A DNA stretch of 56,324 nt from Thiohalocapsa sp. (GTDB lineage: Bacteria > Pseudomonadota > Gammaproteobacteria > Chromatiales > Chromatiaceae): the NCBI GenBank assembly GCA_021736785.1, contig JAIPFF010000035.1, positions 1 to 56,324 on the forward strand, read 5' to 3'. Numbering within the stretch: the first letter of the stretch is position 1; each line of letters starts with the position of its first letter. The notes beneath the pieces are model-generated. The model ran no database searches. It worked only from the letters and a program-made list of their open reading frames with translations, and was not told where the DNA came from. Positions 1-56,324 of this stretch are shown in pieces. The translations under genes were made by a program, and so were the position numbers.

Positions 1-1709
1 GCCGCCTCGAGCGCCTCGTCGGCGGCGACGCCGGCGCGCCGCAGCGCGGCGCCGATGTCGAAACCGGTGAAGCGGGCATCGTGCACCCGCAGCGCGACGT
101 TGCCGGCCAGCGTTCCCGCGAACAAGAGCGGGTCGCGGCTGCCGACCAGCTCGGCGGTAAATTCACCGGTGCCGACCATGGGCGACGACCCCTGCAGGTC
201 CGCCAGCAAGGCCGCGATGTCGACGCCGGACGCATGCGCGAGCACGCTTGTCGGCGTGGTCGCCGACGAGCCGACGCCACGCTCGACGTGCGTGGCGAGC
301 TGCCCGCCGTAGAATTCGGAGGCATTGATGTCCGCGCCGAGCACGCCCGCCGCGAGTCTGGAGTCGATGCTCACGCCGCGATAGGCGAGTCCGCCCAGAC
401 GCAGTTCCCCGGTCTCGATACGCAGATTCAGCGGCGCGCCGCCGACCGCCTCCGGCAGCCCGGGCGCCCGACCCTCGGCGGCGACCAGCTCACCCGCGCA
501 GTCCTCGCCGGACAGGTCGCCCCCGGACGTCTGGCCCTCGCCCGGCGGGGCCAAGTAGGCATCGAGGTCGATTCGGTCCAGCGCCACGGATGCGGCCACC
601 ACCGGCAGCGGGCGCAGCGCGATACGCGCCTCGCCGGCCGCGTTGGCCTCGTCGATGCGCAGTGCGATACCGACCAGCGACAGTTTGCCGTCGGCGAGTG
701 TCACGCCGCTGCGGGCGGCGACGCAGCGCAGTGTCTCGGGCTCGCCGGGCAGCGGACCATAGCCGTTGGCGTGCAGCCAATGCCGGAAATCGAAGCCGGC
801 GATGCGCATCGTGCCGCTGACCGGTGCCCGCAGCGCGTCCGCCGCCAACTGCGCGTGGGCGCGCAGCGGGCCGGAGGTGAGCACCAGCTCATCGACCGAC
901 CAGCGTCCGGTGTCGGTGCGGATCGACCCGCTCGCGCGAAAATCGAGGTCGAGTAGCTGCGCCTGCCCGGCGGCGAGGTCGGCGCCCGCCAGTCGCAGCG
1001 CGGTGAGACGAACAGAATCGGGCTCTTGGCCGGGCTCGAGCGTCGCCTGGATCTGCCAGGAGCCCTGCAGCATTGCCTGCGGCGCGTCGATCTGAAAGCT
1101 GCCGAGCAGCTCGAGCGGACCGGCCGACAGCGTCGGATCATTACCGAGGTCGCGCAGCCGCCAGCTCAGGCCGGTGCTGCCGTCGCCGCCGCGCAGGCTC
1201 AGCATCGCGTTGCGCAACAAGAGCGACTGGGGCAGCGAGAAGGTCTGGTAGCTAGCGGCCCCGGCAAGCGCCGCCGCCGCGGGCGGCACGTCGATCGAAA
1301 CGGAGCCGGCCTCGCCCAGCTCCCAGTTGCCACGGCCGTCTTCGCGGATCTGCACCGAAGCCTGCAGTCCATCGAGGGCGATGCCGTTGACCACGAGCCT
1401 GCCCGACAGGAAAGGCATGACGGCGACATGCACGCGCAGGCTCTGCGCGGCGGCCAGCGGCGGCGTGTCTTCGTCGGCGGCCGGAGCCAGTGCCACGCCT
1501 TTCAGCTCGACGAGCGGCGAAGGCAGCAGCCTCAGGAACGGGCCGGCCGCGATTTCCAGTGGGTAACCGGATACGTCCGACAACTCGCGCTCGATGCGCT
1601 CGCGAAAGCGCTCCTGATCAAGCATCAGAGGCAGCACGAGCGCGGCCGCGGCCAGCAGCACGAGTACGACGACAAACGCGATCAGGATCTTGCCCAGAGC
1701 CCTTTGCAT
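1..1709 (-). CDS. AsmA-like outer-membrane biogenesis protein, C-terminus outside window
   Basis: About 569 residues are visible, and the frame is open from the ATG at 1709 to the left edge, so the gene is cut by the window. The N-terminus has one hydrophobic anchor (about residues 9-28, rich in V, L and A). It is followed by the AsmA-type pattern of a dissected, beta-rich periplasmic domain ending in repeats of the kind 'DLQG..PMVGTGEFTAEL' near the edge. AsmA-like proteins are inner-membrane-anchored periplasmic proteins linked to lipid transport and outer-membrane homeostasis. The family call is from overall pattern. The exact subfamily (AsmA, YhjG, DUF748) cannot be fixed without the C-terminus. 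Confidence 0.75.
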   Translation of the reverse strand, partial: MQRALGKILIAFVVVLVLLAAAALVLPLMLDQERFRERIERELSDVSGYPLEIAAGPFLRLLPSPLVELKGVALAPAADEDTPPLAAAQSLRVHVAVMPFLSGRLVVNGIALDGLQASVQIREDGRGNWELGEAGSVSIDVPPAAAALAGAASYQTFSLPQSLLLRNAMLSLRGGDGSTGLSWRLRDLGNDPTLSAGPLELLGSFQIDAPQAMLQGSWQIQATLEPGQEPDSVRLTALRLAGADLAAGQAQLLDLDFRASGSIRTDTGRWSVDELVLTSGPLRAHAQLAADALRAPVSGTMRIAGFDFRHWLHANGYGPLPGEPETLRCVAARSGVTLADGKLSLVGIALRIDEANAAGEARIALRPLPVVAASVALDRIDLDAYLAPPGEGQTSGGDLSGEDCAGELVAAEGRAPGLPEAVGGAPLNLRIETGELRLGGLAYRGVSIDSRLAAGVLGADINASEFYGGQLATHVERGVGSSATTPTSVLAHASGVDIAALLADLQGSSPMVGTGEFTAELVGSRDPLLFAGTLAGNVALRVHDARFTGFDIGAALRRAGVAADEALEA

Positions 1710-1771
1710 GATCTGTCCTTCTGTGTGCGTCGCACGAATGCCCGCTGCAGCCCGGAGCAATCGAATTGCGA

Positions 1772-2089
1772 TTACTGCGTCTCGCGCTCGGTTCCGCAGC
1801 GCCAGCACAGATCGAACGTGCCTTCGATCAACTCGCCGCACCCGCGGCAAACCCACGAGCGCGCGCCATCTCGGGAGTTTTCCGCCAGAAAGCGGGCAAG
1901 CAGCTCGCTGGCGCGTGCGTAATCTTCGTTATGGACGACCCAAACGCTCGGATAGATATCCGCCGGAAGTTCGCCGATTGCCCCGGAAAGATAATCGCCG
2001 AGGATGGCGTTGTCGATCAGGTATCGCTCGAGAAACGCACTCAGTAATTGCGCCTCGATGCGGTCTCCGGCCTGATAAAGTCGTTGCAT
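1772..2089 (-). CDS. DUF2007-type protein with C-terminal zinc ribbon
   Basis: The product has 105 residues. The N-terminal half starts MQRLYQAGDRIEAQ and has the small alpha/beta DUF2007 pattern often called putative signal-transducing protein. The C-terminus carries two CxxC pairs (CRGC and CWRC, about residues 81-96), which should bind one zinc. I chose the ATG at 2089. A longer in-frame start at 2131 exists, but those extra residues (MGSIPITRS) are the translation of the tRNA-Gly gene just upstream. The gene lies only 14 bases behind the encoded CCA of that tRNA and may share its transcript. The function is unknown. Confidence 0.75.
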   Translation of the reverse strand: MQRLYQAGDRIEAQLLSAFLERYLIDNAILGDYLSGAIGELPADIYPSVWVVHNEDYARASELLARFLAENSRDGARSWVCRGCGELIEGTFDLCWRCGTERETQ

Positions 2090-2103
2090 GCAGGGAGAGG
2101 AAG

Positions 2104-2177
2104 TGGAGCGGGTGATGGGAATCGAACCCACGTCATCAGCTTGGGAAGCTGAGGTTCTACCATTGAACTACACCCGC
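2104..2177 (-). tRNA. tRNA-Gly(CCC)
   Basis: Read on the minus strand, the acceptor arm GCGGGTG (2171-2177) pairs with CACCCGC (2108-2114). The anticodon stem TCAGC/GCTGA encloses the loop TTCCCAA, which gives anticodon CCC. The T-loop GGTTCGATTCC is canonical, and CCA is encoded at 2104-2106 after a U discriminator. All arms are intact. Confidence 0.95.
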
Positions 2178-2233
2178 GATACCTGTGGATTGTAGGGGGA
2201 GGCATCGCCCGCGGCAAGCGCGCGGATGCCCGC

Positions 2234-4054
2234 TCAGACATCCATCGCGTACATGCGCTCGACGGCCTGGCGATAGTGCTGGCCGACCTGATTGCGCTTG
2301 ATCTTCATGGTCGGCGTCATCAGGCCGTTTTCGATAGACCAGGGCTCCAGCAGCAGCGTCGCCCGGCGGATTTTGGCGTAACCCGGAAAATCCGCCAGTG
2401 CGTCGCGCACGCGCTTCAGCATGTCTTTCAGCAACCGCGGATCCTCCAGGCTCTCGCTTCGCTCGGGGTCGAGCGCGTACTCCCGCGCGAGTCCGCTCCA
2501 GAGATCGGCGTTCAGCACCAGCAGCGCGGTCAGGTAGGAGCGCCCCTCGCCGATAACCAGCACCTGCTCGAACAGCGGATCGAGACCGATGGCCATTTCC
2601 ATATCCGCCGGCGGCACCTTCTCGCCGTTCGACAGCACCAGGATGTCCTTGATGCGGCCGGTGATATACAGATGGCGGCCGTCGATGCGGGCCTGATCAC
2701 CGGTGCGCAGCCAGCCGTCGGGGCCGAGCACCTGCGCGGTCGCCGCATGGTTATTCCAGTAACCCAGCATGTTGCAGGGACTGCGCACCTGCAGTTCGTC
2801 GTCCGGCCCGATGCGGGCTTCGAGGCCGCGCAACATCATGCCGACGCTCTCGGGCCGGTTATCTTCGAGCGGATTCACGGCAATGATCGGACTGGTCTCG
2901 GTCAGCCCGTATCCCTGCAGCAGCGGCAAGCCCAGGCCCAGGAAGACGCGCGCCACTTCGAACGGCAGCGGGGCCCCGCCGCTGACCGCCGCCCGCATCC
3001 GCCCGCCCAGCTTATCGAGCACCGGCTTCGCCACCCGCTTGCGCAGAAACGGCAACAGCAACAGCCCGGGGTGCCAGCCGCGGCGGCCCTGGCTGTACTC
3101 GAAGTGCGCCCAGCCGATCCGCACGGTCAAGTCGAACAGCCGCCGGACGACCGCCGGGCGCGCGCGCAGTTGCTCGGAGATACGCGCATAGACACGCTCG
3201 AACACCCGCGGCACGGCGATGATGACCGTCGGGCGGATGGTCTGCATGTCTTCCGCCAATTGGCCGACGGAGCGCGCATAGGCAACGGTGGAGCCCGACA
3301 TGATCGGCAGGTAGTAGCTGCCGGTGCGCTCCAGCATGTGCGAAAGCGGCAGGAACGACAGGAACAGATCTTCGCGATAGACGTCCAGCAGCTTGATGCC
3401 GCCGTGCACGTTGCGCAGGATGTTGCCGTGACTGAGCATCACCCCTTTCGGCCGCCCCGTGGTGCCGGAGGTGTAGACGATGGTGGCGAGGTCGTCCATC
3501 TCGGCTTCGCGCTGTTCCCAGGCGGGCGCCTCGGCCGGCAGCCAGGCGCCGACTTCCACCACCCGCTCGTCCGCGGCCGCGACGCCGGCGCCGCGCACGC
3601 CGCCCTCCATCAGCACGACACGCCCGGGGCCCGGCGTCTCGCCCAGCGCGTCGGCAAGCCTGCGCCAGCGATTGGCCTCCTGGACGACGAGCAATTTCAC
3701 CGCCGCATCGTGCAGGATGTAAGCCGCATTCTCGGCGCGGTCGTCGGTGTAGAGCGGCACCGTCACCAGCCCGAGCGACAGCGCCGCCTGGTCGAAAATC
3801 ACCCATTCAGGGCAGTTGCGCAGCAGGATCGCGACCCGGTCGCCGGGACGCAGATTCTCCCGCGCCAGCGCCTGACGCCAGCGTCCGACCTCATCGGCGG
3901 TCTGCTGCCAAGTCAGAGAGCGCCAGCTGCCGCTTTGGCGATCGAACCAGCGGTAAGCCTCGCGTCCCGGGGAGCGCTTGACGCGCTGGTGGAACAGCGC
4001 ATCGAGCGTTCGGACACGCTCGATCGGGATCAGGTCCTCCGACCATTCACTCAA
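2234..4054 (-). CDS. fadD: Long-chain fatty acid--CoA ligase (AMP-forming)
   Basis: The product has 606 residues, typical of FadD15/long-chain acyl-CoA synthetases. It activates fatty acids to acyl-CoA via an acyl-AMP intermediate, at the inner face of the membrane. The AMP-binding signature [11 protein letters not shown] lies at about residue 195, followed by the acyl-adenylate motif GYGLTETSP. The hinge and C-terminal motif [10 protein letters not shown]...GRIKD is also clear. No membrane segment is needed. It is divergent from thiS, separated by 99 bases. The symbol is a family-level assignment; the chain-length preference cannot be read from sequence. Confidence 0.85.
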
Positions 4055-4153
4055 TGGTCTTTTCCTCTATTTGTCGTTATGTCGAAACCGTAACCCGCAG
4101 AGTCTATTGTATTATGTCGGGTTCGACCATCACTTCGACGACGCGAGAAGTCC

Positions 4154-4354
4154 ATGCAGATCACCGTCAACGGCACTCCCACGACGATCCCGGACGACAT
4201 GAGCATGACCGGGCTCATCGAGCACCTGCAACTGACCGGCCAACGGCTGGCGGTCGAGATCAACCGCGAGCTGGTGCCGCGCAGCCGCTTCGACGACCAC
4301 CGCCTGCGAGCCGACGACAGCGTCGAGATCATTCACGCGGTCGGCGGCGGCTGA
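4154..4354 (+). CDS. thiS: Sulfur carrier protein ThiS
   Basis: The product has 66 residues with a ubiquitin-like beta-grasp pattern ([13 protein letters not shown] start) and ends in ...HAVGGG. The C-terminal Gly-Gly is the site that is adenylated and then thiocarboxylated to donate sulfur for thiazole formation in thiamin synthesis. It lies upstream of thiG on the same strand with a 155-base gap, so the two probably form a short thiamin operon. ThiF, ThiO/ThiH and the other partners are not in the window. Confidence 0.93.
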
Positions 4355-4509
4355 GCCCGCGCCGCGCACGCGGGCACCCGCTTACGCTATGCTCGGCCCG
4401 GACTAGCTCGGCCCGGCATGGGCCGCGACGACGGGAGCACCCGCCGGCGACCGTTGTCGAAGACACATTCGACGCATCCACCAACCACAGATTCGAGACT
4501 GCCACTCAG

Positions 4510-5307
4510 ATGTCCGCTGACCCCCGAACCCCTGATCAATTCACCGTCGCAGGGCGCCCGTTCACGTCGCGCCTGCTGGTCGGTACCGGTAAGTACAAAG
4601 ACACCGACGAAACCGCGCGCGCCATCGAGGCCAGCGGCGCGGAGATCGTCACCGTCGCCGTTCGCCGCACCAATATCGGCCAAAACGCCGGCGAGCCGAA
4701 CATCCTCGACGTCCTGCCGCCGTCGCGCTACACCATCCTGCCGAACACCGCCGGCTGTTACGACGTGGACTCGGCCGTGCGCACCTGCCGCTTGGCGCGC
4801 GAGCTCCTGGACGGGCACAACCTCGTCAAGCTGGAGGTGCTCGGCGACGAGAAAACGCTCTTCCCGGACATTGTCGCCACCTTGGAAGCGGCACGGATCC
4901 TGGTCAAGGACGGCTTCGACGTCATGGTCTATACCAACGACGACCCGATCGTCGCCAAGCGCTTGGAAGACGTCGGCTGTGCCGCGGTGATGCCGCTGGC
5001 CGCCCCCATCGGCTCCGGGCTCGGCATCCGCAACCCGCTGAACATTCTCACCATTGTGGAGAACGCGTCGGTACCGATCCTGGTCGACGCCGGCGTCGGC
5101 ACTGCCTCCGACGCCGCCGTCGCGATGGAGCTCGGCTGCGACGGCGTCCTGATGAACACCGCCATCGCGGCCGCCAAGGATCCGGTCCTGATGGCGAGCG
5201 CGATGCGCAAGGGCATCGAGGCCGGCCGCGAGGCCTTCCTGGCCGGGCGCATGCAAGCCAAGCGCTTCGCGTCGGCGTCCTCGCCGATCGAGGGCACCTT
5301 CTTCTGA
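4510..5307 (+). CDS. thiG: Thiazole synthase ThiG
   Basis: The product has 265 residues, the normal length. ThiG condenses 1-deoxy-D-xylulose 5-phosphate, dehydroglycine and the ThiS thiocarboxylate into the thiazole moiety of thiamin. The TIM-barrel signatures are present: VGTGKYKD near the N-terminus, the Schiff-base lysine in LVKLEVLGD, and the phosphate-binding GVGTASDAA segment. I used the ATG at 4510 ([16 protein letters not shown]). The frame stays open upstream to 4054 but that part overlaps thiS and has no ThiG similarity. Confidence 0.93.
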
Positions 5308-5396
5308 TCGGCGCCGGGCGCCGCCGGCCTCAAAACCGCGCATCGGCCGTTGCGACCCGCCAGCGACACCGCAAGCGCGCGATGGCTCGCGGCTCC

Positions 5397-5981
5397 TTAG
5401 CCGCGGCGCGTCATCGACACCGTGAAGTCTTCGTGCAGGTAACCGTCGGTGATCTCGATGGCGGCGCCCATGTCCTCGGCCCAATCGGCGATCTCTTGCG
5501 GCTTGCGGTAGTTGAAGGTCGTCGACCAGTCATGGCCGTGCAGCAGATTGAAAATGAAGCCCAGCCGCGAGGCGGCAAAGCAGCGCTCGATGAACAGCCT
5601 TGTCTCCTCCCGCGTGAGGGTGTTCATCGCACCGCTGCAGACGTAGTAGTCGGCGTGGGGCAGGGCATCGTACAGGGCATCGCGCAGCAGGATCTCCTCG
5701 CCCGTTCGCCGCCGCGCGGTCTCGACCATGCGCTCGTGGATGTCGATGCCGATATAGCGCGCGGGACGGCTTGCGTACTGATCGAGGTAGAGATGGAAAT
5801 CACCGAATCCGCAGCCGACGTCGGCGATGGTCAATGCCGAGAGCTCCTGCGGCAAGCACCGGCGCAACACGCGAAAGCGGGCCTGCTGCGTCTGCACCGA
5901 CTGGAAGTGCAGGCCTTCGGCGGTCTCCCCGTACTGTTCGAGGCAGTCGGCGTAGAAACTATGGGCATCGACTCTGGGCAT
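5397..5981 (-). CDS. Class I SAM-dependent methyltransferase
   Basis: The product has 194 residues. The SAM-binding motif I is IADVGCGFGDFHLYL, and the acidic end of strand 2 is in YIGIDIHERMV. A later segment, DYYVCSGAMNTL, resembles motif IV. I chose the ATG at 5981 (MPRVDAHSF), which has a weak GAGAA upstream; longer starts to 6062 add low-complexity residues. It converges on thiG across an 89-base gap. The substrate is not evident. The first residues suggest a small-molecule rather than nucleic-acid methyltransferase, but that is a weak inference. Confidence 0.75.
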   Translation of the reverse strand: MPRVDAHSFYADCLEQYGETAEGLHFQSVQTQQARFRVLRRCLPQELSALTIADVGCGFGDFHLYLDQYASRPARYIGIDIHERMVETARRRTGEEILLRDALYDALPHADYYVCSGAMNTLTREETRLFIERCFAASRLGFIFNLLHGHDWSTTFNYRKPQEIADWAEDMGAAIEITDGYLHEDFTVSMTRRG

Positions 5982-6320
5982 GGTGTTCTCGATGTTGTCT
6001 GACAATAAGAGGCTGCTGTACGTCGGCCGGGCACAGCCACCGGCGCACGGGATAACGGTCAACGATAAAACGGCGGGCCGGCCCGGCCGGGCGCCCGCTC
6101 ACATGCCGGCGCGAATCGCGGCCGATATCGGCGCGCCGGCAACGAACAACGTCCGCGGCGTCCGCCCCGGGCCGGGGGATGATAGCCGCGAAGCCGACCC
6201 CGCGCAGCTTTGCCGGATCGTGCAGGCCGGCGAAGGCGCCGGCGCGAGCCGTCTCGCTCGCCGGCGGCCCGATGCAACGGCGCCCCGGCGGCCGCGCCCG
6301 ACACCCGGCACCGCGCCGAT
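5982..6320. other. Divergent intergenic region without a recognisable gene
   Basis: These 339 bases separate the divergent methyltransferase and trmB genes and should hold both promoters. The left part (about 5985-6080) is less GC-rich than the rest. I see no convincing -35/-10 pair, no RNA gene and no small ORF with a ribosome binding site. Confidence 0.4.
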
Positions 6321-7058
6321 ATGAGCGGCGGCACCGAGACGTCGAAGGACGGCGACCTGCAGCCGGCACCGCGCGAGCCCCGCCGTCACCGCCCGATTCG
6401 CAGCTTCGTGCTGCGCGAGGGCCGGCTCACCGCCGGCCAGCAGCGCGCCTTCGCCGAGCTTTGGCCGCGCTTCGGCTGCGACTGGCAGCCCGGCTCCGTG
6501 CTGGATCTGCCGGCGCTTTTCGGCAACCACCGCCAGGTTCTGCTCGAGATCGGCTTCGGCAACGGCGAGACCTTTGCGCAGATGGCCGAAGCCGACCCCG
6601 CCCGCAACTATCTGGGGCTCGAAGTGCATCGCCCCGGTGTCGGCCACCTGCTGCTCGAGATCGAGCGGCGCGGACTCGACAATGCTCGGGTGATGCGCCA
6701 AGACGCCATCGAGCTGCTTTCGGCCGGCCTGGCGCCGGCCTCGCTGGCCGGCGTGCATTTGTTCTTCCCCGACCCCTGGCCGAAGAAGCGCCATCACAAG
6801 CGGCGCATCGTGCAGCCGGCCCTGGCCGTGCTGCTCGCGCGCGTCATCCGCCCGGGCGGCGTCTTTCATGCTGCCACCGACTGGACACCCTATGCCGAGC
6901 ACATGCTGCAGGTGCTGGAGGCCTCGCCCGATTTCCGCAACGCGTCCGGCGCGGGCAGCTTCGCCGAGCGGTCTCCGCACCGGCCCATGACCAAATTCGA
7001 GCAGCGCGGCACGCGGCTCGGACACAGCGTCCACGACCTGATTTTCGTGCGCCGCTGA
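6321..7058 (+). CDS. trmB: tRNA (guanine-N7-)-methyltransferase
   Basis: The product has 245 residues. TrmB makes m7G46 in the variable loop of tRNAs. Seen motifs are the SAM-binding LEIGFGNGETF, the following YLGLEVHRPGVG, the family hallmark FFPDPWPKKRHHKRR, and the C-terminal PMTKFEQRGTRLGH. I used the ATG at 6321 (MSGGTETSKDG), since upstream in-frame residues are arginine/alanine filler. The stop codon overlaps the next ATG (7056-7060), so trmB and the ABC transporter genes are translationally coupled. Confidence 0.93.
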   Translation: MSGGTETSKDGDLQPAPREPRRHRPIRSFVLREGRLTAGQQRAFAELWPRFGCDWQPGSVLDLPALFGNHRQVLLEIGFGNGETFAQMAEADPARNYLGLEVHRPGVGHLLLEIERRGLDNARVMRQDAIELLSAGLAPASLAGVHLFFPDPWPKKRHHKRRIVQPALAVLLARVIRPGGVFHAATDWTPYAEHMLQVLEASPDFRNASGAGSFAERSPHRPMTKFEQRGTRLGHSVHDLIFVRR

Positions 7059-7762
7059 TGGCCGCGCTGCGTCTGCTGGGCATCCGCACGCTGCTGCTCG
7101 GCCCCATCGATCTCGACATCGGCGCCGGTGAAACCCTGTTCGTCTCGGGCGCCTCCGGCTCCGGGAAGAGCCTTTTGCTGCGCGCGGTGGCGGATCTCGA
7201 TCCGAACCAAGGCGAGGTCTTGATCGGCGAGCGCCGCCGGTCGGCGCTGTCCCCGGCCCAATGGCGACGCCGGGTCGGGCTGCTGCCGGCCGAGTCGGGC
7301 TGGTGGGCCGAGCAGGTCGGCGAGCACTTCGAGCAAGCACCATCGGCGTCCACGCAAGCCGACTCGCGGATGCGCATCAACGCACCGGATGCCGACGCGG
7401 CGCAGCGGCCCGGCGAGGACCCAAGGCGGGACAAGCCGGGGCTGACGGCGCTGTTGGGCGACTTGGGCTTCGAGCCGAATGTCCTCGACTGGTCGGTGGG
7501 CCGACTCTCCACCGGCGAGCGCCAACGCCTTGCACTGGCGCGGATGCTTCACATCGGGCCCGATGCGCTGCTGCTCGACGAGCCCACCGCCAACCTCGAT
7601 CCCGACAACCGCGACCGCGTCGAGGAGGTCATCGAGGGATACCAGCGCGAGCGCGATGCCGCCGTCCTCTGGGTCAGCCACGATCCGGATCAGCGCCGGC
7701 GCGTGGGCGGGCGCTCGCTGGTCATCCGCGACCGCGGCCTGATCCGGGAGGAACAGGCGTGA
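7058..7762 (+). CDS. fetA: ABC transporter ATP-binding protein, FetA (YbbL) type
   Basis: The product has 234 residues. Walker A is GASGSGKS, the signature loop is LSTGERQRLALAR, Walker B is DALLLDEPTANLD, and the switch histidine follows in WVSHD. It is adjacent to a UPF0014 permease, so it resembles E. coli FetAB, reported to export iron. An unusual insert of about 35 mostly polar residues (about 98-135, rich in D, R, A and P) lies between Walker A and the signature loop, where the Q-loop region usually runs directly on. The start overlaps the trmB stop and the end overlaps the fetB GTG. Confidence 0.82.
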   Translation: MAALRLLGIRTLLLGPIDLDIGAGETLFVSGASGSGKSLLLRAVADLDPNQGEVLIGERRRSALSPAQWRRRVGLLPAESGWWAEQVGEHFEQAPSASTQADSRMRINAPDADAAQRPGEDPRRDKPGLTALLGDLGFEPNVLDWSVGRLSTGERQRLALARMLHIGPDALLLDEPTANLDPDNRDRVEEVIEGYQRERDAAVLWVSHDPDQRRRVGGRSLVIRDRGLIREEQA

Positions 7763-8565
7763 CGCTGATCTCCCTGAGCCCTTGGGACCTGTCCCTCGCC
7801 GCCTTGCTGGTCCTATTGCTGGCGGGGCTCTCGTGGCGGCTGCGGCTCGGTGTCGAGCGCCGCGTACTGATCGCCGCCGCACGCAGCACGGTGCAGCTGA
7901 TTCTGCTCGGACTGGTGCTCAAGGCCTTGTTCGAGACCACCGATCCGCTGCTGATCGGGCTGTTGGCAATGTTCATGCTGTCGGTTGCCGGCTGGGAAGT
8001 GATGGCGCGCCAGAAGCGGCGCTTCCGCGGCCCCTGGGGTTACGGCATCGGTGCGACGTCCATGTTTTTGTCCTCGTTCAGCATCACGGTGCTGGCACTG
8101 ACGGTCGTTATCCGTGTCGAGCCTTGGTATCAGCCGCAGTATCTGATCCCGCTGCTCGGCATGCTGCTCGGCAACACCATGAACGGCATCGCCATCGCAC
8201 TCGACAGCCTCACCCGTCAGGCCACGGATGCCCGCGCGCGCATCGAGGCACGCCTGATGTTGGGCGCGAACTGGGGCGAGGCCATCGAGGACATCCGCCG
8301 CGACGCCCTGCGCTCGGGGCTGATCCCCATCGTCAATGCGATGGCGACAGCCGGAGTCGTCAGCTTGCCGGGTATGATGACCGGACAGATCCTGGCCGGC
8401 AGTCCGCCGATGGAGGCGGCCAAGTACCAACTCCTGATCATGTTCATGATCGCCGGCGGTACCGGGCTCGGCAGTGTCGCCGCGGTATGGATCGGCTCCC
8501 GGCGGCTGTTCGACGAGCGCCAGCGCCTGCGGCTCGACCGGCTGGTGCCGGGACGCGGCGGTTAG
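7759..8565 (+). CDS. fetB: ABC transporter permease, FetB (UPF0014) family
   Basis: The product has 268 residues with about seven hydrophobic segments. The UPF0014 hallmark GMLLGNTMNGIAIALDSL lies mid-protein, and a later segment reads GVVSLPGMMTGQILAG. I placed the start at the GTG at 7759, which overlaps the TGA of the ATPase gene by four bases, the normal coupling for this pair. An ATG start further in would delete the first membrane helix. It forms the membrane part of the putative metal exporter encoded with fetA. Confidence 0.85.
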   Translation: MTLISLSPWDLSLAALLVLLLAGLSWRLRLGVERRVLIAAARSTVQLILLGLVLKALFETTDPLLIGLLAMFMLSVAGWEVMARQKRRFRGPWGYGIGATSMFLSSFSITVLALTVVIRVEPWYQPQYLIPLLGMLLGNTMNGIAIALDSLTRQATDARARIEARLMLGANWGEAIEDIRRDALRSGLIPIVNAMATAGVVSLPGMMTGQILAGSPPMEAAKYQLLIMFMIAGGTGLGSVAAVWIGSRRLFDERQRLRLDRLVPGRGG

Positions 8566-8723
8566 ACGGGCCGCTGCCCGGCGGCGTCGGCGCGGCGCGC
8601 GGCATCGCGTAGACTGATGCGACAGCCCGACCATGCGCCCGGCGGCCGGCGCAGCGGGTAACGCACCCCCGTTGCGCCGCGGCGATCGGGATCTCGGGCG
8701 GCAATAGCAAGCGGGGACAGGCC

Positions 8724-10805
<2,082 letters not shown>

Positions 10806-11229
10806 CGTCCCGCGCTGCCGCCCCGCCCTGCCGTAGGAGTTCGGCCGACAACCACCCGTCTCGGCAAAAAATGTTGCCGATCCAGCGGCTTCCCGACTAG
10901 TCTGACATCAGCGCCGCGTATCTCGACAGGCCCGCTGGCGCACAAACCCGCATACCGGAAGATTCGACGGGTTTACCCGGTCGTCTGCCCGAGCGCAGGA
11001 GAACGCCGATCAGGGTCCGGCACCGGCCGGCCAGTCCGCAACGTGCTCGAAAGCCTGGTTTCGGGCTCCGTTGCCGTCGAATGCCTTGGCATTCGAAACC
11101 GGCGTGGCGTCCTGCGCCGCACGGGATGCGCCGAGCCGTTCGGTGCGCCCGGGCGCAGCACAGGTGTGCGGTCTTCGCCGCGGCATGCGACCGGCAGCAG
11201 CAGAGTCAGCGTATGTCTGGGGAGGCGCA
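10806..11229. other. Intergenic region with nested inverted repeats
   Basis: These 424 bases hold no supportable gene. Near the right side is a perfect inverted repeat with 9-base arms and a TT spacer (11077-11085 and 11088-11096, arm TCGAATGCC). A second pair, GGTTTCG at 11057-11063 and CGAAACC at 11094-11100, overlaps it and could form an alternative hairpin. This may be the leader of the MBL/cNMP gene at 11230. Confidence 0.5.
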
Positions 11230-13443
11230 ATGGCGGGCTGGTCACGCGAAGATTTTTTCTACGGCTGTTATCTGGATCTGGATCCTGCCTGCATCATTTC
11301 GGTGAACGCGCCGGCCGAGCTGGCGAAGTGGTGCTTCGTCGAGGCGCGTCCGCTGCCCAACATCTTCGTCATCGGCGATACCTCGTTTGCCGACGAAATG
11401 CCGCTGATGTGCCTCGAATACCCATTTCTGGCGCGGATCATCAAGGGCGGCGGCTTCGACTTCGACCGCGGCACGCTGCGCGGGCCGGTCTACCTGGTGG
11501 GCGAGCCGGCCCGCATCGACGCGCATGCCGAGGTGCTGCGGCTTGCGTTTCTGGGACCGGAGCGCGCCGACTATCGCCGCTGGAACGTCGACCCGGAGAT
11601 CGGCGAGCAACTGCTGCGCGAATCCGAGAGCTTCCGGCTGGGGGATGCCGAAACCGGCGCGTCTTTCCCCCTCGACTACTTCATCCGGCGCGTACCCTTC
11701 GTCGATCGCGAGGCGCGCATCGATGCGCTCGGCCTGCGCATCGCGCACACGGCACACGACTGCTACGACATCCTGCGCGGCGACGCACGCGAGCGGGTCG
11801 CACTCGGACCCCAAGGCCGGCGCCTGCCGTACTACGAACTGCCGCGGCTCGATCACATCGAGCAACCCCATCACTTCCGCGTGGTCGCGGTCGGGACCGA
11901 CAGCGGAATGGGCACCCGCGGCGGCACCACCACATTCCTGCTCGAGCTCGCCGGCGAGCTGATCCTGTTCGATTGCTCGCCCTATGTGACGAAGATTCTG
12001 CACGCCAACGGTGTCTCGCTGAAGCAGGTGCGCGGCTGCATCATTACCCATATCCACGGCGACCACGCCGAGGACGTGGTCGCGCTGGCGCTGAACGGCC
12101 ATAAACGGATGGAGATCTGGGCCACGCGGGAGGTGTGGCGCTCGCTGCTGGTCAAGGTCGCCTGCTACCTCGGCAAGCCCGAGGAGACCGCGGCGCAACT
12201 CTTCATCCACCGAGAGATCAGGCCGGGCTTCGATCGCTTCGGCGAGAGCGTGGATATCAACGGCTTCGACTGCGCGTTCTTCTACGGCGTGCACCCGATC
12301 CCGTCCGTCGGTGTTCGGATCAGCCAGCTCGGCCGCCATGTCTTCACCATCAGCGGCGATACCGCGCTCGGCGCCAAGCTCATGGAGCTCGCCGACGCCG
12401 GTGTCATCTCCGAGGCGCGGCGGCGATTCCTGATGTCCATGCCGGAGGACGGTCTCTGTCTGGTCGATGTCGGCTCGGCCATCATTCATCCGAATCTCGA
12501 GGACCTGGAAGGCTTCGACTGGCGATTCGTCTATATCTATCACCGCTCGGAACTGCCCGCGGCCATGGTCGGGCGCGCCAACCTGGCACTGCCGGGACAA
12601 AGCTTCGCGCGGCGGCGCATGGGCATGGCGGCGATGGATGCCTGCCTGATGCGCCAGTTTCTGGATAGCCTCGGCATCGAGAACCGCCACCGCTGGTCGA
12701 TCATCTTTGCGGGCATGGCAGAGGAGCAATATGTCGAGCCGGGTCACCTGATCATCGAGGAGGGCAGCGACAAAACCGAGTCGGTCTATGTGATCACCCA
12801 CGGCGAGGTCGAGGTCAGAATCGGCGACGAGACAGTGGCGCGGCTCGAGCGCGGCGATCACTTCGGCGAGGAATCACTGTTCCGGCAAAGCCTGCGCAAC
12901 GCCAACGTTTGGGCACGCAGCGACGTGCGCCTGCTCGCGCTGCCTAGGGAGCTGTTTCTGCGCATGACCCGAGAGGACGAGCAGCGGGAAACGGCAATCA
13001 GCGAGCGCAGCGTCTTCGGACGCCTCGAGCGGCTGTGGCGAAACCGGCGACTGCTGGCGGACGTGTTCGCGCTCAAGCGCCTGTCGGCCACCCGCCGCCA
13101 TGAGCTGGCGCTCGAATGCGAGGCGATCGAGGCGACACCGGGTCAAGTGCTGGCGAAGAAGAACGCCCGCGACCGGGATGTCTACGTGCTGGTCAGCGGC
13201 GTGCTGGAAGTGGACATGGGGGGCGGGCGCAAGCACCTGTGCAAGCCGTTCAGTATCGTCGGCGAGCGCACCGCGATCGGCCAGATCAAGGCGCGCTCGG
13301 CGACCGTGCGGGTCCTGGAGCCGAGCACGCTGTTGCGTATTCCGGGAGACAGCTTCTGCCGGCTGTACCGCAGCGTGCCGGCGTTGCGCTTCGATATCGA
13401 CGAGATGCTCGAGAAGCGGCGCTCGAGGGCTCGGCGCGGCTGA
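11230..13443 (+). CDS. Metallo-beta-lactamase-fold protein with two C-terminal cNMP-binding-like domains
   Basis: The product has 737 residues. The first 220 or so match nothing I recognise. An MBL-fold hydrolase domain follows, with the metal motif THIHGDH at residues 273-279, a later GVHPIPSVG segment and TISGDTAL. From about residue 495 comes a typical cyclic-nucleotide-binding domain (VEPGHLIIEEG, VYVITHGEVEVRIG, GDHFGEESLF). A second, less conserved one lies at about 640-725 (PGQVLAKKNARDRDVYVLVSGVLEV). The ATG at 11230 has GGGAGG upstream. No membrane segments are evident. It probably hydrolyses a small molecule or nucleic acid under nucleotide or other effector control; the substrate is unknown. 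Confidence 0.8.
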   Translation: MAGWSREDFFYGCYLDLDPACIISVNAPAELAKWCFVEARPLPNIFVIGDTSFADEMPLMCLEYPFLARIIKGGGFDFDRGTLRGPVYLVGEPARIDAHAEVLRLAFLGPERADYRRWNVDPEIGEQLLRESESFRLGDAETGASFPLDYFIRRVPFVDREARIDALGLRIAHTAHDCYDILRGDARERVALGPQGRRLPYYELPRLDHIEQPHHFRVVAVGTDSGMGTRGGTTTFLLELAGELILFDCSPYVTKILHANGVSLKQVRGCIITHIHGDHAEDVVALALNGHKRMEIWATREVWRSLLVKVACYLGKPEETAAQLFIHREIRPGFDRFGESVDINGFDCAFFYGVHPIPSVGVRISQLGRHVFTISGDTALGAKLMELADAGVISEARRRFLMSMPEDGLCLVDVGSAIIHPNLEDLEGFDWRFVYIYHRSELPAAMVGRANLALPGQSFARRRMGMAAMDACLMRQFLDSLGIENRHRWSIIFAGMAEEQYVEPGHLIIEEGSDKTESVYVITHGEVEVRIGDETVARLERGDHFGEESLFRQSLRNANVWARSDVRLLALPRELFLRMTREDEQRETAISERSVFGRLERLWRNRRLLADVFALKRLSATRRHELALECEAIEATPGQVLAKKNARDRDVYVLVSGVLEVDMGGGRKHLCKPFSIVGERTAIGQIKARSATVRVLEPSTLLRIPGDSFCRLYRSVPALRFDIDEMLEKRRSRARRG

Positions 13444-13514
13444 CCAAGTGCATTCACCGGAGCCGGAGCCTTAACCGAAAGCGGTGCGGCCACCGACTCA
13501 CCGGGCCGGCGGCG

Positions 13515-14642
13515 TCAGCGTGTGCCGCCGCGCAGCACCGAGATCTGCTGCTGCAGCGGATCGATCACGGGGGCCAGCTTACGGCGCATCAAGCTTCCCA
13601 GCGTGGTCGGGTCGCGAAGCACGCCGCGCATCAGCCCGTAACCGACGCCGGAGAGGAGCCGCATGGCGCGCAGGTCCTCGCGGCTGTCGGGGGCGGCACG
13701 CAAGCAGGCGGCAATGGACGCGGGCGCCGTCGCCGCATCGACGAAGGCATCGGCATCCGCCGCCAGCCCATCGAAGGCGAGGTCGGGATCACCTGTGCCG
13801 CGCAGCGGCGCAAAATAGTCGCGCAGACAGTCGAAGGCCCCGCTGACCACGTCCTGGTTCGGTGGCTTGGCGAGGATCGCGGAGATAGTCTCGAGGAAGG
13901 TCTGCCCCTGAGCACCCGCGGCGCGCAGCAACAGTGCGGCGCATGGATTGCCGGCCTGCGCCTCGGCGCCGAGTGCCGCGAACAAGGCCGGGGCGTCGGC
14001 GCGCGCGGCAACCGGCTGCGGCAAGTCGTCCGGGCCCGCCATAAGAAAGCCGAGCAGGTAGGCCTGCTTACGCGAGGACTTTTTCCAGAGATCGTCACGG
14101 GTTGCCGTATCGATCAGCCCCGGCTGCAGGACGAGCCGGATCGATGCCGTCATCTTGTCGGTCTCGGTCTCGAAGGGCAGATAGTCCAGCAGGTAGGACG
14201 CCAGCACCGGCCCCATGCCGCTGGCGACGATGGTGGGATTCTCCAGCATCCGGCGGGCGTTCTCGGCATCCTCCATTGCCCACCAGGCGCGCCGGGCGAG
14301 CTCCTCGGTCAGCCCCGGCGAGCCCACCGCGGCAACGACGGCCTCCGGCTCCCCGAGTTGCAGCAGCTGCTCCAGGCTTTCGTCGCGCATCTGACCCATC
14401 CGCGTCCAGCGGCGAAGGTACACCGGATAACCACCCGGCGAGCCCAGAATGTGCCCCGAGATCAGTTCCTTGACGGCGCGCACGTATTGCTCGGCGCGCC
14501 CGGTCGGATTCAGCACGATCTTGGCCTCGCCCTTATCGGAGAGGCCATAGACGATCAGTTTGGATTCGTCGATGCGGATCGCGTGCGGCTTATTGGCGAG
14601 CAGCACGTTGAGGCGGAAATTGTCTTCGCTCGAAAGTTCCAC
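13515..14642 (-). CDS. dsrS: DsrS, conserved protein of the dsr operon
   Basis: The product has 375 residues and is the last gene of the dsr operon. It is identified mainly by position after dsrR and by its length. It is soluble, with no signal peptide. The N-terminus reads VELSSEDNFRLNVLLANKPHAIRI, and the body is mostly helical with an ARRAWWAMEDAENAR segment. The start is a GTG at 14642, 51 bases behind dsrR. In A. vinosum DsrS is cytoplasmic and affects dsr expression post-transcriptionally (family knowledge). I see no catalytic motif. Confidence 0.8.
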   Translation of the reverse strand: MELSSEDNFRLNVLLANKPHAIRIDESKLIVYGLSDKGEAKIVLNPTGRAEQYVRAVKELISGHILGSPGGYPVYLRRWTRMGQMRDESLEQLLQLGEPEAVVAAVGSPGLTEELARRAWWAMEDAENARRMLENPTIVASGMGPVLASYLLDYLPFETETDKMTASIRLVLQPGLIDTATRDDLWKKSSRKQAYLLGFLMAGPDDLPQPVAARADAPALFAALGAEAQAGNPCAALLLRAAGAQGQTFLETISAILAKPPNQDVVSGAFDCLRDYFAPLRGTGDPDLAFDGLAADADAFVDAATAPASIAACLRAAPDSREDLRAMRLLSGVGYGLMRGVLRDPTTLGSLMRRKLAPVIDPLQQQISVLRGGTR

Positions 14643-14693
14643 GCGTCTATCGACAGGCAGGTTGACCGCTGGGAATCCGTGTACGCGGCGGGC

Positions 14694-15011
14694 TTATGCG
14701 TCCGCTGGCGGCTCGTAGGTCGGATCCTTCGGATTCATGAAGATGAAGTGCGGTTTACCCGGCTCGAGCTCGACATAGTCCATCACGGCATCGTCGAGCA
14801 GCGGCACATCTTCGGGGGACATCACCAAATCGACACCTTCGCTCTGAAAGCGAATGTCGTCGTCGCCGATGGAATCCTCGAAGCCCATTCGGTATTCGAT
14901 GGCGCCATCGGGCTTCTGCGAAGCCGCCAGGCGCAAGGACATGCCTTCCGCGTTACCCTGCTTGGCTGCTTTGAGAACTTGTTCGGCCGCGGCCGTGGTC
15001 AACTTGAACAT
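14694..15011 (-). CDS. dsrR: DsrR, IscA-like protein without cluster cysteines
   Basis: The product has 105 residues with an A-type iron-sulfur carrier fold pattern (MFKLTTAAAEQVLKAA...). There is not a single cysteine, so the three cluster ligands of IscA/ErpA are absent. This is the known hallmark of DsrR, which in A. vinosum influences dsr expression after transcription. I chose the ATG at 15011, which has AGGA about nine bases upstream; another ATG at 15020 sits directly on that AGGA. The 152-base gap to dsrN contains a hairpin (15094-15112). Confidence 0.9.
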   Translation of the reverse strand: MFKLTTAAAEQVLKAAKQGNAEGMSLRLAASQKPDGAIEYRMGFEDSIGDDDIRFQSEGVDLVMSPEDVPLLDDAVMDYVELEPGKPHFIFMNPKDPTYEPPADA

Positions 15012-15163
15012 GCCTGACATTCCTGATGAAGCTGGTTTTTGTCTCGGCGTCGGCCCGGTGCGAGGAGCCGCGGGACCGCCCGCATAACAGGTTCGCGTTT
15101 CATGATAACGCGGTTGCAGCGCCGGGTCTGCCCGGCTCCCGGCCCGGTCACGACGCGCGCCGG

Positions 15164-16537
15164 TCAGCGTAGACTGCGCACATGCTCCACGAAGCGCCGC
15201 GTCCAGCCGAGGCCGCCGACATCGCGCAGGTGAGCGTAGCTGGCCAGCAGGTTGCGGTGGACGATACCGTCGTGGCGCCCGTCGACGCCGCTGCCGCGCA
15301 GCACGTCGTAGGCATAGCACCAATCGGGGTCGGGGCGCACGACCGCCGAATGGTGGAATTCATGACAGGGGATCTCCCGGCCCGGCCGGGCGTCGGCCCG
15401 CCACGGAAATGCCCCGGTTTCGCGCAGGCGCACGTAGCCGCGACCGCGCGGGCGCTCGTGCATCGCGATTTCGGCGGAGAGCACGCCGCAGAAGCGTGCT
15501 GTCCGCTCTCCCCAATGCAGGCGTTCGGCGAGATACATCAGCCCGCCGCATTCGGCGTAAACCGGCCCTCCGGCGGCGACGAAATCGGCCACCGCCGCGC
15601 GCATGGACGCGTTCTCGTCCAACTCGCGCATTCGGCATTCGGGAAAGCCGCCGCCGATGAACAGGCCGTCGACCCGCGGGAGATCGGCATCGCGTACCGG
15701 GCTGAACGGCACCAGTTCGGCGCCGGCGGCCTCGAGCGCCGCGAGGTCGTCCGGGTAATAGAAGCCGAACGCGTCATCGCGGGCGATGCCGATGCGCACA
15801 TCGGGCGCGGGCGGCTGCGACCGCGCGCCGCCGTCGGCAACTGCCGGCGCCCGCGGCGCGCCGGCCGCGATGGCCATCACCGCGTCCATGTCCACGTGCT
15901 CGGCGACGACTCGGCGCACCTTTTCGATCTGCGCGTCCGAGGCCGGCGCCTCGTTGCTCGGAATCAGCCCCAGGTGGCGCTCTTCGATCTGCACATCGGC
16001 GTCGCGCGGGACCGCACCGACCACTGCGAGATCCGTGTAGTGCTCGACGAAGCGGCGCAGATTCGCGGCATGGCGCTCGCCGCCCACCTTGTTCAGGATG
16101 ACGCCGGCGATGCGCAAGGACGGATCGAATGCTTGATACCCCCGCAGCAGCGGCGCGATACCGCGGCTCATCCCGTGAGTGTCGATAACCAGCAGCACGG
16201 GCGCGCCGAGCAGCTTTGCGAGCTCGGCATTGGTATGTTGCCCGGCGAGATCGATGCCGTCGTACAGGCCGACGTTGCCCTCGATCAGGCCGAAATCCGC
16301 ATCCTGAAGCACCCTGGCGAAGACGGTGCGGATTTCGCCGGGCGGCATCGTGTGAAAGTCGAGGTTATAGCAGGTGCCGCCGCATGCGCGCCCGAGCCAC
16401 AGCGGGTCAATATAGTCCGGCCCCTTCTTGAACGGCTGCACACGCAGTCCGCGGCGCGTCAGCTCGCGCGCGAGGCCGATACTGAGCGTCGTCTTGCCCG
16501 AGGACTTTTGCGGTGCGGAGATATACAAAAACGGCAT
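15164..16537 (-). CDS. dsrN: DsrN, siroheme amidating enzyme (CobB/CbiA family)
   Basis: The product has 457 residues. The N-terminal P-loop domain has APQKSSGKTT and FKKGPDYIDP, as in cobyrinate a,c-diamide synthases. The C-terminal class I glutamine amidotransferase domain has FIGGGFPE, the catalytic cysteine in YAECGGLMYL, and the late histidine in FHHSAVV. DsrN converts siroheme to siro(haem)amide for DsrAB. It is separated from dsrP by 232 bases, the largest gap in the operon, with a strong hairpin behind dsrP. Confidence 0.92.
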   Translation of the reverse strand: MPFLYISAPQKSSGKTTLSIGLARELTRRGLRVQPFKKGPDYIDPLWLGRACGGTCYNLDFHTMPPGEIRTVFARVLQDADFGLIEGNVGLYDGIDLAGQHTNAELAKLLGAPVLLVIDTHGMSRGIAPLLRGYQAFDPSLRIAGVILNKVGGERHAANLRRFVEHYTDLAVVGAVPRDADVQIEERHLGLIPSNEAPASDAQIEKVRRVVAEHVDMDAVMAIAAGAPRAPAVADGGARSQPPAPDVRIGIARDDAFGFYYPDDLAALEAAGAELVPFSPVRDADLPRVDGLFIGGGFPECRMRELDENASMRAAVADFVAAGGPVYAECGGLMYLAERLHWGERTARFCGVLSAEIAMHERPRGRGYVRLRETGAFPWRADARPGREIPCHEFHHSAVVRPDPDWCYAYDVLRGSGVDGRHDGIVHRNLLASYAHLRDVGGLGWTRRFVEHVRSLR

Positions 16538-16739
16538 GGCGCAAGAAGCGGACGGAAACGGGAACGGCGGTTGGCGGGCGCGGACCGCGGTAGGTCACGC
16601 CTAGGTCAACCGAGATCGACCGACTGCATGGCGCCGGCCCGACCGATACTGCCGCCGGTCCGGAGGCAGGTGTCGCCTCGTCTCATGCCTCGAACGCCCC
16701 GGCAACGCAGCCGGGCGGGCAAGTGATACGTCAGGCGCA

Positions 16740-16765
16740 TGTCGCGGCCTAGCTCGGCCGCGACA
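16740..16765 (-). promoter_or_regulatory. Hairpin just behind the dsrP stop codon
   Basis: A perfect 10-base inverted repeat (arm TGTCGCGGCC at 16740-16749, partner 16756-16765) with a 6-base loop begins four bases after the dsrP stop. No U-tract follows in the dsr direction, so it is more likely an mRNA 3'-end stabiliser or processing site than an intrinsic terminator. Confidence 0.6.
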
Positions 16766-16769
16766 GCCG

Positions 16770-17999
16770 TCAAGCGGAGGCGGCGCCGGCCGCGGGAGCG
16801 ACGTCGCGGTCGGTCAATGACTCGGGCAGGAACTGCAGCACGCGGATGCCCACGGCCGTGATCAGGAGCCCCACCCCCACGCCGCCGAAGCCGAGCAGGA
16901 TCTCCGGGAAACTGGGCGAATACGGTGCAACTGCACCGCCGACGTCCCCCGGCGCGCCGAACTCGAGCACGGTTTTTCCGGGGAACATCTCCAGCGGATA
17001 GGCCTGACTGCCGATAATCACCACGTACATTGCGGCCAATCCGCCGGCGATCACCAGACCGGCCGCGGCGGCGATCCAGTTGCGCTCTTGCCCGAGCACG
17101 GGGTGGTAGATGATACCGAGCGGCACCAGGCCTCCGATCAACACCCAGCCGACCCAGAAAATGGCCGTGTAGATGCCGCCGGTGACGAGGATGAAGGTCT
17201 CGACATCCAGGTTTTTGGCCCCGTACAGCTTGGTCAGGTGATAGACCAGCGTGAAATACAACACCGCGGAGACGAACAAGCCGAGCAAATTCTTCAGCCG
17301 CTTGAGCATCACCGGACCGATGGGGCGGTCGTCGGCGTCGAAGCTGTAAAACAGGACGAGCATATAAACGGCGAGGCCGTAGGCGAATGACATGACAACG
17401 AACATCGGCGCCAGAATCGCCGTGTCGTACGCCTCGCGGCCGACCAAGAAGCCGAAGATAGAACCTGTACCGGTGGTCAGCGCCAGTCGCCAGAGAAACG
17501 CGAAAGTACCGACCGGCTTCATGAACTTGTTGCCCTTACGCTCGGCCATCGTCCAGAGGTATGCGATGGTCACGGCCAGGAAACCGGAGTACAGGAAGAT
17601 GTTCCAGGCAAAAATCGAGCTGAAGTTATAGGTCGTCATGGCGACCTGCAGCCGGTCCGGCCGCCCGAGATCGAGCACCAGCACCAGCAGACCGCCGACC
17701 AGTAAACCGGCCGCAAGCAAGCCCGATAAGCGACCCAGCGGTTTGTAGGCCGCGTTGTCGAATACGGTACCGATCGAGGCCACGTTCAACGCACCCGAGG
17801 CCGCCAGAATCAGGAACACGGCAAACACGTGAGGAACACCCCAGACGACGGAGTTGGTCATTCCCGTGACCCAGTGTCCCTCGTGCTCCATATACAGCGC
17901 GGCCATGCCGCCGATGGCGATAACCGACAGCAAAATGGCTAGCAAACCCCAGTAGCGCGCCGGTTCCAGGCGCCATTCCCGGTAGACGATTCTTTTCAT
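16770..17999 (-). CDS. dsrP: DsrP, NrfD-type integral membrane subunit
   Basis: The product has 409 residues with about ten hydrophobic segments and no cofactor motif, typical of the NrfD/PsrC family. DsrP is the quinone-interacting membrane subunit that pairs with the ferredoxin DsrO and the cytochrome DsrJ in DsrMKJOP. I chose the ATG at 17999 (MKRIVYREWRLEPAR), which has GGAG about ten bases upstream. The longer start at 18053 overlaps dsrO. The spacing to dsrO is 31 bases. Confidence 0.92.
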   Translation of the reverse strand: MKRIVYREWRLEPARYWGLLAILLSVIAIGGMAALYMEHEGHWVTGMTNSVVWGVPHVFAVFLILAASGALNVASIGTVFDNAAYKPLGRLSGLLAAGLLVGGLLVLVLDLGRPDRLQVAMTTYNFSSIFAWNIFLYSGFLAVTIAYLWTMAERKGNKFMKPVGTFAFLWRLALTTGTGSIFGFLVGREAYDTAILAPMFVVMSFAYGLAVYMLVLFYSFDADDRPIGPVMLKRLKNLLGLFVSAVLYFTLVYHLTKLYGAKNLDVETFILVTGGIYTAIFWVGWVLIGGLVPLGIIYHPVLGQERNWIAAAAGLVIAGGLAAMYVVIIGSQAYPLEMFPGKTVLEFGAPGDVGGAVAPYSPSFPEILLGFGGVGVGLLITAVGIRVLQFLPESLTDRDVAPAAGAASA

Positions 18000-18030
18000 A
18001 GGAGACTTCTCCGTCACTGTCGACGCGCCG

Positions 18031-18810
18031 TCAGATGCCGGAATAGCGCACACCGGTGTTCAGCCCGAGATCCTGGCGGATCTGCCTGCTGGGAACCTGC
18101 CTCAAGGCCTGACGCAGCGGTCCGTCGGGGTCGTTCAGGTCGCCGAATACGATGGCTTGATGGCCTTCCGCGTTGCACGCATCGGCGCAGGCGGTCGAGA
18201 TATCGCCCTCATCCAGCCGGTGGACACACAACGTACAGCTCTCTACGCAGCCTTTGCCGCGCGGGGCACGCGTCAGTTTCTGGTCCACTTTCTCGTGGAT
18301 GAAAGAGCGCGCCTTGTACGGGCACGCCATCATGCAATACCGACAGCCTATGCAGGTGTGCCGATCGACCAAGACGAGCCCGTCGGCGCGCTTGAACGAC
18401 GCACCCGTGGGGCAGACATCCACGCAAGGCGGATTCTCGCAGTGCTGACACATCAGCGGGAGGTTGGTGATCCGCCCGGTCGTGTTGTCCTGGAGCTTGA
18501 CCTTGCGAATCCAAACCGCGCGTTGGTTGTCCCACTTCAGCGGGTCGTCGCCGAGCGGCTTCGACTGCAGATTGAGACCGTTTTCGCGGTCGCACGCGCT
18601 GACGCAGGCACTGCAGCCGTCGGCGCACTTCGACGTATCGATCAACATGCCCCAGCGATGGAGATCGGTGACCGGCTCGGTGCGCGGAGCGGCAGTCGCA
18701 TCGACGGTATGCAAAACGACGCCGGGGGCAACAACCGCGGCAGAGACCCCCGCGGCGGCGCCGATAAAGCTGCGTCGGCCGTTGTCGATCTTCTCTTTGT
18801 CTGGCTTCAT
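18031..18810 (-). CDS. dsrO: DsrO, periplasmic iron-sulfur protein with Tat signal
   Basis: The product has 259 residues. The N-terminus carries a twin-arginine signal (GRRSFIGAAAG followed by a hydrophobic stretch). Many cysteines follow in ferredoxin patterns: CADGCSACVSACDR, CQHCENPPCVDVCPTG, CIGCRYCMMACPYKAR and CVESCTLCVHR, enough for about four [4Fe-4S] clusters. It is the periplasmic electron-transfer subunit of DsrMKJOP, between DsrJ and DsrP. It lies 15 bases behind dsrJ. Confidence 0.93.
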   Translation of the reverse strand: MKPDKEKIDNGRRSFIGAAAGVSAAVVAPGVVLHTVDATAAPRTEPVTDLHRWGMLIDTSKCADGCSACVSACDRENGLNLQSKPLGDDPLKWDNQRAVWIRKVKLQDNTTGRITNLPLMCQHCENPPCVDVCPTGASFKRADGLVLVDRHTCIGCRYCMMACPYKARSFIHEKVDQKLTRAPRGKGCVESCTLCVHRLDEGDISTACADACNAEGHQAIVFGDLNDPDGPLRQALRQVPSRQIRQDLGLNTGVRYSGI

Positions 18811-18825
18811 TGTGGTTTCGCCTAA

Positions 18826-19326
18826 CTACTGCTGGCTGCCTTCACGATGCGCCGGGGCGTCCGGCCCCGCCGCACGGGCAGCGAGGTCGATGCCCAAGTG
18901 CCCGTGCAGCGCGGCGGTCTCGTGGTTCCACGATTCGCCTTCCGGCACGGTCGCATGGCAGTCGAAGCAGTTCATTGTGACGGCGGCGTAGTCGTGACAG
19001 GCACTGCAGAACTGACCTTCGTCGGAGACGGACAAGGGCTGTCCCGACTCGTCGTAGCCGACGTGACAATCGACGCAGCCGGCAAGACTGTGCTTGGTCG
19101 ATCGGATGCCGCCGTAGACCGTGGTGTCGCGCTGATGCCGAATCACCTCGAAGTGGTTGCGCCGCATGTATTCGGTCGGTTCGACGCAGTTCTCCACCTT
19201 CGCCGCCTTCGAGCTCGGAAGCACGAAGTCGCCGACCTGCTCCGCCCGCGCGCCGGCCGAGGCGAGAAACGCCCCGGCCGCCGCGAGTACGAGCAGGCCA
19301 CTCTTAGTTATGGCTTTGATTGCCAT
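18826..19326 (-). CDS. dsrJ: DsrJ, triheme c-type cytochrome
   Basis: The product has 166 residues. An N-terminal hydrophobic signal or anchor (GLLVLAAAGAFLASAGARA) precedes three CxxCH haem sites: CVDCH, CSACH and CFDCH. In A. vinosum one haem is unusually ligated by His/Cys and the signal stays uncleaved as an anchor (family knowledge); a cysteine upstream of the haems (VENCVEP) is a candidate ligand. The ATG at 19326 has GGAGG seven bases upstream and is preferred over the one at 19341. It is the periplasmic redox subunit of DsrMKJOP. Confidence 0.93.
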   Translation of the reverse strand: MAIKAITKSGLLVLAAAGAFLASAGARAEQVGDFVLPSSKAAKVENCVEPTEYMRRNHFEVIRHQRDTTVYGGIRSTKHSLAGCVDCHVGYDESGQPLSVSDEGQFCSACHDYAAVTMNCFDCHATVPEGESWNHETAALHGHLGIDLAARAAGPDAPAHREGSQQ

Positions 19327-19373
19327 CGTCGCCTCCAGCAACTGCTGTGGAGTGGCTCATCGGCGCGCGTCCG

Positions 19374-21335
19374 TTACTCACCGAGGCCCATCTTGATGTA
19401 GCCGGTCGGGCAGACGTCGGCGCAAATGTGGCAACCGATGCATTTCGCGTAATCGGTGTCCACGTAGCGGCCGGTCGTGCGTTGGTCCTTGTTGACCCGG
19501 AAAACGGCGTCCTGCGGGCAGAAGATGACGCAGTTGTCGCATTCGAAGCACATGCCGCAGCTCATGCAGCGCTTGGCCTCGGCAACCGCTTCTTCCTCGC
19601 TGTAGCCGATGACACGCTCTTTGAAGTGGCCCAGGACCTCCTCGGAGCTCGGCACCTCTTCCTTGCGCAGGTAGCGCGCCTCGTACTTGAAGTGGCCCAG
19701 GAACAGCTCGTCGTGGGGGATCACCTCGGCGCCGGAGCGATCTTCGAAATTGTGGATCGCATAGTTGGCGTCGGAAGTGCCGCGCAGATCGCCGCTTTCC
19801 GCAACGCTGAACTGCTCGGGCGCCAGATGTGCCTCGCTCATTTTCGCCAGCAGGTCGAAGTGGTGCACGTCGACCTTCGGACGGCGCTTGTGCTCCGCCT
19901 GCTTGATGTAGTCGTCGATGGACTCCACCGCGATCCAGGCTTGACCGATGGCGGTGGTCAGCAAATGCGGGCGAATGATGTCGCCTGCGACGAAGTGACC
20001 GGGCTTGTCGGGCACCTGATAGTACTTGTCGGAGTTCATCAGGCCGCGACCGTTGTCGAGATCCTCGAGGCCGGTCAGGTCGCCGCCTTGGCCGATCGCC
20101 GAGACGACCAAGTCGGCCTCGAGCACACGCTCGGTACCTTCGACCGGCGTCGGCCTGCCGTCCTTCATCTCGCAGTCGGCAACCTTGAGGCCGATGGCGC
20201 GGCCGGCGTCGTTCTTCATGACTTCCAGCGGCATGACGCCATCGAGCACGGTGACGCCCTCGTGCAGCGCATCGTGCACCTCGTGCTCGGCCGCAGTCAT
20301 CTTGTCGCGGGTGAACAGCGAGGTCAGCGTGACTTCGGCGCCTTCGGCCGCGGCGGTCATGGCCGTGTCGTGAGCGACGTAGCCGTCGTGGATCACGGTC
20401 TCGGGCAGATCGCGGTTACCGGTCTTGGTGATGTGACCGAGACGGCGGGCGACCGACACAACGTCGATGGAGGTGTCGCCGCCGCCGACGCACACCACTT
20501 TGTCCGCCGTGACCTTCATGCGGCCTTCGTTGAACGCCTTCAGGAAGGCGACACCCGAGACGCAGTTGGGCGTGTTTTCCCAGCCGGGGACCGGCAGGCC
20601 GCGCCCGGACTGACAGCCGATGGCCCAGAGAATCGCGTCGTAGTCGTTTTCGAGCTGTTCGACGGTTACGTCGACGCCGACGCGGGCGTTCAGCTTCACC
20701 TCGATCTGCCCCATGTCCAGGATGCGGTTGATCTCCGCATCGAGGGCGTCACGCGGCACGCGGTAGCCGGGAATGCCGTAACGGAACATGCCGCCGAGGC
20801 CGTCGTTGGCCTCGAAAATCGTCGCGGCGTGACCCTTGCGCCGCAGCTGATAAGCCGCCGCGAGACCGGCCGGGCCACCGCCGATAATGGCGATGCGCTT
20901 GCCGGTATCTTCCGGAGCCGGCTCGAACTTGTAGCCGTTGGTGATCGCGGTGTCGCCGATGAACTGCTCGACCGCGTTGATGCCGACGAAGTCTTCGAGC
21001 TCGTTGCGGTTGCATCCGTCCTGACAAGGTGCCGGGCAGACGCGCCCCATCATGGAGGGGAAGGGATTCGCGTCGGTGGAGCGGCGGAAGGCGTACTCCT
21101 GCCAGGTTATGCCTTCGGGCGGCTGCTCGAGTCCGCGGACGATCTGCAGCCAGCCGCGGATATCCTCACCGGACGGGCAGCTACCCTGGCAAGGCGGCGT
21201 CTTGTGGACGTAGGTCGGGCACTTGTGGGAGGTGTCCTGAACGAAGATCTGCTGGGTCAGGTTGTCCCAGACATTGTCACCGTCCTCGAAACGGCGCCAG
21301 GAAAGCTTGTTCATTTCGTCGCTGGAAGTAGCCAT
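19374..21335 (-). CDS. dsrL: DsrL, NAD(P)H:acceptor oxidoreductase (iron-sulfur flavoprotein)
   Basis: The product has 653 residues, similar to the small subunit of glutamate synthase. The N-terminal cysteine set is CPAPCQDGCNRNELED. An FAD Rossmann motif IIGGGPAGLAAAYQLRR and an NAD(P) motif VCVGGGDTSIDV follow. A C-terminal two-cluster ferredoxin domain has CGMCFECDNCVIFCP and CIGCHICADVCPTG. DsrL binds DsrAB and passes electrons from sulfur oxidation to NAD+. The ATG at 21335 has AAGGAG upstream. It sits 113 bases behind dsrK, with a hairpin in the gap. Confidence 0.92.
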   Translation of the reverse strand: MATSSDEMNKLSWRRFEDGDNVWDNLTQQIFVQDTSHKCPTYVHKTPPCQGSCPSGEDIRGWLQIVRGLEQPPEGITWQEYAFRRSTDANPFPSMMGRVCPAPCQDGCNRNELEDFVGINAVEQFIGDTAITNGYKFEPAPEDTGKRIAIIGGGPAGLAAAYQLRRKGHAATIFEANDGLGGMFRYGIPGYRVPRDALDAEINRILDMGQIEVKLNARVGVDVTVEQLENDYDAILWAIGCQSGRGLPVPGWENTPNCVSGVAFLKAFNEGRMKVTADKVVCVGGGDTSIDVVSVARRLGHITKTGNRDLPETVIHDGYVAHDTAMTAAAEGAEVTLTSLFTRDKMTAAEHEVHDALHEGVTVLDGVMPLEVMKNDAGRAIGLKVADCEMKDGRPTPVEGTERVLEADLVVSAIGQGGDLTGLEDLDNGRGLMNSDKYYQVPDKPGHFVAGDIIRPHLLTTAIGQAWIAVESIDDYIKQAEHKRRPKVDVHHFDLLAKMSEAHLAPEQFSVAESGDLRGTSDANYAIHNFEDRSGAEVIPHDELFLGHFKYEARYLRKEEVPSSEEVLGHFKERVIGYSEEEAVAEAKRCMSCGMCFECDNCVIFCPQDAVFRVNKDQRTTGRYVDTDYAKCIGCHICADVCPTGYIKMGLGE

Positions 21336-21381
21336 GGATAACGCTCCTTAACGAGTCGAGCTGTCGCTTGGTCTTATTGGT

Positions 21382-21411
21382 GGTGCGCGCCGGCTGACGC
21401 GGGCGCTCACC
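21382..21411 (-). promoter_or_regulatory. Hairpin between dsrK and dsrL
   Basis: Arms GGTG-c-GCGCC (21382-21391) and GGCGC-t-CACC (21402-21411) pair with one central mismatch, nine base pairs in all. It lies about 38 bases behind the dsrK stop and about 47 before dsrL. No U-tract follows. It is the weakest of the intercistronic hairpins noted in this operon. Confidence 0.4.
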
Positions 21412-21448
21412 GCTAAATTTGAGAACGGCGTTGGTGGATGAGCCCGTC

Positions 21449-22987
21449 TCAGGCTGCTTCGTCGGCAGCGTCCTCTTCGTCATCGTCGTCCGTCGTCTGA
21501 CCCGTCAGGATCAGCGCGTTGGAGACAAGCTGGTGCACGCTGACGATCTGGTCCATATCCATGCCGTAGTACGGCAGCACCTTGGTGAACTGGCTCTTGC
21601 AGATGGCGCAGATCGCGGCCATGTGCGTGACACCCTTCTCCTGCATGACATTGTTCAAGGCCTCGACGCGGGGCTGCGCACCCTTGACGCGAATTTCCAT
21701 CAGGTCGTCGGTCAGCAGACCGCCGCCGCCGCCGCAGCAGAAGGTGCGGTCGCGGATGGTCTCCTCGTCCATGTCGTAGAAGTGGTTGCAGCTTGCCCGG
21801 ATCAGCGCCCGCGGAATGTCGAACTGGCCACCCGGCTTGTCGCCCATTCGCGAGGCACGGGCCACGTTGCACGAGTCGTGGTACGTGAGCACCATGTCGT
21901 CGTTTTGGCTCTTGTCGAGATTCAACTTGCCTTGCTTGAGCAGGTCGTAGGTGAACTCGCAGATGTGCTGCGGGATCGGGTAGCGCTGATCGAGGAAGTC
22001 CCACGGGCCCGCCAGCGTGTTCAGGAAGCTGTAGGCCACCCGCCAGGCGTGACCGCACTCGCCGAAGACGATGCGCTTGACCTTGAGCTTGATCGCGGCT
22101 TCGCGAATGCGCATCGCAACCCGGCGCATGTTCTCGTAGGAGCCGATGAACATGCCGAAGTTGGCCGCTTCCGAGGCGTACGAACTGAGCGTCCAGGACA
22201 CGCCCGCCTCGTGAAACACCTTGCCGTAGCCGATCAGGCCGTCGACATGGGGCTCGGCAAAAAAATCCGCGGACGGCGTCACCATCAGAATGTCGACGCC
22301 TTCGACGTCGAGGGGATATTTCACTTCGACGCCGGTCTCGTCGAAGACATCCTCTTCAAGGCCCTCCAGCGTATCCGCCAGCGCGGGTCCGGGCAGGCCC
22401 AAGTTGTTGCCGATCTTATAGACCTTGCCGATGATCTCGTTGCAGTATTTCTGCCCGACGCCGATGTGGTCCATGATCTCGCGGGCGGCCATGGAAATCT
22501 CGGCGGTGTCGATGCCGTAGGGACAGAACACGGAGCAGCGTCGGCACTGCGAGCATTGATGGAAATAGCTGTACCAGTCGTTCAGGACTTCCTCGGTGAA
22601 GTCCTCGGCACCCACCAGATTGGGAAAGAACTTGCCCGCAAGCGTGAAATAGCGCCTGTAGACCTTGCGCATCAGATCCTGCCGGCCAACCGGCATGTTC
22701 TTCGGATCCTTGGTGCCCAGGTAGTAGTGGCACTTGTCGGTGCACGAGCCGCACTTGACGCAGGAGTCCAGATACACGCGCAGCGAGCGATACTTACCCA
22801 GCAGGTCGCCCATCTTGTTGATGGCCTTGTCCTGCCAATCGTCGACGAGCTGGCCCGGAAAGCCCAGAGGTAGCTGAAAGTCCTCTTTCGACTTGTACGG
22901 AGCGGAGTGCGCCATGACCCCCGGTTCTATTTCGGGGATCTCGGCATACTGCTTGAGCTCGGGGACTTGGAAATCAGCCTTCGCCAT
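21449..22987 (-). CDS. dsrK: DsrK, HdrD-like catalytic subunit of DsrMKJOP
   Basis: The product has 512 residues. Two [4Fe-4S] motifs, CVKCGSCTDKCHYY and CSQCRRCSVFCPYG, lie in the first half. Heterodisulfide-reductase CCG-domain cysteines follow: CGHAWRVAY, the CNVARASRMG region and CCGGGGGLL. DsrK is the cytoplasmic subunit thought to reoxidise or reduce the DsrC trisulfide/disulfide and pass electrons to DsrM. The C-terminus ends in a strongly acidic tail (DDDDEEDAADEAA), which I cannot assign. The ATG is at 22987, 81 bases behind dsrM. Confidence 0.93.
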   Translation of the reverse strand: MAKADFQVPELKQYAEIPEIEPGVMAHSAPYKSKEDFQLPLGFPGQLVDDWQDKAINKMGDLLGKYRSLRVYLDSCVKCGSCTDKCHYYLGTKDPKNMPVGRQDLMRKVYRRYFTLAGKFFPNLVGAEDFTEEVLNDWYSYFHQCSQCRRCSVFCPYGIDTAEISMAAREIMDHIGVGQKYCNEIIGKVYKIGNNLGLPGPALADTLEGLEEDVFDETGVEVKYPLDVEGVDILMVTPSADFFAEPHVDGLIGYGKVFHEAGVSWTLSSYASEAANFGMFIGSYENMRRVAMRIREAAIKLKVKRIVFGECGHAWRVAYSFLNTLAGPWDFLDQRYPIPQHICEFTYDLLKQGKLNLDKSQNDDMVLTYHDSCNVARASRMGDKPGGQFDIPRALIRASCNHFYDMDEETIRDRTFCCGGGGGLLTDDLMEIRVKGAQPRVEALNNVMQEKGVTHMAAICAICKSQFTKVLPYYGMDMDQIVSVHQLVSNALILTGQTTDDDDEEDAADEAA

Positions 22988-23068
22988 GGTTCAACCTCAA
23001 ATACTGGGCCGCAGTTCTGTTCCGACCGAAATCACCGACGGCTGACTGCCGGCCGCCGCGCGCTGCGC

Positions 23069-23800
23069 TCACTCTTGTTCCAACCGCCGCGCCCAATTGG
23101 CCAAGTGACGCCGCTCGCGCGGGTTATCGGCTTGGTTGCGCGACGGGCTGAAGAACAGGCCGGGCGCATGCAGCAGCTTGCTGTACGGGAAGATGATCAT
23201 CAGCACCGCCACCAACAGCAGGTGCAGCATCAGCAGCGGATCGCCGGGCAATGTACTCACCTGACCTACATAGAGCCCCTGGAAGAACTCCTTCACGCGC
23301 ATGATGTCGGTGTGCGCGACAAAGCGCATCAGCAGCCCGCTGACGCCGATGGTGAGCAGCAGCACCAGAATCAGATGATCAGACAGCGCCGTGATATACC
23401 GCACGCGGTCGACCAGAAAGCGGCGCGCCCACAGCCCGGCGAGGCCGACGACCATCGCGATACCGCCGTAGACACCGAACGGCTGAATGAACTGAATCCA
23501 AACCGGAACCGGGTCGAGGAAGTAGCGCAGATGCCGGAGCGTGACCAGAAACAGGCCGAAATGGAAAATCCAGCCGAAGATCCAGATCCACTTGTTGCCG
23601 CGGAACAGGCTCTCGAAGAACACCACTTCGCGGGTCATGCGCAGGGCGACGCCGGTACGGGTGGTCGGTGCCGGCGTAGTAGGAATCTTCAGCGGCGCCG
23701 GGGTGCGTGCGTATTGGACGACCTTATTGATCAAGCCCGCAAGCAGCACGAAGACGGCGAAATAAAATAGATAAGCGTAGACGCTCGACAGAAACGACAT
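23069..23800 (-). CDS. dsrM: DsrM, membrane cytochrome b subunit
   Basis: The product has 243 residues with about five to six hydrophobic segments, like the gamma subunit of respiratory nitrate reductase (NarI). Histidines within membrane segments (WIFHFGLF, LRHLRYF, LMLHLLLVA) are candidate haem b ligands. It anchors DsrK and exchanges electrons with the quinone pool. The ATG is at 23800. The 114-base gap to dsrC holds two strong hairpins, so dsrM is probably expressed less than dsrC. Confidence 0.92.
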   Translation of the reverse strand: MSFLSSVYAYLFYFAVFVLLAGLINKVVQYARTPAPLKIPTTPAPTTRTGVALRMTREVVFFESLFRGNKWIWIFGWIFHFGLFLVTLRHLRYFLDPVPVWIQFIQPFGVYGGIAMVVGLAGLWARRFLVDRVRYITALSDHLILVLLLTIGVSGLLMRFVAHTDIMRVKEFFQGLYVGQVSTLPGDPLLMLHLLLVAVLMIIFPYSKLLHAPGLFFSPSRNQADNPRERRHLANWARRLEQE

Positions 23801-23830
23801 GTTTCCGCTACCTCAATCGGATCCGAAGAT

Positions 23831-23858
23831 GATCGAAGGCGGCTGGCCGCCCCCGATC
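23831..23858 (-). promoter_or_regulatory. RNA hairpin 2 between dsrC and dsrM
   Basis: The arms are GATCGAAGGCGGC (23831-23843) and GCCGCCCCCGATC (23846-23858). On the DNA plus strand two A.C mismatches interrupt the stem, but in the minus-strand transcript these become G.U pairs. That gives an unbroken stem of 12 pairs with a tetraloop only in dsr mRNA. No U-tract follows. Confidence 0.65.
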
Positions 23859-23865
23859 ATGCGGG

Positions 23866-23899
23866 CGCCTGCCCCCGAGCGAAGGCCCGGGATCAGGCG
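23866..23899 (-). promoter_or_regulatory. RNA hairpin 1 just behind the dsrC stop
   Basis: The outer stem is CGCCTG/CAGGCG (23866-23871 and 23894-23899). The inner stem in the transcript is CCCGGGC/GCUCGGG around a CUUC loop, with one G.U pair. It starts 15 bases after the dsrC stop and precedes a second hairpin. No U-tract follows, which favours a stabilising or processing role. Confidence 0.6.
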
Positions 23900-23914
23900 T
23901 CGCCGGCATGCGCG

Positions 23915-24247
23915 TCAGACGCAGCCGGTCGGCTTCGGCAGACCGGCGTAGCGGCAGGCCTGCTTGGCCGGGCCGTAAGGGAACAGGCCGTACAGGTACT
24001 TGCTGTTGCCCTTGTCCTTGCCCATCTTCTTGCCGACGGCCTTGGTCAGCACGCGCACGGCGGGAGCAATCTGATACTCCTCGTAGTACTCGCGCAGGAA
24101 GTTGATGATGTCCCAGTGCTCGTCGGTGAGCTCCAGGTCATCTTCTTTAGCCATGACCTCGGCGACGCCGGGCTCCCAGTCGTTGATGTTGGCGAGGTAG
24201 CCCTCTTCATCGGTCTCGAACGACTTACCGTTGACTTCGATTGGCAT
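23915..24247 (-). CDS. dsrC: DsrC, sulfur carrier protein
   Basis: The product has 110 residues. The flexible C-terminal arm has both functional cysteines in CRYAGLPKPTGCV: Cys98, and the penultimate Cys109, 11 residues apart as in true DsrC. DsrC receives sulfur from DsrEFH, is the trisulfide-forming substrate of DsrAB, and is recycled by DsrMK. The ATG at 24247 lies 33 bases behind dsrH. A second, cysteine-free copy is encoded at 30453-30791. Confidence 0.96.
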   Translation of the reverse strand: MPIEVNGKSFETDEEGYLANINDWEPGVAEVMAKEDDLELTDEHWDIINFLREYYEEYQIAPAVRVLTKAVGKKMGKDKGNSKYLYGLFPYGPAKQACRYAGLPKPTGCV

Positions 24248-24280
24248 GGTGATGCTCCTGTCGATTGAATGTTGAAAAAA

Positions 24281-24589
24281 CTACAACCAGGCCTGGACCT
24301 TGGCGTTCTCCGCGGCTAGATCCACGAAGCCGGCATAGTCCACGACACTGATACCTTCGATCACGCGGTCTTCGGAGAAGCCCCGGGCCTTCAGGTCAGG
24401 GCCCAGCACGTAGACCTTAGCCGAATCCAGCGCGCTTTTGATTTTCGGCTCGACGCTGGTCCCCTTCAATGCGGCGTAGACGCCGTCTTCCAGCAGCAAC
24501 ACCGCGGAGCCGCCGGCGACATAGCCCAGGCAGGTGTCCAGCGAGTTTTTCTCGAAGGGCGATTTGTTGACGGTATGCAGGGTGCTCAT
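24281..24589 (-). CDS. dsrH: DsrH, TusB-like sulfur relay subunit
   Basis: The product has 102 residues, a TusB/DsrH-type small alpha/beta protein. The conserved cysteine is in SLDTCLGYVAGG, near residue 20 as in the A. vinosum protein. It is part of the DsrE2F2H2 hexamer that hands persulfide sulfur to DsrC. It lies 11 bases behind dsrF, so the two are tightly coupled. Confidence 0.94.
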   Translation of the reverse strand: MSTLHTVNKSPFEKNSLDTCLGYVAGGSAVLLLEDGVYAALKGTSVEPKIKSALDSAKVYVLGPDLKARGFSEDRVIEGISVVDYAGFVDLAAENAKVQAWL

Positions 24590-24600
24590 CGGTTTCTCCG

Positions 24601-25011
24601 TCAGAAGCTGAAGACGACGTCGGAATCTTCCATGACCGCCGCCATCTCAGCGCGGCTGACGAGGTGTATGGAGTCCTTCTCCGCCCAATCCTCGTCCTCG
24701 TCTTCCCAGACCAAGTGCTGCAGATCGTCGAGCGTCAGGCCGCGCTCTTCCAGCGACTCCTTTTCGACGTAGATCTTCTTGACCTCGTAATCGCCGAGGG
24801 CCGCATAGGTGGGCGAGAAATTCTTCATGCCGATAGCGGCGGTGTCTTGGTTCTTCGTGAGCTGATAGACGCCATCGTCGATGAAGGCGAGGCTCACGTC
24901 CTGATCGAAGGCGGCACCGATCAGTACGACCTCCAGCGATTCCCACGCGTAGATCGTGCCGTAGGGCGCCCTGCGGTTCAGGTAGAGGAATTTCTTCACT
25001 GTTTCTGACAT
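24601..25011 (-). CDS. dsrF: DsrF, TusC-like sulfur relay subunit
   Basis: The product has 136 residues, a TusC/DsrF-type protein (KKFLYLNRRAPYGTIYAWESLEVVL). It has no cysteine, which fits the structural rather than catalytic role of this subunit in the DsrEFH hexamer. It starts at the ATG at 25011, 23 bases behind dsrE. Confidence 0.94.
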   Translation of the reverse strand: MSETVKKFLYLNRRAPYGTIYAWESLEVVLIGAAFDQDVSLAFIDDGVYQLTKNQDTAAIGMKNFSPTYAALGDYEVKKIYVEKESLEERGLTLDDLQHLVWEDEDEDWAEKDSIHLVSRAEMAAVMEDSDVVFSF

Positions 25012-25034
25012 TGTCGTGACTCCCCTTCCGCGGA

Positions 25035-25427
25035 TCAGTCGCCGAACACGACGAGGCGATCGGACTGGATCGCGGCCTCGACCAGCTGACCCAAGCCGGA
25101 AATTCGGAACTTGGGATGAATATTGGTGGCGTCCTTGCCGTTTCTTTGGGCTTCTCCGTCGTCGACGACACCGCGGCGCTGCGCCGCGGCGACACAGACG
25201 ACCATATCGAGGTCATGCTTCTCGGCCAGGTCGGCCCAGCGCTCGACGACGTTTCGATCGTCCTGGGGCGGCGTGGTCAGCCGCGTCGAGTTGTTGACGC
25301 CGTCGTGGTAGAAGAAGACACGAAAGATTTCGTGCCCCTTCTCCAAGGCCGTCTTCGTAAAGAAGTAGGCCGAATCCGACGCCTGGTGCTGGAAAGGTCC
25401 TTCGTTGATCTGGATGGAGAACTTCAT
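25035..25427 (-). CDS. dsrE: DsrE, TusD-like sulfurtransferase subunit
   Basis: The product has 130 residues. The start MKFSIQINEGPFQHQASDSAY is typical of TusD/DsrE. The active-site cysteine that carries the persulfide is in LDMVVCVAAAQRRGV. It donates sulfur to DsrC in the cytoplasm. It follows dsrB by 60 bases and starts the dsrEFHC relay block. Confidence 0.95.
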   Translation of the reverse strand: MKFSIQINEGPFQHQASDSAYFFTKTALEKGHEIFRVFFYHDGVNNSTRLTTPPQDDRNVVERWADLAEKHDLDMVVCVAAAQRRGVVDDGEAQRNGKDATNIHPKFRISGLGQLVEAAIQSDRLVVFGD

Positions 25428-25487
25428 TCTGACCTCGCGATGGTTGTCCCCGTCGATGCCCTTCTCGGCCTCTGCGTAGAAGGGCCG

Positions 25488-26561
25488 TTAGAAGCGGATG
25501 TAGGACGAGCTGTTGAAGCTTGCCCGCGCGCCGCGCCAAGTGTCGATGTGATACTTGGTGAACGGAAGCTCCACTTCCTCGAAGAACCGCGGCCAACCGA
25601 TGCGCTCGATCCACTCGTTGACGCGCTCCCAGTCACGCGCACCTTCCTTGTAGGCCTTCAAGATACGCTTGACGATCGCGGTCGCCTCGGGCCAGCGCGG
25701 CGGATTGTTGGGGATACCGGCGGCGACCAGCTTCTGGAAGGTCGGCTTACCGCGGGCGTTGGAGTGGTTACCGCCCACCCAGATCGCCAGCTTGGAGTGC
25801 TCCGCATCGTTGATCTGCATCGGCGGGCACGGCGGATAGCAGGCGCCGCAGCAGATGCACTTGCGCTCGTCGACTTCCAGCGACGGCTTGCCGTTGACCA
25901 TGGCCGGACGAATCGCGGCAACCGGGCAGCGGGCCACGACCGAAGGACGCTCGCAGACGTTGGCCACGAGATCGTGATTGATCTTCGGCGGCTTGGTGTG
26001 CTGGACGTTGATCGCAATGTCGCCTTGGCCGCCGCAGTTGATCTGGCAGCAGGAGGTCGTGATGTGGACCCGGTTCGGCATGTTGGCGTTGCGGAACTCG
26101 TCGATGAGCTCGTCCATCATCGACTTGACGACGCCGGATGCATCGGTACCGGGGATGTCGCAGTGCAGCCAGCCCTGGGTGTGGGAGATCATCGTCACCG
26201 AGTTCTGGGTGCCGCCGACGATGAAGCCCGCGTCTTCCAACTCCTTGATGAGCGGGGCGACGCGGGATTCGTCGGTCACCATGTACTCGATGTTGGAGCG
26301 CAGCGTGAAATGCACGAAACCGTCGGCGAACTGGTCACCGATGTCGCACAGCTTACGCAGCGTAAAGACGTCCAGGATGCGCTGGGTGCCGGCCTTGACA
26401 GTCCAGATCTCGTCGCCACTATAGGCGACATGACGCAGCACGCCGGGACGCGGATGCTCGTGATATTTCCACTGACCAAAATTCTTACGCATCACCGGAT
26501 GCATGTACTGCCATGGGTCGGGGCAGCCGGTTTCGATGGGCTCGCGCATATCTTTAGCCAT
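25488..26561 (-). CDS. dsrB: DsrB, dissimilatory (reverse) sulfite reductase beta subunit
   Basis: The product has 357 residues. The siroheme/[4Fe-4S] region has TTSCCQINCGGQGDI. The ferredoxin domain has CICCGACYPPCPPM, with further cysteines in CERPSVVARCPVAAI. DsrB holds the catalytic siroheme of the DsrAB tetramer, which here should run in the oxidative direction (DsrC-bound sulfur to sulfite). The ATG at 26561 has GGAGG upstream. A strong hairpin lies in the 92-base gap behind dsrA. Confidence 0.96.
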   Translation of the reverse strand: MAKDMREPIETGCPDPWQYMHPVMRKNFGQWKYHEHPRPGVLRHVAYSGDEIWTVKAGTQRILDVFTLRKLCDIGDQFADGFVHFTLRSNIEYMVTDESRVAPLIKELEDAGFIVGGTQNSVTMISHTQGWLHCDIPGTDASGVVKSMMDELIDEFRNANMPNRVHITTSCCQINCGGQGDIAINVQHTKPPKINHDLVANVCERPSVVARCPVAAIRPAMVNGKPSLEVDERKCICCGACYPPCPPMQINDAEHSKLAIWVGGNHSNARGKPTFQKLVAAGIPNNPPRWPEATAIVKRILKAYKEGARDWERVNEWIERIGWPRFFEEVELPFTKYHIDTWRGARASFNSSSYIRF

Positions 26562-26605
26562 CGATGTTCCTCCAGTTCTTAGCCTGTTAATCCGAAAGTC
26601 TCAAG

Positions 26606-26644
26606 GAGCGTCGGGCGACGCCGCGGCGGCGCGGCCCGACGCTC
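26606..26644 (-). promoter_or_regulatory. Hairpin between dsrA and dsrB
   Basis: A perfect 11-base inverted repeat (arm GAGCGTCGGGC at 26606-26616, partner at 26634-26644) encloses a 17-base loop that is itself GC-rich and partly self-complementary. It begins nine bases after the dsrA stop. No U-tract follows, so it is a candidate processing or stabilising element rather than a terminator. Confidence 0.65.
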
Positions 26645-26653
26645 ATCAACGAT

Positions 26654-27910
26654 TTAGCCGGCGGCCTTTTCGGCCTGGCGCTCGAACCACTCCTCCGCGG
26701 CCTCGTCCCAGCCGTCCATTCGGACGTAGGAGCTCTGACGCGGATGGCTCAACATGTTCGGATCGGGCTCGATGCCGATGCCGTCGAGGAAGTTGGCGAG
26801 GCCGATTCGCTCGATCATCTCGCCGCAACGCTCGTGCTCCAGGCCGTTCTCGGCCCAGAAGTCGATGATGTTCTCGGCCATCTCGACCATTTCTTCGTAG
26901 TCTTCCTCGGTATCGAGCTTCCTGAACGGAACCACGACGGTGCCCATCAGATCGCCGATCTTCAGCGTCCGCTTGCCGCCGATCAGGATGGTCACGCCCT
27001 TGTCGTCGCCGGGATGCAGCGCCTTCGGCATGACGTTCAGGCAGTGCATGCAGCGCACGCAGTCACGATTATTGACAGCCAGAGTGTCGTCGTCGTTCAA
27101 CGACAGGGCCTGGGTCGGACAGCGGGTGACGACGTTGTCGATGATGTACTGACGACCCTTGGCCTTCACGTACGCCTTTACCTCTTCCTGATCGACCTTC
27201 ATGTCGTCGCGCCAGGTACCCAGCACGGCGAAGTCGGCACGCTCGATGGCGTTCTGGCAATCGTTGGCGCAACCGGAAACCTTGAATTTGAACTTATAGG
27301 GCAGCGCCGGGCGGTGAACGTCGTCAGTGAAGTTGTTCACCAGCATCCGGTGAGCCTTCAGCTCGTTGGTGCAGGACATCTCGCAGCGGGCCGCGCCGAC
27401 GCAGGACATGGCCGTACGCACGCAGGGGCCGGCACCGCCGAGATCCCAGCCGTACTCGTTGATCTCGTCGAAGAAGTGCTGGGTGGCTTGGGTGTCGGCG
27501 CCGATAAACATGATGTTGCCGGTCTGACCGTGGAAGGTCACCAGCCCGGAGCCGTGCTTCTCCCAGCTGTCGGCCAACTGGCGCAGCATCGCGGTGGAGT
27601 AATGGTTGCCCGCCGGCGGCTGCACGCGCAGGGTGTGGAACTCCCGGGACTTGGGGAACGCCTTACCGACCTCGGAGAAACGGGGGATGATGCCGCCGCC
27701 ATAGCCATAGACCGAAACCGTGCCGCCCTTCCAGTAGCCCTTACGGGTCTCGTAGGAGTGCTCGAGCTGGCCGAGCAGGTCGTTGGTCATCTCGTTGATG
27801 CGCCCGTCCGGATGCTCGTCGCGCAGCCGCTTGATGCCGGAGATGAAGCTCGGCCAAGGACCGTCCTCCAGCTGATCGATCATGGGGGTATGGTGCTTAT
27901 CAATCGCCAT
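26654..27910 (-). CDS. dsrA: DsrA, dissimilatory (reverse) sulfite reductase alpha subunit
   Basis: The product has 418 residues, normal for the family. Siroheme/Fe-S motifs are seen in CVGAARCEMSCTNE and CANDCQNAIE. The inserted ferredoxin domain has CPTQALSL and CVRCMHCLNVMPKAL. With DsrB it forms the alpha2beta2 enzyme oxidising stored sulfur. The ATG at 27910 has GGGAGAGA about eight bases upstream. It is the first gene of the operon; an inverted repeat about 200 bases upstream may be its operator. Confidence 0.96.
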   Translation of the reverse strand: MAIDKHHTPMIDQLEDGPWPSFISGIKRLRDEHPDGRINEMTNDLLGQLEHSYETRKGYWKGGTVSVYGYGGGIIPRFSEVGKAFPKSREFHTLRVQPPAGNHYSTAMLRQLADSWEKHGSGLVTFHGQTGNIMFIGADTQATQHFFDEINEYGWDLGGAGPCVRTAMSCVGAARCEMSCTNELKAHRMLVNNFTDDVHRPALPYKFKFKVSGCANDCQNAIERADFAVLGTWRDDMKVDQEEVKAYVKAKGRQYIIDNVVTRCPTQALSLNDDDTLAVNNRDCVRCMHCLNVMPKALHPGDDKGVTILIGGKRTLKIGDLMGTVVVPFRKLDTEEDYEEMVEMAENIIDFWAENGLEHERCGEMIERIGLANFLDGIGIEPDPNMLSHPRQSSYVRMDGWDEAAEEWFERQAEKAAG

Positions 27911-28514
27911 TTCGCTATCTCTCCCGTCGAGACAAGGACGTGAAAACCTGTTCGGGGCCAGCGCTCGACGCGCTTGCCGAGCCCCGAGTGGACATTCTTC
28001 GGCCGTCGCCGGGACCGGTGGCCCTGCCCGAGCGGCGGCGGTGATGCAATGTACGCGCCTTTGTGAAGCCCCGGTATTCCACCTTCGGGAGACCGGGAGC
28101 GAACCTTCTATCCCCTATGGGATAGTTGACCGTGTTGTTTTTTTTCTCGCCAACTCAAAGTGCTAGCGGCGAGGCAAGCGCATGGATGAACGGCAAGCGA
28201 GTCTACGCGGCGACTCGGCCTTGTGTCAATGTATCCTAATATAAGAGATTCCTGAATTCGGTACTTTCCCCAAGCCGAAGCAGCCCCTCGGCCACGAACC
28301 GCCGGGTGCATTGTTTTCGACGGCTGCCGACTTCATTTCCCGGCTCAGGCGGACGACTGACGACAACGACCGTTGGCGGGAGTTCCGCACCGGGCCGACG
28401 TTGCCGCGCGAGCTCGACGGACTCGCCGCAAGCCGACGGCCCCGGCGCAGCGATCCGGCGAAGGGCCGACTCCACGGGCGACCGGGCCGAAATCGGGCCC
28501 AGGGTAAAAATTCA
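27911..28514. promoter_or_regulatory. Divergent intergenic region between dsrA and the Cas6-like gene cluster
   Basis: These 604 bases should hold the main dsr promoter and the promoter of the rightward cluster. Seen features are an inverted repeat at 28108-28125, an uninterrupted T8 run just right of it (28140s), and an AT-rich stretch at 28227-28255 (GTATCCTAATATAAG) in otherwise GC-rich DNA. No good sigma-70 hexamer pair with correct spacing could be fixed. No gene is supportable here. Confidence 0.5.
28108..28125. promoter_or_regulatory. Inverted repeat upstream of dsrA, candidate operator
   Basis: CTATCCC and GGGATAG form a perfect 7-base inverted repeat with a 4-base CTAT spacer. It lies 198 bases upstream of the dsrA start codon. 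The symmetrical CCC/GGG half-sites in an AT context resemble sites of sulfide- or metal-responsive repressors in a general way only. I cannot name the regulator. Confidence 0.45.
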
Positions 28515-28706
28515 ATGTTGAAACTCAGTGAAATTCTCGTTTCAAGGAAAGATATAGAAAGCTTCGACGAGCTGATTGCCGCCGTGCAGGACACCGCACG
28601 CAACGGCGAGCGGTTCTTCCGCATGGACGTCAAGCCTCCGTATCCGGATACCCCCGAGGACTGGGAAGATCGCCTGGAAGCGGCCTTCAGCGGCCTGGTC
28701 CGCTGA
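28515..28706 (+). CDS. Small conserved-looking protein, function unknown
   Basis: The product has 63 residues, starting MLKLSEILVSRKDIESFDELI. It is predicted mostly helical, has no cysteine and no membrane segment, and has a WEDRLEAAF segment near the end. I chose the ATG at 28515; the frame is open further upstream but those residues are arginine-rich filler, and the start lies at the step to lower GC. It is the first gene of the cluster divergent from dsr. I do not recognise the family. Confidence 0.6.
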   Translation: MLKLSEILVSRKDIESFDELIAAVQDTARNGERFFRMDVKPPYPDTPEDWEDRLEAAFSGLVR

Positions 28707-28787
28707 CATCGACACGGATCGGATGCGATACCCGAAAAGCAGTCGTGCATCGGAAGCAGTCATCACCAACCTGACGGGGCAGCAGCC

Positions 28788-29501
28788 ATGAACCGTTACG
28801 ACATCGCCAACCGCCTGCCGGATACGGCAGCCGATTCCATAGGAAACCCGGGAGTCCAGGAAGCCGCACTGGAGTCGCACCTGCTGGCTCTTCAGGAGCA
28901 CTACGATTCGCTCAAGCGCATCGGCGCAAAGCGCGAGGATGTCGCTGAGCTGAAGCTGCAAATGGCCCGAACCCTGGTCGGACTCGGCCGCGGCGACGAG
29001 GCCTGGCCGCTTGCGCGCGAGGCGTTCGACTCGTTCATGGCCAGCGAGGGCTTCGAGTCCGCGGCCGACTGCTGCGATGTGCTGTTCCGCGCCGAGCAGT
29101 CCGAGTCGTTGAGCGCGCTGGGCCAGGGCATTTGGCTCGCTGTCACGTACCCTATCGATCCGGAGCTGTCCATCGAGCTGCTCTCGCATGTCATCGACGA
29201 GACGCCGGACGAAGCGGACGGCGCAGCCGTCGCGGCCACCACCGCGCTGTTTTTGGCCGACGTGCGCGCCGAGGGCGTGCAGCGCGATAACCTGACGTTT
29301 TTCGCTTCGCAGCTACTCGGCGATGTCGCCCGGCGCCACAGCGGCGTCGATAGTCAAGAGGCGTTCGACCTCTGGCGCGACCGTCTGGAACTGCGAGAGC
29401 CGGAGAAGTTTCTGGTGCGGCTGCGAAATGTCGTCGACGTGCTGGTGCAGGACGACTGGTGGTTCGACCGCGAACAGTTACAGGCCAAGCTACCCGGCTG
29501 A
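28788..29501 (+). CDS. Helical, TPR-like hypothetical protein
   Basis: The product has 237 residues, acidic and almost entirely helical. Segments such as LKLQMARTLVGLGRGDEAWPLAREAFDSF and the following FESAADCCDVLF look like tetratricopeptide-type helix pairs. There is no signal peptide. It lies 81 bases behind the 63-residue ORF and 79 bases before the Cas6-like gene, on the same strand, so the three are probably co-transcribed. I do not recognise it; a role as scaffold or partner of the Cas6-like protein is only a guess. Confidence 0.7.
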   Translation: MNRYDIANRLPDTAADSIGNPGVQEAALESHLLALQEHYDSLKRIGAKREDVAELKLQMARTLVGLGRGDEAWPLAREAFDSFMASEGFESAADCCDVLFRAEQSESLSALGQGIWLAVTYPIDPELSIELLSHVIDETPDEADGAAVAATTALFLADVRAEGVQRDNLTFFASQLLGDVARRHSGVDSQEAFDLWRDRLELREPEKFLVRLRNVVDVLVQDDWWFDREQLQAKLPG

Positions 29502-29580
29502 AGCGCCGGCGCGAAGCCCCGGCCGCGCTCCGTCATCCACGAGAGCGCCAAACGCACCGAATGCAGTAAAGACCGACACT

Positions 29581-30267
29581 ATGTTCTGGCAAGAAGACGA
29601 CCAAGCCACCGAGACACAGGTGCCCGACGACATCGTCGACGTGCTGTTCTCGTTGCAATGCCGCAGCATCCCCGTCGACCATGCGCACGCCCTGTCGCGT
29701 GCGCTGCTCGACGCCGCCCCTTGGCTCGACGATCCCGGCGCCGGCGTTCATACCATTCACGTAGCCGGCTCCCAGAACGGCTGGGAGCGGCCCGAGCACG
29801 GCAGCGGCCAACAGTTGCAGCTCTCGCGCCGAACCAAGCTGTGCATCCGCGTACCGAAGCAGCGGATCGCCGCGCTGAAGCAGGCCTTGGAAGGACACAC
29901 CATCGATGTGGGCGGCTCGGCGCTGCAAATCGGCACCGGCAAAGAACGTCTGCTGAGCAAGGAAAGTACGCTGTTCGCGCGCTACGTGGCGGGTCCCGCC
30001 ACCGACGACGAGGACGAATTCCTGCGCTGGGCCGCGCAGGAGCTCGCCGGTCTGGGCATCAAGGTGCGCAAGGCCCTCTGCGGCAAGCGCACGCCGCTGC
30101 ACACGGCGGACGGCGACATCGACACCCGCAGCCTGATGCTAGCGGATCTGACGGCGGAAGAATCCGTGCAGCTGCAGCAGCACGGCATCGGTCCGCATCG
30201 GGCAATGGGCTGCGGTCTGTTTATCCCGCACAAAGGCATCGACGCCGTGCACAAGCCAAGTAGATGA
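29581..30267 (+). CDS. cas6: Cas6/Cmx6-like RAMP protein (no CRISPR array nearby)
   Basis: The product has 228 residues. Its pattern matches the type I-MYXAN Cas6/Cmx6 family as I know it: an N-terminal LFSLQCRSIPVDHAHALSRAL with His34 and His36, a GVHTIHVAGSQNGW segment, LSRRTKLCIRVP, and the C-terminal LTAEESVQLQQHGIGPHRAMGCGLFIP, whose glycine-rich end is the RAMP G-loop. Cas6 enzymes cut precursor crRNA at repeat hairpins. No other cas gene and no repeat array is visible here; instead it sits between dsr and a DsrC paralogue. The ATG at 29581 has only a weak ribosome binding site. Substrate and activity are unknown. Confidence 0.68.
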   Translation: MFWQEDDQATETQVPDDIVDVLFSLQCRSIPVDHAHALSRALLDAAPWLDDPGAGVHTIHVAGSQNGWERPEHGSGQQLQLSRRTKLCIRVPKQRIAALKQALEGHTIDVGGSALQIGTGKERLLSKESTLFARYVAGPATDDEDEFLRWAAQELAGLGIKVRKALCGKRTPLHTADGDIDTRSLMLADLTAEESVQLQQHGIGPHRAMGCGLFIPHKGIDAVHKPSR

Positions 30268-30357
30268 CGCGCAACGGGTAATTCAATAATATTAGCGAGC
30301 CTGAATATGACCGTCCCGCTACAACGCCCTGCCCGGGGCACGGCGTTCGGGGCGCGG

Positions 30358-30394
30358 CCCCGCGGCGACAATGCGCCGCCGGGTCGTCTTTTTT
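30358..30394 (+). terminator. Rho-independent terminator behind the Cas6-like gene
   Basis: GCGGCG (30362-30367) and CGCCGC (30374-30379) form the stem core, extended by CCC/GGG across one C.C mismatch. A run of six T residues (30389-30394) follows five bases after the stem. It lies between the Cas6-like gene and the DsrC paralogue, only 58 bases before the latter, so it could also act as an attenuator in a leader. Confidence 0.65.
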
Positions 30395-30452
30395 AAGCAG
30401 CTAAGCCGGCGCGCTTAAGAGCCGGCAGACAACGACAAGAGGAAAACCCCAC

Positions 30453-30791
30453 ATGGCCATCGAGGTAAATGGCAAAAGTATCGAAACGACCGAGAGTGGC
30501 TATCTGGTCAACCCGGCCGACTGGGACGAAGACGTCGCCAAGATCATCGCCGACGGCGAAGGCATCGAACTGACCGATCAGCACTGGGACGTCATCAAAT
30601 ACTTGCGCGACGAGTATTTGAACAACAACCAGAACCAGCCGATGGAGCGCGCCCTCCTGAAAGACGTCGGCAAGATCTGGGGCTCGAAGCCCAGCAGCAA
30701 AGACGTCTATAAGCTGTTCCCGCTGGCACCCACCAAGCAGGGCACCAAGATCGCCGGCCTACCCGAGGTACAGCGAAAAGGCGGTTACTGA
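30453..30791 (+). CDS. Cysteine-free DsrC/TusE-family protein (RspA-type)
   Basis: The product has 112 residues and is clearly homologous to DsrC (MAIEVNGKSIETTESGYLVNPADWDEDVAK versus the dsrC product). The C-terminal arm reads KIAGLPEVQRKGGY: both functional cysteine positions are replaced and the whole protein has no cysteine. It therefore cannot carry sulfur as DsrC or TusE do and falls in the group called RspA (regulatory sulfur-related proteins). The ribosome binding site AGAGGAAA is good. Intrinsic terminators flank it on both sides, so it may be a single-gene unit. Confidence 0.88.
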   Translation: MAIEVNGKSIETTESGYLVNPADWDEDVAKIIADGEGIELTDQHWDVIKYLRDEYLNNNQNQPMERALLKDVGKIWGSKPSSKDVYKLFPLAPTKQGTKIAGLPEVQRKGGY

Positions 30792-30816
30792 TCGAACCGC
30801 CCGGGCAAGCGACTCC

Positions 30817-30840
30817 AAGCCGGCCTCGAGCCGGCTTTTT
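30817..30840 (+). terminator. Rho-independent terminator behind the DsrC paralogue
   Basis: AGCCGGC (30818-30824) and GCCGGCT (30830-30836) form a perfect 7-base stem with a 5-base loop, followed directly by a T-run to 30840. It lies 26 bases after the stop codon of the cysteine-free DsrC paralogue. Confidence 0.88.
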
Positions 30841-31153
30841 CGTGCGCGGGCGGTTTGGCGGCTCCGCGGCCGCCACCGCGGCCGGTCGCCCGCTAGTTCA
30901 GACCTACCCGCGCGAAGCCGAAAAACCGATCCGGCTGCCGCAGGGCCGCGCAAAAGATGTCGACGCTTTCCCGCGTCCGCGCACTATGGCAAATGGGCAG
31001 CCGAGGGCGAATCAACGGCGCTTCCGGCAAAGACAACCGCCAGCGGCGGTGTCGGGGCGGGGGTCTGTTGCATCGGGACGTGACAAACTATATTACGCAA
31101 TAAGAACAATTTGCATTATGCTTAGACATCGCGTCCCGATCAGAGTCGACTCA
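30841..31153. other. Intergenic region with an AT-rich promoter-like stretch
   Basis: These 313 bases hold no clear gene. Positions 31085-31125 are AT-rich; TTACGC and TATGCT stand 18 bases apart there and could be a sigma-70 promoter for a rightward transcript starting just before the small ORF at 31154. This is a weak match. Confidence 0.35.
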
Positions 31154-31330
31154 ATGAAACCGACGTACCGACAAGCCACTTGGCGCGCACGCATCGCAGC
31201 GCTTGCACATGCCTTGCCCGGTTCCCGGCGGCGCGAGCGCTGGCGCATCATCAGCGGGCTCGCGCAGCAGAGCGCGGCCTCGCCCGGCCCGTCCGACAAA
31301 GACTCGACCAAGCGCAATCCCGGGCGGTAG
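31154..31330 (+). CDS. Possible small basic protein
   Basis: The frame encodes 58 residues, starting MKPTYRQATWRARIAALAHALPGSRRRERW. It is very basic and helical at the N-terminus, polar at the C-terminus. An AT-rich promoter-like stretch lies upstream, but no clear ribosome binding site does. It converges on the small membrane protein gene with ten bases between the stops. It could be a real small protein or chance. Confidence 0.35.
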   Translation: MKPTYRQATWRARIAALAHALPGSRRRERWRIISGLAQQSAASPGPSDKDSTKRNPGR

Positions 31331-31340
31331 AAGACGCCGC

Positions 31341-31595
31341 TCAATGATCGCACTTCTCCAATTTCTCGCGCGCGCCGGGGAGCACGGAGATCAGGAAGGT
31401 CGAAATAAGCACGATCGGTGCCAACATGATCAGCACCAGCGCCAGAAACAGCACGATCGGCTGTAGATAGGCGACGGCCGGAACAATGTGGTTGGCTGCC
31501 AGGAACAACAGCACGGCGGCCGCGAAAAAGATGGCCGACACTACCACGCCTTCGCGCATGGTCTTGCAGCCAAGAATCAGCAATTGATGGGCCAA
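31341..31595 (-). CDS. Small membrane protein, TTG start
   Basis: The product has 84 residues with two long hydrophobic segments (VVVSAIFFAAAVLLFLAA and about VLFLALVLIMLAPIVLISTFL) and a charged tail ending AREKLEKCDH. I place the start at the TTG at 31595 because GGAGGAAG lies about eight bases before it; the next ATG at 31559 has no ribosome binding site. It is convergent with the small ORF at 31154 and divergent from the TauE-like gene. The function is unknown. Confidence 0.6.
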   Translation of the reverse strand: MAHQLLILGCKTMREGVVVSAIFFAAAVLLFLAANHIVPAVAYLQPIVLFLALVLIMLAPIVLISTFLISVLPGAREKLEKCDH

Positions 31596-31841
31596 GCCTT
31601 CTTCCTCCTCGTCTGACGCGAAAGCGCGCGCAGCGCCGCGCAGGTCGGCGGCTTTGCGGGGCCTGCGGCAGGCGCTCGCCGCAAGCCGATTATTTTCCGC
31701 CGAGGCTATCACAGCAAGCCCGCGCCGACAGCGCTGCGGCGAGCACTCGGGCGCGTTAGACTGCCCCGCTCGAACCGATGCCGATGCTTGCGGCATCGCC
31801 TCGGTGCCGCTCTCGAATGCCTGCCCGGAATCCGTCACCGC

Positions 31842-32576
31842 ATGCCCGATCTGCCCGTGCTTGCCGTCTTGCTGCTAGCCGCCTTCGTGCATGGCGCCTT
31901 CGGGTTCGGATTTCCGCTGGTCGCCACGCCGCTGTTGGCGTTGCTGATGGATCTGCGCTCGGCAATCCTGCTGACGTTGGTCCCGACGATCTGCATCAAC
32001 GCCGCCAGCATCTTCGGCGAGCCCCACAGGGGTGCGGCGCTGCGGCTATTTTGGCCGATTCCCGCCTTCACGATCGTCGGCAGCCTGTTGGGCACACAGG
32101 TTTTGCTGACGGTCAGCCCGGAGCCGTTCCGTCTGCTGCTTGCGTTGGTGCTGATCGCCTACTTGCTGGCCGAGCGCCTGCACGGTGTCGACCGCGAGCG
32201 CACCGTGCCCAAGTGGGGACTGGCCCTGCTCGGCCTGGGGCTCGGGCTGCTGGCGGGACTGGTGAACATCTTCGCGCCGGTGATCATCGTCTTCGCGCTC
32301 TATACCCGCATGCGGCCCGAATTGATGGTGGCCGCCTTCAACCTGAGCTTCATCACCAGCAAGTCCGGACAATTGATTGGCTTCACGCTCAACGGCGCAC
32401 TGGATATGGCCGTCGTTTCGCAGGCGTTGTGGGCATTACCGCTGATTTTGGCGGTGCTCTGGGCCGGCATCCGGCTGCGCCGACGCATCCATCCGGAGCA
32501 CTATCGCCGGCTGCTGCGGCTCGGCCTCTGGGCAATGGCCGTTGCGTTGATTTGGAATAGCGTTCGGGCCCTATAG
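31842..32576 (+). CDS. TauE/SafE-family permease
   Basis: The product has 244 residues with about seven to eight hydrophobic segments and the family pattern FVHGAFGFGFPLVATPLLALL near the N-terminus and GLLAGLVNIFAPVI in the middle. Members export or import sulfite and related organosulfur anions. Its place near the dsr genes makes sulfite export plausible, but the family is broad. The ATG at 31842 (MPDLPVLAV) begins directly at the first membrane segment. Confidence 0.8.
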   Translation: MPDLPVLAVLLLAAFVHGAFGFGFPLVATPLLALLMDLRSAILLTLVPTICINAASIFGEPHRGAALRLFWPIPAFTIVGSLLGTQVLLTVSPEPFRLLLALVLIAYLLAERLHGVDRERTVPKWGLALLGLGLGLLAGLVNIFAPVIIVFALYTRMRPELMVAAFNLSFITSKSGQLIGFTLNGALDMAVVSQALWALPLILAVLWAGIRLRRRIHPEHYRRLLRLGLWAMAVALIWNSVRAL

Positions 32577-32746
32577 GCCGCATCGCCGGCCGCCGAGCCG
32601 GACTCTGAGCCGGACTCTGAGCCGGACACCTGCGGTTTTCCGATCGCCGGCGCGGCGACAGTTGGCATATGGGCGTGCGCGACGACGGCGTGCCCGCGCA
32701 CCGGTAAACGGCATCGCCGCGGCGCGCACCGACGTGGCGGCGCGGG

Positions 32747-33739
32747 TCAGTTGCCGTCGCGAGTCATTAGCTCGAGCCGGCCCTCGGCCAAACGCCCCTC
32801 GGTGGTATTGGGGAAGCGCGTTTTCAGATCCTGCAGGATATTGCCGGCCTGCTCCAGGTCGTTCTGCTCGTAGTAGACGTAGCCGAGCTTCAGCATCGCG
32901 CTCGGTACCTTCGGACTGAGCGGATAGTCCGTAAGCAAACGGTTGAATTGCGCCATGGCCGAGGCGTAATCCTTGGTCATGTAGCCAATCTCGCCCAACC
33001 AATAACGGGCGTTGTCGGAATACTGGCCTTGCGGGTAGCGCGAGAGCATGTCGGTGAATTCGCTGCGCGCGGCGGCGTAATCGCGCTCCTTCAACTGCTC
33101 GAACGCGGCCCGGTAGGCGTCACGCTCGCCGCCCTCCGTGGTCTCCGGCGACGGCAGCGCCAGCAGGCCGCCGCCGGCGCCGCCGCGCCCGAGGCCGCCA
33201 AGCCCGGTTTGCGGCAGCGCCTCGGCGCCGGGCTCACCGGACTGTCGGTCGTCTGGCGCCTCCTCCGATGCAGCCGCGCGCGGGGAATCGACACCGCTGG
33301 CGGGCTCGCCCCTCGTCGCGCCTTCATTCTCGGCGGAGAGTGCCGGGCGCGGCGCGCCGAGGGGGCCGGTCGCATCCAACCCTGGCCCGAGCTCTGCCGA
33401 TGCAGGATCGCCCGGCTGCAGCGTGTCGTCGAAGCGCGGCGCCGAGAAGTCCGGCATGCCGCCGCGGCCATCGCGCTGCATTCGGTATTGCTGCATCTCG
33501 ACCAAGCCGCGCAGTTCCTGGACTTCCTGCTGCAAGCGCTGCAGTTGCAGCACCAGGTCGGAGACGCTCTGCTCGTTGAGCATGCGCTCGAGGCGCTCCA
33601 GCCTGGCCTCGACTCCGGGCTGGATGCCCGCCTGCAGGCCACGATTCAGATCGAGCGGTTGCGCCTGTGCCGGCACCGCCACCATCAACGCCGCCAGCAT
33701 CACCGGCAGCCCCAACGCATTCTTCGGCGAACGCTCCAT
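32747..33739 (-). CDS. cpoB: CpoB (YbgF), Tol-Pal associated TPR protein
   Basis: The product has 330 residues. An N-terminal signal peptide (LGLPVMLAALMVAVPAQAQ) is followed by a short coiled coil (LERLERMLNEQSVSDLVLQLQRLQQEVQELR). A low-complexity linker rich in G, A, E and P comes next, then three TPR-like repeats at the C-terminus (YRAAFEQLKERDYAAARSEF). CpoB coordinates PBP1B activity with outer-membrane constriction. I used the ATG at 33739, which has GAGG upstream. It is the last gene of the tol-pal operon. The linker is longer than usual. Confidence 0.9.
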   Translation of the reverse strand: MERSPKNALGLPVMLAALMVAVPAQAQPLDLNRGLQAGIQPGVEARLERLERMLNEQSVSDLVLQLQRLQQEVQELRGLVEMQQYRMQRDGRGGMPDFSAPRFDDTLQPGDPASAELGPGLDATGPLGAPRPALSAENEGATRGEPASGVDSPRAAASEEAPDDRQSGEPGAEALPQTGLGGLGRGGAGGGLLALPSPETTEGGERDAYRAAFEQLKERDYAAARSEFTDMLSRYPQGQYSDNARYWLGEIGYMTKDYASAMAQFNRLLTDYPLSPKVPSAMLKLGYVYYEQNDLEQAGNILQDLKTRFPNTTEGRLAEGRLELMTRDGN

Positions 33740-33752
33740 GTCGATATCCTCG

Positions 33753-34289
33753 TCAGTAAACCAGCTCGACGCGACGGTTCTCCGACCACGCATCGGCACT
33801 GTGGCCGGGATCGGCGGGGCGCTCCTCGCCGTAGCTCAGGGTGCCCATTTTCGCCTCGGGCACGCCCTCGGCGATCATGAATCGCTTCACCGCATCGGCG
33901 CGACGCTCGCCCAGCGCCAGGTTGTAGTCGCGCGTGCCGCGCTCGTCGGTATGTCCCTCCAGCGTTACGCGGGCGCCGGCGGTCTGGTACAGATAGGCGG
34001 CATGCGCACGCAGCAAATCGGTGTATTGGCCGGGAATTTCCGAGGTGTCGTAATCGAAGTAGACGATCTTGCGATAGAGCGGGCTCGACGGATCATCGAG
34101 CGGCGAGTAAGGCTGCGGCTCGATGGGTGCCGTCACCGTTGGGCTCGGTTGCGAGGGACGCGACAGCGCATCCAGATCCGAGGCGGAAGGCGCTGGCTCC
34201 GGCGGCGGCTCCGGCGGCGTCGTAGCGCAGCCGGCCAGCGTAAGCGCGGCGACGAGCGGTAAAACGGACTGGCGCAGACGCTGCTTCAC
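33753..34289 (-). CDS. pal: Pal, peptidoglycan-associated lipoprotein
   Basis: The product has 178 residues. A lipoprotein signal with lipobox LAGC lies near the N-terminus. A Pro/Ser/Glu-rich linker precedes the OmpA-like domain with YFDYDTSEIP and LEGHTDERGTRDYNLALGERRADAV, which binds diaminopimelate in peptidoglycan. I place the start at the GTG at 34289, with AGGAG seven bases upstream; the in-frame TTG at 34307 lies before that site. It anchors the outer membrane to the wall and binds TolB. Confidence 0.93.
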   Translation of the reverse strand: MKQRLRQSVLPLVAALTLAGCATTPPEPPPEPAPSASDLDALSRPSQPSPTVTAPIEPQPYSPLDDPSSPLYRKIVYFDYDTSEIPGQYTDLLRAHAAYLYQTAGARVTLEGHTDERGTRDYNLALGERRADAVKRFMIAEGVPEAKMGTLSYGEERPADPGHSADAWSENRRVELVY

Positions 34290-34355
34290 GACACGACTCC
34301 TGAACAAGCGGAAAAACGAGGGACACGGGGACCGGCAGGGTTGGCGAACACGGAT

Positions 34356-35660
34356 TCAGCGCAGCAGCGGCGACCATGCCGGCTCGCGCACCTCGCCCGT
34401 GTCCTGCGACAGCCGCTGTGTTGCGCCGCCGTTGATGGGCGTGGCGGCCAATACGCCGCGGCCGTTGTTTTGCGTAGCGTAAATTACCATGCTGCCATTC
34501 GGCGCGAAACCGGGCGACTCATCCAGTCCGCCGCCGCTCAGAAACCGCCGCGGACCGCCGCGCGCATCGGTCATCGCAATACGGAAGCGCCCGCCGTCGC
34601 GCGTGACCATCACCAACGAGCGTCCGTCCGGCGAGTAGGATGCGGCGGAGTTGTAGTCGCCCTCGAAGGTGACGCGCGCGGCCGGACCGCCGCCGGCGGC
34701 GACGCGGTAGATCTGGGGCCGCCCGCCGCGATCCGACGTAAATACCAAATGGCTGCCGTCCGGCGCCCAAGCCGGCTCGGTGTCGATGGCGTAGTGATCG
34801 GTGACCTGCGTCAATTGACCCGAGCCCAATTCGAGCACGTAGATATCCGGATTACCGTCTTTCGATAGGGCCAGCGCCAGCTTGCGGCCGTCGGGCGAGA
34901 ACGCCGGAGCGCTGTTCATGCCCTCGAAGCTCGCCACGCGGTCGCGCCGTCCCGAGGCCAGCTCCTGCACGTAAACGGCCGACTGCCGGCCCTCGAAGGA
35001 CACGTAGGCAAGCCGACGACCGTCCGGCGACCAGGCCGGGGACATGATCGGGTCCGGCGAGTCGACGATGGTCTGCGGATTGAAGCCGTCCGAGTCCGAC
35101 ACCCGCAGCACGACCCGCGCATTCGGCCCGCGGCCGCTGGAGGTGACATAGGCGATGCGGGTCGCAAAGACGCCGGGCTCGCCGGTGAGCTTCTCGTAGA
35201 TCGCATCGGCGATGCGATGCGCCGCGTTGCGCAGGCCTTTTTCCGTCGACGGCAGCGAATTGGACATCAGCTTCTTGCCGCTGAAGACGTCGTACAGCGA
35301 ATAGCGCAGCATGTAGCCGCCACCGGTGTTGGGCGCCACCTCGCCGACGACCAGGTTGTTCATCGACAGCAGTTGCCACTCACGGAAGTCGATGTCTTCC
35401 TGGCGGTGGGGCGTCACCAGCATCTCACGGCGAGACATGGGCTTGAAGCGCCCGCTGCGGGCCAGATCCGCAGCGATGACGGCGCCGATGTCGATACTCG
35501 GCCGCGCACCGTCCAGATCGCCGAAGGGCACCACGGCGATGGGCTGGGCGCCCTCGATGCCGCCGGTGATCTCGATGGTGAGCTTGGCCTGCGCCGTAGC
35601 GCTTGCCAGAAGGACCAGCAGCAGCAGCAGCCGCGAAGGAATGAAACGGTGACGTAGCAT
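34356..35660 (-). CDS. tolB: TolB, periplasmic beta-propeller protein
   Basis: The product has 434 residues with a Sec signal peptide (LLLLLVLLASATAQA). Repeated WD40-like TolB motifs follow: SPAWSPDGRRLAYVS, APAFSPDGRKLALAL, EPAWAPDGSHLVFTS and SAASYSPDGRSLVMV. TolB links Pal to TolA in the periplasm. The ATG at 35660 has AGGAGC upstream. It is 12 bases behind tolA, in the normal operon order. Confidence 0.95.
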   Translation of the reverse strand: MLRHRFIPSRLLLLLVLLASATAQAKLTIEITGGIEGAQPIAVVPFGDLDGARPSIDIGAVIAADLARSGRFKPMSRREMLVTPHRQEDIDFREWQLLSMNNLVVGEVAPNTGGGYMLRYSLYDVFSGKKLMSNSLPSTEKGLRNAAHRIADAIYEKLTGEPGVFATRIAYVTSSGRGPNARVVLRVSDSDGFNPQTIVDSPDPIMSPAWSPDGRRLAYVSFEGRQSAVYVQELASGRRDRVASFEGMNSAPAFSPDGRKLALALSKDGNPDIYVLELGSGQLTQVTDHYAIDTEPAWAPDGSHLVFTSDRGGRPQIYRVAAGGGPAARVTFEGDYNSAASYSPDGRSLVMVTRDGGRFRIAMTDARGGPRRFLSGGGLDESPGFAPNGSMVIYATQNNGRGVLAATPINGGATQRLSQDTGEVREPAWSPLLR

Positions 35661-35672
35661 AGGAGCGGGCTC

Positions 35673-36971
35673 CTAGGGTTTGAAGACGAAATTGAAGTCA
35701 CGGAACATGTCGAGCTCGGCACCGTCGGGCACCGGCAGCGGCGATGCCTTGTAGATGGCCACCACCACGGACTGATCGAACGCGGCATTGCCGCTGCTCT
35801 CGATGACGCGCACGCTGTCCGGCACCACGAACCCGCCGGGCTCCAGGCGCAGGTTGACCACGGTTTCGCGGCCAATGCCGGCGCCGGACGGCCGCAGCCA
35901 GAATTGCCGGATGCGGCTTTGTATCGCCGGCACCCAGCGGCTGGCGACCTGCGCGCGCATCGCCGCCTGTCGCTGCTGCTCGGCGGCATCCAGGGCGCGG
36001 CGCTCGCCATCGGCCGTTTCCAGCGCCCGGCGCATCGCACGCTCGTCGGCCAAACGCTGTTCTTCGGCCTCGCGGCGCTCGCGCTCCTGCATTTCGAGCC
36101 GGCGCTGCTCCTCGAGCTCGGCCTGCAGTTGGCGCTCCAACTCCGCCTCCAGGCGCGCTTCCTCCGCTGCCCGGCGCCGCGCTTGCGCTTCGCGCTCGGC
36201 CTCCTGCTCGGCTTCCCGACGGGCCTGTTCCTGCGCACGGCGCTGAGCCTCCAGCTCGGCCTGCCGGCGGGCCTCTTGCTCGCGGCGCGCCTGTTCTTCG
36301 GCCTCCCGGCGAGCCTGTTCTTCGGCCTCGCGGCGGGCGAGCTCCTCGGCTTCCCGGCGCTCGCGGGCTTCGCGCTCGCGGCGCTGCGCCTCGGCTGCTT
36401 CGCGCCGGCGCTGTTCAGCTTCGGCGCGGCGGCGTTCTTCCTCGGCCGCCCGGCGCGCCGCCTCTTCGGCCACCTGCCGCCGGATCTCGTCCTCTGCCTC
36501 GCGCCTGGCCTGCTCTTCGGCACGGCGTCGCGCTTCTTCCTCGGCGCGCCGGCGCTCCAACTCGGCCTGCCTTTCCAGCTCGGCCTGCCGGGCGAGCTCG
36601 GCTTGGCGCTGCGCCTCCAACTCGGCCTGCCGCTCGGCCTCTCGCCGGGCGGCTTCCTCGGCCGCGATCTCGGCCTGTTGTTGCGGCGTCGGCCCTTGCG
36701 GCTGGGTCTTCGGCGGCTCGGTCTTCGGCGGCTCCGGTGGGGGCTCCGCGGGTGGCTCGTCAGGCGGCGGAGCCGAAGCGCGCAGCGCCTCGATCCGCCG
36801 CTCGATGTCCGGCGTCGCGGCCATCTGCGCTTCGATCATGTTCTCGAAGGCGCCGAGCCGCTCGTTTCGGATCAGCCAGTCGACGCTGCTCAGCATCAAC
36901 ACCAGCAGCGCGACATGCAACAGCACCGACCACAGCAAAGCCTTCGGATAACGCCTGAGAATGCCCCACAT
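35673..36971 (-). CDS. tolA: TolA, inner-membrane coupling protein
   Basis: The product has 432 residues. One N-terminal membrane anchor (LLWSVLLHVALLVLML) is followed by a proline-rich stretch (about residues 70-95). A very long charged helix made of imperfect E-A-R-R-x-A-E-E repeats runs to about residue 330. The C-terminal domain (WVPAIQSRIRQFWLRPSG...) binds TolB and Pal. It spans the periplasm, transmitting TolQR force. The helix repeats are echoed in the DNA as imperfect GC-rich repeats. Confidence 0.93.
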   Translation of the reverse strand: MWGILRRYPKALLWSVLLHVALLVLMLSSVDWLIRNERLGAFENMIEAQMAATPDIERRIEALRASAPPPDEPPAEPPPEPPKTEPPKTQPQGPTPQQQAEIAAEEAARREAERQAELEAQRQAELARQAELERQAELERRRAEEEARRRAEEQARREAEDEIRRQVAEEAARRAAEEERRRAEAEQRRREAAEAQRREREARERREAEELARREAEEQARREAEEQARREQEARRQAELEAQRRAQEQARREAEQEAEREAQARRRAAEEARLEAELERQLQAELEEQRRLEMQERERREAEEQRLADERAMRRALETADGERRALDAAEQQRQAAMRAQVASRWVPAIQSRIRQFWLRPSGAGIGRETVVNLRLEPGGFVVPDSVRVIESSGNAAFDQSVVVAIYKASPLPVPDGAELDMFRDFNFVFKP

Positions 36972-36982
36972 GGCGGCCCCGG

Positions 36983-37423
36983 TCAGCGCGGGCCGTCAGC
37001 CGGCGGGCGCGTCACCAGCCCCACGCTCGGCGCGCCGGCGGCTTGCGCCGCGACCATGGCGTCCACGACCCGCCCGTAGTCGACCGAGGCGTCGGCGCGC
37101 ACCATCACCGGTGTGCCGGGCGCTTCGTCCAGCAGCGGGCGCAGGCGCTCGAACAATAGCTGCTGATCCACGGGCAACAGGTCCGCATCGCCGAGATCGA
37201 CATAGGTGTCGCCGAACTGATCGATGTGGATCACTACCGGCGGCGAGCCCTCGCCGGGCTGAGGCTGCGCCTCGGCCTGAGGCAGGTCCACTTTGACGCC
37301 TTGGGTGATCAGCGGCGCCGTGACCATGAAAATCACCAGCAGCACCAGCATCACGTCGATGTACGGGACGACGTTGATATCGGAGATGGGCCGGCGGCGC
37401 TCGCGGCGCTCTCTGCGTTTCAT
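36983..37423 (-). CDS. tolR: TolR, ExbD-like proton channel subunit
   Basis: The product has 146 residues. One membrane helix (VVPYIDVMLVLLVIFMV) carries the conserved aspartate (Asp in YIDVML) used for proton-driven motion with TolQ. The periplasmic domain follows. The ATG is at 37423, 18 bases behind tolQ. Confidence 0.94.
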   Translation of the reverse strand: MKRRERRERRRPISDINVVPYIDVMLVLLVIFMVTAPLITQGVKVDLPQAEAQPQPGEGSPPVVIHIDQFGDTYVDLGDADLLPVDQQLLFERLRPLLDEAPGTPVMVRADASVDYGRVVDAMVAAQAAGAPSVGLVTRPPADGPR

Positions 37424-37441
37424 GATGTCGATCCGCCTCGC

Positions 37442-38116
37442 TCAGCCCCGGCCCTGGCGCTGCAGCAGGGTAGAGAATTCTTCCATGAATTCCTCGTAGC
37501 GGTTGTTGAGCCGCTCCACCTGGTTGGAATAGCGGTTGAACGCCACCACGGCCGGAATCGCCGCAAACAGACCGATGGCGGTTGCAACCAGCGCCTCGGA
37601 AATGCCCGGCGCCACCAGGGCGAGCGTCGCCTGCTGCACGTTACCCAGTGCGTGAAAGGCGTGCATGATGCCCCAGACAGTGCCGAACAGACCGATATAG
37701 GGGCTGGTGGAGCCAACGGTGGCGAGAAACGGCAAGTTGGTCTCCAGGCGATCCATTTCCCGGCTCAGCGCCACGCGCATCGAGCGCTCGGCGCCCTGGA
37801 TCACCGCCATGGTGTCGTCCGGCTCGATCTTGCGCAGGCGCACGTATTCATTGAAGCCGTTGCGGAAGATCGCCGCGAGCCCGGTGAGCTTCTTCTCTTC
37901 CTGGCCCAACTCGCGGTAGAGCGCGCTCAGGTCGCCGCCGGACCAGAATCGGGATTCGAACTGATCCGCCGCATCGCGTGCCCGGCGCACCACCCGGCCG
38001 CGATCGAAGATCGCCGCCCAGGACAGGACCGACGCGAGCACCAGGATCAACAGCACCAGCTGAACGACGAAGCTCGCGTCCAGCACCAAATCCAGCAGTG
38101 ACAGCTCAGAGCCCAT
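37442..38116 (-). CDS. tolQ: TolQ, ExbB-like proton channel subunit
   Basis: The product has 224 residues with three membrane helices: LLDLVLDASFVVQLVLLILVL near the start, then VGSTSPYIGLFGTVWGIMHAF and ISEALVATAIGLFAAIPAVVAF. It forms the proton-driven motor with TolR that energises TolA. I used the ATG at 38116 (MGSELSLLD); the longer frame start at 38218 lies deep in ybgC. It overlaps the ybgC stop by 11 bases. Confidence 0.94.
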   Translation of the reverse strand: MGSELSLLDLVLDASFVVQLVLLILVLASVLSWAAIFDRGRVVRRARDAADQFESRFWSGGDLSALYRELGQEEKKLTGLAAIFRNGFNEYVRLRKIEPDDTMAVIQGAERSMRVALSREMDRLETNLPFLATVGSTSPYIGLFGTVWGIMHAFHALGNVQQATLALVAPGISEALVATAIGLFAAIPAVVAFNRYSNQVERLNNRYEEFMEEFSTLLQRQGRG

Positions 38117-38537
38117 CGGCGATCTCCGACACAATGACGTCCGGGATGCGCACCGGGCGCATCCGCTCTGCATCCACACAGACGACGTTGACCCCCGCGC
38201 GGCAGCAAACCGCGCCATCCGCGTCGCGCACCACGGTCTGCTCGAAATCCAGGCTGGCGCCGCCGCGTGCGCTCAGTACCACGTTCACGCTGAGCATGTC
38301 GTTGAAGCGGGCCGATACCTTGAAGGCAAGGTCCATACGCCGCACCACGAACAGCACGCCGAGCGTCTCGCGCAACCTATCCTGCTCGAAGCCCAGGGCA
38401 CGCAGCCACTCGGTGCGCGCACGCTCCATGAAATTCAGGTAGGTCGCGTGGTAGACGACGCCACCTGCATCGGTGTCTTCGTAGTAGACCCGCACCGGCC
38501 ACCTGAAGTGCGGCGCGCGATCGGGAGCAGAGGTCAT
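38106..38537 (-). CDS. ybgC: YbgC, tol-pal-associated acyl-CoA thioesterase
   Basis: The product has 143 residues with a hotdog fold. The 4HBT active-site motif is YYEDTDAGGVVYHATYLNFMERAR, of which Asp in EDTDAGG is catalytic. It hydrolyses acyl-CoA thioesters and is the usual first gene of the tol-pal operon. The ATG at 38537 begins the leftward operon ybgC-tolQRAB-pal-cpoB. Confidence 0.93.
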   Translation of the reverse strand: MTSAPDRAPHFRWPVRVYYEDTDAGGVVYHATYLNFMERARTEWLRALGFEQDRLRETLGVLFVVRRMDLAFKVSARFNDMLSVNVVLSARGGASLDFEQTVVRDADGAVCCRAGVNVVCVDAERMRPVRIPDVIVSEIADGL

Positions 38538-38987
38538 CGCTGGAACCGGGGTACAAAAAGTCCACTAGCATATCCGAAGCACGTAAGCGGCGCTCGTTCC
38601 GCTGCATGGAAACCTCGGTTAACAAGAAGTTTTTCGCTCGCGCGGCGCGCGCTCGCGGGTCTTTGTCAGGCGATCTTGCTCATCTGCAACACCGGGGATA
38701 CCCTGGGCCGGGTCACCGGTGAAAAGGCCGCGCCGGCAGTCGCCACCGGGCCGGGCCGGGCCGGGCGTGCCGATGAACGACCGCAAGGCCGAGCCCGCAA
38801 TGCCGCGGCGGCCCTGCCCCAAGTCGAGCAGCCACGGGCGGCCCCGGTCGAAGCCGCGGAGCAGCTTCGACCCCGCTCCGCCTCGGCTCCGGCCTTCGGA
38901 TGCTCGCAGCGCGGGTCCACCGACTCGGCGCGGATGGTCCCTCGACGCGTCGGGCCGACAACGCCACTCGGAGGCGCGAGCCCCCCG
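38538..38987. other. Divergent intergenic region between ybgC and the hydrolase gene
   Basis: These 450 bases should contain the promoter of tol-pal (leftward) and of the hydrolase (rightward). The rightward frame is open throughout (from 38448), and a hydrophobic stretch ALAGLCQAILLIC around 38660-38700 could be a signal peptide if translation began at a non-ATG codon. I see no ribosome binding site supporting that. Confidence 0.4.
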
Positions 38988-39857
38988 ATGTCCGTGCATA
39001 TCTTTTCGGCGACGCTGCCGAGCGGCGATGAAGCCGACTTCTACTTGCCGCGGATCGCGCGCAGCGCGAATGCTCGCCGCGGTGACGGTTTCCCGCTGGT
39101 GGCCTTGCTGCAGGGCGCCTTCGTCGACAAGGCCCACTACGCCGATGTTGCCCGCGGCGTCGCCCGTCGTGGCTTTGTCGTCGTCGTCCCCAACCATTTC
39201 CGCGCCTTCGGCGAATTTCCCGAGCCCGTGCTGCTGAGCGAGGTCAACGTCGTCACCGACGTCTTCGAGGCTGCATGCGATGCCCGCGACGACAGGCGCT
39301 CGCCCCTTTACCGGCTTGTCGACACGGACCGCATGGGCTTGATCGGCCACTCCCTGGGCGGCTCGGTCGGGCTGCACGCCCTCGCCGGCGAAGGTCCGCC
39401 CGGCATCTGCAGTACGCCCACCTACACGCCGCCCCGATCTCTGCGCGCGGCGGCGGTCTACGGCACCAGCCTGTTCGACATCCGCTCCGGACGGCTGATC
39501 GTGCTGAATACGGCACAGGCCGATGTGGCCCTCATCCAAGGCAGCCGGGATGCGATCGCGGCCCCCGACAAGACCCTGCAGAGCTATGCCGCGCTGGCCA
39601 AGCCGCGGGCGCTGATCGAAATCGACGGCGCCAATCACTACGCCCTCTGCAACATCGACAACCCGCCGGGGGCGCCGCCGGATTCCGCCGTCCCGACGCT
39701 CTCCCAACGCGCGTCCGGCGCCTATGCGTGCCGCTGGATCGGACACTGGCTGCGCGCCCGGCTGAACAAGGATCCATGGGCGCGACTGTGGATCGAGCGC
39801 ATGCGCGGCTCGCTCGACGGCGTGGTGAAGGTGAAAGCGGAGCTCAGCGCGCGCTGA
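38988..39857 (+). CDS. Alpha/beta hydrolase (dienelactone hydrolase/chlorophyllase-like)
   Basis: The product has 289 residues. The nucleophile elbow is GLIGHSLGGSVG. A later aspartate (QGSRDAIAAPD) and histidine (DGANHYALC) complete the probable catalytic triad, with an early oxyanion-loop segment LVALLQGAFVD. The start at the ATG at 38988 has GGAGG about 13 bases upstream, a little far. A longer product with an N-terminal signal is possible (see the upstream region). The substrate is unknown. Confidence 0.75.
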   Translation: MSVHIFSATLPSGDEADFYLPRIARSANARRGDGFPLVALLQGAFVDKAHYADVARGVARRGFVVVVPNHFRAFGEFPEPVLLSEVNVVTDVFEAACDARDDRRSPLYRLVDTDRMGLIGHSLGGSVGLHALAGEGPPGICSTPTYTPPRSLRAAAVYGTSLFDIRSGRLIVLNTAQADVALIQGSRDAIAAPDKTLQSYAALAKPRALIEIDGANHYALCNIDNPPGAPPDSAVPTLSQRASGAYACRWIGHWLRARLNKDPWARLWIERMRGSLDGVVKVKAELSAR

Positions 39858-39986
39858 GACCGAGTTTCCGACTTGGCAGAGCACCGAGCCGGTGCGGTAA
39901 GAACCCGCGACGGCGCTTTCTCAATGCGAGCGCCGCGCAAGGCCGCTAGCATGCGTCGCAATCGATTGCTCGAGAGGAGCCCGCCG

Positions 39987-40712
39987 ATGACAGCGCAGCA
40001 ACCGCACCTGACCATCGTCTTCGACAACGAGCCGGGGCTGCCCGAACTGACCACTCTGTGGGGCTTCGCGGCAGTGATACGCGTCGCCGATCGCACCCTG
40101 TTGTTCGACACCGGCAGCAACGGACGCGCGCTGCTGCGCAATATGGCGGCGCTCGGACTCGCGCCGGAAGACATCGACCTGATTTTCCTGTCCCATCCGC
40201 ACTGGGATCACATCGGTGGCCTGGACTCGGTGCTGGAGATGAATTCCCGCGCCACGGTGGCGGTACACGAAGGTTTCTCGAAGCACCTGATCGCAGACCT
40301 GCGGGGGCAGTGCGGCGAGTTGATCGTCGTCGGCGAGGAGTCCGCCGCGCTGGCGCCGGGTGTGCTCAGCACCGGCATGCTCGACAGCCAGCCGCCCGAG
40401 CATGGCATGATCATCGATGCCGGCGGCATCACGGCGGCGATCAGCGGCTGTGCGCATCCCGGTATGGAGCACATCGTCGAGCGCGCCTCGGCTGTGCTGG
40501 GCAAGCGGATCGACTGGGCCATCGGCGGCTTTCACCTGATGTATGCCGATGCGCCGGCCATCGACCGATCGGTGCGCGCATTGCAAGACCTGGGCGTCAC
40601 CCGGGTCGTCCCGACCCACTGCACCGGCGCCCTCGCCCGCGCCGCATTCCGTGAGGCCTACGGCGCGCATTGCCTCGACGGCGGCGTCGGCCGCAGAATC
40701 CTCATACAGTGA
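39987..40712 (+). CDS. MBL-fold metallo-hydrolase
   Basis: The product has 241 residues. The metal motif is FLSHPHWDHIGGL; further ligands are in SGCAHPGMEHI and the late VVPTHCTG. It resembles the dihydropterin/RFA-P synthase-like MBL group (archaeal methanopterin relatives), which is a common annotation and does not prove that activity. The ATG at 39987 has GAGAGGAGC upstream. A REP-like repeat cluster begins directly behind its stop. Confidence 0.85.
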   Translation: MTAQQPHLTIVFDNEPGLPELTTLWGFAAVIRVADRTLLFDTGSNGRALLRNMAALGLAPEDIDLIFLSHPHWDHIGGLDSVLEMNSRATVAVHEGFSKHLIADLRGQCGELIVVGEESAALAPGVLSTGMLDSQPPEHGMIIDAGGITAAISGCAHPGMEHIVERASAVLGKRIDWAIGGFHLMYADAPAIDRSVRALQDLGVTRVVPTHCTGALARAAFREAYGAHCLDGGVGRRILIQ

Positions 40713-40713
40713 A

Positions 40714-40817
40714 CCGCCGAAAGGGGGCAGAGCCCTTTTCCGCGTATTTGACCGCCAAAAGGGGTCAGAGCCCTTTCCCGCTTATTTCGATCCACGAAGA
40801 GGGCTCTGACCCTTTTT
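40714..40817. repeat. REP-like repeat cluster: two direct copies and one inverted copy
   Basis: Unit 1 (40714-40751) and unit 2 (40752-40790) are direct tandem copies of about 38 bases; both contain CAGAGCCCTTT and CGC.TATTT.GA. Unit 3 (40797-40817, AGAGGGCTCTGACCC core) is inverted relative to unit 2 and could pair with it over about 20 bases. The hairpin ends in a T-run, so it may terminate transcription in the rightward direction. This GGGGTCAGAGCCC type recurs in gammaproteobacteria, often with REP-associated tyrosine transposases. Confidence 0.75.
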
Positions 40818-40836
40818 GGACAGAAGGCGTTGTGCA

Positions 40837-41211
40837 ATGGAGTTCTTTTCGACCGTGAGCCGGCCCCTGTCGGCCGAGCAACTGCAGCAAACGCTCACCG
40901 GACCACGGCTCGCCGATTTTTGCGCGTCGATCGACCGGGTTCTGCATTGGCAGGACGAACAGGGGGAAATCTACTGCCTGTGGGGCCAGTTCCGGGTCAA
41001 CCGCGAGTTGATCCGCGACGGCGTGCGCTTCACGCTGCCCTATTGCCCCAACGCGCTGGCTTGGACCGTCACGGCGGACCGCGACAGCGACGGCACCGGC
41101 ACCGTGCTGTTGCACTGCTGCATCAACCGCAGCGAGCACGAGCCCGACTTCATCGAGTCCATCGAGAGCTTCCTAGACGACTGGCGCGCCGGCTTGGAGC
41201 GCCTCGCCTAA
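40837..41211 (+). CDS. Conserved hypothetical protein
   Basis: The product has 124 residues, starting MEFFSTVSRPLSAEQLQQTL. It is soluble, with Cys residues in FCASID, IYCLWG, PYCPNALAW and LHCCINR that might bind metal or be incidental. The ATG at 40837 has GAAGG upstream. Its 3' end overlaps the convergent GspF-like gene by 39 bases. I do not recognise the family. Confidence 0.65.
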   Translation: MEFFSTVSRPLSAEQLQQTLTGPRLADFCASIDRVLHWQDEQGEIYCLWGQFRVNRELIRDGVRFTLPYCPNALAWTVTADRDSDGTGTVLLHCCINRSEHEPDFIESIESFLDDWRAGLERLA

Positions 41212-42177
41212 GCCGGCAGGCAGCTGCGTCATGAAGCCGCCGGCGGTCATGCCGCCGGCGATCCAGCCAGCGGCGAGCACGTAAGCGATACGCGGCAGCC
41301 AGGTGGCCACCGTGTCTTCCAGCTCGGAGAGCTCCGTGCGCTCCAGCGCCGAGATCCGCACCAGGGTGGCGTCGAGCGAGCCGGAAACTTCGCCGGCCTG
41401 CAGCAGTCGCCACGAGCGTTGGTCCATCAGCGGGCACTCGGCAAAGGCGCGGTGCAGCATCTCGCCGCGCTCCACCGCCGCGTGCAGGCGCTCGAACGCA
41501 TGCCGCGCCGAACGGTTTGGCGGCACCGCGGCGGCGGTCCGCAGTGCCTGCAGCGCCGGCACGCCGGCTTCGATCAGCATCGATAGCGCATCCAGATAGA
41601 CGACGCGGTTGCGGCGCAGCAGGATCTTGCCGAGCACGGGCAAGCGCAGCAGCATGGACTCGATGGCTTCGCCGGTGTCCGTGGTCTTGATCAGCGACCA
41701 AGCCTTGATCAGCACCAACAGTGCGCCGAGCACCGATGCCACCGGGCCGAGCGCTGCGAGCAGGTAGCCGAGCGTGTCGATCTCTCCGGCGAAATAGGCG
41801 GGGAAGGGGCGCACGAACGCCGCCAGAACAAAAACGAGCACCGGCAGCAACAGCTTGCTCTTCAACCGGCGCCGCCTGCGATCGGCGCCGCCGTGGCGCT
41901 CGGCGAGCTGCCGATAGGCCTGCTCGACTTTGCCGCCGCTCGCCGCGGCGTCGACGACCGCCCGATCCAGGGGATCGAACAACCCGGCGCGGGCACCGAT
42001 CTCGCCGATGCCTCGGCCGCGCGCGGCTAGCCGGGCGGCCGCCTGCAGGGCAGACTTGCGCCGAGGCGGCGCATCCGTCGACATGGTCCGAAAGGCTTGC
42101 TCGGGGGGCAGTCCGGCGCGCTCCAGCGTCGCCAGCTGCTGGAAAAGCTCCGCCATCCAACGGTGATCCGACTGCAT
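41173..42177 (-). CDS. Type II secretion system F-domain membrane protein
   Basis: The product has 334 residues with two GspF-type domains: MAELFQQLATLERAGLPPEQAF at the N-terminus and YLDALSMLIEAGVPALQALRTAA in the second half. Three to four membrane segments separate them. GspF/PilC proteins are the inner-membrane platform of type II secretion and type IV pili, normally beside a GspE/PilB ATPase. None is seen nearby, so this is an orphan copy of unknown partner. The ATG is at 42177. Confidence 0.82.
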   Translation of the reverse strand: MQSDHRWMAELFQQLATLERAGLPPEQAFRTMSTDAPPRRKSALQAAARLAARGRGIGEIGARAGLFDPLDRAVVDAAASGGKVEQAYRQLAERHGGADRRRRRLKSKLLLPVLVFVLAAFVRPFPAYFAGEIDTLGYLLAALGPVASVLGALLVLIKAWSLIKTTDTGEAIESMLLRLPVLGKILLRRNRVVYLDALSMLIEAGVPALQALRTAAAVPPNRSARHAFERLHAAVERGEMLHRAFAECPLMDQRSWRLLQAGEVSGSLDATLVRISALERTELSELEDTVATWLPRIAYVLAAGWIAGGMTAGGFMTQLPAGLGEALQAGAPVV

Positions 42178-42341
42178 TGCTCCGGCCTCGCTCGCCCCGA
42201 GAATTTGCGCACCAGCCGCCCGCTACGGCATCGCCCTGTACACGGCTCTTCTGGATGATGATCGGCATCGGCGCCGGGCTGCACGGCATGCAGGTAAACG
42301 ATCGGAGCCATTCGAGCAAGGGCCGTGACCGGTTTTTCGGC

Positions 42342-44102
42342 TCAGCCGTTTTTCGGCTCGGCCATTTTTCGGCTCGCCGGGGCGGCCGCGGGCGCCGGCG
42401 CCAATACGCAGCGGTTACGGCCCTCCGCCTTGGCCCGGTAGAGCGCTTTGTCGGCGCGCTCGACCAGCGTGCTCACCGTGTCGCCGCAGCTGAACTGCGC
42501 GATGCCGATACTCAAGGTCACGTGCCCGACCGGCGCAAAATCGATCGCGGCGACGTGCCTTCGAATGCGCTCGGCGAAGTACTCCATGCCCTCGCCGCCG
42601 GTCTCGGGGTTGAGCACCAGGAATTCTTCGCCGCCCCAGCGGCCGAACATATCGTTCACGCGCAACACCTTGGACACCTCGCGGGCGATGGCGACAAGGA
42701 TCCGGTCGCCGACCTCGTGCCCGTAGCGGTCGTTGATGCGCTTGAAGTGGTCGACGTCGAGAAACAGCATCGAACAGGGGCGATCGTAGCGGCGGCAACG
42801 CGCGAGCTCGTGATCGAGGGCATCGCTCAGGGCACGGCGGTTGTACACGCCCGTGAGCCGGTCGGTGTTCGCAAGTCGCTCCAGTTCGCGATTGCTGTTT
42901 TCCAGCGCGCGCGTGCGCTCGGCAATCTTCGATTCCAGGCTCTCGTTCAATGCCTGGTAACGACGCAGCAGGTCATGAATCTCGGCATTGGCATCGCGGA
43001 AGCGGATCGCGGCGCGGGTGAGCTCGCCGATCTCGTCGTTGTGGGGGCTGCGGAAGGTGATCGGCGCCTCGGAACCGGCCGTCAGCTCGGTGAAGGTCCG
43101 CGTGAGGGCGCGGATCTGCTCCGTGACACCATGCGCCATGATCCGCCCCGTCACCAGCACGATCAGGCTGCCGCAGAGCAGCAGCAGGATCAGCGCCACG
43201 CTGTAGCGCTCGAGCGTGTGCTCGATGCGGTCCCGAGCCTGATCAATGGACTGCGCGATCTGCTGCTCGAGACGATCGGCGAGCACCTGCATCTCGTGGG
43301 CGTCGGCTGCCATGACGACGTTGACCAAAAACAGGTAGGCGCGCGAGCGCTGCAGCAGCTTTGCCTGCACATCTTCCAGCGCCGCGAGCGCCGCTTCGAG
43401 CTCGGCGCGGAAGTGCATCGGCGCCGTGTCGTGCAGTTGCGCAAGTGCGGAGCGCGCGCCATCGAACTCGGCCATCAGATCGCCATAGGGCAACACGTCC
43501 GCCGTATAGAGCAACGCCCCGGTGGCGTTTTCGATCGATTGCACATGCTGTCTTATGGCGTAGAAGGCTTCGGCGCCGGGCGCATCCGGCGCAAGCTCCC
43601 CGGTATCGGGCAGCAGATTGCGGACCCGCGAGAGCGCGGAAGCAAACTGTGTATCGATGGCATCGACCAGCGCGAGCCGCTGCTCGACGGCCTCGGAAAA
43701 CGCGTCGTTGAAGCCATCGAGGTGCTCAAGCAGCAGCGCGAGACGCTCACCGCTGCCCGTCCCCGCGCACCGCCTCTCGAGACAGTCGGATAGCGATTGC
43801 CGAAGCGCCGCGTAAGTGCGCGTGACCTGATCGGCACCGGAGGCGTGGTTCGACGCAACGAAACGGTGCGCGTCGAACTGCATGGAATCGACGCCGGTGC
43901 GATAGCTGCGAACGGCAGCGAACGCATCCTCCAATGCCATCAAGTCGTCGAAGTGAGCGCGCGTTACCTGCGTCATGGCGGTGGCGGCAAGCCCCACCGC
44001 CAGCGCCAGCAGGACAGTCAGATAGACCGTCAGCGTGATACGCCGGCGCAGCGGGAACCAGCGCGCTGCCAGCGGGATGCGGCTGCGCTCAGGCGAGGAC
44101 AA
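42342..44102 (-). CDS. Membrane-bound diguanylate cyclase with HAMP domain
   Basis: The product has 586 residues from a TTG at 44102 with GGAG five bases upstream; an ATG at 44183 is the alternative. Two membrane helices flank a large helical periplasmic sensor domain (about residues 20-345). A HAMP domain follows (GRIMAHGVTEQIRALTRTF), then a GGDEF domain with GGEEF at residues 490-494. An RVND product-inhibition site lies five residues before it. It should make cyclic di-GMP. It overlaps the upstream binding-protein gene by 14 bases, suggesting a functional pair. Confidence 0.85.
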   Translation of the reverse strand: MSSPERSRIPLAARWFPLRRRITLTVYLTVLLALAVGLAATAMTQVTRAHFDDLMALEDAFAAVRSYRTGVDSMQFDAHRFVASNHASGADQVTRTYAALRQSLSDCLERRCAGTGSGERLALLLEHLDGFNDAFSEAVEQRLALVDAIDTQFASALSRVRNLLPDTGELAPDAPGAEAFYAIRQHVQSIENATGALLYTADVLPYGDLMAEFDGARSALAQLHDTAPMHFRAELEAALAALEDVQAKLLQRSRAYLFLVNVVMAADAHEMQVLADRLEQQIAQSIDQARDRIEHTLERYSVALILLLLCGSLIVLVTGRIMAHGVTEQIRALTRTFTELTAGSEAPITFRSPHNDEIGELTRAAIRFRDANAEIHDLLRRYQALNESLESKIAERTRALENSNRELERLANTDRLTGVYNRRALSDALDHELARCRRYDRPCSMLFLDVDHFKRINDRYGHEVGDRILVAIAREVSKVLRVNDMFGRWGGEEFLVLNPETGGEGMEYFAERIRRHVAAIDFAPVGHVTLSIGIAQFSCGDTVSTLVERADKALYRAKAEGRNRCVLAPAPAAAPASRKMAEPKNG

Positions 44103-45420
44103 GCTCGCTCCAACGGCGCACGCTGAGATCGTAGGTCGGCATAATCGTGTTCCACACCGCAATGTGCGAAAAACGCTCGACATAGGCGCCGCCGCGGCGC
44201 GTTTCGCCGGGCCGCGCGACAATGCGGCCATCCGGCCCCGCAAGCGGCCGTTCGGCCGGCAGTCCCCGGTACCAATAGTCCCATTCGTGCTCCGCCATGA
44301 AAGGCCGCGAGCGCTCGGGGTTGGAGATGTAATAACCCTGCCGTGCGATATAGGCGCCGGGCCAGCCCGACAGCCACCAGTTCATGTAGGCGTAGGCCAG
44401 TTCCTCGCGCTCGCCGCGGCAGGCGCGCGACAGGCACATGACGCCGTGCCAGGCACGATACCCCTCCTTCGGTGCCGCATATAGGCACGGCACGCCGTCC
44501 GCGCGCAGCATCGCCGCGGCCGGCGAGAACATGCTCTCGATCGCCACGTCGCCGGAGCGCATCAGCGCAGCGGACTGGGGCACCGAGCGCCAAAAGGCAC
44601 GAAAGTGACCGTCGAGCTTATAGGCAATGGCGACCTCGAACAGCGCGTCGATCTCTTCGCGGGTCATCGCGCCGATGTCGGCGAAGTCCATCAAACCGCG
44701 GGCACGCGCCGCCAGCGCGAGGTCGAAGACGCCGATACTGGGCGCGTTTACCAGCGCCACGCGGCCCGCGTAGGCGGGATCGAGCAGCCAGCCCCAACTC
44801 TCTTCCCGATAGGGCTCGCCGGGGGGAATCACGCGGCTGTCGTAGCCGAACGAGTCGACATTGTGGACGTAGGGCAGAAAGCTGATGCGTGCGCGCGGGG
44901 TCGCACCGAGCGAGCCGTCCGGCTGCACGTAGAGGATCGTGTTGGGCACGTCGCCGGCACCGGTCGGAGCCTCGGGGGTGATGCGCCCGGTCTTGCTCAG
45001 ACTGTTGATCTCGCCCCAGTGGGTCAGCCGACGGACATCGATTGGCTGAATCGTGCCGGCACGCCAGAGCACGCGGATGCTGTCGGACCACTGTTCGTAG
45101 AGGTCGAAGCTGCTTGGCTCGGTCGCGGCACGCAGCAGCACCCGGGCGCTGCCGCCCGGCTCGAATTCGATACGGATGCCGAGATCGCGCTCCGCCTGCT
45201 CGCGGATCGGCTCGTGGAGGGTGGCGTGGGTGCCGAGCACCCGGAGCGTGGGCCCCGTGTCCCGGGCGCGAATGATCGCAGGGAAGGCGGCCACCGCCGG
45301 TGCGCAAGCCGCACATTGCATGATGCGTCGACGGGTCCGATCGACCGATTCCTGCCTTTTCGAGCGCTTCACCGTTCCCGGCAACCCAAGTGGAACAATC
45401 CCAAGTTCGCCGGTCCGCAT
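44089..45420 (-). CDS. ABC-type periplasmic substrate-binding protein (PotD-like)
   Basis: The product has 443 residues from the ATG at 45420; a GTG at 45372 is also possible. A Tat-like signal (DRTRRRIMQCAACAPAVAAFPA) lies near the start. The mature part has the polyamine/iron-type fold pattern LRVLGTHATLHEPI, FDLYEQWSD and MCLSRACRGEREELAYAYMNWWL. No ABC permease or ATPase is adjacent. Its coupling to the diguanylate cyclase suggests a ligand-sensing partner for that enzyme rather than transport. That is an inference from context. Confidence 0.75.
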   Translation of the reverse strand: MRTGELGIVPLGLPGTVKRSKRQESVDRTRRRIMQCAACAPAVAAFPAIIRARDTGPTLRVLGTHATLHEPIREQAERDLGIRIEFEPGGSARVLLRAATEPSSFDLYEQWSDSIRVLWRAGTIQPIDVRRLTHWGEINSLSKTGRITPEAPTGAGDVPNTILYVQPDGSLGATPRARISFLPYVHNVDSFGYDSRVIPPGEPYREESWGWLLDPAYAGRVALVNAPSIGVFDLALAARARGLMDFADIGAMTREEIDALFEVAIAYKLDGHFRAFWRSVPQSAALMRSGDVAIESMFSPAAAMLRADGVPCLYAAPKEGYRAWHGVMCLSRACRGEREELAYAYMNWWLSGWPGAYIARQGYYISNPERSRPFMAEHEWDYWYRGLPAERPLAGPDGRIVARPGETRRGGAYVERFSHIAVWNTIMPTYDLSVRRWSELVLA

Positions 45421-45766
45421 GGGTCCGTATGGGCGAACGCCACAAGCTAGAGAAGCGCTCGATCGAGGCGCTTCGGTTCCGTCGAAATTCTCGGTTCTAA
45501 AGAATCGCACCCCGTTCGGCTTACAAAGTAATCAGCCGTTGACCGACAGTCAAGCCAGAAGACCGGCGGCTAGGCGGCCCCAACGAAATGCATTGCATCG
45601 CGAGCGCCGGCGCGCCGGGTCAAGGGAACGCCGACCCCGGAGGGGATCGGCAGCCGAGTCGACTTTGCGTGGTTCCGGCACTACGCCGACGGCAATGCCG
45701 GCAACAACAGCGTTGATCGGGTGAGCCGACGTGCGGGCATCCGCTGCCTAGTCCGGACGACTTTGG

Positions 45767-46642
45767 TTAGGCCGCAGTCTCGGCCGGAGCCCAAACGCCG
45801 CTTGCCGCCGCCGCTCGGGCATAGTCGCGGAAGTCCCGCGGCGGGCGGCCCAGGGCCTGCTGCACGCCGTCGGTGAGGTAGGCATTGCGCCCGTCGAGCA
45901 CCTCGGCGACCAGCTCGGCGATCGCCACCGCCTCCTCGCGCGGGAGACCGTGCGAGACCAGCTCGCTCGCGTAGCGCTCGGCGCTCATCGGCACATAGCG
46001 CACCTCGCGCCCCAGCGCGGCGCCGAGCTCGGCCGCCGCGTCGGCCAGGGTCAGCAGGCGCGGGCCGGTCAGCTCGTAGAGCTGGTTGATGTGGCGATCG
46101 TCGGTCAGAGCAGCGACGGCCACGTCGGCGATGTCCTCCGCGTCGAGGAAGGGCTCCCGCGTGTCGCCGCCCGGCATCGCGAGCACGCCGTGGCGCACCG
46201 CGTCGGCGAAGAGCTCGCTGAAGTTCTGGTCGAAGAACGCGCAGCGCACGATGGTCCAGTCCGCGCCGGACGCCTGCAGGCGCCGCTCCGCCGCTTGTGC
46301 GCCGGGCTCGCCGCGGCCGGACAGCAGCACCAGTCGGTGCACGCCGTTCGCCACGGCCAGCTCGGCGAAGGCGCCGACCGCCTCGTCCGCGCCGGGCAGC
46401 GCGAGGTCCGGATAGTAGGTGATGTAGGCCGCATCGACGCCGGTCAGCGCCGGCAGCCAGGTGGATTCGTCGACCCAGTCGAAGCGGGTTTCGGCAGAGC
46501 GGGACGCGGGGCGCACGGGCCATCCCGCGTCCGCGAGCCGGGCGGCGACCCGGCGGCCGGTCTTGCCGTTGGCGCCGATGACCAGGGTGGTTCCGCGTCG
46601 GGTGGTGGTCGGGTTCGTCGATTGCAGGTTCGTCGATTGCAT
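45767..46642 (-). CDS. NmrA-like NAD(P)-binding protein
   Basis: The product has 291 residues with an atypical SDR Rossmann motif LVIGANGKTGRRVAARL near the N-terminus. A later ERYASELVSHGLPREEA is typical of NmrA/NAD(P)H-azoreductase-like proteins. The ATG at 46642 has GGAGG upstream. The first codons contain a short tandem DNA repeat (15-base unit). It is divergent from the AraC-type regulator, which probably controls it. Confidence 0.82.
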   Translation of the reverse strand: MQSTNLQSTNPTTTRRGTTLVIGANGKTGRRVAARLADAGWPVRPASRSAETRFDWVDESTWLPALTGVDAAYITYYPDLALPGADEAVGAFAELAVANGVHRLVLLSGRGEPGAQAAERRLQASGADWTIVRCAFFDQNFSELFADAVRHGVLAMPGGDTREPFLDAEDIADVAVAALTDDRHINQLYELTGPRLLTLADAAAELGAALGREVRYVPMSAERYASELVSHGLPREEAVAIAELVAEVLDGRNAYLTDGVQQALGRPPRDFRDYARAAAASGVWAPAETAA

Positions 46643-46764
46643 CTGTCGCCTCCATCGGGGCAAAGGGTTGCAGGGGTGGTGTCGTGGCTCAGTTTGGTCG
46701 CCCGACCCGCAACGGCCCATGGCTCGGCTGCTCGCATTCATACGAGATCGTCTAAGCTGACTCG

Positions 46765-47745
46765 ATGGACCTGTTCCCCGGCATCCTCGACGGCCCGCGC
46801 GCCCGCGGCGCCTTCGCGCTGCGCACGCTGATGGCGCCGCCCTGGTCGCTGCGCGTGCTGGCCGAGTCGCCGCTGACACTGCTCGCGGTGGTCAAGGGGC
46901 ATGCCTGGGTGATCCCCGATCAGGGCGAGCCGGTGCGGCTCGGCGTCGGCGACATCGCCGTCACTCGCGGCCCGGACCACTACAGAGTGGCCGACGACGC
47001 GGCGACGCCGACCACGGTGGTGATCCATCCCGGCCAGCACTGCTGCTCGCCGGCGGGCGAGCCGATGGCGGAGCAGATGACGCTCGGCGTGCGCACCTGG
47101 GGCAACGACCCGCGGGGCTCGACGCTGATGCTGGTCGGCGCCTACGAATCGCCGGGAGACCTGAGCGACCGGCTGCTGCGCGCGCTGCCGCCGCTGTTGT
47201 CGCTGCCGAACGACGCCTGGGAATCGCCGCTGGTGGGATTACTCTGCGACGAGATGGGAAAGGACCTGCCCGGCCAGGCAGCGGTGCTCGACCGCTTGCT
47301 GGACATGCTGTTGATCGCGGTGCTGCGGACCTGGCTCGCGCGCCCGGATGCCGCGGCGCCGGCCTGGTACCGCTCGCAGGACGATCCGCTCGTCGCCCGG
47401 GCCTTGCGCCTGATGCACGGCGACCCCGCCCGCCCTTGGACACTCGCGACGCTGGCCAAACAGGTCGGCGCCTCGCGCGCTGCGCTGGCGCGGCGCTTCA
47501 ACGACGTCGTCGGGCAGCCGCCGATGACGTTCCTGACCGAGTGGCGCCTGGCGCTCGCGGCCGACCTGCTGAGCGAGCCCGGCGCGACCGTCGGCACCGT
47601 CGCCGAGCAGGTCGGCTACGGCACACCGTACGCTTTCAGTACGGCCTTCAAGCGCGTGCGCGGCATCAGTCCGCGGGAGCATCGGGCGCGGGCGCGGGCG
47701 ACGGCGTCCCCGGCGTCCCCGGCGTCCCCGGCGTCCCCGGCGTGA
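46765..47745 (+). CDS. AraC-family transcriptional regulator with cupin_6 domain
   Basis: The product has 326 residues. The N-terminal cupin-like domain (cupin_6 type, GDIAVTRGPDHYRVAD) is followed by the AraC double helix-turn-helix (TLATLAKQVGASRAALARRF and TVGTVAEQVGYGTPYAFSTAF, ending VRGISPREHR). The C-terminus ends in repeated A-S-P encoded by a 9-base tandem repeat. It is divergent from the NmrA-like gene across 122 bases and is its likely regulator, as commonly seen for this pair. Confidence 0.88.
   Translation: MDLFPGILDGPRARGAFALRTLMAPPWSLRVLAESPLTLLAVVKGHAWVIPDQGEPVRLGVGDIAVTRGPDHYRVADDAATPTTVVIHPGQHCCSPAGEPMAEQMTLGVRTWGNDPRGSTLMLVGAYESPGDLSDRLLRALPPLLSLPNDAWESPLVGLLCDEMGKDLPGQAAVLDRLLDMLLIAVLRTWLARPDAAAPAWYRSQDDPLVARALRLMHGDPARPWTLATLAKQVGASRAALARRFNDVVGQPPMTFLTEWRLALAADLLSEPGATVGTVAEQVGYGTPYAFSTAFKRVRGISPREHRARARATASPASPASPASPA
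47704..47739 (+). repeat. Four perfect 9-base tandem repeats at the end of the AraC-type gene
   Basis: The unit GCGTCCCCG is repeated four times and runs in frame into the stop codon, encoding Ala-Ser-Pro repeats. Copy-number change would alter the tail length without a frameshift. Confidence 0.9.
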
Positions 47746-47776
47746 AGGTCCACAATCACTGCCATCGCCGGTGTGC

Positions 47777-48940
47777 TCAATTCGGCGTCTCCGTCTCATC
47801 CGACGAAATGATTCCGCATGCCGCCAGCGGCTCGGCAAAGGCCTGCCGCGCCCGCTCGGTCATGTGCTCGGCGAGCCAGCGGCGGGACTCGCACACGCGC
47901 TCGGTGTATTCATGCCCCGCGGCCAGCCCGGCGCGCACATCGCGGTGGCCCAGCGGCACGCGCTCGCCCGGGCACACATAAGTCTCATCACCGTTCTCCC
48001 TTCGGACCAGCTCGGCGGGCTCGTCACCGCAGGTGACGGTCACGAACGGGTCTTCCTCATTGAGATCCTCGGGGCGATGGTTGGCCACGACGCAGCGGTC
48101 GGACAGCACCGCGGTCGGCACATAGAAGCCGAGATTATCTGTTCCCCGCTCCAACGCGCGGCCTGCTTGGCGGTGGTGCAGGGGCGGCTTGTCCGGCTTG
48201 TGGCAGCCAGCGCACTCATTCAGACGGCGCATCGCCGCGAGCCCCTCCTCGTCCATCGGCGGGCGGTGAACGGGTCGTCCGGCGCTGCGGCAGTGGGCCA
48301 GCAAGTCTTCCGTAGCGGCCTGCTGCGCGGCTCCATCCCCCCTCGGCCAAGACCAGCCGGTGAGGGCGGCATGGACATCGCCATCGACCGGACGCAAGAC
48401 ATGGAAACGCTGGTCGCCGTCCGCACTCACTCGGGTGCCCCGCACATCGGCCAAGGTCCAGTCGTCGGGGTCCAGCATCGACGAATCGAGATAGAGCGCC
48501 GCGGCATCCGGCCGCGGACCGGCGACACGGTAGTACTCGGCACGGTCCGCCCGCGTGCCCGGCGGCAGTACCAGTTGCCAGCCTTCGCCGTCGGGCCGCG
48601 GCCTTGCATCGACGCCGGCGCCCTCCGGAAGCTTGAGCCAGACCTGGATCAGGTCGTCGCGGGAATGGGTGGTCGGCAGATGGATAGACGGCACCATGCC
48701 GGCAAAACCGTTGTCCTGCCAGTAGCCCACGGGCTGCTCGATACGCGGCGTGCGTACGGCCTCGGGACCGGCGGCGGCCATCGCGGCCGTGAGAAGGGCG
48801 GGCAAGAGCCCTAAGGCGCGGGCACGCGGCCCCTTTCGGAAGCCGCGCGCCGCGCCGGCCCGGAACGCGACGATCGCGGCCGCGGCGGGCGTAGCCTTAT
48901 CGGGGCAACGAGCAACCCCGGAAGTACGTCGAAGCGCCAT
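47777..48940 (-). CDS. Exported protein with one c-type haem motif
   Basis: The product has 387 residues. An N-terminal signal (ALGLLPALLTAAMAAAG) precedes a region with segments such as VGYWQDNGFAGMVPSI. A single CAGCH haem-binding motif (LNECAGCHKPDKPP) lies near the middle. Several further cysteines lie in the C-terminal part. The ATG at 48940 (MALRRTSGV) has GGGAG upstream. It may be a periplasmic electron carrier or enzyme. I do not recognise the family. Confidence 0.68.
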   Translation of the reverse strand: MALRRTSGVARCPDKATPAAAAIVAFRAGAARGFRKGPRARALGLLPALLTAAMAAAGPEAVRTPRIEQPVGYWQDNGFAGMVPSIHLPTTHSRDDLIQVWLKLPEGAGVDARPRPDGEGWQLVLPPGTRADRAEYYRVAGPRPDAAALYLDSSMLDPDDWTLADVRGTRVSADGDQRFHVLRPVDGDVHAALTGWSWPRGDGAAQQAATEDLLAHCRSAGRPVHRPPMDEEGLAAMRRLNECAGCHKPDKPPLHHRQAGRALERGTDNLGFYVPTAVLSDRCVVANHRPEDLNEEDPFVTVTCGDEPAELVRRENGDETYVCPGERVPLGHRDVRAGLAAGHEYTERVCESRRWLAEHMTERARQAFAEPLAACGIISSDETETPN

Positions 48941-49189
48941 GGGACGGTTCTCCCGACAGAAATGCACCGCGCCGGCAACGCCGTTGCATACGATCCTCCA
49001 TACGACGGCGAATCCGGCACCGGTGACACCGGCGGCGCCGGTAATCAGTGCCATTGCGGTCCAGAACGGAAATTGTTGACTCGTGTCGAGCCCGCCTTAA
49101 TCGACGCCGATCAGAGGGTCACCGTCGACCGTCGCTATTCGGCGGACGGTCGGCGGACCCGTCGGACGGATTGAGGGTATAGCCGGCGC

Positions 49190-49354
49190 CTAACGGGCCG
49201 CGCCGCGGCTGCGCACGAAGAAGATCACGGCCAGCACCAGGCCGACCAGGAACAACAGCCAGGCAATGTTGGCGGCGGTACCGGCCACCCCGGACATGCC
49301 GAGCACGCCGGCGATGACTGCTACGACGAGAAAGATCAGAGCCCACTGGAACAT
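49190..49354 (-). CDS. DUF1328/UPF0391 small membrane protein
   Basis: The product has 54 residues with two membrane helices (MFQWALIFLVVAVIAGVLG and IAWLLFLVGLVLAVIFFV), as in the YtjA family, often induced under stress. The ATG at 49354 has GGAGG upstream; the longer start at 49438 adds an unrelated cysteine-rich stretch. The function is unknown. Confidence 0.85.
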   Translation of the reverse strand: MFQWALIFLVVAVIAGVLGMSGVAGTAANIAWLLFLVGLVLAVIFFVRSRGAAR

Positions 49355-49639
49355 AAGAACCTCCGTTTTTGCGTTACACCGACAGGGCCAGCGCCGACAG
49401 CAACACGGCTGCCGGCAATCTCGGTAGCGATATGGCAAATACCGCGCCAGCCCCGATCAGCGGCCTGCGAACCGCGCGCAATGCCTGGTCAATGCGTTTG
49501 CGAGGTTGTTTTGCCCGGCGGGCGGTCGTTTTGCGCCATCGATGCGGGAACGCCTTCTCGCGTGTCGATGCCGTAGCAGCCGCACCTCCCCGGCGCCCGT
49601 TTTTGCAAAGCCCGCAGCGTGCCCTTATCGTGTCTGGCC

Positions 49640-51262
49640 ATGTCCACAACTGTTTACGGCTGGTTCGATCGCGTCGTCCTGGAACTGGGGCGAGAGATGC
49701 GGCTGTCCTATCTGCCGCCGTTGATGGTCTACATGGCCGCCGGCGTCTCCGGCCTGACGGCGATCGTCGGCACCTTCTTCGTCAAGGACTACCTCGGCCT
49801 CTCCGCGGAGTTCCTGGCCGCGCTCGCCTTCTGGGCGATGATCCCCTGGTCCCTGAAGATGCCGCTGGGGCACATCGTCGACCTGATCTGGCGCTACAAG
49901 GCCCTGCTGGTCTACGCCGGCGCCGCGCTGATCGCCGCGAGCCTGCTGATCATGCTGGGCCTGCTCACGCGCCCGGACGCCATGGCGCAGATGATGCCGG
50001 TCGAGGCCTGGTACGTGCTGAGCGTGCTGCTGGCGCCGTTCGGCTATGTGGTGCAGGACGTGGTCGCCGACGCGATGACGGTGGAAGCGGTGCCGACCGT
50101 AGACGAGTCCGGCCGTCCCATGGATCCCGAGCGCCGCCGGCTGATGCACACGACGATGCAGACGCTGGGCCGGGTCGCGATCATCGGCGGCGGCGTCTTC
50201 GTCGCGCTGCTGAACGTGGTGTTGTTCCGCGGCGTCGAGGCCATGGACGAGGCGGACAAGGTCGCGACCTATGTGCAGATCTACGGGCTGGCGCTGGCGA
50301 TCCCGATCGTCTCGATCTCCGGCGTGCTGCTCGGCGGGCTGCTCAAGCGGCGGGAGGTCCGCCGCCTGCGCAGGCTGGGCCGCCAGGCCGAAGCGCAGCA
50401 GCTGCTGCGCGGCCATGCGGAGCACACCAAGCCCAACTGGTGGATACTCGGCGGCAGCGCCGCGTTCGTCGCCTTCACCCTCGCGATGGGCCTCGGGGAC
50501 GTGCCCTACAACACCGAGATCGTGTTCGTCGGGTCCATGTCCATCGTCGGCTTTCTGATCTACCGGCTGATGCGCGAGCTCTCCCCCGAGGCCGCCCGCC
50601 TGCTGCTCGGCACCGCCATCGTCATCTTCGCGTTCCGCGCGATACCTAACCCGGGCGCCGGTCAGACCTGGTGGATGATCGACGAGCTCGGCTTCGACCA
50701 GCAGTTCATCTCGGTGCTTTCGCTGATCGGCAGCGCCATGGCCCTGATGGCGATGTTCATCTTCCGCCGCTTCATGGCGGACCACTCCATCGCCTATATC
50801 GTCGGCGTTCTGACCATCCTTACTGCCCTGCTCGCACTGCCGAACCTCGGCCTCTATTACGGCATCCACGAATGGACCGCGGCGCACACGGCCGGCATTG
50901 TCGACGCCCGCTTCATTGCGCTCATCGACACCGCCATCGAATCCCCGCTCGGCCAGGTCGCCATGATCCCGATGCTTGCCTGGATCGCCAACTCCGCCCC
51001 GGTCCACCTCAAGGCCACCTTCTTCGCCGTCATGGCCTCGTTCACCAACCTGGCCCTGTCCGCCTCCCAACTCGGCACCAAGTACCTGAACCAACTCTTC
51101 ACCGTTACCCGAGAGGTCGGCGACACTGCCGCCGGCACCATCACCGTGCCCGCCGACTACAGCGAGCTCGGCTGGCTGTTGTGGACCGTCATGGCCATCG
51201 GCCTGCTGCTGCCGTTCGCCGCCATTGCGCTGGTGAAAGCGATGCGGCTGGGCAGCGCTTGA
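49640..51262 (+). CDS. BT1/MFS-like membrane transporter
   Basis: The product has 540 residues with about twelve hydrophobic segments. FGYVVQDVVADAMTVE in the first half resembles the conserved D-x-x-x-D-x-x motif of the folate-biopterin (BT1) family of the MFS. A charged loop (RREVRRLRRLGRQAEAQQLLRG) separates the halves. The ATG is at 49640 (MSTTVYGWF). The substrate is unknown. It is convergent with the DUF1501 gene, 60 bases apart. Confidence 0.75.
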   Translation: MSTTVYGWFDRVVLELGREMRLSYLPPLMVYMAAGVSGLTAIVGTFFVKDYLGLSAEFLAALAFWAMIPWSLKMPLGHIVDLIWRYKALLVYAGAALIAASLLIMLGLLTRPDAMAQMMPVEAWYVLSVLLAPFGYVVQDVVADAMTVEAVPTVDESGRPMDPERRRLMHTTMQTLGRVAIIGGGVFVALLNVVLFRGVEAMDEADKVATYVQIYGLALAIPIVSISGVLLGGLLKRREVRRLRRLGRQAEAQQLLRGHAEHTKPNWWILGGSAAFVAFTLAMGLGDVPYNTEIVFVGSMSIVGFLIYRLMRELSPEAARLLLGTAIVIFAFRAIPNPGAGQTWWMIDELGFDQQFISVLSLIGSAMALMAMFIFRRFMADHSIAYIVGVLTILTALLALPNLGLYYGIHEWTAAHTAGIVDARFIALIDTAIESPLGQVAMIPMLAWIANSAPVHLKATFFAVMASFTNLALSASQLGTKYLNQLFTVTREVGDTAAGTITVPADYSELGWLLWTVMAIGLLLPFAAIALVKAMRLGSA

Positions 51263-51322
51263 CGGCTTGCCGGGCCCGACGCTTCGCGCACCGCATCGGG
51301 CCCGGGTCGGGTCCGTCGATGC

Positions 51323-52768
51323 TCAGCCGAAGAAGCGGCGCGGCTCGACGCCCGGCTCGAGCGGGGCAGACGCCCGATCGGGAAAAACGAAGCCCCCGCT
51401 GCCGGGACCGACCCAGTCGCTAGCGGCGCCGAATACATGGTCCAACGCCGTGCGGCCGTCGATGTCGGGAGACGGGTCGTCCATGCGCGCGAGCTCGGAC
51501 TCCGGGAACATGTCGCCGTAGACGCCGCCGCGCACGCTCGGGCCAATCAGGAGCACCACATTGCCGAAGCCGTGGTCGGTGCCGTTGCCGCCGTTGTCTT
51601 TGAGCTGACGGCCGAACTCGCCGGCGATCACGAACAGCATCTGCCGCTTCACCGGGTCGGGGAGCGCGCGATAGAGCCGTGCCAGTGCCCCGTTGTGGCC
51701 GAATAGGTCGGCGTACATGGGCTCGATGGACTCGGCCTGCTTGTCGTGGGAATCCCAGCCTTCGAAGGACATCGACGCCACGCGCATATTGAGCAGGTCG
51801 GCGCAGACCAGGGCGTCGTACAGGTTGCGGGCCTGAATGCCGAAGTCGGCGCGCACCGGGCCCTCCCAATGCGTGATCTCCTGCAACTCGGGCGGAACAG
51901 GAATATCGGCCAGCCGGGCATCGATGGCCTCGCCGAACTCGCGCAGCTTGCGCTCGTGCTCGAACAGCCGAAAGTAGGGCGAGCGCTCGTCCACTTGACC
52001 GGCCATGCCCCGATAGTAGCTCTGCAGTGCACGCGTGACGTATTCGTCGGGACTGCGCCAGTCGGCGCCGCCATGGACCGTGTGCAGGGCGATATTGCGG
52101 GTATCGGCGGCGACAATCAGCCTGTCCTGGCTGTTTCTGCGGGGGTCGCCGGGAGCGGCCGGATCCGGACCGAAAGCGAACGGCCTCGGGGTATTCGTCA
52201 AAGCCACCGCGTTCGCGTCGGTGGCGTAGGCAAGCCGCCCGCCCCAGCCCGAGCCTTGATCGAGCTTACCGGCGTGGATGTCGCCGAGGTCCATCACAAG
52301 GATGCCGTGATGATGGTCGCGGCTGTCCGAGCCGAAGGTATTGCAGACAATGGCGACGTTTCCCTGCCGCCATTGGCTCGCAAGCCAGCCGCAGGACTTC
52401 ATGATCCCGAACCGCGTAGCGCCGCTGCTTGCGGGGGTGAAGTGCGTGTTCCAGTGCCGCTGCAACGCGGCCTCGGTATCGCCGATGCCGAAGGCGCGCG
52501 CCCGGTGCCTCCAGAACACGCGACCGTAGCTGCCCGGTTTGGGAGAGTAAGCCGGTGGAAGCAAGTGCCTGAAGTCCGGCCCGCCGGCGAGAAAGAGATT
52601 AACGAGTACGCGTCCGGGCAAGGCCGGAAACGACCCGGCGGCGGCCTGTGCCCATTTAGCCTGTGCCCAGTTGCCGGGGCCGCACCCGACGCACAATGCC
52701 GAGGCCAATGCGCCGCGCAGGAAGCGCCGGCGGCCCATATCCGTCGTGATCTTTCGCGAACGGTGCAT
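51323..52768 (-). CDS. DUF1501 protein with Tat signal
   Basis: The product has 481 residues. A twin-arginine signal (MGRRRFLRGALASALCVGC) starts the protein. The body has the DUF1501 (alkaline-phosphatase-like fold) pattern NLFLAGGPDFRHLLPP, DSRDHHHGILVMDLG, FVIAGEFGRQLKDNGG and TDHGFGNVVLLIGPSV. The ATG at 52768 overlaps the TGA of the DUF1800 gene (TGATG), so the pair is translationally coupled. Such pairs are exported; their substrate is unknown. Confidence 0.85.
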   Translation of the reverse strand: MHRSRKITTDMGRRRFLRGALASALCVGCGPGNWAQAKWAQAAAGSFPALPGRVLVNLFLAGGPDFRHLLPPAYSPKPGSYGRVFWRHRARAFGIGDTEAALQRHWNTHFTPASSGATRFGIMKSCGWLASQWRQGNVAIVCNTFGSDSRDHHHGILVMDLGDIHAGKLDQGSGWGGRLAYATDANAVALTNTPRPFAFGPDPAAPGDPRRNSQDRLIVAADTRNIALHTVHGGADWRSPDEYVTRALQSYYRGMAGQVDERSPYFRLFEHERKLREFGEAIDARLADIPVPPELQEITHWEGPVRADFGIQARNLYDALVCADLLNMRVASMSFEGWDSHDKQAESIEPMYADLFGHNGALARLYRALPDPVKRQMLFVIAGEFGRQLKDNGGNGTDHGFGNVVLLIGPSVRGGVYGDMFPESELARMDDPSPDIDGRTALDHVFGAASDWVGPGSGGFVFPDRASAPLEPGVEPRRFFG

Positions 52769-54594
52769 CAGCGACCCTCCTGCGCGAAGGCGTAGGGCGT
52801 TGCGAGGATGAAATTGACCGCTTGCCCCACACGGCGCTTGGCCTCGTGGCGGGTTTCCTCGTCCGCCGACTGAAGCGCGAGGCTGCGTTTGCCGAGCCGG
52901 TGTGCCAAGTCGGCGGGACCGCCCCCATCGGCGAAATCCGCCGGTGTCATCGGCCTGTTCGGTGTGGACGGGAATGCCACCGCACCGAAGTCTTTGCCGG
53001 TGGCGAGCAGCGCATGCAGTTGAGCCCGCTCCAGGTCGCCGTAGTTCTTGAGACCGTCTGCCAGCAAGCGCTGCCACAGCCACTCGGCGACAGCGTCTAC
53101 CTGAAACCGGCCCCCGCTCATGCGCGGGGCGTAGCTTCCCCAGTTGCGCTCCAGCGGCCGGCGGTCCTCGTAGTAGATCAGCGGACTGCTGAATCGCCAG
53201 CCCGATTGGGTCATGTCGTTGTAGTTGAGCCGGAACACCTGAGCACTGTTTGCCGCCTCCGGGCCCGTCTGCGCGCCGAACACATCGTGGGCGGGCTCGA
53301 AAGGCCTGACGCCTTCCACCCACTCCAGCCGCCAATTCTCCATCAGATCGCGAAAGTGCTCCGGGTTACTGAGCCCGGCCCGGTTCGCGGTGATGAGATG
53401 GCGCTCGATGCTGTTGTGGTACTTCACCCGGTCTTCGCTGTGGAACATCGTCGAGATGGCATAGGCCCGCAAAAAACGCAGCAGGCTTTTGTGTCCCATG
53501 GCGCGCCAGGCGCGGCGCAAGCGCTCGCGCTTGGCCGGGGTCAGATTGTCGTCGGCGAGCCCGCCGATGATGATCACCGGCAGGTTGTCGAGGCTCTCTT
53601 CGTGCTCGATGGCCACCTTCGCGATGGCGTGGATCTTCTCGCGCGCGGTGGCGCCGCGGATCGTCGTGCCCAGAATCTCCAGGGGCCGGCTATGGTGGCC
53701 TTCACTGCGAAAGTCGACATAGGCGCCCGCCCAGTCGTAGGGTGCCTCCCGCGCCACGATGGGCATCCCGGTCAGCGCCGCGGCGGTGTTCTTGATGGTG
53801 ACCTGCTCGTGATAGTCGGGGTCGTCGGTACCGAGGATGCCGAAAAACAGCTGGTGGATCTCGCGGGCGAAGTCTTCGTTGCAGTAACACTCGCCGTCGT
53901 AGAACCAGTTCTCCTCATGCCCGTATTGGCGGGCGACGGCAGCAGACGCGGCCGCCACGGCGATGACTTCTTCGTAGGGCTTGCCGGCGCGCAGTGCAGC
54001 GAGGATATCGTCGTAGTAACGGATCATCTGCCAAGTGGTGACACCCGCGGCCAGGTTGACCGCCATGTGCACGTTGGTTTCGAAGAATCCGATCCGCTCG
54101 CGAAACGGGTTCAGGCCCCGCATGCGCGCTGCGTGCAGCCACGTCGAGCGCGGGGCGTTCCATTCGTCGACGCGGAACAAATAGCGTCGGCCGGGCGGCA
54201 TGCGGTTGCCGGGCCGATCGGACGCCCAGTAGTCGCTCAGCGACCTGAGTGTTCCCGGCAAGAGAAACTCCCGCGCCTCGTCGCTGACGCCGGGCGGCGA
54301 CAACTTCGGGTTGTGCGGCTCGAAGCTGAGGATCTCCACGATCGCCCGCGCCGGCGGCATACGTGCCCAATCGCGGATTTGCGCGTCCCTGGCCTGGCCG
54401 CCGTACGCGAACGCGTGCAACACCTTGCGCACGGCCGTGTTGTCCCAGGCTGCGTCGCTGACCGCGGGTAGCCCGGGCAACGAGATGCCGTTGGCCACGG
54501 GATTCCCCTGCACCGGGGCCCATAGCAACATCAAGCAGACGATTACCGAAGTCGTGAACCGAAGCGATCCGCTTCGGTGGCGGGCGATGCGCAT
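52768..54594 (-). CDS. DUF1800 protein
   Basis: The product has 608 residues. A signal peptide (SVIVCLMLLWAPVQG) is followed by the DUF1800 pattern: ADWARMPP-like start (IRDWARMPPARAIVEIL), HMAVNLAAGVTTWQMI, ENFAREIHQLFFGILG-like (EDFAREIHQLF) and later LDNLPVIIIGGLADDNLTPAKRE. I chose the ATG at 54594 with GGAGG upstream. It is translationally coupled to the DUF1501 gene. The role is unknown. Confidence 0.85.
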   Translation of the reverse strand: MRIARHRSGSLRFTTSVIVCLMLLWAPVQGNPVANGISLPGLPAVSDAAWDNTAVRKVLHAFAYGGQARDAQIRDWARMPPARAIVEILSFEPHNPKLSPPGVSDEAREFLLPGTLRSLSDYWASDRPGNRMPPGRRYLFRVDEWNAPRSTWLHAARMRGLNPFRERIGFFETNVHMAVNLAAGVTTWQMIRYYDDILAALRAGKPYEEVIAVAAASAAVARQYGHEENWFYDGECYCNEDFAREIHQLFFGILGTDDPDYHEQVTIKNTAAALTGMPIVAREAPYDWAGAYVDFRSEGHHSRPLEILGTTIRGATAREKIHAIAKVAIEHEESLDNLPVIIIGGLADDNLTPAKRERLRRAWRAMGHKSLLRFLRAYAISTMFHSEDRVKYHNSIERHLITANRAGLSNPEHFRDLMENWRLEWVEGVRPFEPAHDVFGAQTGPEAANSAQVFRLNYNDMTQSGWRFSSPLIYYEDRRPLERNWGSYAPRMSGGRFQVDAVAEWLWQRLLADGLKNYGDLERAQLHALLATGKDFGAVAFPSTPNRPMTPADFADGGGPADLAHRLGKRSLALQSADEETRHEAKRRVGQAVNFILATPYAFAQEGR

Positions 54595-54901
54595 TCGAGC
54601 CTCCGGGTTTGAGTCTGGCGAGCGCCCCAAAGGCCGCGCCTGCAACGGCCGGCAAATGCGCTCGAGTTCCTGCCGATTATCGACCCTGAATGCCCATCCC
54701 GCAGCAGCAAAGGCCAACAATGCGGCCGAATACGACGCGGCTTTCCGACAAACCTGCTCGGATTCCGCTCAGGCTTGCCCGAGGTCAACGCAGATCCGGG
54801 CGGGAGAGCGAAAGTCCTGTTTCGCAGTGGGCACGGCAGGCGAGGATGATCGACCCCCGGTCCCTTTTTTGCTAATCCACCAAACCGCGGCCCTTTACCG
54901 C
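54595..54901. other. Intergenic region with a degenerate repeat fragment
   Basis: These 307 bases lie between DUF1800 and the truncated integrase. Positions 54890-54904 match 14 of 15 bases of unit 2 in the REP-like cluster at 40752-40790 (GCCCTTT.CCGCTTA). No gene is supportable. Confidence 0.5.
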
Positions 54902-55507
54902 TTACAGCGTCGTGCTTGCGCGGGCGGAGAGCGTCGCGCCATCGCGCTTGTCGGCGAACAGCAAGAAGCGGTGGCACCAGTAAACATAGGTCTGCTCCGT
55001 CCAAATCGCATAACGGCGAGCCCGCAATGTACGGGCGAGGGCTTTCAGCAGCGGCAGGCGCTCGGCCGACGCCCCGTAGCGCACAGCTCCGGTGACGGCC
55101 GTCTCTGGTATTTGCTGTGCCGCCAATGTCGGATGACTGTCCGCAAGGTCCTCACCGGCCCACTTCCAATAGTCCCAGTCCACATCGCGTGCCACCGGCG
55201 ACCGCGACAGATCCACCAGCAGTAGCTGAACGGCCTCCAGGGTCTGGCGAAACTGCCAAGCGTTCAGGCGCCGGTCGCGGGCATAGCGCGGGAAAAAGGC
55301 AGTGATCTGGTCCGCGGAGACCTCGCGCATGCGCGTTGGCCGAACCGCCTCGATGAAGGCTTCTGCGCGCTGGACGTAGTAACGGCGCTGGTTGGCGGGG
55401 ATGCGTTCCCGTTCGAGCAGGGAAAGGTAACGGTCCCAGCCCGAGGAGGTACCGGCCTCGCGGCTGCGAGATGCGGCGGCTTGTGAAGGGGGATTGCGTC
55501 CACGCAT
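54902..55507 (-). pseudogene. Integron-type tyrosine recombinase, truncated before the catalytic domain
   Basis: The product has 201 residues and ends with a stop codon at 54902. The end of the visible part (LARTLRARRYAIWTEQTYVYWCHRFLLFADKRDG) matches the N-terminal core-binding domain of integron integrases, preceded by an SAM-like N-terminal domain (WDRYLSLLERERI). The catalytic domain with the R...H-x-x-R...Y residues is missing: minus-strand DNA beyond the stop shows none in any frame. The protein cannot recombine by itself. The truncation point lies inside the repeat fragment at 54890-54904. I used the ATG at 55507. Confidence 0.75.
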
Positions 55508-55579
55508 TGCGGTCTGCCAATATCCGCTAGGCTGACGACAGTCTAGCACCGTACACGCGGATGTCAGTCCATTTCAACT

Positions 55580-55586
55580 GTTAGGC
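55580..55586 (+). promoter_or_regulatory. attI-like recombination core GTTAGGC
   Basis: GTTAGGC fits the integron core consensus GTTRRRY exactly. It lies between the divergent integrase remnant and the rightward GFA gene, 73 bases from the integrase start, where attI is expected, and 17 bases before the GFA start codon. Confidence 0.65.
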
Positions 55587-55602
55587 CCGAAAAGGAATCG
55601 TC

Positions 55603-56019
55603 ATGCAAATTCGAGGATCGTGTTTCTGCGGGGCAATAGCCTATGTGGTTAATGGCGCGCTCCACAATGCGCGGTCCTGTCATTGTTCAATGTGCCGCAA
55701 AGCTTTCAGTGCCCAAGCGTCAGCTTATGCGGAAATCGAACCAGGTACGTTTGAGTGGGTGTGTGGAGAAGAAAAGCTTACGACCTATGAATCCAGAAGC
55801 GGTGGTGGGCTAATGTTTTGTAGCGTCTGTGGGTCTACCCTTTGCGGTACTGTCGAAGGCCAAGTACATGGCGTTACTTTGGGCTGCGTAGATGGAGATC
55901 CGGGTATTTCGATTGGTATGCACATCTATGTGGGGTCTAAAGCTCCTTGGGAAGTACTGCCCGATGGAGTTGTGGCATTTGAAGAAGGCCCTTCAAACGA
56001 TGAGCCTGAAAGGGCCTAA
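55603..56019 (+). CDS. GFA/CENP-V-family zinc protein, probable integron cassette gene
   Basis: The product has 138 residues with the GFA zinc pattern: CFCGAIAY, CHCSMCRK and FCSVCGSTLCG. The family contains proteins of glutathione-dependent formaldehyde metabolism, but most members have unknown substrates. Base composition is clearly more AT-rich than the neighbours, and it starts directly behind a GTTAGGC core, so it looks like a captured gene cassette. The stop codon lies in an attC-like repeat. Confidence 0.88.
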   Translation: MQIRGSCFCGAIAYVVNGALHNARSCHCSMCRKAFSAQASAYAEIEPGTFEWVCGEEKLTTYESRSGGGLMFCSVCGSTLCGTVEGQVHGVTLGCVDGDPGISIGMHIYVGSKAPWEVLPDGVVAFEEGPSNDEPERA

Positions 56020-56094
56020 TCGGGTAAGGGCGGGTCGGAACATGTCAATGTCGTTCCGACACCTTCGTAGAGTCGTTGGAGCGGCAATTAGCCC
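56012..56094 (+). repeat. Degenerate attC-like inverted repeat
   Basis: The outer arms GGGCCTAAT (56012-56020) and ATTAGCCC (56087-56094) are complementary except for one missing base. The inner arms GTCGGAAC (56034-56041) and GTTCCGAC (56053-56060) are perfect. Length (83 bases) and two-step symmetry are those of an attC site, and it overlaps the GFA stop. The R' core should read GTTRRRY but here reads ATTAGCC, so it is degenerate or not a true site. Confidence 0.4.
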
Positions 56095-56324
56095 GCACCT
56101 TGAAGCGGAAGAAGCCAGGCCCGAAACGCCAAGAGCGAGATCCCTTTACAGGCGACCTATTTGGGGAGGAAGGGCGCAATTAAGTAAACGGAGAGTAAGC
56201 CGGGTCCTTGCCGACGTTTAGGCAGATGTTTGCTTTATCTGTTTGCCGCCTAGTTTCCCGGCGGTGCCGCAAGATCTCTGCCATGCGACGGTTCGTTCCC
56301 GGCTCCTCGCAGAACCGGACTTGG
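56095..56324. other. Right-end region without recognised gene
   Basis: These 230 bases show no supportable gene. A frame open from 55892 to 56221 runs through it but lacks a start signal and similarity. Confidence 0.4.

What the first reader, a model, noticed from the sequence alone, without database searches (positions are those of the whole stretch)
29581..30267. Orphan Cas6/Cmx6-like protein beside the dsr operon
The protein has the N-terminal paired histidines (34 and 36), the LTAEESVQLQQHGIG segment and the glycine-rich GPHRAMGCGLFIP end of the Cmx6 RAMP family, but no CRISPR array and no other cas gene is visible. It lies between a full sulfur-oxidation operon and a DsrC paralogue. A Cas6-family RNase moved out of CRISPR immunity to cut another hairpin RNA would be a new use of the fold.
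Basis: partly seen in the sequence, partly recalled or inferred. Interest (0 to 1): 0.8.

Follow-up and report, generated by a model that had tools for sequence, protein, structure and literature searches.

The report
Cas6 homologue tied to sulfur oxidation
A protein built like the RNA-cutting enzyme of CRISPR immunity sits, without any CRISPR beside it, next to the sulfur-oxidation genes of this bacterium, and goes along with those genes in nearly every relative examined, suggesting that an immune RNA enzyme was taken over for sulfur metabolism.

Summary
Confirmed and extended. Window 29581-30267 encodes a true Cas6/Cmx6-family protein (PF09559, E 6e-66; TIGR02807 above cut-off; confident AF2 model whose best PDB matches are Cas6). 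It is not an isolated curiosity: orthologues form one clade (support 100/99), apart from CRISPR-linked Cmx6, and co-occur almost one-to-one with dsr throughout the class: in 90 of 91 strong-dsrA genomes of one set (142), 59 of 60 of a second (129), and 5 of 5 of the class in a phylum sample, where 0 of 47 dsrA+ genomes of other classes have it. The gene usually diverges from dsrA, behind a small protein and before a DsrC paralogue that has lost its cysteines. No CRISPR array was seen at the dsr-linked loci scanned; the genome's own I-E and I-C systems carry their own processing enzymes. The canonical His is kept in one branch but is Tyr in a clade of the other, while basic residues and the RAMP glycine loop stay fixed. 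Most likely: a domesticated Cas6 that binds, and in many lineages probably cuts, an RNA in service of dsr expression. The RNA target was not found; two candidate elements do not track this gene. No paper on it surfaced in the library searched.

The parts
29581..30267 (+). dsr-linked Cas6/Cmx6-family protein (called cas6L here), 228 aa
   Evidence: PF09559 5.9e-66, TIGR02807 1.3e-34, AF2 pLDDT 92.6, Foldseek 8fcj_B E 1.2e-16
30453..30791 (+). DsrC paralogue without cysteines, C-terminus ..KGGY (called dsrC2 here)
   Evidence: PF04358 6.6e-35; 106 of 114 homologues at this place have no Cys, 8 have one
28515..28706 (+). conserved small protein, about 63 aa (called orf60 here), no Pfam match
   Evidence: homologue upstream of cas6L in 119 of 136 loci; no Pfam family
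28788..29501 (+). conserved all-helical, TPR-like repeat protein, 237 aa, no Pfam match
   Evidence: AF2 model pLDDT 92.6, all helix; no PDB match with E <= 0.001, weak TPR and designed-repeat hits
26654..27910 (-). dsrA, divergent from the cassette
   Evidence: TIGR02064 3.2e-199
25488..26561 (-). dsrB (name recalled)
   Evidence: weaker match of TIGR02064 at 25548-26378; order conserved in relatives
13515..25427 (-). rest of the dsr operon (E, F, H, C, M, K, L, J, O, P, N and possibly S; names recalled)
   Evidence: order of the part within reach conserved in relatives; Pfam DsrC, Fer4, Pyr_redox_2, NrfD, GATase_3 on members scanned, none on 13515-14642
28109..28124 (.). palindrome TATCCC-N4-GGGATA upstream of dsrA, probable operator (context; not shown to involve cas6L)

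Best explanation
The gene is a Cas6-family protein that left CRISPR and became a dedicated partner of the oxidative Dsr system. SHOWN here: family membership, predicted fold, a single dsr-linked clade, near one-to-one co-occurrence with dsr within the class, a conserved divergent cassette, purifying selection, no array at the dsr-linked loci scanned. INFERRED: it binds a specific RNA through the Cas6 surface (invariant Arg84, Arg90, Lys218 and the C-terminal Gly-rich loop), and in lineages that keep His34 it cuts that RNA, as Cas6 does. The RNA most likely belongs to dsr expression (dsr mRNA, its leader, or an antisense or small RNA from the divergent region). The cysteine-free DsrC paralogue, which cannot carry sulfur the way DsrC does, and the small protein probably act as its partners or sensors, linking sulfur-relay state to dsr transcript processing or stability. 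In the clade where His34 became Tyr, recognition without canonical catalysis may suffice.
For: Family and fold. Co-occurrence: of 142 relatives 95 have it and 91 have strong dsrA (E < 1e-60), 90 both; among the 55 genomes of other families 16 of 16 with strong dsrA and 0 of 39 without. Second branch: of 129, 62 have it, 60 have strong dsrA, 59 both; 56 of the 59 are divergent within 2.5 kb of dsrA. Phylum sample of 378: 5 have it, exactly the 5 dsrA+ genomes of the class. Cassette: dsrA upstream and divergent in 116 of 136 loci; small protein in 119 and DsrC paralogue in 114 of 136; these loci are not 136 independent species. One clade against CRISPR Cmx6, 100/99. R84, R90, E144 and K218 in 70 of 70 dsr-linked representatives; R84, E144 and K218 are not fixed in CRISPR Cmx6, R90 is. 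Median dN/dS 0.18 over 44 close pairs, not independent of each other; cas6L and dsrA distances correlate at r 0.78, 0 of 999 permutations as high. DsrC2: 106 of 114 without Cys. A His-less Cas6 is an authentic enzyme in Sulfolobus, and its authors stress chaperone-like RNA recognition (PMC3652601, abstract and outline seen).
Against: No RNA target was identified. The hairpin in the dsrA-dsrB spacer occurs also in some dsr+ genomes without cas6L and is missing in some with it. The dsrA operator persists in G047, which lacks cas6L. cas6L lies away from dsr in at least five genomes (G060, G067, G095, G118, G128), so co-transcription is not required. His34 is Tyr in 22 and Asn in 1 of 32 second-branch loci. 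Joint inheritance with dsrA could reflect shared species history alone. No expression or biochemical data.
Confidence: 0.5

Rival explanations
1. It is a crRNA-processing nuclease acting in trans for CRISPR arrays elsewhere in the genome; its place by dsr is historical.
For: Cmx6 family and retained His34. Cas1 is more frequent in genomes with cas6L (62 of 95 against 12 of 47, Fisher p 1.3e-5), though both are concentrated in the home family. Single cas6 genes detached from cas cassettes are mentioned in print (PMC3575380, passages seen).
Against: 33 of 95 genomes with cas6L have no Cas1 match at E <= 0.001, among them G015, G016, G019, G050 and G071, listed at 99-100% completeness. The own genome's I-E has its own CasE and its I-C has Cas5c. 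Four relatives hold both cas6L and a separate Cmx6 6-9 kb from Cas1, with an array beyond. Presence follows dsr far more tightly than Cas1.
Confidence: 0.05
2. It serves an RNA outside dsr expression, for instance a tRNA linked to Tus-like thiolation, and is kept with dsr because both draw on the same sulfur relay.
For: DsrC is homologous to TusE and DsrEFH to TusBCD, a relay for tRNA 2-thiouridine (PMC3397948, passages seen); a DsrC paralogue is the frequent neighbour.
Against: The paralogue has lost the cysteines needed for sulfur transfer in 106 of 114 loci. cas6L is absent from nearly all dsrA-negative genomes sampled, which also modify tRNA (general knowledge, not tested).
Confidence: 0.2
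3. It has become a pure protein-protein or scaffold component of the Dsr machinery and no longer handles RNA.
For: His34 replaced in 23 of 32 second-branch loci; adjacency to a DsrC paralogue.
Against: RAMP glycine loop and basic residues stay fixed also in the His-less clade; His34 is fixed in 125 of 126 distinct first-branch proteins.
Confidence: 0.15
4. It processes the stem-loop in the dsrA-dsrB spacer of the dsr mRNA.
For: 34 of 98 spacers have an unbroken stem of 9 pairs or more (G-U allowed), against 5.5% of base-shuffled spacers; the stem sequence differs between genera. In 20 dsr loci of other classes, whose genomes lack cas6L, the figure is 4 of 20, so such stems are somewhat commoner with cas6L.
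Against: Among those 20, 3 of the 5 with the most similar dsrA have such stems without cas6L, and loci with cas6L such as L054 and L066 (Allochromatium) have spacers of 51 nt without one.
Confidence: 0.1

Closest known systems
Cas6/Cmx6 of type I-MYXAN and related CRISPR systems (TIGR02807/PF09559)
   Same: Family profile, RAMP glycine loop, DH motif at helix 1, similar length
   Different: No array or cas genes at the dsr-linked loci scanned; own clade; linked to dsr; Arg84, Glu144, Lys218 fixed
Cas6 of the type I-B CAST Cascade (PDB 8fcj)
   Same: Best structural and PDB sequence match (E 1.2e-16 by Foldseek, 1.1e-10 by phmmer)
   Different: Part of an RNA-guided transposition complex; 22% identity
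Sulfolobus Cas6 Sso1437
   Same: Lacks the canonical histidine, as does the Tyr34 clade (PMC3652601 abstract)
   Different: A CRISPR enzyme
DsrC/TusE family
   Same: The neighbouring gene dsrC2 is a member (PF04358, TIGR03342)
   Different: No cysteines in 106 of 114, so no sulfur carrier; the label RspA for such proteins is recalled, and no held paper joins it with DsrC and dsrAB

Membership tests
Cas6/Cmx6 (PF09559, TIGR02807) | Profile match above curated cut-off | tested here: met
   222.5 against 26.7 bits; 119.9 against 98.85 bits
Cas6/Cmx6 (PF09559, TIGR02807) | Cas6 fold | tested here: met
   AF2 pLDDT 92.6; ranks 1-39, 43 and 44 of the PDB search are Cas6/Cse3 entries or Cascade chains, 40-42 chains of type I-E HNH Cascade; the subunit is not named for the Cascade chains
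Cas6/Cmx6 (PF09559, TIGR02807) | C-terminal glycine-rich RAMP loop | tested here: met
   G202, G204, G210, G212 kept
Cas6/Cmx6 (PF09559, TIGR02807) | Catalytic-type histidine | tested here: met
   H34 here and in 125 of 126 distinct first-branch proteins; Tyr or Asn in 23 of 32 second-branch loci
CRISPR-associated function (crRNA maturation) | Adjacent array or cas operon | tested here: not met
   No array in the window; among the cas6L loci held an array-like repeat was seen only at L112, unlinked to dsr, about 7 kb away and not examined; the loci were not scanned
CRISPR-associated function (crRNA maturation) | Cleaves a CRISPR repeat | not testable with these tools
   needs biochemistry
Functional DsrC (dsrC2 neighbour) | Two C-terminal cysteines | tested here: not met
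   106 of 114 without any Cys, 8 with one; 3 of 114 have a Cys in the last 15 residues

The most novel reading that the evidence does not exclude
A CRISPR Cas6 was domesticated once, near the origin of oxidative Dsr in this class, into an almost obligatory RNA-level component of sulfur oxidation: with a cysteine-free DsrC as sensor and a small protein as partner it recognises an RNA of the dsr locus and sets the processing or stability of dsr transcripts. One lineage later dropped the catalytic histidine and kept recognition only.
Probability: 0.4. Interest if true: 0.9.

Novelty: new variant of a known kind. Interest (0 to 1): 0.82.

Why it matters
Cas6 is treated as a CRISPR enzyme, and the family models would label this gene as such. 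A clade kept with dsr over two deep branches of a class would be a clear case of an immune RNA nuclease fixed in energy metabolism. It also names overlooked genes (cas6L, the small protein, the cysteine-free DsrC) in a heavily studied pathway and makes RNA-level control of sulfur oxidation directly testable.

Tried and rejected
1. CRISPR explanation: arrays and cas genes were sought in the window, at the cas6L loci then held and in the own genome; rejected as above. The array scan looked for exact 20-mers at 50-95 bp spacing, three copies or more; many loci are short.

2. Palindrome TATCCC-N4-GGGATA upstream of dsrA as the Cas6 target: found with at most one mismatch in 91 of 111 distinct dsrA upstream regions, 0 in 20 rounds of shuffles. 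By eye it lies upstream of a -10-like box. With at most two mismatches it is in 6 of 105 cas6L-dsrC2 gaps, against 0.4 in shuffles. Of seven genomes where cas6L is away from dsr, absent or doubtful, dsrA keeps it in four (L186, L188, L189, L191; none in L187 and L190, a doubtful one in L192), and none of the cas6L contigs without dsr has it. Taken as a DNA operator not tied to cas6L.

3. dsrA-dsrB spacer hairpin: see rivals. The z-scores are unusable where the shuffles had almost no variance; the shuffles keep base composition only.

4. Similarity of the small proteins of the two branches (orf60 against DUF6967): suggestive only. hmmsearch best E 0.031, hhalign E 0.006 with probability 6%. Not claimed as homology.

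5. The 'TPR' count is inflated in L182-L185 by a merged cluster that holds TauD-like proteins; the counts used come.

6. Limits: dsrA presence was set at E < 1e-60. Five first-set genomes with cas6L fall below it: G011, G020, G034 have dsrA pieces on the same contig (L144, L135, L159), G048 and G059 none. Second set: G536, G541, G589 have cas6L and a dsrA fragment on the same contig; G586 has a dsrA fragment (2.4e-34) and no cas6L; its contig was fetched (L256) but not analysed. G551 (dsrA, no cas6L) has a contig that ends about 550 bp beyond dsrA. G047 is the one clear exception. In one search only up to seven first-look candidates per genome were scored. Sets contain incomplete genomes, and some loci are the same species from two collections (143 extracted proteins, 137 distinct). 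Second-branch residues were read in 32 of the 63 genomes with a match there.

7. G087 (L137, L192) may be one locus split by a contig break and is not counted as unlinked.

Full report
THE OBSERVATION. The ORF at 29581-30267 (+) gives 228 aa and matches PF09559 Cas6 at 5.9e-66 and TIGR02807 at 1.3e-34, above both curated cut-offs; six PADLOC Cas6 models match at 7.3e-22 or better. The conserved N-terminus M-x-W supports the start at 29581 rather than the longer ORF from 29323. The AF2 model from a 62-row alignment has mean pLDDT 92.6 and pTM 0.88. Foldseek against PDB puts Cas6 of the type I-B CAST complex first (8fcj_B, E 1.2e-16, TM 0.74); the first 44 ranks are Cas6/Cse3 entries or chains of Cascade complexes whose subunit is not always named.

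NOT A CRISPR GENE BY CONTEXT. No array-like repeat lies in the window. The own genome (5.2 Mb, 99.95% complete) has one PF09559 match, this one. Its CRISPR loci are elsewhere: a type I-E operon with its own CasE, and a type I-C operon with Cas5c, so neither should need this protein. Four relatives (G006, G052, G067, G084) carry both the dsr-type gene and a distant Cmx6 6-9 kb from Cas1, with arrays beyond. Of 95 relatives with cas6L, 33 show no Cas1 at E <= 0.001. On the other side, Cas1 is commoner with cas6L (62 of 95) than without (12 of 47).

CO-OCCURRENCE WITH DSR. In 142 relatives the protein is found in 95 and dsrA (TIGR02064, E < 1e-60) in 91; 90 have both. The five with cas6L only are G011, G020 and G034, with dsrA pieces on the same contig, and G048 and G059, with none. 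The one with dsrA only is G047. Among the 55 genomes from other families of the class, 16 have strong dsrA and the same 16 have cas6L. In 129 relatives of G501, a distant branch of the class, cas6L is in 62 and strong dsrA in 60, both in 59; the three without strong dsrA have dsrA fragments on the same contig, G551's contig ends just past dsrA, and G586 has a dsrA fragment without cas6L. In 378 genomes drawn across the phylum, 52 pass the dsrA cut-off; cas6L is found in 5, exactly the 5 dsrA+ genomes of this class, and in none of the other 47. So the link belongs to this class, not to Dsr in general.

ARRANGEMENT. In 116 of 136 loci dsrA lies upstream, divergent. A small protein precedes cas6L in 119 of 136 and a DsrC paralogue follows in 114 of 136; some of the missing ones are contig ends, and some loci are the same species twice. 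A 237-aa helical-repeat protein sits between in most first-branch loci. In the second branch a different small protein (one member scanned: DUF6967, PF22295) was found with a profile in 31 of 32 loci, all but L250, and directly before cas6L in the four read in detail; 56 of 59 cas6L genes diverge from dsrA at 455-1335 bp between matches. Where the arrangement is broken, cas6L lies without the other genes sought (L041, L155, L148) or with the small protein (L112, L130), while dsr stands elsewhere. The DsrC paralogue has no cysteine in 106 of 114 loci (one in 8) and typically ends in KGGY, so it should not carry sulfur as DsrC does (role of the cysteines: PMC3397948, passages seen).

ONE CLADE UNDER CONSTRAINT. 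A tree of 86 proteins puts all 70 dsr-linked representatives of both branches on one side of a branch with support 100/99, against CRISPR Cmx6 from four relatives, six further paralogues and six cyanobacterial plasmid proteins annotated next to cas3. The bootstrap had not fully settled, and the second-branch proteins are not one clade by themselves. Distances of cas6L and dsrA correlate over 87 loci (r 0.78, 0 of 999 permutations), as expected for joint inheritance, though shared species history alone would also give this. Median dN/dS is 0.18 over 44 close pairs.

RESIDUES. His34, in the position of the catalytic histidine by family resemblance, is kept in 125 of 126 distinct first-branch proteins. 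In the second branch it is kept in 9 of 32 loci, Tyr in 22, which form one clade (100/99), and Asn in 1. Arg84, Arg90, Glu144 and Lys218 are kept in 70 of 70 dsr-linked representatives and the glycine loop in nearly all, the Tyr clade included. This argues for a retained RNA-binding surface with dispensable canonical catalysis; Sulfolobus Cas6 shows that a His-less Cas6 can be an authentic enzyme (PMC3652601 abstract). That these residues touch RNA is inference; no complex was modelled.

TARGET SEARCH. Intergenic regions were screened for conserved structure. Two elements turned up. First, a palindrome TATCCC-N4-GGGATA upstream of dsrA, in 91 of 111 distinct regions with at most one mismatch (0 in shuffles), followed, by eye, by a second degenerate copy and a -10-like box; in the own genome the only perfect copy is at dsrA. 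It persists without cas6L in G047 and is absent from the cas6L contigs without dsr, so it looks like a DNA operator. Second, a stem-loop in the dsrA-dsrB spacer: 34 of 98 spacers at cas6L loci and 4 of 20 in other classes without cas6L, 3 of them among the 5 with the most similar dsrA. Neither is a demonstrated target.

KNOWN OR NEW. Searches of the held open-access library for Cmx6 + dsr, Cas6 + 'dsr operon', RspA + DsrC + dsrAB, and Alvin_1247-1250 gave no paper. Cas6 + dsrA + DsrC + Chromatiaceae gave two papers and Cas6 + 'dissimilatory sulfite reductase' five, one of them shared; I read passages of three, which treat CRISPR and dsr apart, and saw the other three as a listing only. A search for orphan, standalone or Cas6-like terms listed 26 papers, of which I saw passages of one (PMC3575380) and the abstract of another (PMC3652601). 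DUF6967, PF09559 and TIGR02807 occur in no held paper. Subscription papers on the dsr promoter, such as Grimm et al. 2010 (seen only as a reference), are not in the library, so prior mention there cannot be excluded.

VERDICT. The linkage and the non-CRISPR nature are well supported. The mechanism, RNA recognition or cleavage in service of dsr expression, is the most economical reading but unproven.

Noticed in passing
window 28109-28124 and dsrA upstream regions of relatives: Conserved palindrome TATCCC-N4-GGGATA plus, by eye, a second degenerate copy before a -10-like box: a likely two-site operator of the dsr promoter.
   Followed up: partly
window 26562-26653 and dsrA-dsrB spacers: Strong stem-loop between dsrA and dsrB in many relatives, with stem sequence differing between genera, also in some cas6L-free genomes.
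   Followed up: partly
L116 upstream of orf60; L184 downstream of dsrC2; L255:1726-2631: A TauD/TfdA-like dioxygenase is near the dsr cassette in several loci, between dsrA and the small protein in L116 and after dsrC2 in L184; Pfam-scanned for L184 and L255 only.
   Followed up: no
L170-L174: A second group of Cas6-family proteins in same-genus genomes, no CRISPR array in the fetched stretches; in L173 near a WYL regulator and a Dus gene, with no cas gene among the neighbours scanned.
   Followed up: partly
L184 (about 1 kb after the cas6L start), L062: A conserved protein of about 200 aa lies downstream of dsrC2 in several loci; the L184 copy has no Pfam match.
   Followed up: no
L112 around 15338: Array-like repeat, 6 copies, about 7 kb from an unlinked cas6L; nature not examined.
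   Followed up: no
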